NCBI RefSeq assembly: GCF_002798405.1
Contig: NZ_PGGV01000015.1
Span: 1 to 64,000, forward strand
DNA from: Glycomyces xiaoerkulensis
GTDB lineage: Bacteria > Actinomycetota > Actinomycetes > Mycobacteriales > Micromonosporaceae
Reading direction: 5' to 3'
DNA: 64,000 nucleotides
The position numbers and the translations under genes were made by a program. Positions 1 to 64,000 of this stretch are shown piece after piece. Below the pieces are notes generated by a model. It was not told the DNA's origin, ran no database searches, and worked only from the letters and a program-made list of their open reading frames with translations. Positions within the stretch are counted from its first letter, which is position 1, and each line of letters begins with the position of its first letter.

Positions 1-1
1 A

Positions 2-523
2 ACCGCGCTCGCCGTGACCGCGGGAACCCTGCTCGCCCTCGGCCTCACCGCGCCCGCCGCCGGCCACCACCCCGAAGGACCACCGCAACCGTTCTTCGCC
101 GAACACGACGACACCTGCACCTTCACCGAGACCAAGGGCCAACTGTCCTGGGCCGCCACGCACCCTCCCCAGCCCCCGGCGGTCAACCTCCGGGGACAGG
201 CGCAGTCGGCCAACCTCGGCGACTGCAACTACCTCGTACCGGTCGTCCCCTACATCGAACTCCAGGCCTACGACCTCGACGACACCGCCGACGAGGCGGA
301 CTGGGAGACCGCCGCCACCGCAGTGGACCGCGAGGTCGTCCCCATCCCCGACGACAACCCGATCGACTTCCGCGCCCAGCTCACCCCCACCGCCTGGATC
401 GGAATCGAGCCACCCGACATCGATGTCGTAACCGTCCGCGCCTGCCTCACCACCCGGGTCCACCCGCCCGAGGACCAGACCTACGACGGCGACTGCGGCA
501 AACCCGACGTCCACCACCCGTAG
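2..523 (+). CDS. Secreted hypothetical protein, 5' end missing
   Basis: The frame is open from the first bases of the window. A GTG at 14 could start it, but the codons before it (T-A-L-A) continue the hydrophobic run LLALGLTAPAAG, so the real start is probably outside the window. That run looks like a signal-peptide core with a cleavage site near APAAG. The mature part of about 150 residues is acidic and has four cysteines (in DDTC, GDC, RAC and GDC contexts) that could form disulfides outside the cell. I recognise no family. The downstream neighbour is convergent, with a hairpin between them. Confidence 0.6.
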   Translation, partial: TALAVTAGTLLALGLTAPAAGHHPEGPPQPFFAEHDDTCTFTETKGQLSWAATHPPQPPAVNLRGQAQSANLGDCNYLVPVVPYIELQAYDLDDTADEADWETAATAVDREVVPIPDDNPIDFRAQLTPTAWIGIEPPDIDVVTVRACLTTRVHPPEDQTYDGDCGKPDVHHP

Positions 524-598
524 CGGGCGCCGACCCCGGGACCGGCCTTCATCCGAACCAATGAGGAGCCGGATCCCTTGGAAATCGGCCGGTCCCGT

Positions 599-626
599 GA
601 TCACGCCCGCCGCTCCGGGCGTGATC
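599..626. terminator. Hairpin between convergent genes
   Basis: Perfect 11-bp arms (GATCACGCCCG and its complement) around a 6-nt loop. It lies between the stop of the secreted protein and the stop of the DUF998 gene. No T-tract follows on either strand, so it is a terminator-like hairpin rather than a textbook intrinsic terminator. Confidence 0.5.
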
Positions 627-668
627 CTGCGCGTCCTACCTGCATCTGGATCGCACCTTGTGCGCAGC

Positions 669-1352
669 CTATGCGGTCGCCGAGTAGTGGACCCGATTCC
701 GAGTCGATCGCAGGCGTTGGACCGCCACGGCACCGAACCACGTGAAGCCGACGGCGATGGCGATGCGCTGCCACAGGCCGTGCCACGAGCCGGTCTGCGT
801 GGTCGAATCGAACAGCGCCAGGGCCGCCATGAGCGTTCCCAGGGACACCGCGGCGGCCGCGACCGTGTACCACATCCAGGGCCTCATGTCCGGATCGTCG
901 GCGAACCGCCAGGCCATGACCGCCATCGCAGCGGTCATGGCCAACCAGGTCGGCAACAGGTTGTTGTCGTGGATCGAACCGACGAGCGTCCCGGTTGCGG
1001 TCCCGGTGCCCCCTGGCGGGTAGCCGGGTTTGGGGTCGACCACGAAGGCTCCGGCGATGACGAGCCCGATGCCGAACAGGCCGACCAGCAACGGTCCGGC
1101 GACGGCGGCCCGGCCGTGGACCAGCGATCGGCGCAGCCCGACTGCGAAGGCCACCGTGAGCACACCGGCCGCAATGAAGGCGGCGATCACCGTCCAGCCG
1201 CGCTCACCGTTGGCCAGCTCGCTGCCGAAGCGCGACCACGGGTCGTAGCCGGGCCGGGTGAAACTCTCGACGAGCAGGACGATCACGAACAGGCTGGGCC
1301 CGAATCCGGCCGCGAGCAGGGCCCGGTCGATCCAGAAGATTGAAACGCTCAT
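669..1352 (-). CDS. DUF998 family membrane protein
   Basis: This 227-residue protein has about six hydrophobic segments and fits the DUF998 family of actinobacterial integral membrane proteins, whose function is unknown. Supporting features are the WSRFGSELANGERGW segment after the first helix and a conserved-looking DNNLLPTW segment in the middle. I chose the ATG at 1352 because AAGGAG lies six bases upstream and because coding character stops there; the frame stays open further upstream but that part is arginine/serine-rich noise. It is divergent from a TetR gene, and the shared operator overlaps its ribosome site, so it is probably the repressor's target. Confidence 0.75.
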   Translation of the reverse strand: MSVSIFWIDRALLAAGFGPSLFVIVLLVESFTRPGYDPWSRFGSELANGERGWTVIAAFIAAGVLTVAFAVGLRRSLVHGRAAVAGPLLVGLFGIGLVIAGAFVVDPKPGYPPGGTGTATGTLVGSIHDNNLLPTWLAMTAAMAVMAWRFADDPDMRPWMWYTVAAAAVSLGTLMAALALFDSTTQTGSWHGLWQRIAIAVGFTWFGAVAVQRLRSTRNRVHYSATA

Positions 1353-1357
1353 AGAAC

Positions 1358-1376
1358 TCCTTATCACTGATAAGGA
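1358..1376. promoter_or_regulatory. TetR-type operator palindrome
   Basis: TCCTTATC-ACT-GATAAGGA is a perfect inverted repeat with 8-bp arms and a 3-nt centre. It lies between the divergent starts at 1352 and 1405. Its left arm contains the AAGGAG ribosome site of the DUF998 gene on the minus strand. Size, symmetry and position are as expected for autoregulation by the adjacent TetR protein; the binding itself is inferred. Confidence 0.8.
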
Positions 1377-1404
1377 TGATTGCACGGTGCTAAGATGCTC
1401 TCTC

Positions 1405-2079
1405 GTGACCGATGGACACGGTGGCGGAGACCACCGCCCGGGGCTGACCCGCCAAGCCGTGGTGGAGGCGGCACTGCGCCTGCTCGACCGGGTCGGCCTC
1501 GACGCGCTCAGCACCCGCCGCCTGGCCGCCGAGTTCGGGGTGAAGTCGTCGGCGTTGTACTGGCATTTCCGTGACAAGGAGGAGCTACTGGGGGCGATGT
1601 CGGCGACGATCCAACTCGCTCAAGACTTCTCCGGCCCGTCCGAGGGCGAAGCGTGGGCCGAGTGGCTGGTCCGCCGGGGCCGCGAGCATCGCCGTCTCCT
1701 GCTGGCCCACCGCGACGGCGCCCGCCTGGTCACGGCCACCAGCCCGGGCCCGGAGGTGGCCGCCCAGGTCGAAGGCGAGCTGGCCGTTCTGGTCAAAGCG
1801 GGCTTCAGTCCCGCGGCCGCTCTCAGGTCGGTGATGGCCATCGGCCACTACGTGACCGGATTTGTGCTGGCCGAGCAGGGCGACCCCCACGACTCCGCCG
1901 ACGGCCCGCCCGCAGGGGCGGCCGAACTACTGGAGGCCAACCCCGTCTTCGCCGACGCGATTGCCGAAGGCGGCGATCCCCAAAGCGAAGCGGCCTTCGA
2001 ACACGGCCTGCACATGCTCGTCAACGGCATGCGCCCTTATCCGAAGCCGCCCGCTAAGGCATTGAGGGAGCGCCCGTGA
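1405..2079 (+). CDS. TetR family transcriptional regulator (TetR_C-like)
   Basis: This 224-residue protein has an N-terminal helix-turn-helix at about residues 15-60: LTRQAVVEAALRLLDRVGLD, then LSTRRLAAEFGVKSSALYWHF, the classic TetR recognition-helix pattern. The C-terminal part (LLLAHRDGARLV, then VMAIGHYVTGFVLAEQ) resembles the ligand-binding domain of tetracycline-repressor-type members. GTG at 1405 is the first start that keeps the HTH near the N-terminus; the frame remains open upstream but runs through the operator. It is divergent from the DUF998 gene, and its GTGA end overlaps the following acetyltransferase, so the two are probably co-transcribed. The ligand cannot be told from the sequence. 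Confidence 0.88.
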   Translation: MTDGHGGGDHRPGLTRQAVVEAALRLLDRVGLDALSTRRLAAEFGVKSSALYWHFRDKEELLGAMSATIQLAQDFSGPSEGEAWAEWLVRRGREHRRLLLAHRDGARLVTATSPGPEVAAQVEGELAVLVKAGFSPAAALRSVMAIGHYVTGFVLAEQGDPHDSADGPPAGAAELLEANPVFADAIAEGGDPQSEAAFEHGLHMLVNGMRPYPKPPAKALRERP

Positions 2080-2597
2080 CCCGCCGCCACCGACCCCTGC
2101 CTGGCCCGACCGACCGACTCGTCTTCCGGGAGATGACCGAGGACGACCTTGAGGACATGGCCGGGCTCCTCGGCGATCACGACGTGATGCGCCACTACCC
2201 CCGCCCCAAGACGAGGGAGGAAGCCTTCGCCTGGATCGAGTGGAACCGGCGCCTCTACGAGCAGGAAGGATTCGGACTCTGGCTCGTCGCTCTGCGGACG
2301 ACCGGCGAGTTCGTGGGCGACTGCGGCCTGACCTTGCAGGAGATCGAAGACGTCACCTACCTGGAGGTCGGCTACCACGTCCGGGCCGAGCTGCAGGGCA
2401 ACGGCTATGCGACCGAAGCGGCGGCGGCCTGCTGCGACCACGCCCGCCACCGCCTGGGTGCGAAGCGACTGGTCGCGATCATCGCCCCGGACAACCAGCC
2501 GTCGCAGCGCGTCGCCGAGAAGATAGGCCTGGCATTCGAGCGAAACGCCATATCGCGGTCAGGCGAGAGCGTCCGTATCCACGCCACGACCTGGTGA
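2076..2597 (+). CDS. GNAT family N-acetyltransferase (RimJ/RimL-like)
   Basis: This 173-residue protein has the layout of GCN5-related acetyltransferases acting on protein N-termini or small amines. It opens with TDRLVFREMTEDDLEDMAGL, has the core strand segment EVGYHVRAELQGNGYATEAA with the acetyl-CoA-binding QGNGYA turn (Q/RxxGxG/A), and a final RLVAIIAPDNQPSQRVAEKIG segment. This is the usual RimJ/RimL order. The GTG start overlaps the TetR stop as GTGA, suggesting translational coupling. The substrate is unknown. Confidence 0.85.
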   Translation: MTRRHRPLPGPTDRLVFREMTEDDLEDMAGLLGDHDVMRHYPRPKTREEAFAWIEWNRRLYEQEGFGLWLVALRTTGEFVGDCGLTLQEIEDVTYLEVGYHVRAELQGNGYATEAAAACCDHARHRLGAKRLVAIIAPDNQPSQRVAEKIGLAFERNAISRSGESVRIHATTW

Positions 2598-3122
2598 CCG
2601 CTGGAGAGGCGGCCAGTTGGTTCACGCCCGAACGACGCCGTTTCACTCCGCTTGCGAGCCACAACCGGTCACTCAACGGCGCGGAACCGCTCGATGAGTC
2701 CTCCGGCAAGAGCTTCCGTGACGATGATCGAACTTGGCCTCTGACTCTGAATTCGACTCTTATTGCTCCTCGGCGCCAGGTCCGCCGGGACCGCTTCAAT
2801 CGAGCTGTGAACGCGAGAAGACCCTGCTACCGGTGTCTTGATATCTACATCCAGCGACGTCGTACCCGAGCAGTCACCCCAGGTCACGGCGTTGATTTCG
2901 CGCCTTGCTGACGAGCTGCCCCCGCGGCGACCCCCTCGATGCCCACCATGGGCGCGGCGGAGGGCGCGACCTTGCCGGTGAGGCCTTCTACGACATGCAC
3001 TGATGTCGGTCTGCCGTCGTGGACTGCGATCGGAGCCGGTCTGCTGGAACGGGATCGAGCGGTGGATGCCTCGACGGCTGCTCGGGCCACCGATGGGCGC
3101 TTGGAACGGGTAGGTTGCTTAC
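2598..3122. other. Non-coding stretch before the Nif3-family gene
   Basis: About 525 nt without a convincing gene; the open frames have no coding character or recognisable product. It contains the first copy of a 21-bp repeat (2877-2897). TAGGTT at 3110-3115 sits a few bases before the GTG at 3123 and could be the -10 box of a leaderless promoter. Confidence 0.5.
2877..2897. repeat. 21-bp direct repeat, copy A
   Basis: This copy matches positions 4090-4110 at 20 of 21 bases (only base 16 differs, T against C). Weaker similarity continues about 25 bp to the left of both copies (CAGCGAC against TAGCGAC and scattered further matches). Copy B sits exactly at the edge of the AT-rich island. Confidence 0.8.
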
Positions 3123-3929
3123 GTGGCTATGAAAGCTCAGGACGTCGTAGATCTTGTCGATGCGCATCTCGGAGTTCCCCGACGCAAAGCGACGGTTGAC
3201 GAGTATCTTGCGGGTGGCCCGGATCAGGAGATCCATGGCGTCGCTTTCACCATGATGGCGACGCTCGACGTGCTCCAGCACGCGGTCGAGCAGGGGCTCG
3301 ACCTGGTTATCTCCCACGAACCGCTGTACTTCCACCATCGCGGGGAATGGAACGCGATGCTCTCAGCCGAGGCCGACCCGGTCCACCACGTGAAGTCGGC
3401 GTTCATCGCACGGCACCGGCTGGTCGTACGACGCCTCCACGACGCGATGCACGACACCCGCCCCGATCGGACCGTCGACGGAGCCGCGCATGCTCTGGGT
3501 TGGGAGGACTTCGAGCGCGCCGACCTGTCGGCGACCTTCGACATCCCGGCCACGACGCTCGGCTCGCTCGCCGAGTATGCGGCGCGGACCCTCGGCGCCG
3601 GCGCCCTCCGCTATATCGGCAACCCCGATCTGCCGGTCACGGTCGCCGGGATTCAGCCCGGCTTCTGGGGTTTCGAGAAGAATCGCGCGATGCTTGCCCA
3701 CCCCGAAGTCGACGTGCTTCTCATCGGAGAGTCGAACGAGTGGGAGACCGCCGCCTATGCCACCGACGCCGTCGGTGCCGGTCTGCCCAAGGGGCTCATC
3801 GTTATCGGCCATGTGCCCTCGGAGCAGGAGGGGATGTCCGAGATGGCGGACCGCCTCGCGGACCTCCTGCCCGGATTCCCCGTTGACTTCATTCCCACCG
3901 TAGACTCCTTCCGCACCGTGTCCGCCTAG
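3123..3929 (+). CDS. Nif3-like dinuclear metal centre protein
   Basis: This 268-residue protein belongs to the Nif3/YqfO family, ring-shaped proteins that bind two metal ions; some members are annotated as GTP cyclohydrolase I type 2, but the physiological role is unsettled. Visible landmarks are the opening helix AQDVVDLVDAHLGVP, LDLVISHEPLYFHHR with the metal-binding His, the central HDAMH segment with further His ligands, and the C-terminal VDVLLIGESNEWE / LIVIGHVPSEQEGM block that carries the last metal ligands. GTG at 3123 and ATG at 3129 are both possible starts. It stands alone between two copies of the 21-bp repeat. Confidence 0.82.
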   Translation: MAMKAQDVVDLVDAHLGVPRRKATVDEYLAGGPDQEIHGVAFTMMATLDVLQHAVEQGLDLVISHEPLYFHHRGEWNAMLSAEADPVHHVKSAFIARHRLVVRRLHDAMHDTRPDRTVDGAAHALGWEDFERADLSATFDIPATTLGSLAEYAARTLGAGALRYIGNPDLPVTVAGIQPGFWGFEKNRAMLAHPEVDVLLIGESNEWETAAYATDAVGAGLPKGLIVIGHVPSEQEGMSEMADRLADLLPGFPVDFIPTVDSFRTVSA

Positions 3930-4024
3930 CGGCGCACGCGCGACAGAAGGCTGTTAGCGCCGCGGCCCTGTCGAGCCGGCGGCACCCCTTCCCGACGGGG
4001 GCCGAACATGCCACCGCAGGAAAC

Positions 4025-4050
4025 AAAAAAGGCCCTGTAACCAGGGCCTT
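4025..4050 (-). terminator. Intrinsic terminator hairpin
   Basis: AAGGCCCTG-TAAC-CAGGGCCTT (4029-4050) is a perfect 9-bp hairpin. Six A residues at 4025-4030 give a U-tract when read on the minus strand, so it works best as a minus-strand terminator. The nearest gene to its left is the plus-strand Nif3 gene, so the signal faces transcription coming from the island side. Confidence 0.65.
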
Positions 4051-4089
4051 CGTACTGTGCACCTAGCGACCGCCTATCTGAACCCATCG

Positions 4090-4110
4090 CCCCAGGTCAC
4101 GGCGCTGATT
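4090..4110. repeat. 21-bp direct repeat, copy B, at the island edge
   Basis: This is the partner of 2877-2897. Base composition changes at its right end: from 4111 on the sequence is AT-rich for about 2.4 kb. This makes it the likely left boundary, or a relic of the left boundary, of the transferred segment. Confidence 0.75.
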
Positions 4111-4264
4111 ATTGACATTCGTAGCATACTTCACAAAAGTATCTAATAGCTATATACAACACATATTACGACTATTGACTCGGACGTTCCCGATACGCCA
4201 CAGGCATGTGGAGACAGGCAGCCAGGTAACATCGAGCTCCCGGTTGGAGGAGCCTTATACCAAG
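4111..4264 (+). promoter_or_regulatory. AT-rich leader of the reverse transcriptase gene
   Basis: About 154 nt of markedly AT-rich sequence between the repeat and the chosen RT start. TTGACA at 4112-4117 could be a -35 box; no convincing -10 at standard spacing is visible. The RT frame stays open through this stretch, but its translation does not look like protein. Several defence RTs use a non-coding RNA next to the gene, so this leader is where one could lie; I could not derive a reliable fold. Confidence 0.35.
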
Positions 4265-6241
4265 ATGGAACCACCTAAGAACGAATACTTGCAAATTCAA
4301 CCCAAAGTCTCGCTGAACGATATCACCAGACCGAACTTTATACGGGAACAATGGAAGAAGCTCCGAAGAAAGGTTCTACTATCATCTAACCTTAGTGATC
4401 TCTACCTAGATATCGATCCTATCGATTACGCAGGAATCGAATGGGCAATAGAAGACATTATTACTAACCTATGTGAAGAGATCGAGTCAAATCGCTATCA
4501 GCCTGAACAGGCCCGTATCGTTAGAACTGCAAAAGGTAACGGACTTTCACGGCCTCAAGCATATCTGGATCTTAGAGACCTACTCCTCTATAGATCAATT
4601 ATGCATAAGACCGAGAAGGCTATTCTCGATGGCAACACAGAGTGGGTTGGATTCCGCAAGAGCGAAAAGAACTCGTCTCCAGACGAATCCGGTGTGGAAC
4701 CCGGATATTCCGGAAGCTGGTATAAGCTCTGGCTAAAGGAGTACGGAGTCGTATCCAAAATGCTCGACATCGATGATGTCAAGTTCATCGTCGAGACCGA
4801 TATTTCAAACTACTTTGGCTCCATTCAACCGGAAACTATACGAGAACATCTATATTCTCAAACCATCCTTGACAAAGTTACTTCGAGACTCTGCATAAAG
4901 ATCATTGAAGGAGTGATGCCTAAACCAGACTATGCAAGGGAGTCCCCATTTGGCCTACCACAGGAGATATCTGGATCTTCCCGCACTATTGCACATAGCC
5001 TGCTATTCCATCTCGATAGCGAGTTCTTCCCAGAAGGTCAGCAAAACCGATACTCACGCTTCATGGATGACATAACAATCGGCGTCAAGTCGAAACGACA
5101 GGGCCTACTTTATGTCTCCCGACTCCAAGCACGACTGGAGGAACTCGGACTATACATCAATGGAGCCAAGACAAAGATCGAGAGCGTTGAAGATTACAAG
5201 GATCAGATTCTCGCGCTTACCAACGGCGAGATTCAGAAGATTGAATATTCCATAGATTCTTCATCCCGCAAGCTTCACGATATCCGAGTATACCACCCCC
5301 AAGAATCTACTATGACCGAATTGAAGGCCCTCGCCACACAACACCGCGAGCTGTTTCAGCGACCCCGGCGATGGGACCGCGTCCTTAAACGTCTGTACAC
5401 ACTTCAACGCAAGATCGGCATTGAGGATTGGATGCCACACTGGCAAGATGACCTGATTACCAATCCGAAACTAGCTGGCGCAATCCTGGAGTATGTTCGA
5501 TCATTTCCCCTTACAGAATGCACTCTCGATAGTCTTATTCGCACCAGCCAAGAGCTCAGCGGGCTCTACACCGATATCGGCATTCTAATTCCCGAGACAC
5601 TGGCTACAACCCCTGTTGAGGCAGATCCAGAACTTTGGAAGATTATCGCAGACCAATGCATCAAAGAATTCCAAAGGAATGCACGGCGCGGCGCCAAGTC
5701 TGCGCAGCATGACCAAATTGCATCTGCATGGATGACTCCAGCTTGGAAATTTGCGAACCCGGCGCAACGAAGCTCACTTATTTCACAAGCTAAAGATGCA
5801 ACGCTCAGGAGCCGAACAATTGGGTTTCAGCTTACTCCACTCATAGCTTCAAGTTCTAGGAATATTGATTCACCTAGCAAAGACCTCTCCACACGAGTTC
5901 AGACAAACATCGACTTCCTTCGAAGCCTCATAGACGGCAACAAGAAAGCACTAGAAATAGGTTATCGAAGAATTCAGCCTAGGTCAGTCCTGCTTCCAAA
6001 TCGGTACATGACCAGACCTAGGTCTATTCCACTTATCGAAATTATTGGCGATTCTGATCCAGATCGACAGAGGCGCAATACAAGATTCGAGTCGTACCTC
6101 AATCACCTCCAACTAAACCCAGATCGACTCCGGGACCGCCAGATGGAAGCGATTTTTGAGAAGTGGACTGAGTTATTCTTTAGGCGCCTGTTCGCTGACA
6201 CGCATTTGCATTACGGAATCAGTGTATTTGGCGTAATCTAG
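4265..6241 (+). CDS. Reverse transcriptase, defence-associated (DRT/Abi-like)
   Basis: This 658-residue protein is an RNA-directed DNA polymerase. Motifs in order: FIVETDISNYFGSI with catalytic Asp179; FGLPQEISGSSRTIAHS at about 229-245; RFMDDITIG at about 265-273 with the Asp pair; and LGLYINGAKTKIES at about 295-307. There is no maturase X domain, HNH or integrase domain. After the polymerase come about 330 residues of probably helical sequence, as in Abi/DRT defence RTs. Motif 4 reads LPQE where group II RTs usually have PQG. ATG at 4265 is preferred; GTG 4207 or TTG 4244 are alternatives, and GGAGGAG at 4246-4252 is a possible but distant ribosome site. GC content is far below the neighbours, which indicates recent transfer. 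The 3' end overlaps the convergent CYTH gene by 69 nt. Assignment as an RT is firm; the subfamily is inferred. Confidence 0.85.
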   Translation: MEPPKNEYLQIQPKVSLNDITRPNFIREQWKKLRRKVLLSSNLSDLYLDIDPIDYAGIEWAIEDIITNLCEEIESNRYQPEQARIVRTAKGNGLSRPQAYLDLRDLLLYRSIMHKTEKAILDGNTEWVGFRKSEKNSSPDESGVEPGYSGSWYKLWLKEYGVVSKMLDIDDVKFIVETDISNYFGSIQPETIREHLYSQTILDKVTSRLCIKIIEGVMPKPDYARESPFGLPQEISGSSRTIAHSLLFHLDSEFFPEGQQNRYSRFMDDITIGVKSKRQGLLYVSRLQARLEELGLYINGAKTKIESVEDYKDQILALTNGEIQKIEYSIDSSSRKLHDIRVYHPQESTMTELKALATQHRELFQRPRRWDRVLKRLYTLQRKIGIEDWMPHWQDDLITNPKLAGAILEYVRSFPLTECTLDSLIRTSQELSGLYTDIGILIPETLATTPVEADPELWKIIADQCIKEFQRNARRGAKSAQHDQIASAWMTPAWKFANPAQRSSLISQAKDATLRSRTIGFQLTPLIASSSRNIDSPSKDLSTRVQTNIDFLRSLIDGNKKALEIGYRRIQPRSVLLPNRYMTRPRSIPLIEIIGDSDPDRQRRNTRFESYLNHLQLNPDRLRDRQMEAIFEKWTELFFRRLFADTHLHYGISVFGVI

Positions 6242-6742
6242 ACTGTCAATGACCCCGAGTTTGGTAGCTACAGTGCGAACAGTCCCTAGCGCGGACTCCA
6301 GGTCAACCTCCGAAGCCAAGGTCTCGATCTCAAGAAAGGTACCGTCTAGTTCAGGTACATTCACAATAGTTGCAAGGATCAAGCGATCGCAGTAGGTGAA
6401 GCGATAGTTCTGACAACGTTTCGTTAGGCTTACCAGCTCGACCATTCCCAAGTCGCGGAGCAGAACTTCGACAGAGTTCGGGTCGGCGACGACTGTTTCG
6501 TGCTCAGGTTTAGAGCCACTGGCATCAGCGGGGGGTTGTTTGTAGGTTAGCAGGTGGGTGGTGTCGGTTCGGGTTTCGATGGTGCGGAGGCGGATTTCTC
6601 GGCCTTCGGTGTCGAGGCGGTGGTCGGGCCAGTCGTAGTAGGTGTCGTGGTAGGTAGCGGGTTCTTCGGTGGCGCGTTCGCGGAGCCAGCGCCGGACGGC
6701 TTCGACGTCGCGGACTCGGGCTTTCAGCTCGGCTTCGATCAC
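6173..6742 (-). CDS. CYTH-domain protein (class IV adenylate cyclase/triphosphatase-like), mosaic gene
   Basis: This 189-residue protein starts with MIEAELKARV, containing the ExExK signature of the CYTH fold (CyaB adenylate cyclase, thiamine triphosphatase). Further triphosphate-tunnel features are the basic/acidic strands REIRLRTIE, LLTYKQPP, CDRLILATIVNVPELDGTFLEIE and the late DYAKYTDSV. It may make cAMP or cleave a triphosphate substrate; the sequence does not decide. Base composition changes within the gene: residues 1 to about 69 use C/G-ending codons like the host, whereas from about residue 70 (near 6535) codons such as AAA, CAA, GAT, TCT and ACA appear, like the RT gene. The gene follows the XRE regulator by 13 nt and overlaps the RT gene tail to tail. 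The start is GTG. Confidence 0.78.
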   Translation of the reverse strand: MIEAELKARVRDVEAVRRWLRERATEEPATYHDTYYDWPDHRLDTEGREIRLRTIETRTDTTHLLTYKQPPADASGSKPEHETVVADPNSVEVLLRDLGMVELVSLTKRCQNYRFTYCDRLILATIVNVPELDGTFLEIETLASEVDLESALGTVRTVATKLGVIDSLDYAKYTDSVMQMRVSEQAPKE

Positions 6743-6755
6743 GGGTACCAGCTTC

Positions 6756-7619
6756 TCAGATCAGGCGGTCGGCGTTCGTCCAGAGGTCTTCAAATTGGCG
6801 GGTGAAGCCGACGTGGAGCATGTTGTACTGCGCGGCGGTGAGGCGGTAGATGCTCGATTGGTGGCCTTCGGTGGTGCTGTTGAACATCGACAGGTAGATG
6901 AGGTCGTCAAGTCGGATGATCCGCCAGGTCGGGAGGGTCGAGTAGACCGCGACATTCAGGTCGAGGTGCGGGTGGTCGGTGAGCTCGCGGAGTCGAGCGA
7001 TCGACAGGCAGATGCCGGCGGTGAAGGACTCTGCTGACTCGCCGATCTCCTTGGCTCGGTGGGCTGCGGCGGGGCTGTCGGGGTCGAGTAGCAGGACTCG
7101 GGCTTTGACCGGTTCGGGTCGTTCGGCGGTCAGCGGTTCGCGCAGGAGGGAATCGTTGAGGCCGATCAGGCCGAGGGCTCGGACGGCCAGCAGATCGACG
7201 GTGCGCGCTTGCCAGGCGGCGTCGCGGATTTCTTTGGCGGCGGAGGCTTGGGAGGCGAAGACGCGTGTGATGCCGATGCGTGCGGCTTGAGCTTCGGAGG
7301 CTTCAGGCTCACCGATTGCAGGGGCGAGTCCGAGCAGGTGGCGGGCTCGGTCAGGCATGCCGAGGCCGTCTGCGATGCGTTCGAGGACTTCGATGCTGGC
7401 GATCTTGCGTCTGCCGTTGAAGATCTCGTTCGTGCGGCCCTGGCCGAGTCCGGTGGCGATGCCGATGCGGGACTGGGTCAAGCCACCATACTGCTGAACC
7501 AAGCGGAAGACGGCGGTCATGTCTCTGGCCGCGAGCGCCTGCCGCATGGAGTCGCGAGTCCAGAGGTCGTCGGGGAGATCCACGGGAACGAACAACGGTG
7601 TGTCCATAGGCATTAACAT
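6756..7619 (-). CDS. XRE family transcriptional regulator
   Basis: This 287-residue protein has an N-terminal Cro/CI-type helix-turn-helix at about residues 40-95: VQQYGGLTQSRIGIATGLGQ, GRTNEIFNGRRKIASIEVLE, then RIADGLGMP. The C-terminal two thirds (VFASQASAAKEIRDAAWQAR, VRALGLIGLNDSLLREPL, ARVLLLDPDS, LSMFNSTTEG) match a sensor-like domain common in streptomycete XRE regulators of unknown ligand, of the DUF5919 type as far as I can judge. Possible ATG starts lie at 7619, 7613 and 7607. It is divergent from the 7763 gene across a palindrome, and probably co-transcribed with the CYTH gene. Confidence 0.75.
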   Translation of the reverse strand: MLMPMDTPLFVPVDLPDDLWTRDSMRQALAARDMTAVFRLVQQYGGLTQSRIGIATGLGQGRTNEIFNGRRKIASIEVLERIADGLGMPDRARHLLGLAPAIGEPEASEAQAARIGITRVFASQASAAKEIRDAAWQARTVDLLAVRALGLIGLNDSLLREPLTAERPEPVKARVLLLDPDSPAAAHRAKEIGESAESFTAGICLSIARLRELTDHPHLDLNVAVYSTLPTWRIIRLDDLIYLSMFNSTTEGHQSSIYRLTAAQYNMLHVGFTRQFEDLWTNADRLI

Positions 7620-7622
7620 TAC

Positions 7623-7637
7623 ATCTCATCATGAGAT
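7623..7637. promoter_or_regulatory. Palindromic operator-like site
   Basis: ATCTCAT-C-ATGAGAT is a perfect inverted repeat with 7-bp arms. It starts only 3 bp upstream of the XRE gene start, in the intergenic region shared with the divergent 7763 gene. Such a site fits binding by an XRE dimer and autoregulation; the binding is inferred. Confidence 0.6.
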
Positions 7638-7693
7638 ACCCGCCTGGGGCTAGCGGGGCCGGTAGGCGGTTCGTGACGATGGGTATTGCACAA

Positions 7694-7730
7694 CGGGCCG
7701 CCGTCCCGATTCCACACGCGCGGCGGCCCG
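7694..7730 (+). other. GC-rich leader hairpin upstream of 7763
   Basis: CGGGCCGCCG at 7694-7703 pairs perfectly with CGGCGGCCCG at 7721-7730 across a 17-nt loop. It lies in the leader of the 7763 gene, about 20 nt before the AAGGAG ribosome site. It could act as an attenuator or mRNA stabiliser. Confidence 0.45.
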
Positions 7731-7762
7731 CTTCACCAGAACTCGTTGAAAGGAGCGTCCTG

Positions 7763-8353
7763 GTGACGACCGCAAGCCTACGAGCCGCCGAGCCCGGCGG
7801 CAAGACCTCACCGGAAGTGCTCGGGGAGTGGACGACCGGCACCGGCAACCGGCTCACACTCATGGCCCGCAAGGGCACCGGATACGCCTCGACCTGGCTG
7901 AACTATCGCGGGCAGCCGGTCAAGATCGGCTACGCCCTGCACTCCGGCGGCGTCGTCCGCTCGGTCTGCTGGGAGGAACCCTGGCGCGACCAGACCGAGG
8001 CATGGAAGGCCGAGCAGCGCCGCCAGATCGCCGCTCTCATCGCCGCCTGGCATGCCGAACAACCGCTCCCGACCAAATCCGATCCGCTACCGGCCTCCGT
8101 GATCGGTACGTTCGACCTCGATGGCTTCCGGTTCGCCGTCGAACCGCAGGTCGCCTCCGAGCAGGCCCTGCTCAGCGTCCTGAACGTTGCGGGCGGCCTG
8201 ACGCCGGTCGCCGATCTGCTGCACGATGCCGGGCGCATCTGCGGGATGGTCACCCGACCAGGCTGGAAGTCGACACCCGATGACCGCAAGCGGCATTGGC
8301 GACGCGAGGCCGAGGCGATCCTGACCCGCGCGGCCGAGCACGGGCGACTCTGA
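7763..8353 (+). CDS. Conserved hypothetical protein
   Basis: This 196-residue soluble protein has strong coding character. The GTG at 7763 has AAGGAG a few bases upstream; the frame is open further left, but that part lies over the hairpin and operator. Visible segments are GYASTWLNYRGQPVKIGYAL, SVCWEEPWRDQTEAWKAEQR, and a C-terminal WHAEQ / HWRREAEAILTRAAEHGRL helix. No catalytic motif or membrane segment is apparent, and I do not recognise a characterised family. Its position, divergent from an XRE regulator and followed by the glycine-rich-domain-like and kinase genes, suggests a small conserved actinomycete cluster. Confidence 0.7.
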   Translation: MTTASLRAAEPGGKTSPEVLGEWTTGTGNRLTLMARKGTGYASTWLNYRGQPVKIGYALHSGGVVRSVCWEEPWRDQTEAWKAEQRRQIAALIAAWHAEQPLPTKSDPLPASVIGTFDLDGFRFAVEPQVASEQALLSVLNVAGGLTPVADLLHDAGRICGMVTRPGWKSTPDDRKRHWRREAEAILTRAAEHGRL

Positions 8354-8410
8354 ATCGACCCCTCTCGCGGGGCCGCCGGGTGGGCGGCGCGCCCCGCACC
8401 CTCATGGCTC

Positions 8411-8457
8411 GGGCGCGGCGGGCAGCTGACCCGAATTCCTCCCGACCCGCCGCGCCC
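8411..8457 (+). other. Long GC-rich hairpin between 7763 and 8549 genes
   Basis: GGGCGCGGCGGG at 8411-8422 and CCCGCCGCGCCC at 8446-8457 form perfect 12-bp arms around a 23-nt loop. It lies in the 195-nt gap between two co-directional genes. No T-tract follows, so its role as terminator or leader structure is open. Confidence 0.5.
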
Positions 8458-8548
8458 AGCTCTACACAACAACGGGCCTCATCCAGGTGCCGTCCGGCCG
8501 GGGAACGGCACCGCAACGATCGTCCCGGCAGAACAGGAACCGATACAC

Positions 8549-9007
8549 ATGCACTCCACTCGGACCAGACACGGGCGCGACCTGATCGCCCCCGCGACCT
8601 TCGACCGGCTGACGGGTCGACTGATAGCCCATCACGACCTCGATTCCGATACCGCCGAGCGCGTGGTCGATCAAGCAGCGGCGTTCATTGCCGCCTGCGC
8701 GGCCACCAGCGCGCCATTGTCGCCCTCGGCTGCCGTGGACTTGGGCTGGCACGCCTTCATCCTGCATACCCGCGACTACGCCGCCTTCTGCGAAACGGTC
8801 GCGGGCGGCTTCATTCACCACGTCCCGCACGTGGAGTCCGCCAACACCGAGGAAGCGGCAGTCCAGACGGCACTCGAACAGACCATGGCGGCGATCCGCG
8901 CTGCCGGGATGTGGGTGGACGAGGAGTTGTGGCGCGTCGACGGCGGCGTCAAGTGCTCGCAGTGCCACAATGGCTGCGCCGACGACCCCCCACCCGACCG
9001 AGCCTGA
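8549..9007 (+). CDS. Glycine-rich domain-containing protein-like
   Basis: This 152-residue protein carries LGWHAFILHTRDYAAFCETV at about residues 65-85, which matches the W-H-x-F-I-L-H-T-x-x-Y-x-x-F-C pattern of the glycine-rich-domain-containing (DUF1399-like) family found in plants and in many actinobacteria, biochemical role unknown. The C-terminus ends with a Cys cluster, KCSQCHNGC, that could bind a metal. The ATG at 8549 follows a weak AGGAA site. It lies 14 nt upstream of the APH-fold gene on the same strand. Confidence 0.7.
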   Translation: MHSTRTRHGRDLIAPATFDRLTGRLIAHHDLDSDTAERVVDQAAAFIAACAATSAPLSPSAAVDLGWHAFILHTRDYAAFCETVAGGFIHHVPHVESANTEEAAVQTALEQTMAAIRAAGMWVDEELWRVDGGVKCSQCHNGCADDPPPDRA

Positions 9008-9021
9008 ACTGGTAGGCGACT

Positions 9022-9912
9022 TTGAGCGCAACTGCCGACGACTGCCTCGATCCCGCCCTCCGCGCGGTCCTTACCGACCGGCTCGGTGGTGGGATCGAGG
9101 CTCGTCCGATCGAGGCGGGCGTGCATGCGGCCTTCACTGGCACTGTCGGAGTGGATGGGCAAGTGTGGTTCTGCAAGGCCACGCCGACCGCCAATGCGCG
9201 GCTTTCGCGCATGCTCGCCGATGAAGCACGAGTAGCTCCGATGCTCAGGGGGCTCGCGCCGGAGTTGGTCGCCTACATCGAGGCGGGCGGGTGGCAGGTG
9301 CTGTTGCTCGAGCATGTTCCCGGTCGTCACGCTGAACTCAGCCCGGGAAGCCCCGACCTGGAGCTACTGGCCGCGGTGGTCGACCAGCTCCATGAGACTG
9401 CCAACAGGCAGCGAGTCGACTCGCTACCGCGACTCGTTGACCAGTGGCGGCGGGCGAGTCCGTGGCGGCGCCTTCAAGCCCTGCCGCAGGCCGACCTGTC
9501 ACCAGCGATAGCCTCTCGGCTCGAGTGGGCCGCAGCGGGCGAGCAGGGCCGCTTGTCGGTGCTGGAGGCCGAGACGCTCGCCCACACCGATCTGCACGCA
9601 CTCAACGTCCTCATCGCCGGCGATCGGGTTCGGATCGTGGACTGGGCGTGGGCCAGAACCGCTCCACCTTGGTTCGACGCGCTCCTGCTCACCGTCCGCC
9701 TGGTCGATGCCGGGCACTCCCCCGCCGACGCGCTCTCTTGGCTCGGAAGCACCAGGCCGGGCCGATCACTCGACGCTACGACCGCAACGGCGGGTCTGAT
9801 CGAGGCCGCCGGGATGTGGACCTGGCTCAGTCGGCGCGACCAAGCCCGGCCCCATCTGAAGACGATCACCGAGGCCGCCATCCGGCTTCTCGATCGCCTG
9901 GCCCTCGCATGA
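9022..9912 (+). CDS. Aminoglycoside phosphotransferase-fold kinase
   Basis: This 296-residue protein has the APH fold. LAHTDLHALNVLI carries the catalytic-loop HxDxxxxN, and RIVDWAWA carries the metal-binding Asp. The N-lobe has VWFCKATPTANARLSRML with the ATP-binding Lys and VLLLEHVPGRH as hinge. These kinases phosphorylate small molecules, and the substrate cannot be inferred; resistance is only one possibility. TTG at 9022 is the chosen start with GGTAGG just upstream. It is the last gene of a three-gene run before a long non-coding stretch. Confidence 0.78.
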   Translation: MSATADDCLDPALRAVLTDRLGGGIEARPIEAGVHAAFTGTVGVDGQVWFCKATPTANARLSRMLADEARVAPMLRGLAPELVAYIEAGGWQVLLLEHVPGRHAELSPGSPDLELLAAVVDQLHETANRQRVDSLPRLVDQWRRASPWRRLQALPQADLSPAIASRLEWAAAGEQGRLSVLEAETLAHTDLHALNVLIAGDRVRIVDWAWARTAPPWFDALLLTVRLVDAGHSPADALSWLGSTRPGRSLDATTATAGLIEAAGMWTWLSRRDQARPHLKTITEAAIRLLDRLALA

Positions 9913-9948
9913 CAGGCCGGAATACGAGTCCGGACCTGCCCTAAGGTG

Positions 9949-9972
9949 CCCGCGGGAGAATATATTGTCGGG
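9949..9972 (+). repeat. Direct repeat copy 1 with AT-rich core
   Basis: CCCGCGGGAGA followed by (A)TATATTGTCGGG. It matches 10288-10310 except for one extra A. The element joins a ribosome-site-like GGGAG to a TTG six bases later, and its TATATT core is unusual in this GC-rich setting. It could be a promoter, an operator or a recombination site. Confidence 0.7.
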
Positions 9973-10287
9973 GTTCGGAGCCACCCCTAGTAACCGGCTT
10001 TGACCAGCCAGAACGCCGGGTAGTCAGCCGCTGCGAGGTGCGGGGGTCCATGTGCCGGACACTGTGCGGGACCCAGCCTGCGGGGGCCAGTTGTCCGGAC
10101 ACTTGTCCGCCGCTCCCACCGGCCCAGCCACATGCAGCGCCGCCCAGCGCGCCCGCAACATTATTCTGGCGGCGCAAACGTGGATCCGGCTCAGTCGGTT
10201 GGACCTGACCGGTTCACACATGACTTGGATCGCGCCAACCGGCCCTGGTCGAGATCGTGGCCCGGCCGTCACCCGTGCTCTGCCGTC

Positions 10288-10310
10288 CCCGCGGGAGATA
10301 TATTGTCGGG
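10288..10310 (+). repeat. Direct repeat copy 2 with AT-rich core
   Basis: Second copy of the element at 9949-9972, 338 bp to the right. Looser similarity continues downstream of both copies, notably CAGCC(T/A)(G/C)CGGGGGCCAG at about 10075 and 10410. Confidence 0.7.
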
Positions 10311-10563
10311 CTTGGCGACTCGGGGGTTCCTCGCGCTGCTACCTGGACGGATGGTGGGTAACCGGGACGCGCTTCGTTCAGGCCCAGTCTGGGAACGCAT
10401 CCGTGGGTACCAGCCACCGGGGGCCAGCTTCAGGGATGCGTGTTGGTCACATTCATCGATCCAGCGGTCAACGGCGGCCAACTCAACGTGGAACGCCTTC
10501 ATTCGGAGCGTCGAACTGCCGGCTTTCCTCCGTGACTACCCTGGCTGAGCTGCAATTGAGCTC

Positions 10564-10638
10564 CCGACTACCCTGGCTACCCTCCCGGTAGTCGGCCATG
10601 AGCACGCTGCCGCGGACCGGAAGCATCCCGGGAGGGTA
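10564..10638. repeat. Nested inverted repeats upstream of the recombinase block
   Basis: CCGACTACC (10564-10572) pairs perfectly with GGTAGTCGG (10587-10595). TACCCTCCCGG (10578-10588) pairs perfectly with CCGGGAGGGTA (10628-10638). The two pairings compete for 10587-10588. GACTACCCTGGCT also occurs twice, at about 10534 and 10567. Operator, attachment-site or RNA-switch roles are all possible. Confidence 0.6.
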
Positions 10639-10736
10639 ACCATCCCTGACCTGCGCAGTAACCACCTACACGGTGCCCCCAATTCCGCATCAAGACTCGC
10701 TCCCGCCGAATCCCGTACGATGGAGGGGAGTCTGGA

Positions 10737-10964
10737 TTGTTCGATGCCCGGTGGGACGCACCCCGTGCCGCATCTACCACCGTCTGCTGCGCCAACGGCT
10801 ACCGGCGAATGGTCGGTCTTCTTCGAAGTCGACCCGGCACCGCCGATCTCCAGCTTCTGCTCCGTCATCACCGTTTCGGAATGCGGATCTTCGGACCGGG
10901 AATTCGCCGCTCCTACGACGCCCGGGCTTCGCGGGCGCTCGACGCAGTCACGGAGTTCCTCTAG
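10737..10964 (+). CDS. Small hypothetical protein
   Basis: A 75-codon frame starting at TTG 10737 with GGAGGGG eight bases upstream. About 70 % of third positions are G or C, which is moderate support for coding. The product is basic (RRMVGLLRSRPG, LLLRHHRFGMRIFGPGIRR) and ends with a short helix SRALDAVTEFL; it has no recognised domain. A second frame starting at ATG 10720 overlaps it but has poorer codon use. It precedes the recombinase block on the same strand. Confidence 0.4.
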   Translation: MFDARWDAPRAASTTVCCANGYRRMVGLLRSRPGTADLQLLLRHHRFGMRIFGPGIRRSYDARASRALDAVTEFL

Positions 10965-11000
10965 CGTTGCTATTGATGCCCTGGCCTGGGGTTTTACAGG

Positions 11001-11192
11001 GTGGTGGCCCTGGTGAGCCGCCGTGATGACTCGATCCGAGTCACCGGGAAACGATGCGAAACACTCGATACCCGCCAGCTCGCTCACCTGCTCGTCCGCA
11101 TGGCCCAACGCCAGCCCGACGGTGCCGAGCCAGCCCCGTGCCAGGGCGTCAGACGAATCGACGGCAATCTTGAAGGCGAGTTCGAGGAATGA
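11001..11192 (+). CDS. Small protein coupled to the serine recombinase
   Basis: A 63-residue frame whose stop overlaps the recombinase start as ATGA (11189-11192), so translation is probably coupled. Its middle (TLDTRQLAHLLVRMAQRQ) looks like an amphipathic helix and its C-terminus is acidic (LEGEFEE). GTG at 11001, 11004 or 11013 could be the start. Position and size fit an accessory protein of the recombinase, for example a regulator or directionality factor, but no homologue is recognised. Confidence 0.5.
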   Translation: MVALVSRRDDSIRVTGKRCETLDTRQLAHLLVRMAQRQPDGAEPAPCQGVRRIDGNLEGEFEE

Positions 11193-12880
11193 CATCCAGC
11201 AAGGGCGACAAGCCGCTCCGTGGCGGACGTGCGGTGCTGTATCTGCGGGTCTCGGACCCCAAGCAGGTCAACACCGACTACGACCCCGAGGGCAACTCCA
11301 TCCCCGCGCAACGGAAGGCGTGCATCGAGCTGGCCGGCCAGCTCGGTTTGACGGTCGTCGAGGAGTACGTCGAACCGGGACGCTCGGCGAAGACGATCGA
11401 CCGCAGGCCGCGCTTCAACGCGATGATGGAGCGCGTGCGCCGGGACCGGGATGTCGACGCGATCATCATCTACATGCGCTCGCGGATCTTCCGCAACGCC
11501 GCCGACTCCGCCATGACCCGCCGCGAACTCAAACAACTCGGCGTCTCTCTGCTGTCGGTCAAGGACCCCACCACCGACTCGATATCGGGCGACATGCTCG
11601 CCGGAATCCTCGACGTGGTCAACGAGTACCAATCCCGCGCGGCTGGCGACGACATCGCCTACAAGATGGAGGCCAAGGCCCAGCGTGGCGGCACCCCGAA
11701 CCGGGCGCGGCTGGGATACCTGAACGCCACCGATTCCGTCGAGGGCCGCCCGGTGCGCACCGTCATCCCCGACCCCGAACGCGCGCCGCTGGTGCAGATG
11801 CTCTTCGAGCATTACGCCACCGGCCAGTACACCTTCAAACAACTCCGCGAAACGGTCACCGCCGCCGGACTGCGAACCCGACCGACCAAGCGCTACCCGG
11901 CCGGATGCGAACTGTCGATCCACGCCATCGGCAAGATCCTAAAGGACCGCTACTACCTCGGCAAAGTCCCCTACAAAGGACGCGAATACGACGGCCGCCA
12001 CCAACCGCTCGTGACGGCCGAGCTGTTCGACCAGGTCCAGCAAGTGCTCTACGTTCAGCGCAACGCCGGGACCAGGGACCGCAAGTGGGACCACTACCTC
12101 AAAGGACTGGTGCACTGCGCCCGCTGCAAGCGGCGACTCACCCTGGAGCGCGCCAAGTCCAAGACCAGCCGCTACTACTTCTACTTCCTGTGCCTCGGAA
12201 GAGCCAGCGGCGAATGCGACCTCCCCCGGATGGCCGTCGAAGCCGTCGAAGACCATGTCGTCACACACTGGGCCACCGTCACTATCAGCCATGACGAGGC
12301 CGACGAGATTCGCTCCGGACTCGCCGATGCACTGGAAGCCGAAGGCTCAGTGACCGAGGCGATGCGGCGGGAACTGGAGCGCGAACTGCGGCGCCTCGAG
12401 ACCGCCGAGAATCAGTGCGTCGACCTCATCGGCCATCCCGACTGGCCCGCCGACAAGCTCACCGACAAGATCCGCCGCCTCCGCGACCAGCGCGAGGCCA
12501 TCAATGCTCGGCTCAAAGATGTCCACGCGCAGCGGCTCGACCAGGCCGGCGAGACCGTTGAGCTGCTACTGCAGCTGATGAGTGATCCGAAGCGGTTCTA
12601 TCGTGACGCCGCCGACGATATCCGGCGCATGCTCAACCGGATCTGCTTCAACAAGCTGTTCCTCGATCGAGGCGACCACGGACCTACCGTGAAACGGACC
12701 GAACACGCCGAGACGGCCGGGCCGCTGGTCCGATGGGTGTGCGATCGTAGAGACACCAATGGCGCTACCCCTACGGGTAACGCCACTGAAAACTATGTTC
12801 AAAAACACCCGGGTTCTGATAAGGAACCCTTTGTGCGCGAGGGGGGACTTGAACCCCCACGTCCGTTAATAGGACACTAG
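11189..12880 (+). CDS. Large serine recombinase (integrase)
   Basis: This 563-residue protein has the N-terminal resolvase domain with catalytic Ser22 in YLRVSDPKQ, followed by VEPGRSAKTIDRRPRFNAMM and the RSRIFRNAADS segment with conserved Args. A Recombinase domain follows at about residues 170-270 (NRARLGYLNATD, FEHYATGQYTFKQL). Then comes a zinc ribbon (CARCKRRL at about 310, with later Cys at about 334-344) and a long coiled-coil at about 365-460. This is the large serine recombinase layout used by phages and integrative elements. The frame continues over the tRNA-Leu terminator and 46 nt into the tRNA gene, giving the tail FVREGGLEPPRPLIGH; this end is probably fused chromosomal sequence. 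Confidence 0.88.
   Translation: MTSSKGDKPLRGGRAVLYLRVSDPKQVNTDYDPEGNSIPAQRKACIELAGQLGLTVVEEYVEPGRSAKTIDRRPRFNAMMERVRRDRDVDAIIIYMRSRIFRNAADSAMTRRELKQLGVSLLSVKDPTTDSISGDMLAGILDVVNEYQSRAAGDDIAYKMEAKAQRGGTPNRARLGYLNATDSVEGRPVRTVIPDPERAPLVQMLFEHYATGQYTFKQLRETVTAAGLRTRPTKRYPAGCELSIHAIGKILKDRYYLGKVPYKGREYDGRHQPLVTAELFDQVQQVLYVQRNAGTRDRKWDHYLKGLVHCARCKRRLTLERAKSKTSRYYFYFLCLGRASGECDLPRMAVEAVEDHVVTHWATVTISHDEADEIRSGLADALEAEGSVTEAMRRELERELRRLETAENQCVDLIGHPDWPADKLTDKIRRLRDQREAINARLKDVHAQRLDQAGETVELLLQLMSDPKRFYRDAADDIRRMLNRICFNKLFLDRGDHGPTVKRTEHAETAGPLVRWVCDRRDTNGATPTGNATENYVQKHPGSDKEPFVREGGLEPPRPLIGH
12801..12829 (-). terminator. Terminator of tRNA-Leu
   Basis: GGGTTC (12811-12816) pairs with GAACCC (12824-12829). 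On the minus strand the hairpin is followed shortly by five T residues (12801-12805). It lies directly downstream of the tRNA and inside the recombinase reading frame. Confidence 0.65.
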
Positions 12881-12919
12881 CACCTCAAGCTAGCGCGTCT
12901 GCCATTCCGCCACTCGCGC
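12834..12919 (-). tRNA. tRNA-Leu(GAG)
   Basis: On the minus strand, acceptor arms GCGCGAG and CTCGCGC pair perfectly, with discriminator A at 12834. The anticodon arm is CTAGC-TTGAGGT-GCTAG, giving anticodon GAG. A long variable arm typical of leucine tRNAs and a T arm with GGTTCAAGTCC are present. The 3' CCA is not encoded. The 3' half overlaps the end of the serine recombinase frame on the other strand. Confidence 0.95.
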
Positions 12920-13075
12920 GGGCACACAGAGAGTCTATCTGGATTTGGTTTTGCCTGCCAGTGGGGCCTGTCGGCTTCCCCGGCGCGCGAGATGAAACTT
13001 TACACGACCCTTGGGGGGTTCCGCCAAGGGGGTTCACGGTCCCGACGGCGGGCGCGCGACGGCTACGCTTGTGGC

Positions 13076-14089
13076 ATGACCGTGACCGCGCCTGGACTCC
13101 CCGACTCGGCGCTGGCACATTGGGACCTCGGCCAGATCTACCGGATGCAGCGGGTCCAGACCGGCTTGATGAACCGAAGCTGGCGGGTGGACACCTCCTC
13201 CGGGTCCTACCTGCTGAAGCTGTTCAGGGACGTCACCGGTGCTGAACTCCAGTTCCAGTTCCATGTGCTGCAGACGCTCGGCGCCTCGGGCGTGCCCGTG
13301 GTGCTGCCGACTCCCAGTCGTCAGGGCCTGTCGACCATCCTGCTCGAAGGCGAGGAGTTCGGGGTCTTCCCCTGGGTCGCCGGGCGGCACCGCTCCGGCC
13401 TGTCGATGACCAAGGAGGCGTGCCGGGAACTCGGGTCGGTCATCGGGCGGCTCCACCGGACGCTGCACACCGCGATCCCGGCCGACCGCCCGCCCAAGGT
13501 CGAGACGCCGCCCACGACCGAGGCGGCCCTGCAGAAGGTCGACCGACTGCTCGACCTGGTCGCGGCAGGCCGCGGCGACAAGACCGGATTCGAGGCCACC
13601 GCCGAGCAGACGCTCCGGCTCAAGCGCGGACTGCTGGTCAGGCTCGGGGACCGCCGGCCCCCCGACATGCCGCCGCAGTACGTCGGCTATATCCACGGCG
13701 ACCTGCACCCGCACAACGTGCTGCACGGCCACGGCGACGCGGTCTCGGCGATCCTGGACTGGGACCGGCTGACCGTGTCCGCCTACGCCCGCGAGATGGT
13801 CCGCTCCGCCGTGTTCTATTTCACCTACGGCGACGAGCGCGGCCTGGACTCGGACCGGATCAGGGCCTTCGCCGGCGGCTACCGCTCGGTGTTCGACGTC
13901 GGAGAGCCCGAGATCGGGCTCGCGACGCATCAACTCTGGTGGGACCGCCTCACCGACAACTGGGTCATCGAGTGGCATTACGTTCGTCACAACTCAGCCT
14001 GTGATCACCTGCTGCCCGGCCAGACCGGACTGGTCAAGTGGTGGACGATCCACTATTCCCAGGTGGAGCAGTCCCTCATGGGCCGCTGA
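13076..14089 (+). CDS. Phosphotransferase (APH/homoserine kinase type II fold)
   Basis: This 337-residue protein is an APH-family kinase. YIHGDLHPHNVLHG is the catalytic loop (HGDxxxxN) and AILDWDRL the metal-binding DW motif. N-lobe features are GLMNRSWRVDTSSGSYLLKLF with the ATP-binding Lys, and EFGVFPWVAGR. The general plan resembles type II homoserine kinases and related small-molecule kinases; substrate unknown. ATG at 13076 is preferred because TACGCT (13064-13069) sits at -10 distance, which predicts a leaderless message. The upstream open frame is shadow sequence. Confidence 0.75.
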   Translation: MTVTAPGLPDSALAHWDLGQIYRMQRVQTGLMNRSWRVDTSSGSYLLKLFRDVTGAELQFQFHVLQTLGASGVPVVLPTPSRQGLSTILLEGEEFGVFPWVAGRHRSGLSMTKEACRELGSVIGRLHRTLHTAIPADRPPKVETPPTTEAALQKVDRLLDLVAAGRGDKTGFEATAEQTLRLKRGLLVRLGDRRPPDMPPQYVGYIHGDLHPHNVLHGHGDAVSAILDWDRLTVSAYAREMVRSAVFYFTYGDERGLDSDRIRAFAGGYRSVFDVGEPEIGLATHQLWWDRLTDNWVIEWHYVRHNSACDHLLPGQTGLVKWWTIHYSQVEQSLMGR

Positions 14090-14130
14090 GGCCGATTCGC
14101 GAGTGACACCCCCGTGTCGCCTCTGCCACA

Positions 14131-15240
14131 ATGGCCACCATGAGTGAACTTCCCCTCCTGCACCTCCAGGGCAGCCCCTTTCGCCAAGGCGTGCAACAGG
14201 GGCGGCAACTGCGCGACCAGATCGCCGCCAACATCGAGGTGTACCGGTCCCGGATGCTGACGTCGGGGCTGAAGGAGGCCGAGCTCGTGGACCGTTCGCA
14301 GCGGTTCCTGGGGCTGTTCACCCGGGAGGACGCCGCCTACCGGGCGATCATGGACGGGATCGCCGAGGGCTCGGGGCAGACGATCCTCGACATCGCCCTG
14401 CTGAACGCGCGATACGAGCTGCTCTACAGCGCCTGGAGCGAGTTCGGCAAACCCACCGCCGAATCCATCCGCGGGGAGTGCACCGCCTTCGGCGGGCCCG
14501 CGGGCGTCTTCGCAGGCGGCGGCACGCAGATCGGGCAGAACTGGGATTGGTTCACCGGGGTCGAGGGCGCACTCCTGCAGTGGAAGAGCGGCGAGACGAC
14601 CGTGCTCGGATTCACCGAGGCTGGCGTCGCCGGGGCCAAGATCGGCATCAACAGCGCCGGGCTGGGGCTCTGCGTCAACGGGCTCGGCGCCGCCGCCGAC
14701 GATTGGAGAATCGACTCGGTGCCGTTCCACCTGCGCACATGGCGCATCCTCCAGTCGACGACCTTCCAGGGGGCGATCGGGCACGCCGCCGCCCCGCGGC
14801 CGGCCTGCTCGGCGAACTTCGTCATCGGCAGCGCCGACGGCGGCGTCGCCACCGTCGAGACCTCCCCGCCGGGCTCACGCGTGATCTACCAGACCGGCGA
14901 GGAACCGCTGGTGCATGCCAACCACTTCCGCTCCCCCGAGGCTCTCGGCGTCCATCAGAGCTGGCTCGAGTCGGGGCGCGTTTCGACCTTCCACCGCTGC
15001 GAGCGCATGGAGACGCTGCTGGGAAAGGAGACCGCCCCCATCGCCGCCGAGCGGCTGCACGCGGCCATGCGGGACCACGACGGCGGCCCGCTGGCGATCT
15101 GCCGCCACCCGGTCGAGACCGACCCGGAGGAACTGCGCACGCATACCGCCCTGGCGGTGCATCTGGACCTGGAGGCCCGGCGGTTCAGCTACACCTGGGG
15201 GCCGCCCTGCGAATCCGAGTTCACCGCCGTCGGACTCTAG
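14131..15240 (+). CDS. C45 family autoproteolytic acyltransferase/hydrolase
   Basis: This 369-residue protein resembles the isopenicillin N acyltransferase (AAT) family of Ntn hydrolases, which self-cleave before a Cys that becomes the N-terminal nucleophile. That Cys is in IRGECTAFGG at about residue 116, followed by IGQNWDWFTG, the usual N-W-D stretch. INSAGLGLCVNGLG and the late VHANHFRS segment also fit the family. The substrate is unknown; many actinobacterial members hydrolyse or transfer acyl groups on amino-containing compounds. ATG at 14131 or 14140 may start it. The 3' end overlaps the convergent TrmH gene by 20 nt. Confidence 0.8.
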   Translation: MATMSELPLLHLQGSPFRQGVQQGRQLRDQIAANIEVYRSRMLTSGLKEAELVDRSQRFLGLFTREDAAYRAIMDGIAEGSGQTILDIALLNARYELLYSAWSEFGKPTAESIRGECTAFGGPAGVFAGGGTQIGQNWDWFTGVEGALLQWKSGETTVLGFTEAGVAGAKIGINSAGLGLCVNGLGAAADDWRIDSVPFHLRTWRILQSTTFQGAIGHAAAPRPACSANFVIGSADGGVATVETSPPGSRVIYQTGEEPLVHANHFRSPEALGVHQSWLESGRVSTFHRCERMETLLGKETAPIAAERLHAAMRDHDGGPLAICRHPVETDPEELRTHTALAVHLDLEARRFSYTWGPPCESEFTAVGL

Positions 15241-16045
15241 GTTCGGGCTGCGAGAGCTCCCAGCAGGCCACCGAGGTCGCCGCGGCGACGTTCAGAGAGT
15301 CGACCCCGGCGTGCATCGGGATCACCGCGGCCGTATCGCAGGCGGCCAGCGCGGGACCGGTCAGACCCGGTCCTTCGGCGCCGAACATGAGCGCCGGGCG
15401 CTCCCGGTCGGCAGCGCCGACTTCGGAGATGTCGATCGCTTCGGCCGAGGGGCTGAGGCCGATGAGGGCGAATCCGGCGTCGCGGATCTGCTTCAGGCCG
15501 TCGGGCCAGGGGCTCAGGTAGGTGTAGGGGACGGCGAACACCTCCCCCATGCTCACGCGGACGCTGCGGCGGTACAGGGGGTCGGCGCAGTCGGGGGCCA
15601 GGAGCACGCCGTCGAAGCCGAGCCCGGCGGCGACGCGGAAGATCGCGCCGATGTTGGTGTGGTTGTTGATCCCTTCCAGGACCACCAGGCGCCGGGTCCG
15701 TTCGAGGATCTCGGCCGGTTCGGGCAGGGTCCGGCGGTGGAAGGAGGCCAGGGTGCCGCGGTGGACGTGGAAACCGGTGACCGCTTCCAGGAGTTCGGGT
15801 CCGGCGGTGTAGCAGGGCGCGTCCTCGGCCAGGCCCGCGAGCTGGTCGGTGCGCTTGGCGTCGATGAGCATCGAGCGCATCCGGTACCCGGCGCGCAGGG
15901 CGCGCTCGACGACCTGGCGGCCTTCGGCGATGAACAGGCCGTTCGGCGGCTCGAAGCGGGTGCGCAGCGCCAGGTCGGTCAGGGCGCGGTAGTCGGCGAG
16001 GCGCTCGTCGTCGGGGTCGTCGATGGCGATGACTGGGTAGGACAC
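15221..16045 (-). CDS. TrmH/SpoU family RNA 2'-O-methyltransferase
   Basis: This 274-residue SPOUT-fold enzyme should transfer a methyl group from SAM to a ribose 2'-OH in rRNA or tRNA. The N-terminal substrate-binding domain includes PNGLFIAEGRQVVERAL. The catalytic domain shows VVLEGINNHTNIGAIFRVAA (motif 1, with NxGxxxR), LMFGAEGPGLT (motif 2) and IPMHAGVDSLNVAAATSVA (motif 3 forming the knot). The N-terminal domain is of the rRNA type, but which nucleotide is methylated cannot be told. The start is GTG at 16045. Confidence 0.85.
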   Translation of the reverse strand: MSYPVIAIDDPDDERLADYRALTDLALRTRFEPPNGLFIAEGRQVVERALRAGYRMRSMLIDAKRTDQLAGLAEDAPCYTAGPELLEAVTGFHVHRGTLASFHRRTLPEPAEILERTRRLVVLEGINNHTNIGAIFRVAAGLGFDGVLLAPDCADPLYRRSVRVSMGEVFAVPYTYLSPWPDGLKQIRDAGFALIGLSPSAEAIDISEVGAADRERPALMFGAEGPGLTGPALAACDTAAVIPMHAGVDSLNVAAATSVACWELSQPEPRVRRR

Positions 16046-16066
16046 CCTTCGATTGTGCCGCAGAGG

Positions 16067-16102
16067 CCGGGCGCCGCGGGACGAACGTCCCGCGGCGCCC
16101 GG
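16067..16102 (-). terminator. Strong hairpin downstream of the SPFH gene
   Basis: Perfect 16-bp arms (16067-16082 and 16087-16102) around GAAC. It lies 6 nt after the stop of the minus-strand SPFH gene and 21 nt before the TrmH start. No U-tract follows, so termination may be of the U-less type seen in GC-rich actinobacteria. Confidence 0.7.
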
Positions 16103-16108
16103 TGCGGT

Positions 16109-17143
16109 CTATTCGTTCGCCGGGGGCAGCTCGGAGCTGCGCTTGCGGCTCTCGCTGAGGTTCCTGACCTCTTGGGCGGCCTGCTCGGCCGCCTCGAGCG
16201 CCTTGGCGGCCTCGTCGTCGAGCCGGAGGGCGCTGGTGTCGACCTCGACCTCGTCGTCCTCCTCGGAGGGGGCCTGGATGCCGCCGAAGGCGTTGCCGAG
16301 GCTGCCGAGGGCGCGGGTGAGCTCGGCGGGGATGACCCACATCTTGTTGGATTCGCCCTGGGCGATCTCGGGGAGCTTCTGCAGGTACTGGTAGGCCAGC
16401 ACCCGGTCGGTGGGCTTGGCGGTGTGGATGGAGGCGAAGACGGTCTGGATGGCCTTGGCCTGGCCGTCGGCGTGCAGCACTTCGGCGTCGCGTTCACCTT
16501 TGGCGCGCAGGACCTTCGACTGCTGCTCGCCCTCTGCCTTGAGGATCTCGGAGCGCTTGACGCCTTCGGCGGTGAGGATGGTGGCGCGGCGGTCGCGCTC
16601 GGCGCGCATCTGCTTCTCCATCGCGTCGCGGATGCTCGGCGGCGGTTCGATGGCCCGCAGTTCGACGCGGGTGACCTTCAGGCCCCACTTGTCGGTGGCC
16701 TTGTCGAGCTCGGCGGCGAGACGCGAGTTGATCTCCTCGCGGCTGGTGAGGGTCTGCTCCAGGTCCATGGCACCGACGACGTTGCGCAGCGTGGTGGTGG
16801 TCAACTGCTCGACGCCGGAGAGGTAGTCGTCGATGTTGTACACCGCGTGGGTGGGCTGGGTGATGATGTAGTAGAGGACGGTGTCGATGTGCACCATCAG
16901 GTTGTCCTCGGTGATCACCGGCTGCGGCGGGAAGTTGACCACGCGCTCGCGGAGGTCGACCTTGGCCCGGACGGTGTCGACGAAGGGGACCAGCAGGCGC
17001 GGTCCCGGTTCGAGGGTGCGGCGGTAGCGCCCGAGGCGCTCGATGACGTAGTTCCACTGTTGAGGGACGATTCGGATCGAACGTGCGAGCACGATGATCG
17101 CGAAGGCCGCGATGATGAGTAGGAGTATTCCGATCGGGTCCAT
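16109..17143 (-). CDS. SPFH/band 7 (slipin/stomatin-like) protein
   Basis: This 344-residue protein starts with one membrane helix (IGILLLIIAAFAIIVLA), then the SPFH domain: VPQQWNYVIERLGRYRRTLE, PGPRLLVPFVD, LRERVVNFPPQPVITEDN, TTTTLRNVVGAMDLEQTLTS. A long charged helix (EKQMRAERDRRATILTAEGV and onward) forms the oligomerisation coiled-coil. Such proteins build membrane scaffolds and usually work with an NfeD partner, whose gene lies 4 nt upstream in the same operon. The pair next to ferrochelatase matches the mycobacterial Rv1487-Rv1488 arrangement. Confidence 0.88.
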   Translation of the reverse strand: MDPIGILLLIIAAFAIIVLARSIRIVPQQWNYVIERLGRYRRTLEPGPRLLVPFVDTVRAKVDLRERVVNFPPQPVITEDNLMVHIDTVLYYIITQPTHAVYNIDDYLSGVEQLTTTTLRNVVGAMDLEQTLTSREEINSRLAAELDKATDKWGLKVTRVELRAIEPPPSIRDAMEKQMRAERDRRATILTAEGVKRSEILKAEGEQQSKVLRAKGERDAEVLHADGQAKAIQTVFASIHTAKPTDRVLAYQYLQKLPEIAQGESNKMWVIPAELTRALGSLGNAFGGIQAPSEEDDEVEVDTSALRLDDEAAKALEAAEQAAQEVRNLSESRKRSSELPPANE

Positions 17144-17147
17144 GGTG

Positions 17148-17594
17148 TTAGCTCTGCTTCCAGACGATGACGGTCGCTCCCTTGATTTCTACCACTGTCA
17201 CCCGGTCTCCGGGTTCCAGGATCTGGTCGGGCTCGAGGGAGTAGGCGGTCCAGTTGTCCCCGGAGATCTCGACCAGGCCGCCGTTGGAGTCGACCTGTTC
17301 GAGGACGACGGCATCGGTGCCTTGGATGGCCTTCGTGCCGAGGGAGTCGCCGCCGCGGCCGTCTTCGCTCAAGGCCTGCCTGAGGAAGGGGCGCAGACCC
17401 CAGATCGAGGCGATCGATCCGGCGCCGAGCAGGACGACCTGGAGCCAGAACGGGGCTCCCAGGCCCGCGGCGATGGCGGCCAGGGCGGCGCCGCCGGCGA
17501 CCATGGCCAGGACGAGTGTGCCGGTGAACAGTTCGGCCACGCCGAGGATCACGGCGATGATGATCCAGAAGAAGGTATCCACGCTTCCAAGCAT
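17148..17594 (-). CDS. NfeD family membrane protein
   Basis: This 148-residue protein has two to three N-terminal membrane segments (DTFFWIIIAVILGVAELFTG, VLAMVAGGAALAAIAAG, LQVVLLGAGSIASIWGL) and a C-terminal OB-fold domain (QGTDAVVLEQVDSNGGLVEI, GDNWTAYS, PGDRVTVVEIKGATVIV), which is the NfeD1b layout. It is the partner of the SPFH gene just downstream. ATG at 17594 is preferred over GTG at 17606. Confidence 0.85.
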   Translation of the reverse strand: MLGSVDTFFWIIIAVILGVAELFTGTLVLAMVAGGAALAAIAAGLGAPFWLQVVLLGAGSIASIWGLRPFLRQALSEDGRGGDSLGTKAIQGTDAVVLEQVDSNGGLVEISGDNWTAYSLEPDQILEPGDRVTVVEIKGATVIVWKQS

Positions 17595-17606
17595 GTCACG
17601 CGTCAC

Positions 17607-17636
17607 AAAAAGACCCGAGCCGTGTCGGCCCGGGTC
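17607..17636 (-). terminator. Intrinsic terminator after ferrochelatase
   Basis: GACCCG-A-GCCG and CGGC-C-CGGGTC pair around TGT (17612-17636), with five T residues on the minus strand at 17611-17607. It lies directly after the minus-strand ferrochelatase stop. Confidence 0.8.
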
Positions 17637-17642
17637 GATTCG

Positions 17643-18683
17643 TCAGCGGGTGCGGTGTTTGTCCGGCGCCGGAGGGCGGCGGGCCGGGCAGCAGCCTTCG
17701 AGCAGCGGATCCCATACCGGGAGTTTGCCCAGGCGCTGTAGCGGGGTGCCGAAGACCCGCTCCGATACCAGGTCGCGGAACATCCCGACCAGGTCGGCGT
17801 CGATCCTCGGGGTGCCGGCCCGCAGGTAGCGCAGGCCGAGCCCGGCGGCGGTCTCGGCGGCCTCGTTGTCGAGGTCCCACAGCACCTCGATGTGGTCGGA
17901 CAGGAATCCGACGGGGCTGACGACCACCGTGTCGACCTCTTCGGAGGCGAGGACCTTGAGGTGGTCGTTGATGTCGGGTTCGAGCCACGGCATCGCCGGC
18001 GGGCCGGAGCGAGACTGCCACACCACGTCGTACGGCCCGGTCCATCCGGCCCGCTCGGCCACGAGCTCGGCGGCCTCGGCGACCTGGTCGGAGTAGCGGG
18101 CGCCGGCCGGGCCCGAGCACTCCTCCATCGAGCCGGGGATGGAGTGGGCGGTGAAGACCACGCGGGTGGCCGAGGCGTCCTCGACCTTGCCGAGTTCGGC
18201 CTCCAGTTGCTTCGCGAAGCCGTCGATGAATCCGGGATGGTCGAAGAAGTGCCGGATCTTGTCGATGACCGGGGCGGTCTCGCCGACCGCGGCGCGTGCG
18301 GCGGCGATGTCCTCCACGTACTGGCGGCAGGAGGAGTAGGAGCCGTAGGCGCTGGTGCAGATGGCCAGCGCGCGCCGGACGCCGTCGCCGGTCATCCGGG
18401 TGACCGCGTCGACCAGCATCGGCGGCCAGTTGCGGTTGCCCCAGTAGATCGGCAGGTCGATGCCGGCGTCGCGGAACTCGGCGCGGAGGGCTTCGATGAC
18501 CTCGCGGCACCACTGGTTGATCGGAGAGATGCCGCCGAAGTGGTGGTAGTGCTCGGCGACCTCCTCCAGGCGTTCCTCGGGGATGCCGCGGCCGCGGGTG
18601 ACGTTGCGCAGGAACGGGAGTACGTCGGCCGGTCCTTCGGGTCCGCCGAAGGAGACCAGCAGGACTGCGTCGTATTGTGGCAT
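17643..18683 (-). CDS. hemH: Ferrochelatase (coproporphyrin type in actinobacteria)
   Basis: This 346-residue enzyme inserts ferrous iron into the porphyrin; in actinobacteria it acts on coproporphyrin III (CpfC). Landmarks are YDAVLLVSFGGPEGPADVLP, the HYHHFGGISPINQ segment, CTSAYGSYSSCRQY, the catalytic His in VVFTAHSIPGSM, and DTVVVSPVGFLSDHIEVLWD with conserved His and Glu. Cysteines at CTSAYGSYSSC and in the C-terminal GCCPARRP suggest the [2Fe-2S] cluster known in actinobacterial ferrochelatases. It follows the enoyl reductase by 13 nt, the same order as in Mycobacterium. Confidence 0.93.
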   Translation of the reverse strand: MPQYDAVLLVSFGGPEGPADVLPFLRNVTRGRGIPEERLEEVAEHYHHFGGISPINQWCREVIEALRAEFRDAGIDLPIYWGNRNWPPMLVDAVTRMTGDGVRRALAICTSAYGSYSSCRQYVEDIAAARAAVGETAPVIDKIRHFFDHPGFIDGFAKQLEAELGKVEDASATRVVFTAHSIPGSMEECSGPAGARYSDQVAEAAELVAERAGWTGPYDVVWQSRSGPPAMPWLEPDINDHLKVLASEEVDTVVVSPVGFLSDHIEVLWDLDNEAAETAAGLGLRYLRAGTPRIDADLVGMFRDLVSERVFGTPLQRLGKLPVWDPLLEGCCPARRPPAPDKHRTR

Positions 18684-18696
18684 CGCCGACCCCCTG

Positions 18697-19479
18697 TCAG
18701 CTCTCGGTGCGCTCGACTCCGACGGCGTGGAATCCGCCGTCGACGTGGATGATCTCGCCGGAGGTGGCGACGAACAGGTCGGACATGAGCGCGGCGCAGG
18801 CCTTGGCGACCGGTTCGGAGTCGGTCAGCGACCAGCCGAGGGGGGCGCGCTTGGTCCAGGCCTCTTCGAAGGCCTCGAAGCCGGGGATGGACTTGGCGGC
18901 CATGGTGCGTTGGGGTCCGGCGGAGACCAGGTTGACCCGGACGCCCTTGGGGCCGAGGTCGCGGGCGAGGTAGCGGTTGACCGCCTCGAGGCCGGCCTTG
19001 GCCACGCCCATCCAGTCGTAGACGGGCCAGGCCTGCTGGGCGTCGAAGTCGAGGCCGACGACCGAGCCTCCGTCCTCCATCAGCGGCAGGCAGGCGACGG
19101 CGAGGGACTTGTAGGAGAAGGCGGAGACCTCGACGGCCTTGGCGACGTCGTCCCAGGTGGTGTTGAGGAAGTTCCCGCCGAGCGCGTCCGGCGGGGCGTA
19201 GGCGATGGCGTGGAGGACGCCGTCGATGCCGGAGACGTGCTCGCGCACCTTCCCCGCCAGGGAGTCGAGCTGCTCGGGGTCGGTGACGTCGAGTTCGATG
19301 ACGGGCGCGGGTTTGGGCAGCTTGGCGGCCATGCGCTCGACCAGCGACATGCGGCCGAAGCCGGTGAGCACCACCTCGGCGCCCTGTTCTTGGGCGTACT
19401 TGGCTACCCCGAAGCCGAGCGACTGCTCGGTGAGCACACCGGTGACGAGCAGCCGTTTGCCGTCCAGGATTCCTGACAT
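18697..19479 (-). CDS. inhA: Enoyl-ACP reductase, InhA-type FabI
   Basis: This 260-residue short-chain dehydrogenase performs the final NADH-dependent reduction in FAS-II elongation. It starts GILDGKRLLVTGVLTEQSLG with the nucleotide-binding loop, has ELDVTDPEQLDSLAGKV and SIVGLDFD-like GSVVGLDFDAQQAWP, and the catalytic Tyr and Lys in VYDWMGVAKAG (Y-x6-K). GPQRTMAAKSIPGF is the substrate-loop region as in InhA. The start is ATG 19479; the upstream open frame is discarded. It is 28 nt downstream of fabG, forming the mabA-inhA pair. Confidence 0.93.
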   Translation of the reverse strand: MSGILDGKRLLVTGVLTEQSLGFGVAKYAQEQGAEVVLTGFGRMSLVERMAAKLPKPAPVIELDVTDPEQLDSLAGKVREHVSGIDGVLHAIAYAPPDALGGNFLNTTWDDVAKAVEVSAFSYKSLAVACLPLMEDGGSVVGLDFDAQQAWPVYDWMGVAKAGLEAVNRYLARDLGPKGVRVNLVSAGPQRTMAAKSIPGFEAFEEAWTKRAPLGWSLTDSEPVAKACAALMSDLFVATSGEIIHVDGGFHAVGVERTES

Positions 19480-19507
19480 CAGTTCCTCCGTGTTCGAGCT
19501 TTGCAAA

Positions 19508-20335
<828 letters not shown>

Positions 20336-20384
20336 TCACGGACCGTGTGGCCGCGGGCACCGCGGCCGGGCCCGTCGGGCCCGG

Positions 20385-21335
20385 TCAGGGCACGCGGGAG
20401 GTCCAGGCCAGGCTGAGCCCCGCGGCGGTGAACAGGAGGATGAGCGCGGTGCCGATGAACCACTGGGAGATGTCGCGGGCGATGATCCGCTCCCCCAGGG
20501 ACGAGCCCATGTCCTGGTAGACGTCGCGGAGCTGGTCGGCGGTGACCGCCTCGTAGTATTCGCCCTCGGTCTCGTCGGCGAGCCCGGCGAGGGCCTCGCG
20601 GTCGATCGGGACGCTGACGAGCTGGCCGTCGAGCTCGATGACCCCTTCGTCGGTGCCGAAGGCGACCGTGGAGACGGGAACCTCGGCCGCGGCGGCGGCC
20701 TCGGCGGCCTCGCCGACGCTCCGCCCGGCGGTGCGGTAGCCGTCGGACAGCAGCAGGACGCGGGCGGGCGGGAGCTCGCCGGAGCCGTCGGCGGGGACCT
20801 GCTGGACGGCCTGGAGGGAGGCGAAGACGGCGTCGCCGGTGGCGGTGGCCTCGGCGAGGTTGAGGCCCTGGATTGCCGTGGCGACCTGGCCGCGGTCCTT
20901 GGTCGGCGGGACCGTGACCGAGGCGTAGCCGGCGAAGGAGACCAGGCCGACGTTGTACTGCTCGGGCAGCTCGGAGACGAAGTCGGCCGCGGCCGACTTG
21001 GCGGCGTCGATCCGGGTCGGGTCCACATCGGTGGCCATCATCGACAGTGAGACGTCGATGGCGAGGATGACCGTGGCCCGTTCCTGGGGCTGCTGGACGT
21101 CGACGGCCGGCCGGGCCATGCCGCCGACCAGTACGGCCAGGGACATCACGACCAGTCCGGCCGGGATGTGGCGCCGCCAGCCGGGCAGACGCGGGACGAG
21201 CTTGGCCAGCAGCGCGGTGTTGGCGAAGCGCACGGCGGTCCGCCGGCGCGCGTACTGCGCCCAGACGTAGACGCCGGCGAGCGCGGCCACCGGGATCAGC
21301 CCCAACAGCCATGCCGGTTCGAGCAGGCGGATCAA
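20385..21335 (-). CDS. VWA domain membrane protein (BatA-like)
   Basis: This 316-residue protein has two N-terminal membrane segments (LLGLIPVAALAGVYVWA and IPAGLVVMSLAVLVGGMA), a von Willebrand A domain with the MIDAS motif DVSLSM (DxSxS), YNVGLVSFAGYA and VLLLSDGYRT, and a C-terminal membrane segment. Together with the MoxR ATPase and DUF58 gene upstream it forms the MoxR-DUF58-VWA module, thought to act in metal-dependent chaperoning or maturation at the membrane. The start is TTG at 21335 with GGAG five bases upstream. Confidence 0.88.
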   Translation of the reverse strand: MIRLLEPAWLLGLIPVAALAGVYVWAQYARRRTAVRFANTALLAKLVPRLPGWRRHIPAGLVVMSLAVLVGGMARPAVDVQQPQERATVILAIDVSLSMMATDVDPTRIDAAKSAAADFVSELPEQYNVGLVSFAGYASVTVPPTKDRGQVATAIQGLNLAEATATGDAVFASLQAVQQVPADGSGELPPARVLLLSDGYRTAGRSVGEAAEAAAAAEVPVSTVAFGTDEGVIELDGQLVSVPIDREALAGLADETEGEYYEAVTADQLRDVYQDMGSSLGERIIARDISQWFIGTALILLFTAAGLSLAWTSRVP

Positions 21336-21352
21336 CAGGTCTCCTTCGTCGT

Positions 21353-22255
21353 CTAGCGGTAGGCGGCCAGGTGGCGGCGGGCGGCGACGAACGCGGCGAT
21401 GTCGCGCAGCCAGTCGTTGCCGGTGGACAGGCGCAGATGGGCGGCTCCGGCGCTGCGGATGCCGGCGGCGATGCGTTCGCGCTGGGCGGCCGCGGCGGCC
21501 TCGTAGCGGGCGCGGAGGCGGGCGTTGCCGGTCTGGATCTCGACCAGCTCGCCGGTCTCGGGGTCGATCAGGTCGAGGACGCCGACGTCGGGCAGCTTGA
21601 GCTCGGCCGGGTCGACGACCTCCACGCACAGCACCTGCTGGCGGACCGAGAGGCGGCGCAGCTCGCGGGCCCAGTCGCGGCCGCCTTCGGCGCCGATGAA
21701 GTCCGAGATGACCACGGCAAGGCCGCGGCGGCGGGTGTGGCGGCGGGTCTTGTCGAGCAGTTCGGCCAGGTCGCCGGGGCCCTCGCCCTTGGGGAGCCTC
21801 GCGACCGCGCGCAGCAGCGAGCGGGCGCCGCCGCGGCCCGGACGCGGCGGGATGGCCTTGGCGGGCCCGCCCTCGGTGACGACCGCGCCGATGCGGTTGC
21901 CGCCGCGTCCGGCCATGTAGGAGAAGGCGGCCACGGCGTTGATCGCCAGGTCGCGCTTGAGCATGCCGACGGTGCCGAAGTCCAGGCTCGGCGACAGGTC
22001 GACCGCGAGCCAGGCCTCGAGTTCGCGGTCGGCGACGGTGGTGCGCACGTGCGGGGTGGTGGTGCGGGCGGTGACCGGCCAGTCCATGTGCCGCACGTCG
22101 TCGCCGGGCCGGTACTCGCGGGCCTCCCCCGGTTCGGAGCCGGGTCCGGGCAGCAGGCCGAGGTAGTCGCCGTGGAGCAGCCCGTCGAGCCGGCGCGCGA
22201 TGTGCAGTTGCAGCCGGTCGAGGGGGCGCAGGTCCGCGGCGTTCACCCTCACCAC
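21353..22255 (-). CDS. DUF58 domain-containing protein
   Basis: This 300-residue protein carries the DUF58 signature REYRPGDDVRHMDWPVTART at about residues 47-66, then LAVDLSPSLDFG (a VWA-like DxSxS variant), and VVISDFIG. The family always accompanies MoxR ATPases; function unknown. The start overlaps the moxR stop by a few bases and the gene is followed by the VWA gene after 17 nt, so the three are one operon. Confidence 0.88.
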   Translation of the reverse strand: MVRVNAADLRPLDRLQLHIARRLDGLLHGDYLGLLPGPGSEPGEAREYRPGDDVRHMDWPVTARTTTPHVRTTVADRELEAWLAVDLSPSLDFGTVGMLKRDLAINAVAAFSYMAGRGGNRIGAVVTEGGPAKAIPPRPGRGGARSLLRAVARLPKGEGPGDLAELLDKTRRHTRRRGLAVVISDFIGAEGGRDWARELRRLSVRQQVLCVEVVDPAELKLPDVGVLDLIDPETGELVEIQTGNARLRARYEAAAAAQRERIAAGIRSAGAAHLRLSTGNDWLRDIAAFVAARRHLAAYR

Positions 22256-23301
22256 CCGCCGCCGGGCTGCGGACCGGCGGCGCTCTCGCGCGGGGCCGCG
22301 TCCTGGCGGGGGGTGACGGTGGGGGCCGGGACGGCGGCCAGCAGCCGGCCGACGATGTGGTCGGCCTCGACCCCGTCGGCCATCGCGTCGTAGGACAGCA
22401 CCAGGCGGTGCCGCAGGATCTCGGGGGCGATGTCGTCGAGGTCCTGGGGCAGGGCGTAGTCGCGGCCGCGCAGCAGCGCGATCGCGCGGGTGGCGCGGAT
22501 CAGGCCCAGGGACGCGCGCGGGCTGGCGCCGTACTGGATGTGCTGGGTCAGGTCGCCGAGCCCGGCCGCGGCGGGGTGGCGGCTGGCCATGACGATGCGG
22601 ACGGCGTAGTCGACCAGGGCATTGTGGATGAACACGGAGTCGGCGGCCTTCTGCAGCCGCATGATGTCCTCGGCGTCGAGCACCCGTTCGGGCACGGGGA
22701 CGTCCACGCCCATGCGGAAGACGATCTCGCGTTCCTCGGCGTCGGTGGGGTAGCCGACGTTGATCTTGAACAGGAACCGGTCGCGCTGGGCCTCCGGCAG
22801 CGGGTAGACCCCTTCCTGCTCGATCGGGTTCTGGGTGGCCATGACCAGGAACGGCTGGGGCAGATGGTGCGTCTCGGCGCCGATGGAGATGTGCTGCTCG
22901 GCCATGACCTCCAGCAGCGCCGACTGGACCTTGGCCGGGGCCCGGTTGATCTCGTCGGCGAGCACGAAGTTGGTGTAGACCGGTCCCAGTTCGACGTCGA
23001 ACGACTCCGAGGACTGCCGGTAGATGCGGGTGCCGACGATGTCGGACGGCACCAGGTCGGGGGTGAACTGGATACGCTGGAAGTCGGCGCCGACGACCGT
23101 CGCCATCGTCTCGACCGCGAGGGTCTTGGCCACCCCGGGCACGCCCTCGATCAGGCAGTGGCCGCGCGCGAGCAGGGCCGAGAACATGCGTTCGACCAGT
23201 GCGTCCTGGCCGACGATGACCTTCTTGATCTCGAACAGCGCCCGCTCCAGCAAGGCGGCGTTCTCGGCCGGGGTCGAACGTTCGGCCTCGGGTGATCCCA
23301 T
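22249..23301 (-). CDS. moxR: MoxR family AAA+ ATPase
   Basis: This 350-residue protein has Walker A GVPGVAKTL, the FQRIQFTPDLVPSDIVG segment, Walker B VLADEINRAP, sensor-1 FLVMATQNPIEQEG and LPEAQRDRFLFK, all typical of MoxR. The C-terminal lid domain follows (YGASPRASLGLIRATRAIA). It is thought to drive assembly or maturation of partner proteins together with the DUF58 and VWA products. ATG 23301 is used, with AGGAG upstream. Confidence 0.92.
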   Translation of the reverse strand: MGSPEAERSTPAENAALLERALFEIKKVIVGQDALVERMFSALLARGHCLIEGVPGVAKTLAVETMATVVGADFQRIQFTPDLVPSDIVGTRIYRQSSESFDVELGPVYTNFVLADEINRAPAKVQSALLEVMAEQHISIGAETHHLPQPFLVMATQNPIEQEGVYPLPEAQRDRFLFKINVGYPTDAEEREIVFRMGVDVPVPERVLDAEDIMRLQKAADSVFIHNALVDYAVRIVMASRHPAAAGLGDLTQHIQYGASPRASLGLIRATRAIALLRGRDYALPQDLDDIAPEILRHRLVLSYDAMADGVEADHIVGRLLAAVPAPTVTPRQDAAPRESAAGPQPGGGW

Positions 23302-23659
23302 GTCGGCTCCTGCTCCCACGTGGTTCGGACTGGTGCTGTCGATACTAATTCGCCCGTACGAGCAACGCGCGCCTCCCGCCGGATCACGCTGCGTCGACAT
23401 CCCGATCACCTTGGGCGGCCTGCGAATTCGGCTCCGCGAAGGCCCGTGCCCCGCGCTTGGAAAATCGTTTTGCCCGAAACAGTGACACGCCGCGCCGATT
23501 CAATCCGTTGCTGCATTTTGGGCGAGCGCTATGCTTTGTGCAAGCCGCGCGGCTTCCCCCGTGGTCGCGCGGCTCCTACCCCTTTTGTGCCTTCTTCCCT
23601 TTTTCGAACAGAGGTGCGCCGATCCCGGCGGCCCGGCCGTCGGCATTAGAATCGTCCAC
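23302..23659. other. Divergent intergenic region moxR / hydrolase
   Basis: About 360 nt without a gene. It should hold the minus-strand promoter of moxR and the plus-strand promoter of the hydrolase (TAGAAT at 23647-23652 before ATG 23660). It also contains a possible small transcript at 23541-23587. Confidence 0.55.
23541..23587 (+). ncRNA. Candidate short hairpin RNA
   Basis: TTGCTG (23508-23513) and TATGCT (23530-23535) are spaced 16 nt like a housekeeping promoter. Just downstream GCCGCGCG (23544-23551) pairs with CGCGCGGC (23566-23573), then CCTACCCCTTTTG follows. This looks like a promoter firing into a terminator, giving a transcript of about 45 nt. Purely predicted. Confidence 0.3.
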
Positions 23660-24223
23660 ATGCCTCATCGCCGCCAGGCCCTCCTGCTGCCCGGACGCAA
23701 CTACGGCGTCCAAGGACCGCTGCTGATGTTCGCCCACGTGGCCCTCCAGTCCCGCGGCGCCCACACCTTCCCGATCGAATGGCAGCGGCCCGACCGCCTC
23801 GCCTCCGACCCCCAGATGATGGTCGAGGGCGTCACCGAGCAGGTCGAGGCGGTGCTGGACCGGGTCCACAACGACGACCCGCCGCTGCTGGTCGGCAAGT
23901 CGCTCGGCACGGCCGCCGCGGTCCCGGCCGCGCACCACGGCCTGCCGGCGATCTGGTTCACTCCCCTGCTGCAGGACTACCCGGTCGTGCAGGCGCTGCG
24001 CCGGGCCACCGCGCCGTTTCTCCTCATCGGCGGCACCGACGACCGGGCCTGGAACTCCTCGCTGGCCCACGAGCTGCCCGGCGAGGTCTGCGAGATCGAC
24101 GGCGCCGACCACGGCATGTTCCTGCGCGGCCGGCCCCTGGTCGAGTCGGCACGCGTGCTGGCCGACCTCGTCGAGGCGGTCGAGGCCTTCATCGACACCG
24201 CGGTGTGGCCCCGTCACGGATGA
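23660..24223 (+). CDS. Alpha/beta hydrolase family protein
   Basis: This 187-residue compact hydrolase has the nucleophile elbow GKSLGT, HALPGRNYGVQ-like start ALLLPGRNYGVQGPL, an Asp-bearing loop FLLIGGTDD, and the late His in DGADHGMFL, which complete a Ser-Asp-His triad. The fold resembles small dienelactone-hydrolase-like or YdeN-like proteins; substrate unknown. ATG 23660 lies 8 nt after TAGAAT, predicting a leaderless message. Its stop overlaps the next start as ATGA. Confidence 0.75.
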   Translation: MPHRRQALLLPGRNYGVQGPLLMFAHVALQSRGAHTFPIEWQRPDRLASDPQMMVEGVTEQVEAVLDRVHNDDPPLLVGKSLGTAAAVPAAHHGLPAIWFTPLLQDYPVVQALRRATAPFLLIGGTDDRAWNSSLAHELPGEVCEIDGADHGMFLRGRPLVESARVLADLVEAVEAFIDTAVWPRHG

Positions 24224-24453
24224 GACCCCGGCTGAAGCAGAATCGAGAGGTGACCGACCGAGACGAGGCGCCCGTGTGCTCCGCCCGCGCCTGCCGCGAG
24301 CGGGCCCGGTGGATGCTCCGATGGCGCAACCCGAAGCTGCACACCCCCGAGCGGGTCAAGGAGTGGGCCGCGTGCGACGACCACCTGGACCACCTGCGGG
24401 AGTTCCTGACCCGGCGCCGGTTTCCGTGCGAGACGGTGAAGCTGGATGATTGA
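24220..24453 (+). CDS. Small conserved actinobacterial protein (Cys/His-rich)
   Basis: This 77-residue protein contains CSARACRERARWMLRWRNPK, LHTPERVKEWAACDDHLDHL and a final FLTRRRFPCETVKL. The C-x4-C and C-x2-H pattern suggests a metal site. It matches a family widespread in actinobacteria that is often mislabelled acetone carboxylase; the real function is unknown. It starts at ATG 24220, overlapping the hydrolase stop; GTG 24250 is an alternative start. Confidence 0.7.
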   Translation: MRPRLKQNREVTDRDEAPVCSARACRERARWMLRWRNPKLHTPERVKEWAACDDHLDHLREFLTRRRFPCETVKLDD

Positions 24454-24456
24454 ACC

Positions 24457-25008
24457 ATGACACCGCGTTCCCGCCCGCCCGATCCCCGCCGCCCGAAGCG
24501 CCGTGAACGCTCCACCGGCCAGGTCTGGGACCAGTGGCCGACCGACCTCGACTGGCAGCCGATGGCACCCGACCTGCGCACGGTCAGGCTGCTGGGCATG
24601 ACCATCCGCCTGGTGATCCTGGCGGTGGTAGCGCTGCTGCCGCTGGTCCTGTGGCTGGGCCCGCCCGGCGTCGCGGTCGCCTTCGGGACCGCCGCGGCGC
24701 TGGCCGCGATCCGCTCCTGGGTCATCGTCCGCGCCGTCCGCGCCTGGGGCTTCGCCGAGCGCGACAAGGACCTGCTGGTCAAGCACGGGCTGCTGTTCCG
24801 CGAGCTCAGCATCGTCCCTTACGGGCGGATCCAGCTCGTGGACTTGAAGGCCGGGCCGATCGAGCGGGCCTTCGGGCTCACCACCGTGCAGGTCCGCACC
24901 GCCGCGCTCGGAGCCGGCACCGAGATCCCCGGACTCGAGCCGACCGTCGCCAAGGGGCTGCGCGACCGGCTGTCGGCGCGCGCGGCCGAGGTGCGGGAGG
25001 GCCTGTGA
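24457..25008 (+). CDS. PH domain membrane protein (YdbS-like)
   Basis: This 183-residue protein has two membrane segments (TIRLVILAVVALLPLVLWLG and VAVAFGTAAALAAIRSWVI) followed by a bacterial PH-2 domain (DLLVKHGLLFRELSIVPYGR, IQLVDLKAGPIERAFGL, VQVRTAALG). This is the YdbS arrangement. It starts 4 nt after the preceding stop and overlaps the larger YdbT-like gene (GTGA), its usual partner. Confidence 0.82.
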   Translation: MTPRSRPPDPRRPKRRERSTGQVWDQWPTDLDWQPMAPDLRTVRLLGMTIRLVILAVVALLPLVLWLGPPGVAVAFGTAAALAAIRSWVIVRAVRAWGFAERDKDLLVKHGLLFRELSIVPYGRIQLVDLKAGPIERAFGLTTVQVRTAALGAGTEIPGLEPTVAKGLRDRLSARAAEVREGL

Positions 25009-26450
25009 GCGACGCGCAGCCGCCCGACCGTCCGTCCCCGCAGGCGGCACCGGACCAGTGGCCCGCGCCCGCCATGGCGCCGGCGCCCATCGGGCCGGCA
25101 CCGGCCGCCCCGGTGGAGATCCCCAAGCGCCGCCTCCACCCGCTCACGCCGCTGCTGGAGAGCTTCCGGCTGCTGATCGCGGTCGTCCTGGCCTCCTCGT
25201 GGCAGATGTACATCCGGGAGAACGCGGCTTTCGGCGTGGCCATCGCCGTCTTCGCCGGCGTGTTCGGCGCGTTCAGCGGCCTGTTGTCCTGGCTGTACAC
25301 CGGCTACCGCGTGGTCGGCGGGGAGCTGCAGATCACCGAGGGCGTCCTCATCCGAAAGAGCCGGACCCTGCCGCTCGAGCGGCTCCAGGGCATCGAGGTG
25401 GCCCAGCCGATCCGGGCCCGGATCTTCGGCCTGGCCGAACTGCGCATCGAGGTGGCCGGGGCGAACGAGACCGAGGCGCCCCTGTCCTACCTCAAGCTCG
25501 GCGAGGCCCACGCGTTCCGCAAAGAGCTGCTGGCCGTCGCCGGGCGCGGCCGGGCGGCCGAGGAGCCGGACGAGCCCGAACCCGAGGCCGGGACCCCGAT
25601 CGCCCGGGTCGGCGGCCGGCGCCTGATCGCCGGCGCGGTCCTGGAGTACCTGCCGCCGACCCTGCTGGTCTTCGCGGTCATGATCGGCGCGCTGGCCCTG
25701 CTGACCTGGATGCTCGACTCGGCCGACGCCGAGGTGAACCTGTGGCGGTTCGGAGCCGTCCCGATCCTGTTCGGCCTGGCCGGGTCGATCATCCAGATGG
25801 TCACCTCGATCCTGCGCAACTGGAACTTCACGCTGTCCCGGGCCGACCGGCGCCTGCGCGTCGAGCGCGGCGTCACCGAGAAGCACAGCAACATCGTGCC
25901 GCTGAGCCGGGTCACGGCCGTCAGCGTGGAACTGCCGGTGATGTGGCGGCTCAAGCGGTGGCGCCGGGTCCGGGTCTCGACCGCCTCCATCGCCCAGCAG
26001 GGCACGCAGGGCGCCGACGGCGGCGACCTGCTCCCGGTCGGCAGCGTCGCCGAGTCGGAGCACGTCGCCGGCACCGCCATGCCGCAGCTCGAGTGGCGCG
26101 AACTCGCCGCGGTGCTGCGCCGCCCCCCGCGGCGGGCCCGCTGGCGCACCCCCTTCACCTGGAAGATCAGGGGGGCCGGGCTCGGCGAGGACGTCTTCTC
26201 GGTCCGGTACGGCCTGATGAAGACCACCACCGTCGCGGTGCCGTACGCCCGCATCCAGCAGGTCGAGGTCACGCAGGGGCCGCTGCAGCGGCTGCAGGGG
26301 CTGGCGACGGTCCGGGCCCGGATCGCCGGGAGCGCCGCGCACGACGCGGCCGCTGTCCACCGGGACGCCGCCGAGGCGGTCGCGATCGCCGCCGAGCTGC
26401 GGGTGCGGGCCGATGCGGCCGCGGCCCGGGAGGCGCCGCGGCTGAGCTGA
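25005..26450 (+). CDS. PH domain membrane protein (YdbT-like)
   Basis: This 481-residue protein has a proline-rich N-terminus, membrane segments at about 50-95 and 225-280, and three PH-2 type repeats: YRVVGGELQITEGVLIRKSR then LPLERLQGIEVAQ; FTLSRADRRLRVERGVTEKH then IVPLSRVTAVSVE; and FSVRYGLMKTTTVAVPYAR then IQQVEVTQGPLQRLQGLATV. This is the YdbT plan. YdbS/YdbT pairs protect against some antimicrobial compounds in Bacillus; here the role is unknown. It ends 2 nt from the convergent hisG stop. Confidence 0.82.
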   Translation: MSDAQPPDRPSPQAAPDQWPAPAMAPAPIGPAPAAPVEIPKRRLHPLTPLLESFRLLIAVVLASSWQMYIRENAAFGVAIAVFAGVFGAFSGLLSWLYTGYRVVGGELQITEGVLIRKSRTLPLERLQGIEVAQPIRARIFGLAELRIEVAGANETEAPLSYLKLGEAHAFRKELLAVAGRGRAAEEPDEPEPEAGTPIARVGGRRLIAGAVLEYLPPTLLVFAVMIGALALLTWMLDSADAEVNLWRFGAVPILFGLAGSIIQMVTSILRNWNFTLSRADRRLRVERGVTEKHSNIVPLSRVTAVSVELPVMWRLKRWRRVRVSTASIAQQGTQGADGGDLLPVGSVAESEHVAGTAMPQLEWRELAAVLRRPPRRARWRTPFTWKIRGAGLGEDVFSVRYGLMKTTTVAVPYARIQQVEVTQGPLQRLQGLATVRARIAGSAAHDAAAVHRDAAEAVAIAAELRVRADAAAAREAPRLS

Positions 26451-26451
26451 G

Positions 26452-27297
26452 CTACAGCCGGCAGGCGTCGATGTTCGAGGCCAGGATGCCGCGGGCACCG
26501 AGGTCGTAGAGCGCGTCCATGACCCGGTGCAGGCCCGCGCGCTCGGTCATCGACTGGACCGCGACCCAGCCTTCCCGATGCAGCGGGGAGACCGTCGGCG
26601 ACTCGATGCCGGGGGTGAGCTCCACGGCCTGCTCCAGGATCTCGGCGCGCACATCGTAGGCGAGCATGACGTAGGAGCGGGCCACCAGCACGCCCCGGAG
26701 GCGCCGCAGGAGCTGGTCGAGGACGGTCGTGTCGCCGTTGCCGCTCTTGCGGACCAGGACGGCCTCCGAACGCATCAGCGGCTCGCCGAAGACGGCCAGG
26801 CCGGCCTGCTTGAGCGTGGTGCCGGTCTCGACCACGTCGGCGATCGCGTCGGCCACGCCGAGGGCGATGGCGTTCTCGACCGCGCCGGCGAGCTTGATGA
26901 TCTCGGCGTCGATCCCCCGGGAGTCCAGGTCGCGCCGGACCACGCCCGGGTAGGAGGTGGCGATGCGGCGCCCCTCGAGCCCGGCGACGGCGTCGACGGT
27001 GCCCGGGCGGGCGGCGTAGCGGAAGGTCGAGCGCCCGAAACCGAGGGCGAGGAACTCCTCGACCTCGGCACCGGAGTCGATCGCCAGGTCGCGGCCGGTG
27101 ATGCCGAGGTCGAGGTCACCGGAGGCGACGTAGGTGGCGATGTCGCCGGGGCGCAGGTAGAAGAACTCGACGTCGTTGTCGGCGTCGGCGATCTGGAGGT
27201 CGCGGCTCGTCCGGCGCTGACGGTATCCGGCCTCGGCGAGCATGTCGATCGAGCCTTGGGACAGCGAGCCCTTGTTGGGCACGGCGATGCGGAGCAT
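26452..27297 (-). CDS. hisG: ATP phosphoribosyltransferase
   Basis: This 281-residue enzyme catalyses the first step of histidine synthesis, joining ATP and PRPP. It is the long form: MLRIAVPNKGSLSQGSIDML at the start, LGITGRDLAIDSG, the PRPP loop VETGTTLKQAGL, and a C-terminal regulatory ACT-like domain (LHREGWVAVQSMT). Long-form HisG needs no HisZ and is inhibited by histidine. It lies downstream of hisE on the minus strand. Confidence 0.95.
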   Translation of the reverse strand: MLRIAVPNKGSLSQGSIDMLAEAGYRQRRTSRDLQIADADNDVEFFYLRPGDIATYVASGDLDLGITGRDLAIDSGAEVEEFLALGFGRSTFRYAARPGTVDAVAGLEGRRIATSYPGVVRRDLDSRGIDAEIIKLAGAVENAIALGVADAIADVVETGTTLKQAGLAVFGEPLMRSEAVLVRKSGNGDTTVLDQLLRRLRGVLVARSYVMLAYDVRAEILEQAVELTPGIESPTVSPLHREGWVAVQSMTERAGLHRVMDALYDLGARGILASNIDACRL

Positions 27298-27328
27298 TGG
27301 CGTTCGGGCCTTTCGGAGTGCGGACGGG

Positions 27329-27592
27329 CTAGAGGTGCTTGTAGACGTCGTCGAGGCCGATGCCGCGGGCGATCATCATGACCTGCAGGTGGTACAGCAA
27401 CTGCGAGATCTCCTCTGCGGCGGCGTCGTCCGACTCGTGCTCGGCCGCCATCCAGACCTCGGCGGCTTCCTCCACGATCTTCTTGCCGATGGCATGGACG
27501 CCCGCATCGAGGGCGGCGACGGTTCCCGAGCCCTCGGGGCGGGTGACCGCTTTCTCGGCGAGTTCGGCGTAGAGCTGCTCGAAGGTCTTCAC
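27329..27592 (-). CDS. hisE: Phosphoribosyl-ATP pyrophosphatase
   Basis: This 87-residue MazG-like helical enzyme removes pyrophosphate from PR-ATP, the second step of histidine synthesis. Signature segments are [38 protein letters not shown] (the EExxE metal helix) and [14 protein letters not shown]. HisI is not fused, as usual in actinobacteria. It follows ribH by 11 nt and precedes hisG. Confidence 0.95.
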
Positions 27593-27603
27593 GGCAGGCG
27601 ATT

Positions 27604-28113
27604 CTACGTGGGCCCGGCGCCGGATCCCCCCTGGCGGGTCCCGGAGGTGAGCGAGCGGACCGCCAGCGCCGCCCCGAGGGCGGCCACGACCGCCTCGTAG
27701 CCCTTATCCTCGGTCGAGTCGGGGAACCCGGCGCGCGCGATCGCCTGGTCGAGGTCGTCGACGGTCAGCACGCCCTGCGCGACCGGGGTCGACTCGTCGA
27801 GGGCGACGCGCGTGAGCCCTTCGGTCACCGACTTGCACACGTAGTCGAAGTGCGCGGTGCCGCCGCGGATGACGGTGCCGAGCGCGGCCACGGCGTCGTG
27901 CCGCCGGGCCAGCGCCTGGGCGGCGACCGGCAGTTCGACGGCCCCGGCCACGCGTATGACGGTCGGCTCGGCGCACCCGGCGTCGGCGGCGGCGTCGCGG
28001 GCCCGCTCCAGCATCCGGCCGACGATCTCGGCGTTCCATTCGGTGGCGACGATGCCGACCGTCAGGCCCGAGGCGTCGGGGGCGCGGGTGGCGGGTGCTC
28101 CGTGTCCGGCCAT
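27604..28113 (-). CDS. ribH: 6,7-dimethyl-8-ribityllumazine synthase
   Basis: This 169-residue enzyme condenses dihydroxybutanone phosphate with the pyrimidinedione to make lumazine. It shows [57 protein letters not shown] with the catalytic His, and [16 protein letters not shown]. The C-terminal tail after LTSGTRQGG is short and flexible. The start is 1 nt from the ribBA stop, so it is in the riboflavin operon. Confidence 0.95.
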
Positions 28114-28114
28114 G

Positions 28115-29362
28115 TCAGGCGGCCTCCCCTGCCGGGAGCAGCGGGGCGGGCAATCCCTCGAGCAGGTGGCCCATGCGGTCGCGCTTGGTGGTCAGGTACG
28201 CGAGGTTGTCGGGCGTGACCTGGGCCGGCAGGGCGACGCGGTCGATCACCTCGAGGCCGTGGCCCTCGATGCCGACGCGCTTGTCGGGGTTGTTGGTGAG
28301 CAGGCGCATCGACTTGACGCCGAGGTCGGTGAGGATCTGCGCCCCGATGGCCCAGTCGCGGGCGTCGGCGGGCAGGCCGAGTTCGAGGTTGGCGTCGACG
28401 GTGTCGCGGCCGCGGTCCTGGAGCTGGTAGGCCTGGAGCTTGTGGACCAGGCCGATGCCGCGCCCCTCGTGGCCGCGCATGTACAGGACCACGCCGCGGC
28501 CCTCGGCCTCGACCTCGCGCAGGGCGGCCTGGAGCTGCGGCCCGCAGTCGCAGCGCAGTGACCCGAAGGCGTCGCCGGTGAGGCATTCGGAGTGGATGCG
28601 GACCAGCACGTCGCGGCCGTCGCCGAGGTCGCCCTTGACGAGGGCGACGTGCTCGTTGCCGTCGAACACGGCCCGGTAGCCGACGGCGGTGAATTCGCCG
28701 GCCTCCATCGGCAGGCGGGCCTCGGCCTCGCGTTCGATGTGGATCTCGTGGCGCCGCCGCCAGGCGGCGAGGTCGGCGACGGTAATGAGCCGGAGGTCGT
28801 GCTCGTCGGCGAAGGCCCTGAGTTCGGGCAGCCGCATCATGGTGCCGTCGTCGTTCATCAGCTCGCTGAGGGCGCCGACCGGTTCCCTGCCGGCGAGGTA
28901 GGCGAGGTCGACGGTGGCCTCGGTGTGGCCGCGGCGGACGAGGACGCCGCCGTCGCGGGCGCGCAAGGGGACCACGTGGCCGGGCCGGTTGAGGTCGTGC
29001 GCGGCGGTGGTGCGGTCGCCGAGGGCGCGGATGGTGCGGGCGCGGTCGGCGGCGGAGATGCCGGTGGTGACGCCCGCGCGGGCGTCGACCGAGACGGTGA
29101 AGGCGGTGCCCTTGTGGTCCTGGTTGGTGTGGTGGGCCGGGGGCAGGTCGAGCCGGTCGGCGGTCGAGGCGGGCATGGCCGCGCAGACGTAGCCGCCGGT
29201 GTGGCGGATGGTGAAGGCGAGCAGCTCGGGGGTGGCGTCCTCGGCGGCGAAGACGAGGTCGCCCTCGTTCTCGCGGTCGACGTCGTCGGCCACGACCACG
29301 GGTCGGCCCTCGGCGATGTCGGCGATCGCCGACTCGATGCTGTCCAGTCGGATTTCGCTCAT
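28115..29362 (-). CDS. ribBA: Bifunctional DHBP synthase / GTP cyclohydrolase II
   Basis: This 415-residue enzyme combines the two entry steps of riboflavin synthesis. The N-terminal half (about 1-205) is 3,4-dihydroxy-2-butanone-4-phosphate synthase: [49 protein letters not shown]. The C-terminal half is GTP cyclohydrolase [22 protein letters not shown] with the three zinc cysteines, [20 protein letters not shown], and [15 protein letters not shown]. It overlaps ribE by 4 nt. Confidence 0.96.
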
Positions 29363-29949
29363 CGCGCGGTCCCCTCACTTGCCAGAAGCTTCTCGATGTG
29401 TTTGGCGGTCACGTCGACTTCGATGTGGACCGGTTCGCCCGCCCGTTTGCGGCCCAGGGTGGTCGCCTCGAGCGTGGCGGGGATGAGGCCGACGGAGAAC
29501 TCGTCGCCGTCGACGGCGGCGACGGTCAGGGCGGTGCCGTCGAGGGTGATCGAGCCCTTCTCCACCACGTACTTGGCCAGGCCGTCCGGCAGCCGGAAGG
29601 TGGCCTCCTCCCATTCGGCCGCCGGCTCGCGCTTGAGCAGGAGGCCGACGCCGTCGACGTGGCCCTGCACGAGGTGTCCGCCGAGGCGGGTGGCGAGGGT
29701 GGCGGCGCGCTCGAGGTTGACCGGGTCGCCGGCTTCGAGTCCGCCGAGGGCGGTGCGGCGGCGGGTCTCGGCCATGACGTCGGCGGTGAAGACGTCGCCG
29801 TGGACCGCTACGACGGTGAGGCAGACGCCGTTGACGGCGATCGAGTCGCCGAGGGCGGCGTCGGAGGTGACGAGCGGACCGCGGACCGACAGGCTCGAAC
29901 GGTCGGCCTCGACGACTTCGCCGAGTTCTTCGACGATTCCGGTGAACAC
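29359..29949 (-). CDS. ribE: Riboflavin synthase (alpha chain)
   Basis: This 196-residue enzyme dismutates two lumazines to riboflavin. It has two lumazine-binding repeats: the first begins [12 protein letters not shown] and contains [16 protein letters not shown]; the second begins [13 protein letters not shown] and contains [16 protein letters not shown]. It is the first gene of the rib operon, downstream of an FMN riboswitch. Confidence 0.95.
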
Positions 29950-30012
29950 GGGTGGGACCCCCTACCTGGTGCGGTTTCCAGTGCACGCAGGCGGGGAGAG
30001 GGAAAGTGCGCA

Positions 30013-30030
30013 GAGGCCTGGTGCGGCCTC
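30013..30030 (-). promoter_or_regulatory. Hairpin after the FMN aptamer (expression platform)
   Basis: GAGGCC and GGCCTC pair around a 6-nt loop just downstream of the riboswitch P1 stem. A pyrimidine-rich stretch (CTTTCCCTCTCC on the minus strand) follows shortly. It could be the terminator that the riboswitch controls. Confidence 0.5.
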
Positions 30031-30035
30031 CCGCT

Positions 30036-30175
30036 CGCGTCTGCTCCCATCCGGACTCTCACCGTCGGTCCCGGATTTGCACCGGGTCCACCGCCCGCTG
30101 GCTGCGGACGGGTCGCGGACTTGCGGCTGATGCCGCTCACCGCCGGTTCGGAATTGCACCGACCCCGCTGACGCG
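30036..30175 (-). promoter_or_regulatory. FMN riboswitch (RFN element)
   Basis: On the minus strand the aptamer opens with P1 CGCGTC and closes with GACGCG. Between them lie the conserved RFN segments: GGTGCAATTCCGAACCGGCGG, the central GTCCGCGACCCG region, GGTGCAAATCCGGGACCGACGG in part, and TGAGAGTCCGGATGGGAGCAGA. These match the RFN consensus closely. It precedes ribE by about 90 nt and should lower rib operon expression when FMN is high. Confidence 0.93.
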
Positions 30176-30237
30176 CGTTTCGTACTAAGAATTGTGCCAC
30201 GGCCTCAACGACCGGTCTCTATTCCGTGACAACCATC

Positions 30238-31230
30238 TCATTCACCGGTCCTCGGCCAGAACACCGGGCGCCGCTTGGCGCCGGGTGCCCGGCCGTCGGG
30301 GAAGGCGACGTAGGAGCCGGAGTGGGACTTGGCGATGCTCTTGAGGGCGGTGGCCTCGGCGACGGCCTCGTAGGCGTCGCCGAAGCGCTTGTAGGTCGAC
30401 AGCGCCACCCCGACCGAGAGGGTGGGCAGGCGCGAGCGGGTCATGCGCCCCGAGGCGCGGTCGGCGTGGGCGATGTAGCCGCGTTCGACGTCGGCCGGGT
30501 CGCACAGTCGGCGCACGCGGAGGCCGAAGTGGCCGTTGAGGTGCTCGGTGACCGGGCGCGCGTGCTCGGGGACGCACAGGACGGTGAAGTCGTCGCCGCC
30601 GACGTGGCCGAGGAACACCGGCGCGGCCCCCGCGTCGCCGACGGCCAGGTAGACGCATTCGGCCAGCCCCTTGATGAATTCGTCGCCCCGGACGAAGCCG
30701 TAGACGTCGTTGACGGCCTTGAACTTGTCGATGTCGATGTAGCACAAGGCGAACGGGTCGCCGCGTTTGATCCAGGAGGTGAGCTCGCGCAGGATGCGGT
30801 CGTTGCCGGGCATCCCGGTCAGGGGCGAGGCCTCGCGGATCTCGCGGTGGCGCCGGATGGCGGCGCCGACCCGGGCCGAGACCTCGGCGGGGTCGAAGGG
30901 CTTGGCGACGTAGTCGTCGGCGCCGGCCTTGAGCCCGGCGATCGTGTCAGCCGAGGTCGGCCGGGCGCACAGCAGGATGATCGGCAGGCTCGCGGTGGCC
31001 GGGTCGGCCCGGAGCTGCCGGGTCAGGGCCAGCCCGTCGATGAACGGCAGACCGGCCTCCAGCATCACGATGACGGGGCGGCGCAGCGCGATCCCGGCCA
31101 GCGCCTGGTAGCCGTCGCGGGCCAGCGCGGTGTCGAAGCCGTCGGCGCGGAGCTTGGCGGCCAGGAACTCGGACAGCTCGGGGTCGGAATCGGCTATGAG
31201 GACCAGGTCCGGGGGGCTGGAGGGGGGCAT
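30238..31230 (-). CDS. Response regulator-GGDEF protein, atypical
   Basis: This 330-residue protein fuses an N-terminal receiver domain (about 8-125) to a GGDEF domain (about 135-310). In the receiver the acidic pocket ADSD and the Lys of DYVAKPFDP are present, but the phospho-acceptor position is Glu58 (MLEAGLPFIDG, normally D). In the GGDEF domain CYIDIDKFKAVND keeps the metal Asp residues, while the signature is GGDDF (211-215) and the inhibitory RxxD site is absent. It may be a constitutively active-like diguanylate cyclase or a non-catalytic sensor. It sits between rpe and the rib operon, 7 nt after rpe; c-di-GMP is also the ligand of BldD, encoded in this window. Confidence 0.85.
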   Translation of the reverse strand: MPPSSPPDLVLIADSDPELSEFLAAKLRADGFDTALARDGYQALAGIALRRPVIVMLEAGLPFIDGLALTRQLRADPATASLPIILLCARPTSADTIAGLKAGADDYVAKPFDPAEVSARVGAAIRRHREIREASPLTGMPGNDRILRELTSWIKRGDPFALCYIDIDKFKAVNDVYGFVRGDEFIKGLAECVYLAVGDAGAAPVFLGHVGGDDFTVLCVPEHARPVTEHLNGHFGLRVRRLCDPADVERGYIAHADRASGRMTRSRLPTLSVGVALSTYKRFGDAYEAVAEATALKSIAKSHSGSYVAFPDGRAPGAKRRPVFWPRTGE

Positions 31231-31237
31231 GGCGGGC

Positions 31238-31924
31238 TCATCGGGATGCGGCGGCGCGTTCGCGCAGGCGGCGGCAGGCGGCGGCGGGGTCGGAGGCGCC
31301 GAAGACGGCGGTTCCGGCGACGAAGGCGTCGGCGCCGGCCTCGGCGGCGGCGCCGATGGTGTCCTCGGCTATACCGCCGTCGACCTCGATGCGCAGGTGC
31401 AGGTGGCCGGTTTCGGCGCGGCGCCGGGCGGTGCGGACCTTGTCGAGGAGCTCGGGCAGGAACTCCTGGCCGCCGAAGCCGGCCTTGATGGTCATGATGA
31501 GCAGCGTGTCGAATTCGGGCAGGATGTCGAGGTAGTCCTCGACGGGGGTGTCGCGGTCGATCGCGAGTCCGGCGCCCGAGCCGGCGGCGCGGAGGCGCTT
31601 GGCGAGGGTGACCGGGTCGGCGCTGGCTTCGGCGTGGAAGGTGACGTTGTGCGCGCCCAGTTCGGCGTAGCCGACCGCCCACCGCTCGGGGTCTTCGATC
31701 ATCAGGTGGCAGTCGAGGGGGACGTCGGTGGCGGCCTTGAGGGACTTGACGACCGGGGGCCCGATGGTGAGGTTGGGGACGAAGTGGTTGTCCATCACGT
31801 CGACGTGGAGCCAGTCGACGGCGCCGGCGACCGACGAGGCCGCCTCGGCGAGGCGCGCGAAGTCGGCCGCCAGCAGGCTCGGAGCGATTACGGTGTCGGC
31901 CTGTGCCGCTTCGATCGGTACCAC
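31238..31924 (-). CDS. rpe: Ribulose-phosphate 3-epimerase
   Basis: This 228-residue TIM-barrel enzyme interconverts ribulose-5-P and xylulose-5-P in the pentose phosphate pathway. Landmarks are [34 protein letters not shown] with metal-binding His and Asp, [29 protein letters not shown] and [12 protein letters not shown]. The MxVxPGFGGQ loop reads [10 protein letters not shown], with Lys-Ala where Val-Asn-Pro is common. GTG 31924 is preferred since TACACT at 31936-31931 makes a leaderless -10; an upstream extension is possible. Confidence 0.93.
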
Positions 31925-31988
31925 ACGGACAGTGTAGGACCCGCCACTGCGGCACAGGCCGGACACCTGCTGGGTAGTGAGCTCCGGG

Positions 31989-33353
31989 TCAGGCGGAGCA
32001 CTCCACCGCCGGGGTGGCGCTGGAGCCGCTGCCGATGAACCCGAAGGCGTTCGTGGTCTGGCCGGCGGCGATCGAGCCGTTCCAGCCGATGTCGGAGGCG
32101 GTCACGCTCGACCCGCTCTCGTTGATGTCGGCGTTCCAGGAGCTGCTGATGGACTGGCCGCCCGGCCAGGTCCAGGTCAGCGTCCAGCCGTCGATCGCGG
32201 CGTCGCCGGCGGTGACGCGCACGTCGCCCTGCCAGCCCGAGCCCCAGTCGTTGACGACCTCGATCTCGGCCGAGCAGTCACCGTCGCCGGTGTTCGGCGG
32301 GTCGGTGGTCGGGTCGTCGCTGGTGGGGTCGTCACTGGTCGGGTCGTCGCTCGTGGGGTCATCGCTGGTCGGGTCGTCACTGGTCGGCGGGTCGTCGACG
32401 TCGCCGGGCCAGTCGGGACCGGCCGCGTCGGCCAGCTCGTAGGCCAGGTCGGCGATGAACTGCCCGGCGCTGCCGGCGCAGCCGTCGGCCTCGCCGGGGA
32501 GCTTGGTCCACAGGTAGGCGTCGATGCCGTTCACGCCGGTGTTGGTGGTCGGGTGCTCGCCGATGGCCCGGCCGGACGGGTCGCACCACTCGTCGTCGGG
32601 AGCGGGTCCGTTGCCGTTGCGGCTGGTGTCGATCACCGCGGCCTTGTCCGAGCCGACGATGTTCTGGATGTCGTGCGCGTAGCCGACCGCCTCGTCGGTG
32701 GACCGGTAGTTCGAGGTGTTCAGCGCGAACCCGTCCGCGGACTGGAGGCCGGCCGACTGCAGGCGGCTGGCGGCCTCTCCGGGGCTCAGCCAGGCGGAGT
32801 GGCCGACGTCCAGGTAGACGTGGGCCTGGGAGGAGGCGGCCTTGAGCGTCTGGACCGCGTAGGTCAGCGACTGGTTGCGCTGGCTCGGGTCGGCGCACTC
32901 GTGCGGGAGGGTGTCCGGTTCGACCACGATGTAGGCCGCGCCGGACAGGCCCGCGGCGAACTGGTCGATCCAGTCGCGGTAGGCGCTGTGGCTGGGTGCG
33001 CCGCCGCTGGAGGCGCCGCCGCAGTCGCGGTCGGGGATGTTGTAGACGACCATGATCGGCGCCTCACCGCCCGACTGCGAGACGATGTCGGCGACCTGTC
33101 CCTGGACCTCCCCCGGGTTGTGCTCGGCGAACCAGGTGCCCGCGGGGGTCTGGGCGATCCGCTCGTCGATCAGGTCGGCGCGCCAGTCGCCCGGGTTCTG
33201 GGCCACCCAGTCGGCCGCCTGCGTGGAGGGGTTGGTCCACAGGGCCTCGCCCTGGGCCGAGGCGCCCGGCGCCAACGCGATCGCGGTGGCCCCGGCGACG
33301 GCCGCCGCGCCCGCCGCCGCGGCGATCGCGGTGAGTCTCCGTTTGCGTTTCAT
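31989..33353 (-). CDS. Secreted GH6 cellulase with CBM2
   Basis: This 454-residue exported enzyme has a signal peptide ([10 protein letters not shown] to APGASA, cleaved near residue 33), a glycoside hydrolase family 6 domain at about 38-305, a linker of TSDDP repeats, and a C-terminal CBM2 (about 350-454) with bracketing cysteines. GH6 motifs are [24 protein letters not shown] with the catalytic-acid region, [31 protein letters not shown] and [13 protein letters not shown]. It should cleave beta-1,4-glucan, as an endoglucanase to judge by its short loops. ATG 33353 has AAGGAG upstream. A CebR-like box lies 66 nt before the start. Confidence 0.93.
32311..32385 (-). repeat. Five 15-bp tandem repeats in the cellulase linker
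   Basis: Five copies of GGGTCGTC(A/G)CT(G/C)GT(C/G), one with CAT in place of CGT, code for the TSDDP linker between the GH6 and CBM2 domains. They stay in frame, so the number can change by slippage without breaking the gene. Confidence 0.85.
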
Positions 33354-33418
33354 GGATTGCTCCTTCGTGGTCGACTCCACCGGCGAGGTCGGTGAATTCA
33401 CGTTCATCGATGTATTGA

Positions 33419-33432
33419 TGGTAGCGATCCCA
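33419..33432. promoter_or_regulatory. CebR-like operator
   Basis: TGGTAGCGATCCCA matches the actinobacterial CebR box TGGGAGCGCTCCCA at 12 of 14 positions. It lies 66 nt upstream of the cellulase start. CebR is the LacI-family repressor released by cellobiose. The site is inferred from this match and its position. Confidence 0.7.
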
Positions 33433-33479
33433 CTCGGAATTGTCGACAGGGGGGCGGACGCATTGTCGCTTTCCGCCCT

Positions 33480-34784
33480 TCAGGAGGTACGGCGCAGCAG
33501 CGCCAGGAACATCGCGTCGGTGCCGTGGCGGTGGGGCCACAACTGGGCGTACTCGCCACGCCGGGAATCGGGGATCAATTGCGGCGCAACGACTTCCACC
33601 CCTTCGGCGCCACCGACGACGTCGACGGTCTCGGCGGTGACCGGGGAGCAGGTCACGTAGGCGACCAGCCCGCCGGGCCGGACGAGCCGGACCGCCCGGT
33701 CGAGCAGGCGGCGCTGCAGGACCGCCAGGTCCTCCACGTCGGACCGGCTCCGGCGCCAGCGCGCCTCGGGGCGGCGGCGCAGCGCGCCCAGCCCGGAGCA
33801 GGGGGCGTCCACCAGGACGCGGTCGGCGCTGCCGGGCTCGCCGAAGCCCAGCCCGTCGGCGACGTGCACGGTCACCGGCAATCCCTTGGCGGCCTTGGTG
33901 ACCAGTTCGGCGCGGTGGGGGGCGACCTCGACCGCGTCGACGGCGGCTCCGCGCTGGGCCGCGAGCGCGCCCAGCAGTGCGGCCTTGCCGCCGGGGCCGG
34001 CGCACAGGTCGATCCAGGCGGTGTCTCGCCCCTCGATGGGAGCGTTCGCCAAGGCGGTGGCGACGAGCTGGCTGCCCTCGTCCTGGACGCTCGCCCGGCC
34101 GGTGGCGACCGGTTTGACCCGTCCCGGGTCACCGCCGCCGAGGTAGACCGCGTACGGCGACCAGCGCCCGGGCTCGGCGCCGGTCAGCCGCGCCAGTTCA
34201 CGGCGGTCGATCCGGCCGGGCTTGGCGCACAGGTGCACCGGCGGGGCGACGTTGTCGGCCGCGAGCGCCTCCGGCAGTTCGCCGGGGCCGAGGATCGAGT
34301 CGAGCTCCTCGACGATCCACCTCGGGTGGGCGTGGCGCAGGGCGAGGTCGCCGATGCGGTCGCCGGTGGAGAGCCGGTCGAGCCAGCCCTCGAGGTCCCG
34401 GGCGGCGACCTTGCGGAGCACGGCGTTGGTGATCCCCGACACACGAGGACTGACGGCCGCCTTGACGAGGCTGACCGTGGTCGCCACCGCCGCGTGGGTG
34501 GGGACGCGGGTGTACAGGAGCTGGTAGGCGCCCAGGCAGAGCGCGTCGACCAGGTCGACCTGGAGGGCGTCGAGATCGCGCCCCGAAGCGGCCGCCAGGA
34601 TCGACTCCAGCGTGCCGAGGCTGCGCAGGGTCCCGTAGGTCAGCTCGGTCGCCAGGCGCGCGTCGCGGGCGTCGAGCCCGGTCGCCTTCAGCAGTTGCGG
34701 CAGGACCAGATTGGCGTACGCGTCGTCGGCGCTGACGGCGCGGATGGCCTCGAAGGCGACGTGGCGCGGATTCGGCCTGGTCAT
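33480..34784 (-). CDS. rsmB: 16S rRNA m5C967 methyltransferase
   Basis: This 434-residue protein has an N-terminal NusB-like RNA-binding domain ([57 protein letters not shown]) and a C-terminal SAM-dependent methyltransferase: [53 protein letters not shown] with one catalytic Cys, and [12 protein letters not shown] with the other. ATG 34784 overlaps the fmt stop (ATGA). This fmt-rsmB-rpe order is standard in actinobacteria; here the cellulase lies between rsmB and rpe. Confidence 0.93.
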
Positions 34785-35704
34785 GAGAGCCGAGTCTCGG
34801 CGGTCTGGAGGCCGCGGCCCCAGGCGGCGGCGTCCATGCGCTGCTTTCCCGCCGGCTGTACCCGCCCCAGCAGCACCGGATCGGTGGCCGTGCCGACATG
34901 GACGGCCCGTTTGCCGACCGCGACCCGCCCCGGCTCCAGATCGGGCCCGGCCGGATCGACGGTGACCGGTCCGAGCCGCAGCCGGGCGCCGTCGTGCTCG
35001 GTCCAGGCCCCCGGGACCGGGGTGACCGCCCGGATCCGCCGGTCGACCGCGAAGGCCGGGTCGCCCCACCGCACCCGGGCGTCGGCGGCGGTGATCTTGG
35101 GCGCGTACGAGACCCCGTCGGCCGGTTGCGGCTCGGCCGCCAGCGCACCGGCGGCGATTCCGTCGACCACGTCGACCATCAGCCGCGACCCGGCCCCGGC
35201 GAGACGGCCGAGCAGGTCGCCGGCGGTGTCGGCCGGCCCGATCGGCTCGGTCAGGCGCCCGTAGACCGGCCCGGTGTCCAGGCCCGGTTCGAGCCGGAAG
35301 ACGCAGGCGCCGGTCATCTCGTCGCCGGCGAGGACGGCGTGCTGGACCGGTGCGGCGCCGCGCCAGGCTGGCAGCAGCGAGAAGTGGAGGTTGATCCACC
35401 CCAGGGGCGGGACCGCCAGCGCCTCGGGCGGGACGAGGGCGCCGTAGGCGACGACCGGGACCAGTTCGACCTCCAGCTCGCGAAGGCGCTCCAGGAACGC
35501 CTCCTCGCGCGGCTTGGACGGGGTGAGCGCTTCGATGCCGTGCTCGTCGGCCCAGGCGGCCACCGGCGAGCGGGACATCCTGCGGCCGCGGCCGACGCGG
35601 GCGTCGGGGCGGGTGAGCACGGCGACCACCTCGTGGTCGGAGGCGTGCAGCGCCTCCAGGGTCGGCAGCGCCACCTCGGGCGTGCCGGCGAACAGAACCC
35701 TCAT
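34781..35704 (-). CDS. fmt: Methionyl-tRNA formyltransferase
   Basis: This 307-residue enzyme formylates initiator Met-tRNA using 10-formyl-THF. Landmarks are [54 protein letters not shown] with the folate and catalytic Asn/His, [19 protein letters not shown] with the Asp, and a C-terminal tRNA-binding OB domain. It overlaps both def (upstream) and rsmB (downstream) by 4 nt. Confidence 0.95.
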
Positions 35705-36261
35705 TGTTTGAAGAACACACCTTTGCTCTGGTCGTTCGCGGTGTGGACGCTGGTGCGTCCGGCCCCGTACCAGTCCTGCAGCTCGAGATCGGCGAGCATC
35801 CGGCGGCGGTCGGCGGCGTCGAGCCGGTCGATGAACAGGCGCCCGTCGAGGTGGTCGGTCTCGTGCTGGAGGCAGCGGGCCATGAAGCCCTCGCCGCGGA
35901 CCTCGACCGGCTCGCCGCGCAGGTCGCGTCCCCGGCAGACGGCCCGCAGGCGGCGGGGGGTGGTGTAGTACATGCCGCCGGGCAGCGAGAGGCAGCCTTC
36001 GAGCTCGTCGTCCTGGGTCGCCTCGTCGGGCAGCTCCAGGACGGGGTTGACCATGTGGCCGCGGCGGCCGTCGACGTCGTAGACGAACACGCGCAGGCCG
36101 ACCCCGATCTGCGGGGCCGCCAGACCGGCGCCGCGCTGGTCGTCGAGGGTGTCGTGGAGGTCGTCGATGAGGCGGCGCAGGTCGTCGCCGAACTCGGTGA
36201 CCGCGGCGGCGCCGGTGCGCAGCACCGGATCGCCGTACAGACGCACTGGCTGGATGGGCAA
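35701..36261 (-). CDS. def: Peptide deformylase, copy 1
   Basis: This 186-residue metallo-enzyme removes the formyl group from nascent proteins. The three PDF motifs are present: [21 protein letters not shown] with the metal Cys, and [11 protein letters not shown] with the two His ligands and catalytic Glu. The segment [10 protein letters not shown] follows motif 2. The start is TTG at 36261. It follows a second deformylase gene by 18 nt and overlaps fmt. Confidence 0.94.
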
Positions 36262-36279
36262 CTCTGGCCTACTTCCCGG

Positions 36280-36831
36280 TCAGGATTTGAAGAACACGCC
36301 CCGGTTGTCGTGGGGTGAGACTTTCACCTTGACGTCGTCGTTATACCAGTCCTGGGCCCGGATCTCGGCCATGGCGGCCTTGCGCCGCTCGGCGTCGAGC
36401 CGGTCGATGAACACGATGCCGTCGAGGTGGTCGGTCTCGTGCTGGAGGCAGCGGGCCATCAGGCCGGTGCCGACGATCTGGAGCGGGTCGCCGTATTCGT
36501 TGAAGCCCTTGGCGATCACGTTCTGGCGGCGGACGGTGTCGAAGTACAGGCCCGGCAGGGACAGGCAGCCTTCGGGGCCGTCCTGCTCCTCCTCGTCGGG
36601 GAATTCGAGCACCGGGTTGACGATGTGGCCGACCACGTCGTCCACGTCGAAGGCGAACACGCGCTTGCCGATGCCCAACTGGGGGGCGGCGAGTCCGGCG
36701 CCGCCCTGGTCGCGCATGGTGTCCAGCAGGTCCTTGACGAGCGTCCGCAGTTCCTTGTCGAAGGTGTCGACCTCATCGGCCGCGGTGCGCAGGACCGGGT
36801 CGCCGTAGATGCGGATCGGCTGGATCGTCAA
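36280..36831 (-). CDS. def: Peptide deformylase, copy 2
   Basis: This 183-residue deformylase has [22 protein letters not shown] and [11 protein letters not shown], so all metal and catalytic residues are intact. It is paralogous to the neighbouring copy; both start -IQP(I/V)R(I/L)YGDPVLRT and both end -GVFFK(S/Q), which points to local duplication followed by divergence. The start is TTG at 36831 with AAAGGG upstream. The 5' end lies within the small gene 36773-37042. Confidence 0.94.
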   Translation of the reverse strand: MTIQPIRIYGDPVLRTAADEVDTFDKELRTLVKDLLDTMRDQGGAGLAAPQLGIGKRVFAFDVDDVVGHIVNPVLEFPDEEEQDGPEGCLSLPGLYFDTVRRQNVIAKGFNEYGDPLQIVGTGLMARCLQHETDHLDGIVFIDRLDAERRKAAMAEIRAQDWYNDDVKVKVSPHDNRGVFFKS

Positions 36832-37042
36832 TGTGCTGCCCTTTCGATGCTTGCGACGGCCGTTCTCCAGTGTCGCACTCGCCTCGATTGGGGCGTGGGG
36901 GGTCGGGGCGGGTTGTGGCGCGCGACCGCCCGGACCCGTCGCCGGTCTCGGAGACCAGGAGCAGAGCCGCGACCGCGCAGGCCGCGGCGCAGGAGGCCAG
37001 CACGGTCACCGCCAGCGGCACGTCGGCTCCCAGCACGCCCAC
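36773..37042 (-). CDS. Small single-pass membrane protein
   Basis: An 89-residue frame from GTG 37042. AAGGAGG lies eight bases upstream, and the start is only 3 nt after the permease stop, so it reads as the last gene of the ABC operon. The first 50 codons have almost pure G/C third positions. The N-terminus is hydrophobic (PLAVTVLASCAAACAVAALL), followed by a charged tail. The last about 20 codons overlap the def copy 2 start, where coding bias weakens. No family recognised. Confidence 0.5.
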   Translation of the reverse strand: MGVLGADVPLAVTVLASCAAACAVAALLLVSETGDGSGRSRATTRPDPPRPNRGECDTGERPSQASKGQHIDDPADPHLRRPGPAHRGR

Positions 37043-37045
37043 GGT

Positions 37046-37729
37046 TCAGGCCTCCTTCGGCTCGAGCGGGGCGCGGGCCAGCAGCGCCCAGGCGAGGGCG
37101 GCGGACGAGCCGGCCAGCGCCAGATCGACCAGCGTGAGCGAGGCGTGCGTCGCCGGGAAGGTGAAGATCGCTACCCCTTCGGACCCCGCCTCGGCCCCGA
37201 GGATCGAGAGCGGAATCTGCCGGGCGAGCACGAAGAACACCACCAGGCCCACGAACACGCCCCCGTACGGGCGCCTGCCGGTCCGCAGCATGATGGCGGC
37301 CAGCAGCGCGCCGACGGCGAAGTAGAGCAGCGGTCGCGTCAGCGAATCGAGCCCGCCCTTGCCGTAGAAGTACGGCATGGTCTCGGCGAGGACGAGCTCC
37401 TGCGCGAGCACCCCGGCATGCGACAGCAGCGCCGCGGCGACCGCGACCGCGAGGCCGAACAGTCCGTGGGCCGCCAGGGTCTCCCGCCGGGTGACGCCGC
37501 GGGACACCGCCACGGGGAAGGACTTGAGCAGGTAGACCCAGCCGACGGCGAGGACGATCCAGGGCAGCAGGAACAGCACCAGGCTCGCCGTCGGGGCCCC
37601 GGTCGCCGCCGACACCAGCAGCAGCGCGGCCAGCGCCAGGACGGTCAGCAGGCCGATGCCGGCGGCCAGGTCGACCGAGAGCCGGGCGGCGAGACGGTAC
37701 TTGCGGAGTCGGAGCTGCGAGCTCATCAT
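37046..37729 (-). CDS. ABC transporter permease-like membrane protein
   Basis: This 227-residue protein has six hydrophobic segments (LAAGIGLLTVLALAALLLVS, ASLVLFLLPWIVLAVGWVYL, LFGLAVAVAAALL, LLYFAVGALLAAIML, VFVGLVVFFVLA, LTLVDLALAGSSAALAWAL). FPVAVSRGVTRRETLAAH after the second helix is the pattern seen in ABC-2-like subunits of YtrA-type operons. The start overlaps the stop of the upstream membrane gene (ATGA). Substrate unknown. Confidence 0.7.
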   Translation of the reverse strand: MMSSQLRLRKYRLAARLSVDLAAGIGLLTVLALAALLLVSAATGAPTASLVLFLLPWIVLAVGWVYLLKSFPVAVSRGVTRRETLAAHGLFGLAVAVAAALLSHAGVLAQELVLAETMPYFYGKGGLDSLTRPLLYFAVGALLAAIMLRTGRRPYGGVFVGLVVFFVLARQIPLSILGAEAGSEGVAIFTFPATHASLTLVDLALAGSSAALAWALLARAPLEPKEA

Positions 37730-38478
37730 GCCTGCTTCGCTCGGATCGGGGTGTCGAGGAGGATGCGGCGGGCGGCCCAGGCGCCCACGACGATGGCGGC
37801 CACGGTCGCGATCAGCGCCGGGGCGACGCCCCATTCGTAGGCCGGTTCGGTGGCCCGTTTGAACCAGTCCGGACCCCACACTTCGGTGCGGTCGATCGCC
37901 GATTGCAGGAACAGGACGGTCGGGACCACCGGGACGATGATGAGCCAGCCGAGGTCCCAGCGGTAGGAGGCGACCCCGATGAGGGCGCCGCCGACGAAGT
38001 AGAGCAGGTACGTCAGCGGGAGCCACGCGCTGTGCTCGAGGACGGCGCCGAACGACTCGAAGGGGCGGTCGACCGGGCCCTGCTCGATGGCGTGGGTCCA
38101 GCCGAAGGCGCGGTACATCGCGTGCTCGGCGAGGAAGAGGGCGACCGCCAGCGCCCCGAGCGCGCCCGACCACAGCAGCCCGAGCACCTTCATCGCGGTC
38201 GCCAGTTCGCGGCGGGTGAGGCCGGCGGCGATGCAGACCGGAAGCATCGGGAACAGGAAGACGCCGGCGATGACGGCGGTGAAGAACTTGCCGGCGTGGG
38301 CGGGGAAGTACCAGGCCGAGATCTCGATCGACCGGAACTGCGCGACGACGATCGGCGCGAGGGCGGCCAGGACGATCGCGGCCACGATCCAGAAGGCGAA
38401 GTACCTCATGCCTTCGGTGAACAGGCTCACGCCGAAGCCGTAGCGGCGGTTGCCGAGGGTCACATTGCGGTCGGGCAT
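37726..38478 (-). CDS. ABC transporter permease-like membrane protein
   Basis: This 250-residue protein has about six membrane segments and, after the second, FPMLPVCIAAGLTRRELATA, the same pattern as the next gene (G-(V/L)-T-R-R-E-(T/L)-A). The two are probably related subunits of one exporter. It starts 4 nt after the ATPase stop. Substrate unknown. Confidence 0.7.
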   Translation of the reverse strand: MPDRNVTLGNRRYGFGVSLFTEGMRYFAFWIVAAIVLAALAPIVVAQFRSIEISAWYFPAHAGKFFTAVIAGVFLFPMLPVCIAAGLTRRELATAMKVLGLLWSGALGALAVALFLAEHAMYRAFGWTHAIEQGPVDRPFESFGAVLEHSAWLPLTYLLYFVGGALIGVASYRWDLGWLIIVPVVPTVLFLQSAIDRTEVWGPDWFKRATEPAYEWGVAPALIATVAAIVVGAWAARRILLDTPIRAKQA

Positions 38479-38481
38479 GGG

Positions 38482-39360
38482 TCAGGCTCCCGTCCGTTCG
38501 GGGTCGGTCAGGTGGATGAACAGGTCTTGGAGGCCGACCGGTCCGATCTCTACGCCGGCCGCGGCCGCGCGCTCGCGGCGCCCGGCGTCGAGGGCGCCGG
38601 CGACGGTGACGCTCTTGGTGCCGCCGAGCCGCTGCTCGGCGAGGGTCTCGAGCCCGGCGACGGCGTCGTCGACCGCCTCGGCCGGGCCGGTGAGCGCGGC
38701 GCCCATGCCCTGTAGGGCTTCGAGGGGGTCGTGGCGCAGGAGGCGCCCGCGGTCGACGATGACGACCTCTTCGAGGTAGTTGGCGACCTCGTCGATCAGG
38801 TGCGTGGAGAGGATCACCGTCCGGGGCCGCTCCATGTAGTCGGCCAGCAGCTCGCTGTAGAAGCGGTCGCGGGTGGGCGCGTCCATGCCGAGGTGGACCT
38901 CGTCGAACATGGTCAGCTCGGCGCGGGCGGCCAGGCCGGAGACGGCGGCCAGGACCGAGCGCTTGCCGCGGGAGAGTTCGCGGACCTTGGTCTTCAGCGG
39001 CAGTTCGAACTCGTCGGCGAGCCTCAGGGCGTAGTCGAGGTCGAAGCTCGGGCGCAGCTCGCCGGTCTCGAGGGCGGATCTGACGTTCTCGGAATCGTCG
39101 AAGTCGCCGCCCTCGCGGACCAGGGCCACGCGGGAGACGACCTCGGCGTTCTCCCAGACCGGCCGCCCGTCCACGCGGACCTCGCCGGCGGTGGGCCGGC
39201 GGAAGGCCGCCAGGAGGCTGAGGAGGGTGGTCTTGCCGGCGCCGTTGCGGCCGAGCAGGCCGTAGATCTTGCCGGCCTCGAGGTCGAGGTCGATGTCGGA
39301 GAGGGCTTCGGTGGCGCGGTATTTGAGGGTCACGCCCCGGAGGCTGACGGAGAAGCTCAT
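38482..39360 (-). CDS. ABC transporter ATP-binding protein
   Basis: This 292-residue ATPase has Walker A GLLGRNGAGKTTLL, a signature LSRGKRSVLAA in place of LSGGQ, Walker B ELTMFDEVHLGMD, and the H-loop ILSTHLIDEV. The signature variant LSRGKR and the Val-His after the Walker B Glu are typical of the YtrB-like branch linked to GntR/YtrA regulators. It overlaps the GntR gene by 4 nt and feeds two permease-like genes downstream. Confidence 0.88.
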   Translation of the reverse strand: MSFSVSLRGVTLKYRATEALSDIDLDLEAGKIYGLLGRNGAGKTTLLSLLAAFRRPTAGEVRVDGRPVWENAEVVSRVALVREGGDFDDSENVRSALETGELRPSFDLDYALRLADEFELPLKTKVRELSRGKRSVLAAVSGLAARAELTMFDEVHLGMDAPTRDRFYSELLADYMERPRTVILSTHLIDEVANYLEEVVIVDRGRLLRHDPLEALQGMGAALTGPAEAVDDAVAGLETLAEQRLGGTKSVTVAGALDAGRRERAAAAGVEIGPVGLQDLFIHLTDPERTGA

Positions 39361-39722
39361 CGCAGGGTGCCTTCCTGGGCTTCGAGGTAGCGGATGATGT
39401 CGGGGACCGAGATGCCGACCTGGCGGGCCTCGTGGATCAGGGGCCGGAGCACCTCGTCGAAGAACCGCTCGCGGAAGTCGGCGGCGAGCCGTTCCCGGGC
39501 GTCGTCGGCGACGTACATGCCGAGGCCGCGCTGCTTGTAGAGGACGCCTTCGTCGACCAGGTCCCGGAACGCCTTCTGCGCGGTGGCCGGGTTGATCCGG
39601 TAGAACGCCGCGTACTGGTTCGTCGACATGACCTTTCCTCCCGGTTCGAGCGATCCGTTGAGGATCTCGGCCTTGATCTGGTCGGCGATCTGCCGATAGA
39701 TGGGCGTGCCCTCATCGAACAT
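39357..39722 (-). CDS. GntR family regulator, YtrA type
   Basis: This 121-residue regulator has an N-terminal winged helix (PIYRQIADQIKAEILNGSLE, MSTNQYAAFYRINPATAQKA, FRDLVDEGVLYKQRGLGMYV) and a short C-terminal dimerisation tail of about 45 residues, as in the YtrA subfamily. AAAGGAGG precedes the ATG. It heads the ABC operon and probably represses it through the palindrome just upstream. Confidence 0.9.
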   Translation of the reverse strand: MFDEGTPIYRQIADQIKAEILNGSLEPGGKVMSTNQYAAFYRINPATAQKAFRDLVDEGVLYKQRGLGMYVADDARERLAADFRERFFDEVLRPLIHEARQVGISVPDIIRYLEAQEGTLR

Positions 39723-39750
39723 CTCGCCTCCTTTGGTTCATCGGTCTAGG

Positions 39751-39774
39751 GGTTCATTAGTTGAGTAATGAACC
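39751..39774. promoter_or_regulatory. GntR/YtrA operator
   Basis: GGTTCATTA-GTTGAG-TAATGAACC is a perfect inverted repeat with 9-bp arms, 29 bp upstream of the GntR start. An extra half-site (GGTTCAT) occurs at 39735-39741. The architecture fits a YtrA dimer site. Confidence 0.8.
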
Positions 39775-39812
39775 ATAGCACGATGGGAGCCGGTGGCGTC
39801 CACCCCGCGGGC

Positions 39813-40451
39813 TCACACCAGGCCGGCGTCGTAGGCGGCGATGACCGCCTGGGTGCGGTCGCGCACCGCCAGCTTGGAGTAGACGCCGCTCAAATGGGTC
39901 TTGACCGTCTCGCGGCCGAGGAAGAGCCGCGCGGCGATCTCGCCGTTGGACAGGCCCCGCGCGGCCAGCACCAGCACTTCGCGCTCCCGCTCGCTCAGAT
40001 CGCCGATGCCCGCCGGCGGGTCCGGCGCGCGGGAGGCGGCCAGGCGCCGGACGGCCTCGGGGAACAGCAGCGCATCGGTGCGGGACACCAGCCGGACCGC
40101 CGACAGCAGGTCCTCGACCTTGGTGCGCTTGAGCAGGAAGCCGTCGGCCCCGGCGCGCAGGGCCCGCCAGACGTAGTCGTCGTTGTCGAAGGTGGTGACC
40201 ACCAGGATCTTCGGCGGCTCCTCCATGCCGGAGACGATCCGCTCGGTGGCCTCGATGCCGTCCACGGTGGGCATGCGCACGTCCATCAGCAGCACGTCGG
40301 CCTTGCCCGAGCGGGCGATGTTGACCGCGTCGACCCCGTCGGCGCCCTCTGCGGTCACCGCCAGGTCGTCCTCGGCGCCGATGACGGCGCCGAATCCGGA
40401 GCGGATCAGCTCCTCGTCATCGATCAGCGCTATGCGCAGCGGTGCCGCCAT
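39813..40451 (-). CDS. NarL/FixJ-type response regulator
   Basis: This 212-residue protein has a receiver domain (RIALIDDEELIRSGF, phospho-acceptor Asp in ADVLLMDVRMPTVDG, Thr in LVVTTFDNDDYV, Lys in FLLKRTK) and a C-terminal LuxR HTH (LSEREREVLVLAARGLSNGE, IAARLFLGRETVKTHLSGVY). The first codons overlap the histidine kinase end by 35 nt, so the pair is co-expressed. Confidence 0.92.
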   Translation of the reverse strand: MAAPLRIALIDDEELIRSGFGAVIGAEDDLAVTAEGADGVDAVNIARSGKADVLLMDVRMPTVDGIEATERIVSGMEEPPKILVVTTFDNDDYVWRALRAGADGFLLKRTKVEDLLSAVRLVSRTDALLFPEAVRRLAASRAPDPPAGIGDLSEREREVLVLAARGLSNGEIAARLFLGRETVKTHLSGVYSKLAVRDRTQAVIAAYDAGLV

Positions 40452-41676
40452 CGGCCGCCCTCCCCGTCGAGCCGTCGGTGGTTTCCAGCGGGACGGCGGC
40501 TCGGACGACCCAGCGGCCGTCCTCGCGGCCGTGTTCGACCGTGCCGCCGAGTACGGCCGCGCGCTCGCGCATTCCGATCAGACCGCGGCCGCCGCGTCCG
40601 GCCCGGCCGGGCCGGGCCGACGGGCTTTCGACGGCGATGCGGGCCAGGCGGTCGCCGACCTCGACGGCGATGACCGCGCGCGGCTCGTCGGCGTGGCGCA
40701 GCACGTTGGTCAGCGCCTCCTGGACGATCCGGTAGGCCTCGCGGGAGGCCAGGCCGCTCACCTCGCGCAGATCGCCGGTGATCCGCACCTCGGCCTCGAC
40801 GCCGCTCTCGGCCGCGAGCGACTCCAGGTCGGCCAGATCGGGCCGGGGACCGCGCCGCCGGTCACCGTCCTCGCGCAGGGCCCCGATGACGGTGTCGAGC
40901 TCGGCCAGCGCGCCCCGGGCGGTCTCCCCCACCGCGCCCATGGCCCGGGCCGCGAACGCCGGATCGGTCTCGATCAGGCGGGCCGCCGCCCCGGACTGGA
41001 CCACCACCACCGACAGGGCGTGGCCGACCGAGTCGTGCAGCTCGCGGGCGATCCGGTTGCGCGCGGTCAGGCGGGCGGACTCGGCGCGGAGGCGGGCGAG
41101 GCGGTCGGTGGCGCCGGTGCCCAGCAGGCGCGGGGCGAGCCGCCGCAGTCCCGCGGTCGAGGCCGCCACGACCGCGATCAGGGCGACCAGCGCCAGCGGG
41201 CCGAGCAGCAGGCCCCAGCGGGGCGACCAGTCGTCCGGGAGAGGCGCCATCGGTCCCTCGCCGGCGACCCCGACGAAGACCAGGTAGCCGGCGTACGGCA
41301 CCAGGGCGAGGGTCACGCCCGACAGGAGGCCGCCGACGGCGGCGTGGAGGGTGAACCAGCAGCCGGTGCGCCAGCGGGTGTTCCAGGACGCGTCGTCGGC
41401 GGGCGGCTCGAAGTCGGCTCCGAGCAGGCGCCGGGCGGCGGTCCGCTCGACCTCGCGGTCGGGCAGCAGCAACGAGACGGCCGCGACCAGTGGCAGCACC
41501 CCCAGGTACACCAGCGGGTCCACCACACCGCCCATGCCGGGGCCCGGATCGGTGCGAGCCCAGTCGCTGAACAGGGACCCGACCAGCATGAAGGGCATCA
41601 TCAGGGCCCCGCCCATGATCAGCCAGATCCACCCGCGGTAGGTGGCCCGGGACCAGAGCGGGGCGAGCAGACGCAT
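40417..41676 (-). CDS. Sensor histidine kinase (HPK7/NarX type)
   Basis: This 419-residue kinase has four to five N-terminal membrane segments with no large extracellular domain, a HisKA_3 helix with phospho-His in ARELHDSVGHALSVVVV, and an HATPase_c domain (RIVQEALTNVLRHADEPRA, GRGLIGMRERAAVLGGTVE). It would sense a membrane or intramembrane signal and phosphorylate the adjacent regulator. It lies just upstream of the regulator and divergent from no obvious target; the ABC operon beyond may be one. Confidence 0.9.
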   Translation of the reverse strand: MRLLAPLWSRATYRGWIWLIMGGALMMPFMLVGSLFSDWARTDPGPGMGGVVDPLVYLGVLPLVAAVSLLLPDREVERTAARRLLGADFEPPADDASWNTRWRTGCWFTLHAAVGGLLSGVTLALVPYAGYLVFVGVAGEGPMAPLPDDWSPRWGLLLGPLALVALIAVVAASTAGLRRLAPRLLGTGATDRLARLRAESARLTARNRIARELHDSVGHALSVVVVQSGAAARLIETDPAFAARAMGAVGETARGALAELDTVIGALREDGDRRRGPRPDLADLESLAAESGVEAEVRITGDLREVSGLASREAYRIVQEALTNVLRHADEPRAVIAVEVGDRLARIAVESPSARPGRAGRGGRGLIGMRERAAVLGGTVEHGREDGRWVVRAAVPLETTDGSTGRAADGGTAAHSADR

Positions 41677-41749
41677 GCGGTCATTGTGCCAACCGGAGGC
41701 CGCCGGTGCGCTCCCCCTGGAGCGGCACCGGCCTCCCCCGGCCGGGGGA

Positions 41750-42223
41750 TCACCGGCCGTCGTAGGCCTTGCGCATGGCCCGGACGTCGATCTTCTTCAT
41801 CTCGAACATGGCCCTGGTAGCGCGGGAGACGGCCTCGGAGTCGCCCTTGAGCAGCTCCTGGACCTCGACCGGAACGACCTGCCAGTTGACGCCCCACTTG
41901 TCGGCGATCCAGCCGCACTGGATCTCCCGGCCGCCGCCGTCGAGGATCGCCTGCCAGACGCGGTCGACCTCGGCCTGGTCCTCGCAGTTGACCTGGAGCG
42001 ACATCGCGTGGGTGTGCTGGAACTCGCCGCCGCCGTTGATGCCGATGAACTGCTGCCCGGACAGCTCGAACTCCACCAGGAGCGTGCTGCCGGGCTCGCC
42101 CGGGCCGGCCTCGGTGTACTTCTGGACGTCGGTGATCCGGGCGTCCTTGAACAGCGAGCAGTAGAACTCGGCGGCCTCCTCGGCGTCCGTGTCGTACCAG
42201 ATGTTCGTGACGATCTTCTGCAT
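41750..42223 (-). CDS. VOC family protein (PhnB-like)
   Basis: This 157-residue protein fits the vicinal-oxygen-chelate fold in the PhnB/3-demethylubiquinone-methyltransferase-like branch: NIWYDTDAEEAAEFYCSLFK, LVEFELSGQQFIGINGG, MSLQVNCEDQAEVDRVWQAI, CGWIADKWGVNWQVVPVEVQ. The enzymatic activity of this branch is not established. It stands alone between the kinase and DUF72 genes. Confidence 0.82.
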   Translation of the reverse strand: MQKIVTNIWYDTDAEEAAEFYCSLFKDARITDVQKYTEAGPGEPGSTLLVEFELSGQQFIGINGGGEFQHTHAMSLQVNCEDQAEVDRVWQAILDGGGREIQCGWIADKWGVNWQVVPVEVQELLKGDSEAVSRATRAMFEMKKIDVRAMRKAYDGR

Positions 42224-42291
42224 GGTTTCGCCTCTCTGCCGTGGAATGGTGTTCCGATCGCATCAGTTGAGACGAATCGGCGCGCGGAAAA

Positions 42292-43050
42292 TCATCGGTT
42301 CTGCGCCGAAACGACTTCGGCCCCCGTGCGGCGCATGAGTTCGGCGAACCGGAAGGCGTTGCGGACGGCGGCGCCGCCGGAGTCGTTGTTGAAGTAGACG
42401 TGGACGTCCTCGCGCTCGCCCCACGTGCGGTTCAGCCGCTCGCACCAGGACCGGAGGGCCCGGTCGCCGTATTCGGGAGCCGGGTCGGCGGTGCCCTCGT
42501 GCAGCCGCAGGTAGCCCCAGGAGGCGGTGCGCCACAGCGGCGTCTCCGTGCGGCTGCGGGTGTCGGCCCAGCACAGGGCGGCATCGTGGTCGGAAAGGAC
42601 GGAGGCGACCTCGTCGGTCCACCAGGACCGGTCCCGCGGCTCGACGGCGACCCGGACCTCCGAGGGGAAGAGGTCGAGGCAGTCGGCGAGGAGTCCGGGG
42701 TCGGCCTTCAGGTTCGGAGGCAACTGCATCAGGACCGGGCCCAGCCGGTCGCCGAGCCGGCGCGCGACGTCCATCAGCCGCTCGACCGGCTCGGCGGGAT
42801 CGCGGAGCCGCTTGATGTGGGTGAGGAAGCGGCTGGCCTTGATCGCCATGGAGAAGCCCTCGGGCAGTTGCGACCGCCAGGAATCGAAGGTCTCGGCCTT
42901 GGGCAGCCGGTAGAACGTGCCGTTGTTCTCCACGGTGGCGAACCGCCGCCCGTAGTGCTCGAGCCAGCGGCGCTGGGCGAGGCGCTCGGGATAGAGCACG
43001 CCGCGCCAGTCCCGATACTGCCACCCGGAGGTCCCCACGAGTACCGCCAT
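42292..43050 (-). CDS. DUF72 domain-containing protein
   Basis: This 252-residue TIM-barrel-like protein has the DUF72 hallmarks: VLVGTSGWQYRDWRGVLYPE, FATVENNGTFYRLPKAETFD, FSMAIKASRFLTHIKRLRDP, LGPVLMQLPPNLKAD, VAVEPRDRSWW, ALCWADTRSR and VHVYFNNDSGGAAVRNA. The family is widespread and of unknown function. The start is ATG 43050; the long open frame upstream is a shadow of priA. Confidence 0.88.
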   Translation of the reverse strand: MAVLVGTSGWQYRDWRGVLYPERLAQRRWLEHYGRRFATVENNGTFYRLPKAETFDSWRSQLPEGFSMAIKASRFLTHIKRLRDPAEPVERLMDVARRLGDRLGPVLMQLPPNLKADPGLLADCLDLFPSEVRVAVEPRDRSWWTDEVASVLSDHDAALCWADTRSRTETPLWRTASWGYLRLHEGTADPAPEYGDRALRSWCERLNRTWGEREDVHVYFNNDSGGAAVRNAFRFAELMRRTGAEVVSAQNR

Positions 43051-43115
43051 GGAACGGGGGTTGCCGCAAACGGCGCGTTCAATCCCGGCCGACCGGCGGC
43101 GGCCTGCCGCCGCGC

Positions 43116-45038
43116 CTACGCGATCTCCCTCGGGTCGACCTGGACGCGGACCGGATCGGCCTTGGCGCCGGCGCGTTCGGCGTTCGCCCGCGCCAAGGCG
43201 CCAGCGAGTGCCGGGCCGTCCCGGCGCCGCACCCGGAGCAGGAGCCGCTCGCTGCACTCGTCGACCGGGATCGGCCCCAGCGCCTCGACGCCCAGGTCCG
43301 CCGGAAGGTCGGCCGCCAGCTTCTCCGGCGCGCCGTTCGGGCCGCTCAGCGCCGCCATCCGCACCGCCGGCGGGAAACCCAGCTCCGACCGCTCGGCCAG
43401 TTCCCGAGCGGCGAACCACGCCGGGTCCCAGCGCATCAGCGCCTGCACCACCGCCAGTCCCCCGTCGGCGACCACGACCGCCGTGCCGTCGGGCCGGGCG
43501 AGCGCCACCGCGTTCATCCAGCGCCGCAGCGCCTCCTCGGAGGCGGTCAGATCGGCCCGGGTCAGCAGGGCCCAGGCGTCGAGCAGCAGCACCGCGCCGT
43601 AGCCCTCGGGCGCCCGCGGCTCGACCCCCGGAGTCGCCACCACCACCGCGCGGCCCGGCGGCGAGCGGTCCAGGCGCTCGGGACCGGTGGACTCGGCCAC
43701 CTCGACACCGCCGAAGGCCCGCGCGAGCTCCTCGGCGGTGCGCTCGGCGCCGATGACCCGGGCGCGCACCCGTCCCGAGCCGCACTCGCGGCACCGGTAG
43801 TCGCCGGCGGCCGCGCCGCACCAGCCGCAGACCGGCGCCCGCATCGCGCCGGTGAGCCGCAGCGGCCCCGAGCATTCGGGGCATACGGCCCTGGTGCGGC
43901 AGCGCTGGCAGGAGACGGCCGGGACGTAGCCGCGCCGGGGCACCTGGACCAGCACCGGCCGGTCCCGGTCGAGCGCGGCCTTCGCCGCCTCCCAGGCGAC
44001 GGTGGGCAGGCGCGCGGTGCCGCCGGACGGGTCGCGGGCCACGTCGGAGTCGTCCCCCACCGGTACGATCCGCGGAACCGCCGCTCGGATCTCCTTGCGG
44101 GAGGCCGTGATCGGGATCGCCCACTCGGCGTCGACCAGCAACTGCGCCTGCGGGGTCCTGGCATGCCCGGCGACCAGGCAGGCCGAATCGGCGAGCCCGG
44201 CCCGGGTCAGCAGTACTTCGCGGGCGTGCGGATAGGGAGCGTGGCGGTCCACATGGGAGGCGTCCCCGTCGTCCCAGATCGCCACCAGGCCGAGGCGCTC
44301 GACCGGCGCGAACGCGGCGGCCCGGGTGCCGGCCACGACCCGGACGGTCCCGCGGGCGGCCTTCAGGAAGGCCCGGTACCGCTTGGTGGGGCCCAACTGG
44401 GCCGAGAGGGTCACGTGGCGGTCGGGTCCGAGCCGGGCCGCCAGGGCGGCGTCCAGGCGGTCGAGGTCGGCCTGGTCGGGCACCACCAGCACCGCGCCGC
44501 GGCCTTCGGCGGCGCAAGCCGCGGCCGCCTCGGCGAGCCGCGCGGGCCAGTCTTCGCCCGGCAGCGCGTTCCAGACCGCCTTCGGGGCCTTGCGGGCGCG
44601 GAGCGCCCGGAGGAATGCCTCGCCCGCGATATATCTATTCCAATGAGCCTCTGCGGGCGCCTCGACCGGGCGCGGCTCGCCTCGCGGCTCGCCCTCGACG
44701 CGACCCCGGCGCTCGGGGACGGCCAGTCGCAGCACGTCGGCGAGCGTGCCGGCGTAGCGGTCGGCCACCGCCCGGGCCAGGCGGGCGACCTCGCCGGTGA
44801 GGACCGGTTCGGGCGAGACCAGGTCCGAGATCCACAGGAGTTTGCCCTCGAAGTCGCTGGTGCGCTTGAGGTCGATGACGTGGCCGGAGAGTTTGCGCCG
44901 ACCGAACCGGACCCGGACCCGGCAGCCGGGCCGCACCCGGCCGACCAGGTCCTCGGGGATCCGGTAGTCGAAGAGGCGGTCCAACTGCGGCAGCGGCTGG
45001 TCGATGCAGACCGCCGCGATCGCCGGGGACGCTGACAT
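43116..45038 (-). CDS. priA: Primosomal protein PriA, actinobacterial type without ATPase motifs
   Basis: This 640-residue protein matches PriA in its N-terminal DNA-binding domain (DRLFDYRIPEDLVGRVRPGC, RVRVRFGRRKLSGHVIDL) and its zinc cluster (CQRCRTRAVCPECSGPL, PVCGWCGAA, YRCRECGSG). The helicase motifs are degenerate: where Walker A should be there is AVLVVPDQADLDRL without GxGKT, and the DEAH position reads IWDDGDAS. Loss of the ATPase site is the known state in actinobacteria, so it probably acts as a structural loader rather than a helicase. It lies downstream of metK, as is usual. Confidence 0.9.
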   Translation of the reverse strand: MSASPAIAAVCIDQPLPQLDRLFDYRIPEDLVGRVRPGCRVRVRFGRRKLSGHVIDLKRTSDFEGKLLWISDLVSPEPVLTGEVARLARAVADRYAGTLADVLRLAVPERRGRVEGEPRGEPRPVEAPAEAHWNRYIAGEAFLRALRARKAPKAVWNALPGEDWPARLAEAAAACAAEGRGAVLVVPDQADLDRLDAALAARLGPDRHVTLSAQLGPTKRYRAFLKAARGTVRVVAGTRAAAFAPVERLGLVAIWDDGDASHVDRHAPYPHAREVLLTRAGLADSACLVAGHARTPQAQLLVDAEWAIPITASRKEIRAAVPRIVPVGDDSDVARDPSGGTARLPTVAWEAAKAALDRDRPVLVQVPRRGYVPAVSCQRCRTRAVCPECSGPLRLTGAMRAPVCGWCGAAAGDYRCRECGSGRVRARVIGAERTAEELARAFGGVEVAESTGPERLDRSPPGRAVVVATPGVEPRAPEGYGAVLLLDAWALLTRADLTASEEALRRWMNAVALARPDGTAVVVADGGLAVVQALMRWDPAWFAARELAERSELGFPPAVRMAALSGPNGAPEKLAADLPADLGVEALGPIPVDECSERLLLRVRRRDGPALAGALARANAERAGAKADPVRVQVDPREIA

Positions 45039-45070
45039 AGGGCAGTTCTACCAGGTGGCGCCGACGCCGC

Positions 45071-46264
<1,194 letters not shown>

Positions 46265-46382
46265 GGCACTCCTCAACACTCATCACGCCGCAGAACGGCG
46301 CAGTACTCGACTGACTTCGCAGCTCGCAAGTCTATTCGCTGACGATCATCCCACCAAGTCGGCACGCGGCGCCGCACCGGTG

Positions 46383-47573
46383 TCACGCGCGTCCACGGTG
46401 CGGGAGACGTGCGGCGACGGCGTCCCAGATGGCATCGGCCACCGCCGCCTTGCCGGCGCGGTCGAGCGCGTCGACCCGGCCGTGCTCGTCGAGCACGGTG
46501 ACCGAGTTCTCCTCGGAACCGAACACGGCGCCGCCGGAGACGTCGTTGAGCACCACCAGGTCGGCGCCCTTGGCCTTCCGTTTGGCCTGGGCGCGTTCGG
46601 GTCCGCCGCCGGTCTCGGCCGCGAAGACCACCAACACCTGATCGTCCCCTTTGGCTTGGCCGACCGCGGCGGCGATGTCGTCGGTCGAGGTCAGCGGCAG
46701 CTCGAAGTCGCTTTCGCGCTTGAGCTTCCGCGCGGCCGCCTCCCGGGGGCGGAAGTCGGCGGGGGCGGCGGCGAGGACGGCGGCGTCGGCCTCGCGCGCG
46801 GCCGCGACGGTGGCCTCGAAGAGTTCACCGGTCGTTCCGGCGCGCTTCACCTCGACCCCGGCCGGCAGGGCGGTGTCGACGTGGGCGGCCACGAGCGTGA
46901 CCCGGGCACCGCGGGCGGCCGCGGCGGCGGCGAGCGCGATGCCCTGGCGGCCCGAGGAGTGGTTGCCGATGAAGCGCACCGGATCGATCGGCTCGCGGGT
47001 GCCGCCGGCGGTCACCAGGACCCGGCGGCCGACCAGGTCGCGGGCCGGGGATGTCAGGAAGCCGCTGAGGAGCGCCAGCAGCGATTCGGGTTCGGGCAGG
47101 CGGCCGGGCCCGGTGTCGGTGCCGGTCAGCCGCCCCGAGTCGGGCTCGACCACGTGGGCGCCCCGCTCGCGGAGGGTGGCGACGTTCGCGCGCGTGGCCG
47201 GGTGCCGCCACATCTCGGTGTGCATCGCCGGAGCGAAGACGACCGGGCAGGCGGCGGTGAGGAGCGTGCTGGTCAGCAGGTCGTCGGCGCGGCCGGTCGC
47301 GGCCCGCGAAAGCAGGTCGGCCGTGGCCGGGACGACGGCCACCAGATCGGCCTCGCGGCCGAGCCTGACGTGCCGGACGTCGGGGACGTCGGTGAACACG
47401 CCGGAGGCCACCGGGTGGCCCGACAGGGCCTCCCAGGTGGCTTCGGCGACGAATTCGAGCGCCGCCTCGGTCGGCACGACCGTCACGTCGTGGCCGACCT
47501 CTTGGAGGAGGCGCAGCAGCGTGCAGGCCTTGTAGGCGGCGATGCCGCCCGCGACGCCCAGGACGATGTTCAA
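46383..47573 (-). CDS. coaBC: Bifunctional CoaBC (PPC synthetase/decarboxylase)
   Basis: This 396-residue protein performs two steps of coenzyme A synthesis. The N-terminal flavoprotein decarboxylase CoaC shows VLGVAGGIAAYKACTLLRLL and VVFAPAMHTEMWRHPATRAN, the PAMNxxMW motif with His in place of Asn. The C-terminal synthetase CoaB shows VLVTAGGTREPIDPVRFIGN, HSSGRQGIALAAAAAARGA and FAAETGGGPERAQAKRKAKG, with VVLNDVSGGAVFGSEEN. It follows rpoZ by 10 nt. Confidence 0.94.
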   Translation of the reverse strand: MNIVLGVAGGIAAYKACTLLRLLQEVGHDVTVVPTEAALEFVAEATWEALSGHPVASGVFTDVPDVRHVRLGREADLVAVVPATADLLSRAATGRADDLLTSTLLTAACPVVFAPAMHTEMWRHPATRANVATLRERGAHVVEPDSGRLTGTDTGPGRLPEPESLLALLSGFLTSPARDLVGRRVLVTAGGTREPIDPVRFIGNHSSGRQGIALAAAAAARGARVTLVAAHVDTALPAGVEVKRAGTTGELFEATVAAAREADAAVLAAAPADFRPREAAARKLKRESDFELPLTSTDDIAAAVGQAKGDDQVLVVFAAETGGGPERAQAKRKAKGADLVVLNDVSGGAVFGSEENSVTVLDEHGRVDALDRAGKAAVADAIWDAVAARLPHRGRA

Positions 47574-47583
47574 TCCCGGAGCC

Positions 47584-47856
47584 TCAGGCCTCGGTGTCGT
47601 CGAAGGCCTTCGTCTCGAGCAGGCCCTTGTCGAGCTCGCGCAGGGCGATCGACAGCGGCTTCTCCTCGGGAGTGGTCTCCACCAGCGGGCCGACGTACTC
47701 CAGCAGGCCCTCGCCCAACTGCGAGTAGTAGGCGTTGATCTGGCGGGCGCGCTTGGCCGCGTAGATCACGAGCTGGTATTTCGACTGGCTCTTCTCGAGC
47801 AGGTCGTCGATCGGCGGATTGGTGATGCCGACGGGATCGGCGGCGGTCCCAGACAA
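47584..47856 (-). CDS. rpoZ: RNA polymerase omega subunit
   Basis: This 90-residue protein helps assemble RNA polymerase. It shows [20 protein letters not shown], the strongly conserved [19 protein letters not shown], and [15 protein letters not shown], all as in actinobacterial omega. It lies between gmk and coaBC, the standard order. Confidence 0.95.
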
Positions 47857-47886
47857 ATTGATTCCTTCGTGTGCGACTTGTGGTCC

Positions 47887-48489
47887 TCAGCGGGCTCCGG
47901 ACTTGACGACGGCCGGAGAGCCGAGCAATTCTACCAGTTCGGAGGCGGCCTGTTCGATCGATACGTTCGTGACGGTGTGGTCGAACTCCGGTTCGGCTCC
48001 GAGCTCCTCGCGCGCGGTGTCGAGCCGCCGCCGGACCGTGGTCTCGTCCTCGGTGCCGCGGCCGGTGAGGCGGCGGACCAGTTCGTCCCACGACGGCGGG
48101 GCCAGGAAGACCAGTTGCGACTCCGGCATGCTGCGGCGCACCTGGCGGGCTCCCTGGAGTTCGATCTCCAGCAGTGCCGGGAGGCCGGCGCGCAGCCGCT
48201 CTTCGACGGCGCCGCGAGGGGTTCCGTACAGGTTCCCTGCGTAGGAGGCCCATTCGAGGAACTCCCCCGCGGCGATCATCGATTCGAATCGCTCGGTCGA
48301 CACGAAGTGGTAGTCGGCGCCGTCGACCTCACCCGGGCGCGGCTGGCGGGTCGTACAGCTCACGGAGAGCCAGACCCACGGGTAGTACTCCTGGATGAGG
48401 GCCTTCACGCTGCCCTTGCCGACGCCGGAGGGGCCGGAGAGGACCGTAAGGCGCTGAGCGGGAGCGGCGTGCAACGGATCGATGCTCAC
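47887..48489 (-). CDS. gmk: Guanylate kinase
   Basis: This 200-residue enzyme phosphorylates GMP to GDP. It shows the P-loop [36 protein letters not shown] in the GMP-binding part, [20 protein letters not shown], and [13 protein letters not shown] with [12 protein letters not shown]. It follows the IHF gene by 20 nt. Confidence 0.95.
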
Positions 48490-48509
48490 TCGACTACTAC
48501 TACCCGTTA

Positions 48510-48833
48510 TCAGGCCTGGTCGCCCTTGAATTCATCCAGAAGCGCGGCGCGCTGGTGCTCGCCGAGGCCGCGCAGCCGCCGGGAGTCGGCGATCTTGAGC
48601 TTCTCCATGATCTGCAGCGCGCGCTTGTCGCCGATGCCCGGGAGGGCCTTCAGGACGGCCGAGACCTTCATCTTCCCGGAGATGTCGTCGGTCGCCGCCG
48701 ACTTGAGGACGTCCTCGAGGGTGGTCTCGCCCGACTTGAGCTTCTCTTTGAGCTCGGCGCGGGCCTTGCGGGCGGCGGCGGCCTTCTCGAGGGCCGCGGC
48801 GCGCTGTTCCGGTGTGAGTTTAGGGAGCGGCAC
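48510..48833 (-). CDS. mihF: Actinobacterial integration host factor (mIHF)
   Basis: This 107-residue nucleoid protein shows [59 protein letters not shown] and [20 protein letters not shown]. The [10 protein letters not shown] helix-hairpin-helix-like part binds DNA in the M. tuberculosis and Streptomyces proteins. GTG 48833 has AAGGAG upstream. It lies between pyrF and gmk as in other actinobacteria. Confidence 0.93.
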
Positions 48834-48957
48834 GGGGTCTCCTTGCAGTCGATGGTTTCGTCCCTCTGGACCTTCTCGTGCGGGTATCGCCAAAGCATAC
48901 CCAGCTCGGGAAAGGTAACCCCACCTCCCGACACGCCTGCGACCGGGGGTAGGGCGT

Positions 48958-48980
48958 TCCGGGCCCGGAAGCGGCCCGGA
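48958..48980 (-). terminator. Hairpin after pyrF
   Basis: TCCGGGCC pairs with GGCCCGGA around 7 nt, immediately after the pyrF stop on the minus strand. It has no U-tract but is placed at the end of the pyrimidine operon. Confidence 0.55.
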
Positions 48981-49898
48981 CTACTCGCCGGTAGCCGCTC
49001 GGCACTCCTCCTGGAGGGCGTCCACGGCGCTGCGAATGCCCGCCGTGGCGGGCCCCGGCTGTGCGATTTGTCGTGAATAACTGGGGATTGCGAAGTTCAC
49101 GGCGGGCCCCAGGACCCGGGGCAGGTCACTGGGCCGGCCCCCCTGCGCCCCCATGCCCGGGACCAGGATGGGCCCATTGAACTCGGACAGATCGTGAGCG
49201 GTGTCACGTTGTTGACCGGCGGAGTGGGTGATTCCGTAAGTCGACTCACGCAACCGGGCCTCACCCTCGGTGGCGCAGGCGCCGACGGTGGCCCCCATCA
49301 CCAGGCCGAGGGACCCGAGCGGTTCGGCGTCGCCGTTGAGGGCGCCAACCTCGTCGATGATGCTCTGCACGACCGTGCGGCCGTCGCGGCGGCGGGCCAA
49401 CTGGATCTGCTTGCCCTCGGGGTTGGAGGTGCGGGCGAGCACGAACACGCCCTTGCCGTGGGCGGCGGCCAGATCGAACGCGGGCTGGAGGGCGCCGGTC
49501 CCCAGGAACGGGCTGGCGGTGACGGCGTCGACCGACAGGGGCGAGGCCGGATCGAGGTAGGCCTGGGCGTAGGCGGCCATCGTCGAACCGATGTCACCGC
49601 GCTTGACGTCGAGGATCACCAGCGCGCCGGCCTTGCGGGCGTCGGCGATGACGCGCTCGAGCAGGGCGATGCCGCCCGAGCCGAACCGCTCGAAGAAGGC
49701 CGACTGGGGCTTGACGAACCCGACGCGGTCGGCGCAGGCCTCGACCATCGTCATGGCGAAGCGCTCGGCCCCGGCCAGGTCGTCGTCGAGGCCCCAATAC
49801 TGCAGGACGGCGCCGTGCGGGTCGACGCCGACGCACAGGGGGCCGCGCGTCTCGAACGAGTGGTAGGCGCGTGAGCCGAAGTCCTTGGTGGGGGACAC
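48981..49898 (-). CDS. pyrF: Orotidine 5'-phosphate decarboxylase (type 2)
   Basis: This 305-residue enzyme makes UMP from OMP, the last step of the pathway. Type 2 features are [36 protein letters not shown], and the catalytic [20 protein letters not shown]. The C-terminal [13 protein letters not shown] fits phosphate binding. The first 148 nt overlap the open frame of pyrD. The likely start is GTG 49898, with GAGAGGAAA upstream. Confidence 0.93.
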
Positions 49899-51031
49899 GG
49901 TAATTTCCTCTCAGGTGCGGGACCGGGCGACGGTTTGCGGGCTGCGTCGTGGGCGGCGGAGTGCCGCGCGCGGCGCCGTCCGGTGGCCTTCCGCCGGTAG
50001 CGGCGGACGCTCCGCCGTACCACGGAGGGGCCGTTGTAGACCAGGCCGGTGTAGATCTGGACCAGGTCGGCGCCGGCGTCGAACATGGCCTCGGCGTCGT
50101 CGGGGGTCATCACCCCGCCCGAGCCGATCACGGGCAGCTTCCCGCCGGTCTCGCGGCGGACGAAGCGGACGATCTCCCGGGCGATCGGGCCGAGCGGCCC
50201 GCCCGACATGCCGCCGGGTTGGGCGGCCACGGCGTCCTCGCTGGGCGCGACGCCGTCGCGGCCCAGGGTGGTGTTGGTGGCGATGACGCCCGCGACCCCG
50301 GTGTCGAGGCAGACCTCGAGCAGTTGGGCCATCGCCGGTTCGGTGAGGTCGGGGGCGATCTTGACCAGCACCGGGTGCGGCCGGCGACCGGCGGCGATGC
50401 GCTCGCCCTCGTCCCGGAGGGCGGTCAGCAGGGCCCGGAGCGACTCGGTGTCCTGGAGCCGGCGCAGGCCGGGGGTGTTGGGCGAGGAGACGTTGACCGC
50501 GAAGTAGTCGGCGAAGGGGTAGAGGGTCCGCAGCGAGTGCAGGTAGTCCTCGACGGCCCCTTCCAGCGGCACGGACTTCGACTTGCCGATGCTGATGCCC
50601 AGGGGGCAGTCGACCGGCGGCGCCGACGCCAGCCGGGCCGCCAGGGCCTCGGCGCCGTCGTTGTTGAAGCCCATGCGGTTGACCAGGCCCTGCGAGGCGG
50701 GCATCCTGTAGAGCCGCGGCTTGGGGTTGCCCGGCTGGGGCACACCGGTGACGGTGCCGATCTCGGCGAACCCGAACCCCAGGGCGGGCCAGGCGCCGAC
50801 GGCCAGGCCGTCCTTGTCCATGCCGGCGGCCAGGCCCACGGGGTTGGGGAACCGGAGGCCGCAGACGGTGACCGGCGCCGCCGGCCGCCCGTACCGGATG
50901 AGCCCGTCGCGCAGCCACGACCGCCCCGACAGGCGCGCGAGCCAGCGCACGGTGGTCTCGTGCGCCGTCTCGGCGTCGCCCTTACCGATCCGGAACAGGA
51001 CCGGCCGGGCCAATCTCTGGTAGAGCATCAC
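49751..51031 (-). CDS. pyrD: Dihydroorotate dehydrogenase (quinone), overlong 3' frame
   Basis: This enzyme oxidises dihydroorotate to orotate at the membrane with a quinone. Class 2 motifs are [44 protein letters not shown] with the catalytic Ser, [10 protein letters not shown], and [20 protein letters not shown] with [17 protein letters not shown]. The N-terminal helices also fit class 2. The frame is 426 codons, about 70 more than usual. After [18 protein letters not shown] it becomes Arg/Pro-rich and runs 148 nt into pyrF. The next frame stops at 49911, 12 nt before the pyrF start, so a single indel would give a normal end. Confidence 0.88.
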
Positions 51032-51068
51032 TCTCCTGTATACGTCAATTCGCCCTGTAATCGACCTG

Positions 51069-54384
<3,316 letters not shown>

Positions 54385-54392
<8 letters not shown>

Positions 54393-55527
54393 CGAGCCGG
54401 TTCCCTTCGTGATCGTCGATCAGTGCGGTGAGGCGGTCGAACAGGTAGTCGGCGTCGTGCGGGCCCCCCGCGGCCTCGGGGTGGTACTGGACGGAGTAGG
54501 CCGGAACGTCCAGGCAGGTGAGGCCCTCGACGACGTCGTCGTTGAGGCACACGTGGCTGACCTGGACGCGGCCGAACTCGGTCTCGAAGTACTCCCCCGG
54601 TTCGGTCGGGGCCAGCGCGAACCCGTGGTTGTGGGAGGTGACCTCGACCTTGCCGGTGCGCCGGTCGAGCACCGGCTGGTTGATGCCGCGGTGGCCGTAT
54701 TTGAGCTTGTAGGTGTCCAGGCCGAGGGCGCGGCCGAGGATCTGGTTGCCGAAGCAGATGCCGAAGACCGGCACGCCGCGGCGCAGCAGTTCGCGGGTGA
54801 CCTCGACCTGGGCGTCGGCGGTGGCCGGGTCGCCGGGGCCGTTGGAGAGGAACACCGCGTCGGGTTCGCCCGAGAGCAGGTCGTCGACGCCTGCGCCGGC
54901 CGGGTGGACGGTGGTGGTGATGCCGCGGGCGGCCAGGCGGCGCGGGGTGTTGCGCTTGATGCCCAGGTCGAGCGCGGCGACGGTGTACTTCGCGGGGCCG
55001 GCGCCCTCGGCGACGTAGGTGTACGGCTCGGGCGTGGTGACCGCCTCGACGAGGTTGGCGCCGGCCATCGGCGGGGCGGCCAGCACCCGCTGGAGCAGGG
55101 CGTCGGCGTCGGTGGTGCGGCTGGAGACGCCGGCGCGCATCGCGCCGGACTCGCGCAGGTGGCGGGTGAGGGCGCGGGTGTCGACCCCGCAGATGCCGAC
55201 GATCCCCTGGGCGGCGAGTTCGTCTTCCAGGCCGCGCTTCGACCGCCAGTTGGAGGCGATGCGGGAGGGGTCGCGGACGACGTAGCCGGCGACCCAGATG
55301 CGGCGGGACTCGTCGTCCTCGTCGTTCCAGCCGGTGTTGCCGATCTGGGGGGCGGTCTGGCAGACCACCTGGCCGAAGTAGGACGGGTCGGTGAGGGTCT
55401 CCTGGTAGGCGGTCATGCCGGTGTTGAAGACCGCTTCGCCGACCGTCTCCCCGACCGATCCGTAGGCTTCGCCGCGGAAGACGCGGCCGTCCTCGAGTAC
55501 GAGGATCGCTGGTGCGCGGCTGCTCAT
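54385..55527 (-). CDS. carA: Carbamoyl-phosphate synthase, small subunit
   Basis: This 380-residue glutaminase subunit supplies ammonia to CarB. The N-terminal domain shows [40 protein letters not shown] and [15 protein letters not shown]. The class I amidotransferase domain has the nucleophile Cys in [18 protein letters not shown], the SHNHGFA segment, and the His-Glu of [18 protein letters not shown] 55527 overlaps the pyrC stop (ATGA). Confidence 0.96.
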
Positions 55528-56870
55528 TCGATCTCCTCTGCGACAAGGCCGGCGTCGGCTCGGGTTCGGGGTGCGGGCGGGGCGACGGGTGCGAGTTCCC
55601 CGTCGAGTACGGTGGCACGCCCCCGCAGGAACGTCGCCTGGACGGTCACCGGCAGTTCCAGCCCGGCGTAGGGGGTGTTGCGGGACCGCGAGGCCAGTTC
55701 GGAGGGGGCGACCGTCCAGGTCCGGGCGGGGTCGACGAGCGTGAAGTTGGCCTCGGCGCCCGGTTCGGGGTCGCGGCCGTGCGCGTCCAGGCCCGCGATG
55801 CGGGCGGGGGCGCGGGAGGTGCGCTCGGCGACCATGTCCCAGTCGCAGGCGTCGGGCCCGCCGAGGGCGGCGACGGTGATCGACAGGGCGGTCTCCAGGC
55901 CCAGCATGCCCGGCCGGGCCGCGGGCCATTCGCAGTCCTTGTCCTGCGGCGGGTGCGGGGCGTGGTCGGTGGCGACCGCGTCGACGACGCCCTCGGCGAG
56001 CGCGCCGCGCAGCGCCGCGACGTCGTCGGCGGTGCGCAGCGGCGGGTTGACCTTGAACACGGGGTCGTAGGTGCGGGCGCGCTCGTCGGTGAGCAGCAGG
56101 TGGTGCGGGCAGACCTCGGCGGTGACCCGCACGCCGCGCGCCTTGGCCTCGCCGATGATCTCCACCGAGCGGGCGGTGGAGACGTGGCAGAAGTGGATGC
56201 GGGCGCCCACGTACTCGGCCAGGAGCACGTCGCGGGCGACGATGGCCTCCTCGGCGACGCTCGGCCAGCCGGGCAGGCCGAGTTCGGCGGAGACGGCGCC
56301 CTCGTTCATCTGCGCGCCCTCGGTGAGGCGGGGCTCCTCGGCGTGCTGGGCGATCAGGCCGCCGAAGGTCTTGACGTACTCCAGGGCCCGCCGCATCAGG
56401 CGCGGGTCGGACACGCAGTGCCCGTCGTCGGAGAACATCCGCACTCGCGCCGCCGAGTCGGCCATGGCGCCGATTTCGGCCAGGCGCTCGCCGGCCAGGC
56501 CGACCGAGACCGCGCCGAGCGGCTGGACGTCGGCGTGGGCGGCGGCCCGGCCGAGCGCGGCGACCTGTTCGACGACGCCGGCGGTGTCGGCCACCGGGTA
56601 GGAGTTCGCCATCGCGCAGACGGCGGTGTAGCCGCCCTTGGCGGCGGCCCGGGTGCCGGTCAGGACGGTCTCGGCGTCTTCGCGGCCGGGCTCGCGCAGG
56701 TGGGCGTGGAGGTCGACCAGGCCGGGCAGCAGCACCAGGCCGTCGGCGTCGACGACCGAGGCCCCGGCGGGTGCGCTGACCGTGCCGGTCTCGACCACGC
56801 GCCCGTCGCGGACGAGGACGTCGCCGCGGCCGCGGCCGACGAGGTCGGCGCCCTTGATGAGAGTGCTCAT
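55524..56870 (-). CDS. pyrC: Dihydroorotase
   Basis: This 448-residue zinc enzyme cyclises carbamoyl aspartate. It is a class I dihydroorotase: [20 protein letters not shown] with the first metal His pair, [47 protein letters not shown]-like [11 protein letters not shown] and [13 protein letters not shown] with the catalytic Asp. It overlaps pyrB and carA by 4 nt each. Confidence 0.95.
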
Positions 56871-57784
56871 AGTTCTCCGTTGGTCAGAAGCAGGTACAGG
56901 ACGGCCATGCGGACCCACACCCCGTTGGCGACCTGCTCGGTGATGGTGGCCCGGGGCGAGTCGGCGACGGCGGCGGCGATCTCCATGCCGCGGTTCATCG
57001 GCCCGGGGTGCATGACGATGGCGTGGTCGGGCATGAGGCCCAGGCGCCGCTCGTCGAGGCCGTAGAGGCGGGCGTACTCGTTGGCGGTGGGGAAGAACGC
57101 GTCGTGCATGCGTTCGTGCTGGACGCGCAGGAGCATGATCGCGTCGGTGTCGCGCAGGGAGGCGTCCAGGTCGTAGGAGATCTCGACCGGCCAGTCCTCG
57201 ATCGCGCGCGGCAGCAGCGTCGGCGGGCCCACCAGGCGCACCCTCGCGCCGAGTTTGGACAGCAGCCAGATGTTGGAGCGGGCGACGCGGCTGTGGAGGA
57301 TGTCGCCGACGACCGCGACGGTGCGGCCGTCGATGCCGCCGAGCCGCTCGCGCATGGTGTAGGCGTCCAGCAGCGCCTGGGTGGGGTGGGCGTGGGTGCC
57401 GTCGCCGGCGTTGAGGACCGCGCCGTCGACCCACTCGGTCAGCCGCTGCGGCGCGCCGGAGGCCGGGTGGCGGATCACGACTCCGTCGGCGCCCATCGAC
57501 TGGAGGGTCAGGGCGGTGTCCTTGAGGCTCTCGCCCTTGCTGACGCTGGAGGCCTTGGCGGCGAAGTTGACCACGTCGGCGCTCAGGCGCTTGGCGGCGG
57601 TCTCGAAGGAGGTGCGGGTGCGGGTGGAGTCCTCGTAGAAGAGGTTGACCACGGTGCGGCCGCGCAGGGTGGGGAGTTTGCGGATCTCGCGGCCGGAGAC
57701 GGCGCTGGCCATCCGGCCGGTGAGGTCGAGGATGAGCTCGGCCTCGGAGCGGGAGAGCTGCTCGGTCGTCAGCAGGTGCTTCAC
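56867..57784 (-). CDS. pyrB: Aspartate carbamoyltransferase, catalytic chain
   Basis: This 305-residue enzyme joins carbamoyl phosphate and aspartate. It shows [20 protein letters not shown] (carbamoyl-P loop), [56 protein letters not shown] and [13 protein letters not shown]. No pyrI is present. It overlaps pyrR by 4 nt. Confidence 0.96.
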
Positions 57785-58371
57785 TGCGCCTCGCCTCCGG
57801 TGAGGACCACTCCGTCGGTGCCGTCGTACTCGGTCAGGCGGACCTGGACGTTCTCGTAGCGGGCGGTGGGGATGTTCTTGCCGACGTAGTCGGCGCGGAT
57901 GGGCAGTTCGCGGTGCCCGCGGTCAACCAGGATCGCCAGTTGGACGCTGGCGGGGCGGCCGAGGTCGTAGAGCGCGTTGAGCGCGGCGCGGACCGTGCGG
58001 CCGGAGAACAGGACGTCGTCGACGAGGATGACGCGGTGGTCGTCGATCCCGCCGGGCGGCAGGTCGGTGGGGCCGAGCGGCCGCAGGGCCTGGCGCCGCA
58101 GGTCGTCCCGGTAGAGGGTGATGTCGAGGGTGCCGGCGGGCACGTCGTGCCCGGCGAAGCGGCGGATGCGGTCGGCCAGGCGCCCGGCGAGCGCCACCCC
58201 GCGGGTGGGGATGCCCAGCAGCACGGTGTCGGGTGCGCCCTTGGTCTTCTCGAGGATCTGGTGGGCGATCCGGTCGAGGACGCGGCCGATGTCGTCGGCC
58301 GAGAGGATCTGCTTGCCGGGCGGGGGCCGGTCCGGACCTCCGGAAGGCGCACCTCGGGCAGGGGTGGTCAT
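57781..58371 (-). CDS. pyrR: Bifunctional regulator PyrR / uracil phosphoribosyltransferase
   Basis: This 196-residue protein binds pyr mRNA and also has UPRTase activity in its family. It shows [54 protein letters not shown], and the PRPP motif [23 protein letters not shown] 58371 has AAGGAGG (58383-58377), next to a hairpin that matches the PyrR-binding consensus. It is the first gene of the pyr operon and probably autoregulates translation. Confidence 0.95.
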
Positions 58372-58385
58372 TCGAACCTCCTTCT

Positions 58386-58401
58386 CCGCCTCACTGGACG
58401 G
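58386..58401 (-). promoter_or_regulatory. PyrR-binding RNA hairpin at the pyrR ribosome site
   Basis: On the minus strand CCG-T-CC-AGTGA-GG-CGG forms a stem with one bulged U and a pentaloop. Its core GUCCAGUGAGGC fits the PyrR loop consensus ARUCCNGNGAGGYU at 12 of 12 core positions. The AAGGAGG ribosome site begins 2 nt further on, so PyrR binding would block translation start. The mechanism is inferred by analogy with mycobacteria. Confidence 0.8.
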
Positions 58402-58645
58402 CCTTTTAAAGAACGGTTTCGTCGCGGGCCATCCTACGTCGCCGGTAACGGAGCGTGAAGGCGGTCCGGGCTCCGGCGGCGGCGGAACATGCCATGATGA
58501 CTGTTTTGATGCGGTTCGGAGCGCGCTCGAATCGGCCGTACGCGACGAAGAACACTGGTTTCGGGGACCCCACCGGCCGATCGTCACCGACCGTAGTCAA
58601 CAATAGGATTCCTCTCGTACCGAAGAACTTGGAGTTGATCGCAAC

Positions 58646-59146
58646 ATGGCGACTTCTGAATACGCCAAGGCGCTCGGCAACCGACTGCGTGACATCCGCA
58701 TGCAGCAGGGGCTGTCGCTGCAAGGCGTGGAGGACAAGTCAGGCGGCAAATGGAAGGCCGTCGTCATCGGTTCCTACGAGCGCGGCGACCGGTCCATCAC
58801 CGTCAGCCGACTCGCGGAACTGGCCGATTTCTACCGCATCCCCGTCTCGGAGCTCCTGCCCGAGGGCGTCCCGCTCCCGGTCGAGCAGCCCGAGAAGATC
58901 GTCCTCAACCTCGAGGCGCTCTACGACCACCCCGACCCCGACCTGGAGCACGTCGCCAAACTGGCGCGCTCGATCCAGCAGCGTCGCGGCGACTACAACG
59001 GGCGGATCCTGTCGATCCGCGCCGACGACCTCTACACCCTCGCGGTCATCTACTCGACCACCCCTTCGGGACTGATCGAGAAGCTCGAGGACTTCGGGGT
59101 CCTGGTCCACGACCTGGCGGCGTTCTTCGCCGCCGAGGAGTCCTAG
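58646..59146 (+). CDS. bldD: Developmental regulator BldD
   Basis: This 166-residue regulator has an N-terminal XRE-type HTH (YAKALGNRLRDIRMQQGLSL, VVIGSYERGDRSITVSRLAE) and a C-terminal domain carrying the c-di-GMP motif RGD (114-116) and RADD (125-128), the same residue numbers as in Streptomyces BldD. Tetrameric c-di-GMP joins two BldD subunits and represses sporulation genes there. The C-terminal TLAVIYSTTPSGL is also BldD-like. It is divergent from pyrR and convergent with nusB. Confidence 0.95.
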   Translation: MATSEYAKALGNRLRDIRMQQGLSLQGVEDKSGGKWKAVVIGSYERGDRSITVSRLAELADFYRIPVSELLPEGVPLPVEQPEKIVLNLEALYDHPDPDLEHVAKLARSIQQRRGDYNGRILSIRADDLYTLAVIYSTTPSGLIEKLEDFGVLVHDLAAFFAAEES

Positions 59147-59232
59147 GCGAAGGCGACACGACCGGCCGCAATCTCCGATCCCCTGCGGCCGGGACCACCG
59201 CCGGCGCCCCAGCGGCGCCCGGCGAGTGCGAC

Positions 59233-59264
59233 ACGGCCGGGTCGCCCCTGGGCGACCCGGCCGT
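59233..59264. terminator. Bidirectional hairpin between bldD and nusB
   Basis: Perfect 15-bp arms ACGGCCGGGTCGCCC and GGGCGACCCGGCCGT are separated by CT. It lies between the convergent stops of bldD and nusB, so it can serve both. There is no T-tract on either side. Confidence 0.75.
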
Positions 59265-59280
59265 CGTGCTCCGGTGCCCG

Positions 59281-59721
59281 CTACAGGCTGCCGGCGGCCT
59301 TGTCCAGGACGGCGTTGATGAACCCCGGGTCGTCCGAGGAGCCGATCTGCTCGGCCACCCGGAGGGCCTCCTTGATCGCCACCGCCGTGTCCACGTCCTC
59401 GACGTGGCGGATCTCGTAGAGCGCCGTGCGCAGCACGTTCCGATCCACCACGGGCATCCGGTCGATCGACCAGCCCGAGGCGGCCTCCTGCAGGACCGCG
59501 TCGAGCTCGCGGCGGTGCTCGACCACGCCCCGCACGAGCTGCTCGGCGTAGGCCGGCAGGCGCGGCGCCTCCTGGTCGGCCGCGGCGCGCTCGCGGCGCT
59601 CGGACAGCACCCGCTCGCCGCCGATGCCGCGGCTGTCGGCCTCGTACAGGATCTCGACGGCGCGCATCCGCCACCGCGTGCGGGCGGCGAGGCGCGCCCC
59701 TCCTCCTCGTTGCCTTCCCAC
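59281..59721 (-). CDS. nusB: Transcription antitermination factor NusB
   Basis: This 146-residue all-helical protein binds BoxA RNA with NusE during rRNA transcription. It shows RMRAVEILYEADSRG, LVRGVVEHRRELDAVL, WSIDRMPVVDRNVLRTALYE and AIKEALRVAEQIGSSDDPGF, INAVLDKAA, as in actinobacterial NusB. GTG 59721 starts 4 nt after the efp stop; a more internal ATG at 59667 is less likely. Confidence 0.92.
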   Translation of the reverse strand: MGRQRGGGARLAARTRWRMRAVEILYEADSRGIGGERVLSERRERAAADQEAPRLPAYAEQLVRGVVEHRRELDAVLQEAASGWSIDRMPVVDRNVLRTALYEIRHVEDVDTAVAIKEALRVAEQIGSSDDPGFINAVLDKAAGSL

Positions 59722-59725
59722 CGGC

Positions 59726-60283
59726 CTAGGCCCGCGAGAGGTACTTGCCGGCGCGCGTGTCGACCTTGATCCTCTCGCCGGCCTCGATGAACAGCGGGAC
59801 GTTGACCTGCGCACCGGTCTGGACGGTGGCGGGCTTGCTGCCGCCCGAGGAGCGGTCCCCCTGGACCCCGGGCTCGGTGTAGGTGATCTCGAGCTCGACG
59901 GCGGCCGGCAGCTCGACGTAGAGGGCCTTGCCTTCGTGCATGGCGACGGTGGCCTCGGAGTTCTCCAGCATGTACTTGCCGGCGTCGCCGACGATGCCGG
60001 GCGTCAGCGGGATCTGGTCGTAGGTCTCCATGTCCATGAACACGAAGTCCTCGCCGTCGTGGTAGAGGTACTGCATCGTGCGGCGGTCGACGGTGGCAGT
60101 CTCCACCTTGGTCCCGGAGTTGAAGGTCTTGTCGACGATCTTGCCCGACGGGATCTGCTTCAGGGTCGTGCGCACGAACGCCGGGCCTTTCCCGGGCTTG
60201 ACGTGCAGGAACTCCTGGACCTGCCAGAGCTGGCCCTCCAGGTTGAGCACCATGCCGTTCTTGAGGTCGTTCGTGGTTGCCAC
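59726..60283 (-). CDS. efp: Elongation factor P
   Basis: This 185-residue protein rescues ribosomes stalled at polyproline. Three OB-like domains can be followed: [40 protein letters not shown] with the modifiable Lys of the KPGKGPA loop, [20 protein letters not shown], and a C-terminal [20 protein letters not shown]. It directly precedes nusB, as in other actinobacteria, but pepP/pepQ is missing upstream. Confidence 0.96.
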
Positions 60284-60513
60284 GGGCGTTCGTCACTTTC
60301 GATAGAGGTTTGCAGACTGACCGGCAATCAATGGTAACGGTAGCCGCGCGGCCGCCCGCGCCAGGAGCACCGCCTGTGTCCGGCCCCGCAGCGCGGAGTC
60401 GCCGAGGAGACTTCGGCGGGTGCGCCCCGGGGCTCGTGGGTCACTTCCGGGGATCGGGCCCGGACCCCGCCGCGGCTCCTGCCGGGCGGTTCGAGCCGAC
60501 CGAGCAGTGGCCT

Positions 60514-60939
60514 CTAAGCGGCGGCGATGTAGTGCAGGGCCGCGATGTAGCCGTGGAGGCCCAGGCCGGCGATCACGCCGTCGGCGTGGGCGCTCACGTA
60601 GGAGTGGTGCCGGAACGGCTCGCGCTTGTGGACGTTGGAGAGGTGGACCTCGATCAGCGGCGCCTCCAGTTGGGCGCAGGCGTCGCCGACCGCGACCGAG
60701 GTGTGGGTCCAGGCCGCGGCGTTGAGCACCACCGGGATCCGCTCGTCGGCGGCCTGGTGGAGCCATTCGAGGAGCTCGTGCTCGGCGTTGGTCTGGCGGA
60801 AGTCGACCTCGAGTCCGATGTGCTCGCCGGTCGCCACGCAGGACTCCTCGAGGTCGCCCAGGGTCTGCGAGCCGTAGATCCCGGGCTCGCGCTTGCCCAG
60901 GCGGTTCAGGTTCGGCCCGTTGAGCACATAGGTCTTCAT
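60514..60939 (-). CDS. aroQ: 3-dehydroquinate dehydratase, type II
   Basis: This 141-residue enzyme dehydrates 3-dehydroquinate in the shikimate pathway. Type II features are [19 protein letters not shown] with the lid Tyr and Arg, [35 protein letters not shown] with Asn, and [20 protein letters not shown] with the catalytic His. It overlaps aroKB by 4 nt. Confidence 0.95.
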
Positions 60940-62492
60940 GAGGTGAGCCTCTCGTAGGCTTCGCGCTGCTGGGCCTCGGTGACGTCGTCGACGACGACGG
61001 CCTTTCCGAGGGCGTCCAGGAGCACGAACCGCTGGGTGGTGCCGACGTTCTTCTTGTCCACCAGCATCGTCGCGTGGATCTCGTCCCAGCGGCCCGCCTC
61101 GTAGGAGGTGGGGAGCCCGAGCGATTCGAGGACGGACACGGTTCGGTCGACCAGGTCGGCGCGCCCGGTGACGGCGCCCAGGTGGGCGGCGTAGACCATG
61201 CCGACGGCGACCGCGTCGCCGTGGCGTCGGCGGTAGTGCTCGAGCTTCTCGATCGCGTGGCCGAAGGTGTGGCCGTAGTTGAGGATCGCCCGCAGGCTCC
61301 CCTCCTTGAGGTCGGCGGCGACCACCTCGGCCTTCATGGCGACGGCGCGCTCGACCAGTTCGGCCAGGACCGGACTCGCGGCGTCCAGCGCGGCCGCGGG
61401 GTCGGCCTCGATGAGGTCGAGGATGACCGGGTCGGCGATGAAGCCGGCCTTGACCACTTCGGCGAGTCCGGCCGCCAGGTCCCGGCGCGGGAGTGAGGCG
61501 AACGTGTCGAGGTCGACCAGGACCGAGCGCGGCGGGTGGAAGGCGCCGACCAGGTTCTTCCCGGCCGCGGTGTTCACGCCGGTCTTGCCGCCCACAGCCG
61601 CGTCGACCGCGCCCAGGAGGGAGGTCGGGACGTGCACGACGCCGACGCCGCGCAGCCAGCAGGCGGCCACGAACCCGGCCAGGTCGGTCACCGCTCCCCC
61701 GCCGACGCCGACCACCAGGTCGGTGCGGGTGAAGCCTTCGGCGCCGAGCGCCTCCCAGCACTGCTCGGCGACCGCAACGGACTTGCCGTCCTCGGCGTCG
61801 GGGATTTCCATCAGGGTCGCCTCGACGCCGTCGGGCGCCAGCGAACCGACCCGCTCGGCCAGCTCGGCGGTGTTGGCGGTGTGGAGGACGGCCACGCGCG
61901 CGGCCCCGCCGAGGTGCTCTGGCAGCCGCTCGACCACGCCGCGGCCGATGAGGACCGGGTAGGGCCGTTCGGCGTCGGCGACCTCGACGGTCCGGGTGCC
62001 GAGCCGCGCGGCGATCCGGTCGGCCAGGTCGTGCGGATCCGTTCCGCTGGTGTCGATCTCGATGTCGGCGACCTCGCGGTACAGCGGGAGGCGCTCGTCC
62101 ATGAGCCTGCGGAGCGTCGCGCGCGGGTTGACCGCCAGCATCGGGCGCCCGCGGTCGATCTCGGTGCGCTTGACCGCCTCGCCGAGGTCGACGCGGAGGT
62201 GGACGACCGGGACCTCGGCGAGCAGCTCGCGGGTCTCGGCGGCCGTGACCGCTCCCCCGCCGAGTGCCAGGACGCCGTCGTGGTCGGCGACGGCGCGGCG
62301 CACCGCGTCGCGTTCGAGTGCGCGGAAGTGGTCCTCGCCCTCGTCGACGAAGATGTCGGGGATCGGCTTCCGGGCCCGCTCGACGATGTCGGCGTCGGTG
62401 TCGCGGAAGGTCACGCCGAGGCGTTCGGCGAGCGCGGTGCCGACGGTGGTCTTGCCCGATCCGGGCGGGCCGACGATGACGACGAGGCTCAT
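60936..62492 (-). CDS. aroKB: Shikimate kinase / 3-dehydroquinate synthase fusion
   Basis: This 518-residue protein joins two enzymes. Residues 1 to about 165 are shikimate kinase: [56 protein letters not shown] with the R-x-R-P-x-L motif. Residues about 168-518 are 3-dehydroquinate synthase: [57 protein letters not shown] and [18 protein letters not shown] with the metal His. The domains follow each other without stop or frame change. In mycobacteria they are separate adjacent genes; the fusion is a gene-join in that order. Confidence 0.95.
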
Positions 62493-62544
62493 CAGGGTTT
62501 ACTCCGGTCTGGGGAGGCGGTGGCGCGGCGGCGGGTGCGGGCCA

Positions 62545-63723
62545 TTATCTGACCTGCAGGTTCTCGAGGTAGGTCTCGAGGTTGCGCCGGGATTGGGCGA
62601 TCGAGTCGCCGCCGAACTTCTCGAGGGCGGCTTCGGCGAGCACGTAGGCGACCATCGTCTCGGCGACGACGCCGCCGGCGGGCACGGCGCAGACGTCGGA
62701 GCGCTGGTTGATCGCTTCGGCCGCTTCGCCGCTGTCGGTGTCGACGGTGCGCAGCGGGCGGGTGAGCGAGGAGATCGGCTTGAGTTTGGCCGAGACGCGC
62801 AGCGGTTGCCCGGTGGTGATGCCGCCTTCGAGGCCGCCGGCGCGGTCGGTGACGCGTTCGACGCCGTCGGTGCCGGGGACGATCTCGTCGTGGGCGGCCG
62901 AGCCGCGCACCGCCGCCTGGGTCAGCCCGTCGCCGATTTCGACGGCCTTGACCGACTGGATGGACATGAGGGCGGCGGCCAGGCGCCCGTCGAGTTTGCG
63001 GTCCCACTGGACGTGGGAGCCCAGGCCGGGCGGGACGCCGTGGGCGAGGACCTCGACGGTGCCGCCGAGGGTGTCGGCGTCCTTCTTGGCGGCGTCGACC
63101 TCGGCGACCATCCGCGCGGAGGCGTCGGGGTCGAGGCAGCGCATCGGGTCGGCGTCGACGGCCTCGGCGTCGGACGCGGTCGGGACGGTGCCGTCTTTGA
63201 CGCGGACCGGGCCGAGCGAGGTGACGTGCGAGACGATCCGGATGCCGAAGGCCTGCTCCAGGAGGGCCTTGGCGACGGTGCCGCCGGCTACTCGTGCGGC
63301 GGTCTCGCGGGCCGAGGCGCGCTCGAGGATGGGGCGGGCGTCGTCGTGGTCGTACTTCTGCATGCCGGCCAGGTCGGCGTGGCCGGGCCGGGGCCGGGTG
63401 AGGGGGGCGTTGCGGGCCAGGCCCTCGAGTTCGGCGCTGTCGACCGGGTCGGCGGCCATGACCTTCTCCCACTTGGGCCATTCGGAGTTGCCGACGCGGA
63501 TGGCCACCGGGGAGCCGAGGGTGCGGCCGTGGCGGACGCCGCCGACGAAGGAGACCTGGTCGGCCTCGAACTTCATGCGCGCGCCGCGGCCGTAACCGAG
63601 CCGGCGGCGGGCCAGTTCGGCGGCCACCGCGCCGGTGGTGATCTCGATCCCGGCGGGCAATCCGTCGACGGTCACCACCAGTTCGGGACCGTGTGATTCT
63701 CCTGCAGTCATCCATCGCAACAC
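62545..63723 (-). CDS. aroC: Chorismate synthase
   Basis: This 392-residue FMN-dependent enzyme makes chorismate from EPSP. It shows MLRW-type start [117 protein letters not shown] and [20 protein letters not shown]. The start is GTG 63723. It is 52 nt upstream of aroKB. Confidence 0.96.
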
Positions 63724-63920
63724 GCTTCAAGTCTGCCATTGCCCGGGTTGTGATGCGGCGCCTGGTGGAACGCGTGTCCCAGCGATCGGACCGCGCCTCG
63801 CCGCTCGAGCGCGCGGGCCGGATCCGCGGGCAGCCCTAGAATGTCGTTCGCGTCACGAACCGGTCGCGGACGGTCCGCAGCGGAGCGCAATATGTATGCG
63901 TTGGAAAAGGAACGGTGGTA

Positions 63921-64000
63921 ATGCCCCAGAAGAGTTCTCGAAATCGCCTCGGCGACCGGGCCCCGGCACCCCGGTCGCGCAAACCCACGATGGCGGACGT
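63921..64000 (+). CDS. Unknown protein, 3' end outside the window
   Basis: ATG 63921 follows AAAAGGA by nine bases and opens a frame to the window end. TAGAAT at 63837-63842 may be its -10 box. The first 26 residues are basic and Arg/Pro-rich (MPQKSSRNRLGDRAPAPRSR), as in a disordered cytoplasmic tail. No identification is possible from this piece. It is divergent from aroC. Confidence 0.45.
   Translation, partial: MPQKSSRNRLGDRAPAPRSRKPTMAD

What the first reader, a model, noticed from the sequence alone, without database searches (positions are those of the whole stretch)
4111..6742. AT-rich island coding a defence-type reverse transcriptase next to a CYTH gene
Seen: about 2.4 kb near 45 % GC in a 70 % GC chromosome; an RT with catalytic Asp179, an FMDD box, an unusual LPQE motif 4 and a 330-residue helical tail; and a convergent gene with the ExExK CYTH signature overlapping its last 69 nt. 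Known: stand-alone RTs with helical tails (AbiA/AbiK, DRT) protect against phages; CYTH enzymes make cAMP or cleave triphosphates. Inferred: the two may form one defence unit linking DNA synthesis to nucleotide chemistry. I do not know of a described RT-CYTH system.
Basis: partly seen in the sequence, partly recalled or inferred. Interest (0 to 1): 0.75.

Follow-up and report, generated by a model that had tools for sequence, protein, structure and literature searches.

The report
Lone antiviral-type reverse transcriptase in cargo slot
A bacterium carries a foreign, defence-type DNA-making enzyme in a spot where close relatives carry other, partly defence-like genes; the neighbouring CYTH gene belongs to a different gene pair and marks the edge of that spot rather than being the enzyme's dedicated partner.

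Summary
In detail: an AT-rich gene (4265-6241 +) encodes an intact reverse transcriptase (RT) whose 3' end overlaps a convergent CYTH gene by 69 nt. The RT is a divergent member of the candidate anti-phage family RT_UG13a (PADLOC, E 4e-134), in a deep clade with three other sequences that share the LPxE motif 4. Group II intron and retron RT models stay far below their cut-offs. The proposed RT-CYTH unit is not supported: no CYTH was found in the fetched flanks of 62 other RT genes, 9 of 19 RT-bearing genomes or records have no CYTH at all, and 11 of 12 CYTH orthologues sit behind the same XRE-type gene, none near an RT. The RT is best read as stand-alone defence cargo inserted between a small-ORF remnant (about 4110) and the CYTH 3' end (6173-6212). 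In four related genomes other low-GC genes, several with defence-type matches, fill this slot. In these five loci, not in control loci, DNA identity falls through CYTH to 51-59%, so cargo seems to swap by recombination inside CYTH. Close UG13a relatives show no conserved flanking DNA, although the method sees it for DRT2; template-independent DNA synthesis is the likeliest activity. New member of a known kind.

The parts
4028..4051 (-). terminator-like hairpin before the cargo
   Evidence: terminator scan; the scan found 5 sites in 3900-7800 where shuffles give 2.9 (sd 1.9)
4055..4145 (+). small-ORF remnant VHLATAYLNPSPQVTALIIDIRSILHKSI: a motif found many times in the genus; taken as the left edge of the cargo
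   Evidence: GC falls from 59% (4010-4110) to 46% (4110-4264)
4111..4264 (+). AT-rich leader of the RT gene; no structure beyond chance and no Rfam family
   Evidence: fold z-score 0.79 for 4050-4268, Rfam, GC 45.8%
4265..6241 (+). UG13a-family reverse transcriptase, 658 aa from ATG 4265 (open frame from 4112)
4799..4801 (+). catalytic Asp179 of motif 3 (ETDISNY)
   Evidence: alignments
4955..4966 (+). motif 4, LPQE, a mark of the window's clade
   Evidence: 4 of 4 clade rows have E, 0 of 39 others
5060..5071 (+). motif 5, FMDD
   Evidence: D268 and D269 invariant in 43 rows
6173..6241 (.). overlap: last 22 RT residues and stop read antisense to the CYTH 3' end; right junction of the cargo within about 6173-6212
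   Evidence: the three clade relatives end near window residue 634; CYTH orthologues lose similarity after YTDSV
6173..6742 (-). CYTH-domain gene, 189 aa; partner of the XRE gene, boundary of the cargo slot
6756..7619 (-). XRE-type helix-turn-helix gene with a conserved C-terminal domain, 13 nt upstream of CYTH
   Evidence: HTH_31; conserved pair
11189..12880 (+). large serine recombinase of the mobile region
   Evidence: Pfam Resolvase, Recombinase, Zn_ribbon_recom; also near XRE-CYTH in G021, G009 and G019
12833..12919 (-). tRNA-Leu(gag) overlapped by the recombinase 3' end; probable insertion site
   Evidence: the role as attachment site is inferred

Best explanation
The RT is a stand-alone candidate anti-phage reverse transcriptase (UG13a family) that arrived as foreign cargo in a variable slot of a probably mobile region. 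The constant part of the region is a serine recombinase next to tRNA-Leu plus an XRE-CYTH gene pair; the slot lies between the CYTH 3' end and a small-ORF remnant. Related strains hold other genes there, several of defence type. The cargo appears to be exchanged by homologous recombination within XRE and the 5' third of CYTH, so each cargo brings its own CYTH 3' part. Shown: family, position, slot variability, divergence gradient with controls. Inferred: mobility of the region, recombination as the cause, and function. On phage infection the RT would make DNA without a nucleic-acid template, as the Class 1 systems studied so far do (PMC13174585, passages), and this DNA, or the RT bound to it, would halt phage growth or the cell. 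CYTH would not be needed for it.
For: Family: RT_UG13a 446.6 bits over residues 60-676 of the 709-aa frame, next family 114.1; clade of 4 rows with support 100/99 inside a 46-row UG13a-type group with 99/99. Foreign: 46.9% GC against 70.0%; no match to the UG13a profile in the 21 other genus genomes at E<=1e-3; of 396 phylum genomes only G000 and one other matched at E<=1e-20, and the other is best matched by UG21. Slot: beside CYTH the relatives hold a STAND-type ATPase (AAA_16, below cut-off), an ApeA-like protein (below cut-off), a Hypoth_Ymh protein (below cut-off) with a PDC-M36A protein (130.6 bits), and a DUF4231 protein (above cut-off), at 48-55% GC beside XRE genes of 64-66%. XRE-CYTH pairing: 11 of 12 orthologues. 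RT without CYTH. Swap: in 10 of 10 pairs of the five cargo loci the last CYTH third is 51-59% identical while XRE is 80-93%; in 9 control pairs the last third is at most 11 points below XRE and above it in 5. No cis RNA: 36 of 41 pairs of UG13a RTs at 60-95% protein identity share no DNA similarity in 350 nt on either side, whereas DRT2-type pairs at 86% and 94% share 338 and 282 nt upstream.
Against: No phage test of UG13a turned up in the papers I could search. By sequence the closest solved DRT is DRT9, an RNA-templated Class 2 enzyme (9ioa group, 35.6 bits; UG15 23.2 bits), which pulls against template-independent synthesis; the best solved matches of all are group II intron RTs (83.7 bits). 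The window's own clade is too divergent (28%) for the flank test. Only five loci show the slot; PADLOC gave no match for 4 of the 7 cargo proteins of the other four genomes that were scanned (a fifth matched at 17.6 bits only), and several Pfam hits are below cut-off. No ends of a whole mobile element were mapped.
Confidence: 0.7

Rival explanations
1. RT and CYTH form one dedicated two-gene defence unit in which DNA synthesis is coupled to nucleotide chemistry.
For: Adjacency, a 69-nt overlap, and a CYTH 3' part that differs from that of relatives with other cargo. CYTH domains occur in other conflict systems: a figure legend of PMC10910872 lists CYTH among domains of CARF/SAVED proteins (passage).
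Against: No CYTH in the fetched flanks of 62 other RT genes; 9 of 19 RT-bearing genomes or records without any Pfam CYTH; CYTH paired with XRE in 11 of 12 genomes and no RT in those stretches; the genes converge, so no shared operon; the overlap is explained by a junction.
Confidence: 0.06
2. The RT is a Class 2-like enzyme that copies a cis-encoded non-coding RNA, as DRT2, DRT9 and DRT10 do.
For: The closest solved DRT by sequence is DRT9 (9vku and 9vma of that group are DRT9 by the data statement of PMC12489045, passage).
Against: No conserved flanking DNA in most close UG13a pairs while the same test finds it for DRT2; only 154 nt between the remnant and the start, folding no better than shuffles; no Rfam match other than the tRNA reached its threshold; a C-terminal extension of about 300 residues, unlike the RT-only Class 2 described in PMC12489045 (passage).
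Confidence: 0.2
3. The gene is a decaying or non-defence RT with no present function.
For: No close relative was found, it is rare in the phylum sample, and its C terminus seems to read through an insertion junction.
Against: Full-length open frame with the invariant catalytic residues and a slot that in relatives holds several genes of defence type.
Confidence: 0.15

Closest known systems
UG13a reverse transcriptases (PADLOC RT_UG13a, a candidate DRT family)
   Same: Best profile match along nearly the whole protein; similar length and the same catalytic motifs; UG13a-type genes occur on plasmids and chromosomes of many phyla
   Different: Deep clade of its own, 14-22% identical to 39 other rows and 28% to its 3 sisters; motif 4 LPxE in place of mostly LPQ[IM][ND]; the clade's other members are an actinomycete MAG, an unplaced bacterium and a viral contig
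Class 1 UG/Abi systems (AbiK, AbiA, Abi-P2, DRT4/UG15)
   Same: RT with a long C-terminal extension and no detected cis RNA in close relatives
   Different: Sequence match is weak (UG15 23.2 bits, 7r08 21.9 bits); HEAT-like fold not tested
DRT9 / DRT2 (Class 2, RNA-templated)
   Same: RT domain; DRT9 is the best-scoring solved DRT (35.6 bits)
   Different: No conserved flanking DNA in most close UG13a pairs
Class 3 UG/Abi systems (RT fused to nitrilase or phosphohydrolase; PMC13275509, passages)
   Different: No fusion, and CYTH is not linked to the RT in relatives
Actinomycete integrative elements with serine recombinases, and defence hotspots
   Same: Serine recombinase beside a tRNA gene, variable low-GC cargo; in G006 TrwB-type coupling and Replic_Relax genes lie on the CYTH side (G002 looks alike by eye)
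   Different: The boundary runs inside a CYTH gene; I found no description of an XRE-CYTH-marked slot (paper searches)

Membership tests
UG13a DRT | Best and near full-length match to the family profile | tested here: met
   446.6 bits, profile 6-586 of 589; the three other clade members 271-307 bits, also best; three plasmid members 567-716 bits
UG13a DRT | Catalytic aspartates in motifs 3 and 5 | tested here: met
UG13a DRT | Groups with UG13a rows in a tree | tested here: met
   46-row group 99/99; the window's branch is long (1.5), so its exact place is unsure
UG13a DRT | Protects against phage | not testable with these tools
   experiment needed; 6 held papers contain UG13 and reverse transcriptase, none on bacterial RTs by title
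Class 1 UG/Abi RT | C-terminal HEAT-like repeat domain | not testable with these tools
   structure prediction switched off
Class 2 DRT (DRT2, DRT9, DRT10) | Conserved cis-encoded non-coding RNA | tested here: not met
   tested in close UG13a relatives, not in the window's clade: 36 of 41 pairs without flank similarity; positive control DRT2
Group II intron RT | Curated maturase-RT score; intron RNA | tested here: not met
   TIGR04416 65 bits, cut-off 300; no intron RNA in the Rfam search of 2500-13500
Retron | Curated retron RT score | tested here: not met
   NF038233 31 bits against 235; msr/msd RNA sought only through Rfam
Diversity-generating retroelement | Template/variable repeat pair near the RT | tested here: inconclusive
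   no such pair stood out among the repeats of 20 nt or more listed for 1-14000 (one search shows 20 of 32 families); adenine-specific search not run
CYTH superfamily | Pfam CYTH above cut-off, ExExK | tested here: met
   58.3 bits, cut-off 23.2; E3 and E5 invariant in 9 rows
Class IV adenylate cyclase CyaB | TIGR00318 above cut-off | tested here: not met
   46.5 bits, cut-off 57.95
RT-CYTH defence unit | Recurrent adjacency of RT and CYTH | tested here: not met
   0 of 62 other RT genes; 0 of 12 Pfam CYTH places of 19 RT genomes within the RT loci; no RT around 12 other CYTH orthologues

The most novel reading that the evidence does not exclude
XRE-CYTH is a constant control module for a swappable set of defence effectors (RT, STAND ATPase, DUF4231, HEPN-like genes), and the C-terminal part of CYTH is exchanged together with the effector because the two must match: CYTH would read or hydrolyse a triphosphate signal specific to its cargo. 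The RT and CYTH would then be functionally tied here after all, as one pairing of many. The steep loss of identity in the last CYTH third, seen only in cargo loci, fits this; plain recombination at a gene edge fits it as well.
Probability: 0.12. Interest if true: 0.75.

Novelty: new member of a known kind. Interest (0 to 1): 0.45.

Why it matters
It removes a tempting but unsupported RT-CYTH system and replaces it with two usable things: a deep clade of a DRT family for which I found no experiment, with evidence that close members of the family have no local template RNA; and a cargo slot in an actinobacterial genus that can be mined for new defence genes by anchoring on the XRE-CYTH pair. The CYTH divergence gradient with its controls also offers a simple signature for finding cargo-swap borders.

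Tried and rejected
RT-CYTH operon: rejected (convergent, no co-occurrence). cis RNA upstream of the RT: fold no better than shuffles, no Rfam family. A constant partner gene of UG13a: none seen among 55 loci in 42 RT groups; the largest cluster (9 loci, 7 groups) looks like a housekeeping ABC gene read in mixed frames, and clusters of integrase-like (4 loci) and restriction-modification-like genes (3 loci) were named by eye. Scans with the single RT protein found no relative in genome contigs or viral contigs; the four-row alignment did. The repeated motif at 4055-4109 was first taken for an attachment site; its mostly synonymous changes and the resolvase-like helix-turn-helix that follows some copies (by eye) suggest the start of a small multicopy gene; left open. 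XRE-CYTH as a defence-only pair: in the second family the genes around it that were scanned are ordinary or unnamed. My first CYTH profile missed 7 of the 20 Pfam CYTH places, so it was widened to 33 rows, all of which it recovers (by construction), and a Pfam search of whole genomes was added. A DRT2 search in the phylum gave 1 of 396 genomes, so the control pairs came from plasmids.

Rows dropped or altered: 4 of 45 pairs with under 100 nt of flank were skipped; the two L107 copies were left out because L151 repeats them; one search kept only RT rows over 470 aa and 180 bits; L002 and L065 hold the same RT; I moved the start of the DRT2 gene in L196 120 nt downstream of its annotation to match L197. 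In one search the XRE part of G463 aligns poorly (37-38% in its first half), so its three pairs weigh little. One search was given 20 loci of the RT set; one (L023) is not held.
Full report
What is there. The gene at 4112-6241 + lies in a 45-51% GC stretch of a 70% GC window. The likely start is ATG 4265, because a GGAGGAG precedes it, the upstream TTG sits inside a TTGACA, and D179 falls into register with relatives. The protein has RVT_1 (39.4 bits, cut-off 29.6) and its best defence profile is RT_UG13a (E 4.4e-134; next family UG21, E 1.8e-33). Group II intron, Drt3a and retron models match only far below their curated cut-offs.

Relatives. Plasmid relatives from Leptospira weilii, Azospirillum and Sinorhizobium are clear UG13a members (567-716 bits). 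A four-row alignment used against genome contigs gave 67 loci and against viral contigs one; not all of them are UG13a. In a tree of 55 rows the window RT joins L016, L017 and L083 with support 100/99, and this clade lies beside the other 42 UG13a-type rows (88/87) within a 46-row group (99/99); its own branch is long, so details of its place are unsure. Six further rows were scanned, three of this clade and three of a second deep clade; all have UG13a as best profile. Motif 4 is LP[QV]E in the 4 clade rows and has another residue in the 39 others. L083 is a viral contig; from its frames I read an integrase and a terminase around the RT (by eye).

CYTH belongs elsewhere. In the 22 genomes of the genus, CYTH orthologues at E<=1e-20 occur in G000 and 8 others (a ninth, G012, only at 3.5e-4), and the XRE gene in G000 and 7 others. 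In those 7 the two genes are adjacent in the same order with a short gap; in G004 there is a CYTH without XRE. In 200 genomes of the order, 4 more genomes, all of one other family, carry CYTH orthologues, each with the XRE gene beside it. A profile of the 43 RT rows finds no RT in the fetched stretches around these 12 CYTH genes, which reach 5-8 kb to each side except 2.0 kb on one side in G015 and 1.2 kb in G005; it does find the window's RT. No other genome of the genus has a UG13a match at E<=1e-3.

RTs without CYTH. A CYTH profile found no CYTH in the frames of the RT loci other than the window's own place (65 entries, two of them this place and two more the same RT, so 62 other genes; 22 loci have under 1.5 kb on one side). 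That first profile missed 7 of 20 Pfam CYTH places, so it was widened; the answer stayed the same. Pfam CYTH itself was searched in 19 whole genomes or records that hold such an RT (20 loci given, one not held): 10 have a CYTH, at 12 places, none within the fetched RT loci, and 9 have none; some of these are incomplete or fragments.

The slot. G021 aligns with the window from 6321 to 12067 at 87% and shares XRE, CYTH and the recombinase but not the RT. Next to CYTH it has a 942-aa ATPase (AAA_16 29.7 bits, cut-off 32.6); G015 has a 268-aa and a 511-aa protein (the latter ApeA_NTD1 23.6 bits, cut-off 25.5); G009 has a Hypoth_Ymh protein (21 bits, cut-off 25) and a PDC-M36A protein (130.6 bits; PDC I recall as phage-defence candidate) with a 377-aa neighbour; G019 has a 414-aa frame with DUF4231 (31.5 bits, cut-off 24.7), which I recall as SLATT-related, behind a transposase-like piece (HTH_Tnp_4) in the same frame. 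The other proteins scanned had no PADLOC match, or one of 17.6 bits. These genes are 48-55% GC, the XRE genes beside them 64-66%. In G006 an AAA_15 gene matching AriA/GajA-type profiles lies on the XRE side and TrwB-type and Replic_Relax genes on the CYTH side.

The right border. The three clade relatives end near window residue 634; the last 22 residues of the window RT are read antisense to CYTH. CYTH orthologues agree up to YTxxV and then differ. The junction is therefore within about 6173-6212. Over the XRE and CYTH genes DNA identity between the five cargo loci is flat in XRE and then falls step by step through CYTH. The last third of CYTH is 51-59% identical in all 10 pairs of cargo loci (XRE 80-93%). 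In three control pairs of the genus and six of the other family it is 63-92%, at most 11 points below XRE and above it in 5 of 9. The controls are loci where I saw no defence-like gene directly behind CYTH; in G005 the contig ends 1.2 kb beyond it, and one locus of the other family has an unnamed low-GC gene 2.6 kb away. So the gradient is not a general property of CYTH. Swapping of cargo together with the CYTH 3' part explains it; matched evolution of CYTH and cargo is not excluded.

The left border. At 4055-4109 lies a motif found at 27 other distinct places in the loci examined (one search lists 30 rows: this one, two duplicates, and a weak one at window 2853-2896 among them). In most strong copies it can be read as a peptide VHLA..YLNPSPQVTAL with mostly synonymous changes. 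GC drops right behind it.

How it may work. Published Class 1 systems make DNA without a nucleic-acid template and Class 2 systems copy a cis-encoded RNA (PMC13174585, passages; PMC12632851, passages). I therefore asked whether UG13a flanks are conserved. Of 41 pairs of UG13a RTs at 60-95% identity, 36 share no similarity in 350 nt up- or downstream; 4 share some upstream and 2 some downstream, one pair both. With the same settings a DRT2 pair at 86% identity shares 338 nt upstream and nothing downstream, and a DRT2-like pair at 94% shares 282 nt upstream and 131 nt downstream; the other 26 of 28 pairs, all at 41% or less, share nothing and are uninformative. In the range 83-89%, 8 of 9 UG13a pairs share nothing, though they rest on four lineages. 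This argues against a local template RNA and for template-independent synthesis, yet the best-scoring solved DRT is the RNA-templated DRT9, and the window's own clade could not be tested.

Literature. Six held papers contain UG13 and reverse transcriptase, none on bacterial RTs by title (listing), and the classification paper I recall (Mestre 2022) is not held. No paper on an RT-CYTH defence system or an XRE-CYTH hotspot appeared in the listings. PMC8934634 passages name XRE genes as occasional RT neighbours; its text does not hold the word CYTH.

Verdict. Interest is moderate: the family is known, though I found no experiment on it, and the slot with its recombination-like footprint is the less expected part.

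Noticed in passing
window 4055-4109; G021:C155, G015, G009, G019, G001, G002, G012, G013: A ~55-bp motif encoding VHLA..YLNPSPQVTAL recurs many times in the genus, often after a terminator-like hairpin, up to 4-5 copies in one orientation within 12 kb; some copies run on into a resolvase-like helix-turn-helix, by eye.
   Followed up: partly
window 6756-7619 -: XRE-type protein with a conserved C-terminal domain (VRALGLIGLNDSLLR ... LLLDP ... EGHQS) that had no Pfam match; 93% identical in G021 while its CYTH partner is 71%.
   Followed up: partly
L185:10973-14041 -: A 1022-aa gene of 41% GC about 2.6 kb from an XRE-CYTH pair, with no Pfam or PADLOC match.
   Followed up: no
window 2874-2897 and 4087-4110: A 24-nt direct repeat (92%) flanks the NIF3-like gene 3123-3929, which in G017, G013, G003 and G010 occurs in genomes without the XRE-CYTH orthologues.
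   Followed up: no
L038 and L039 RT genes: UG13a RTs 98% identical in Paracoccus aurantiacus and Nitratireductor, different families, pointing to recent transfer.
   Followed up: no
L025, L028, L032, L034, L035: A second deep UG13a clade with LPVDEF-like and MDDQN motifs, in Acidobacteria, a gammaproteobacterial MAG and an unplaced bacterium.
   Followed up: no
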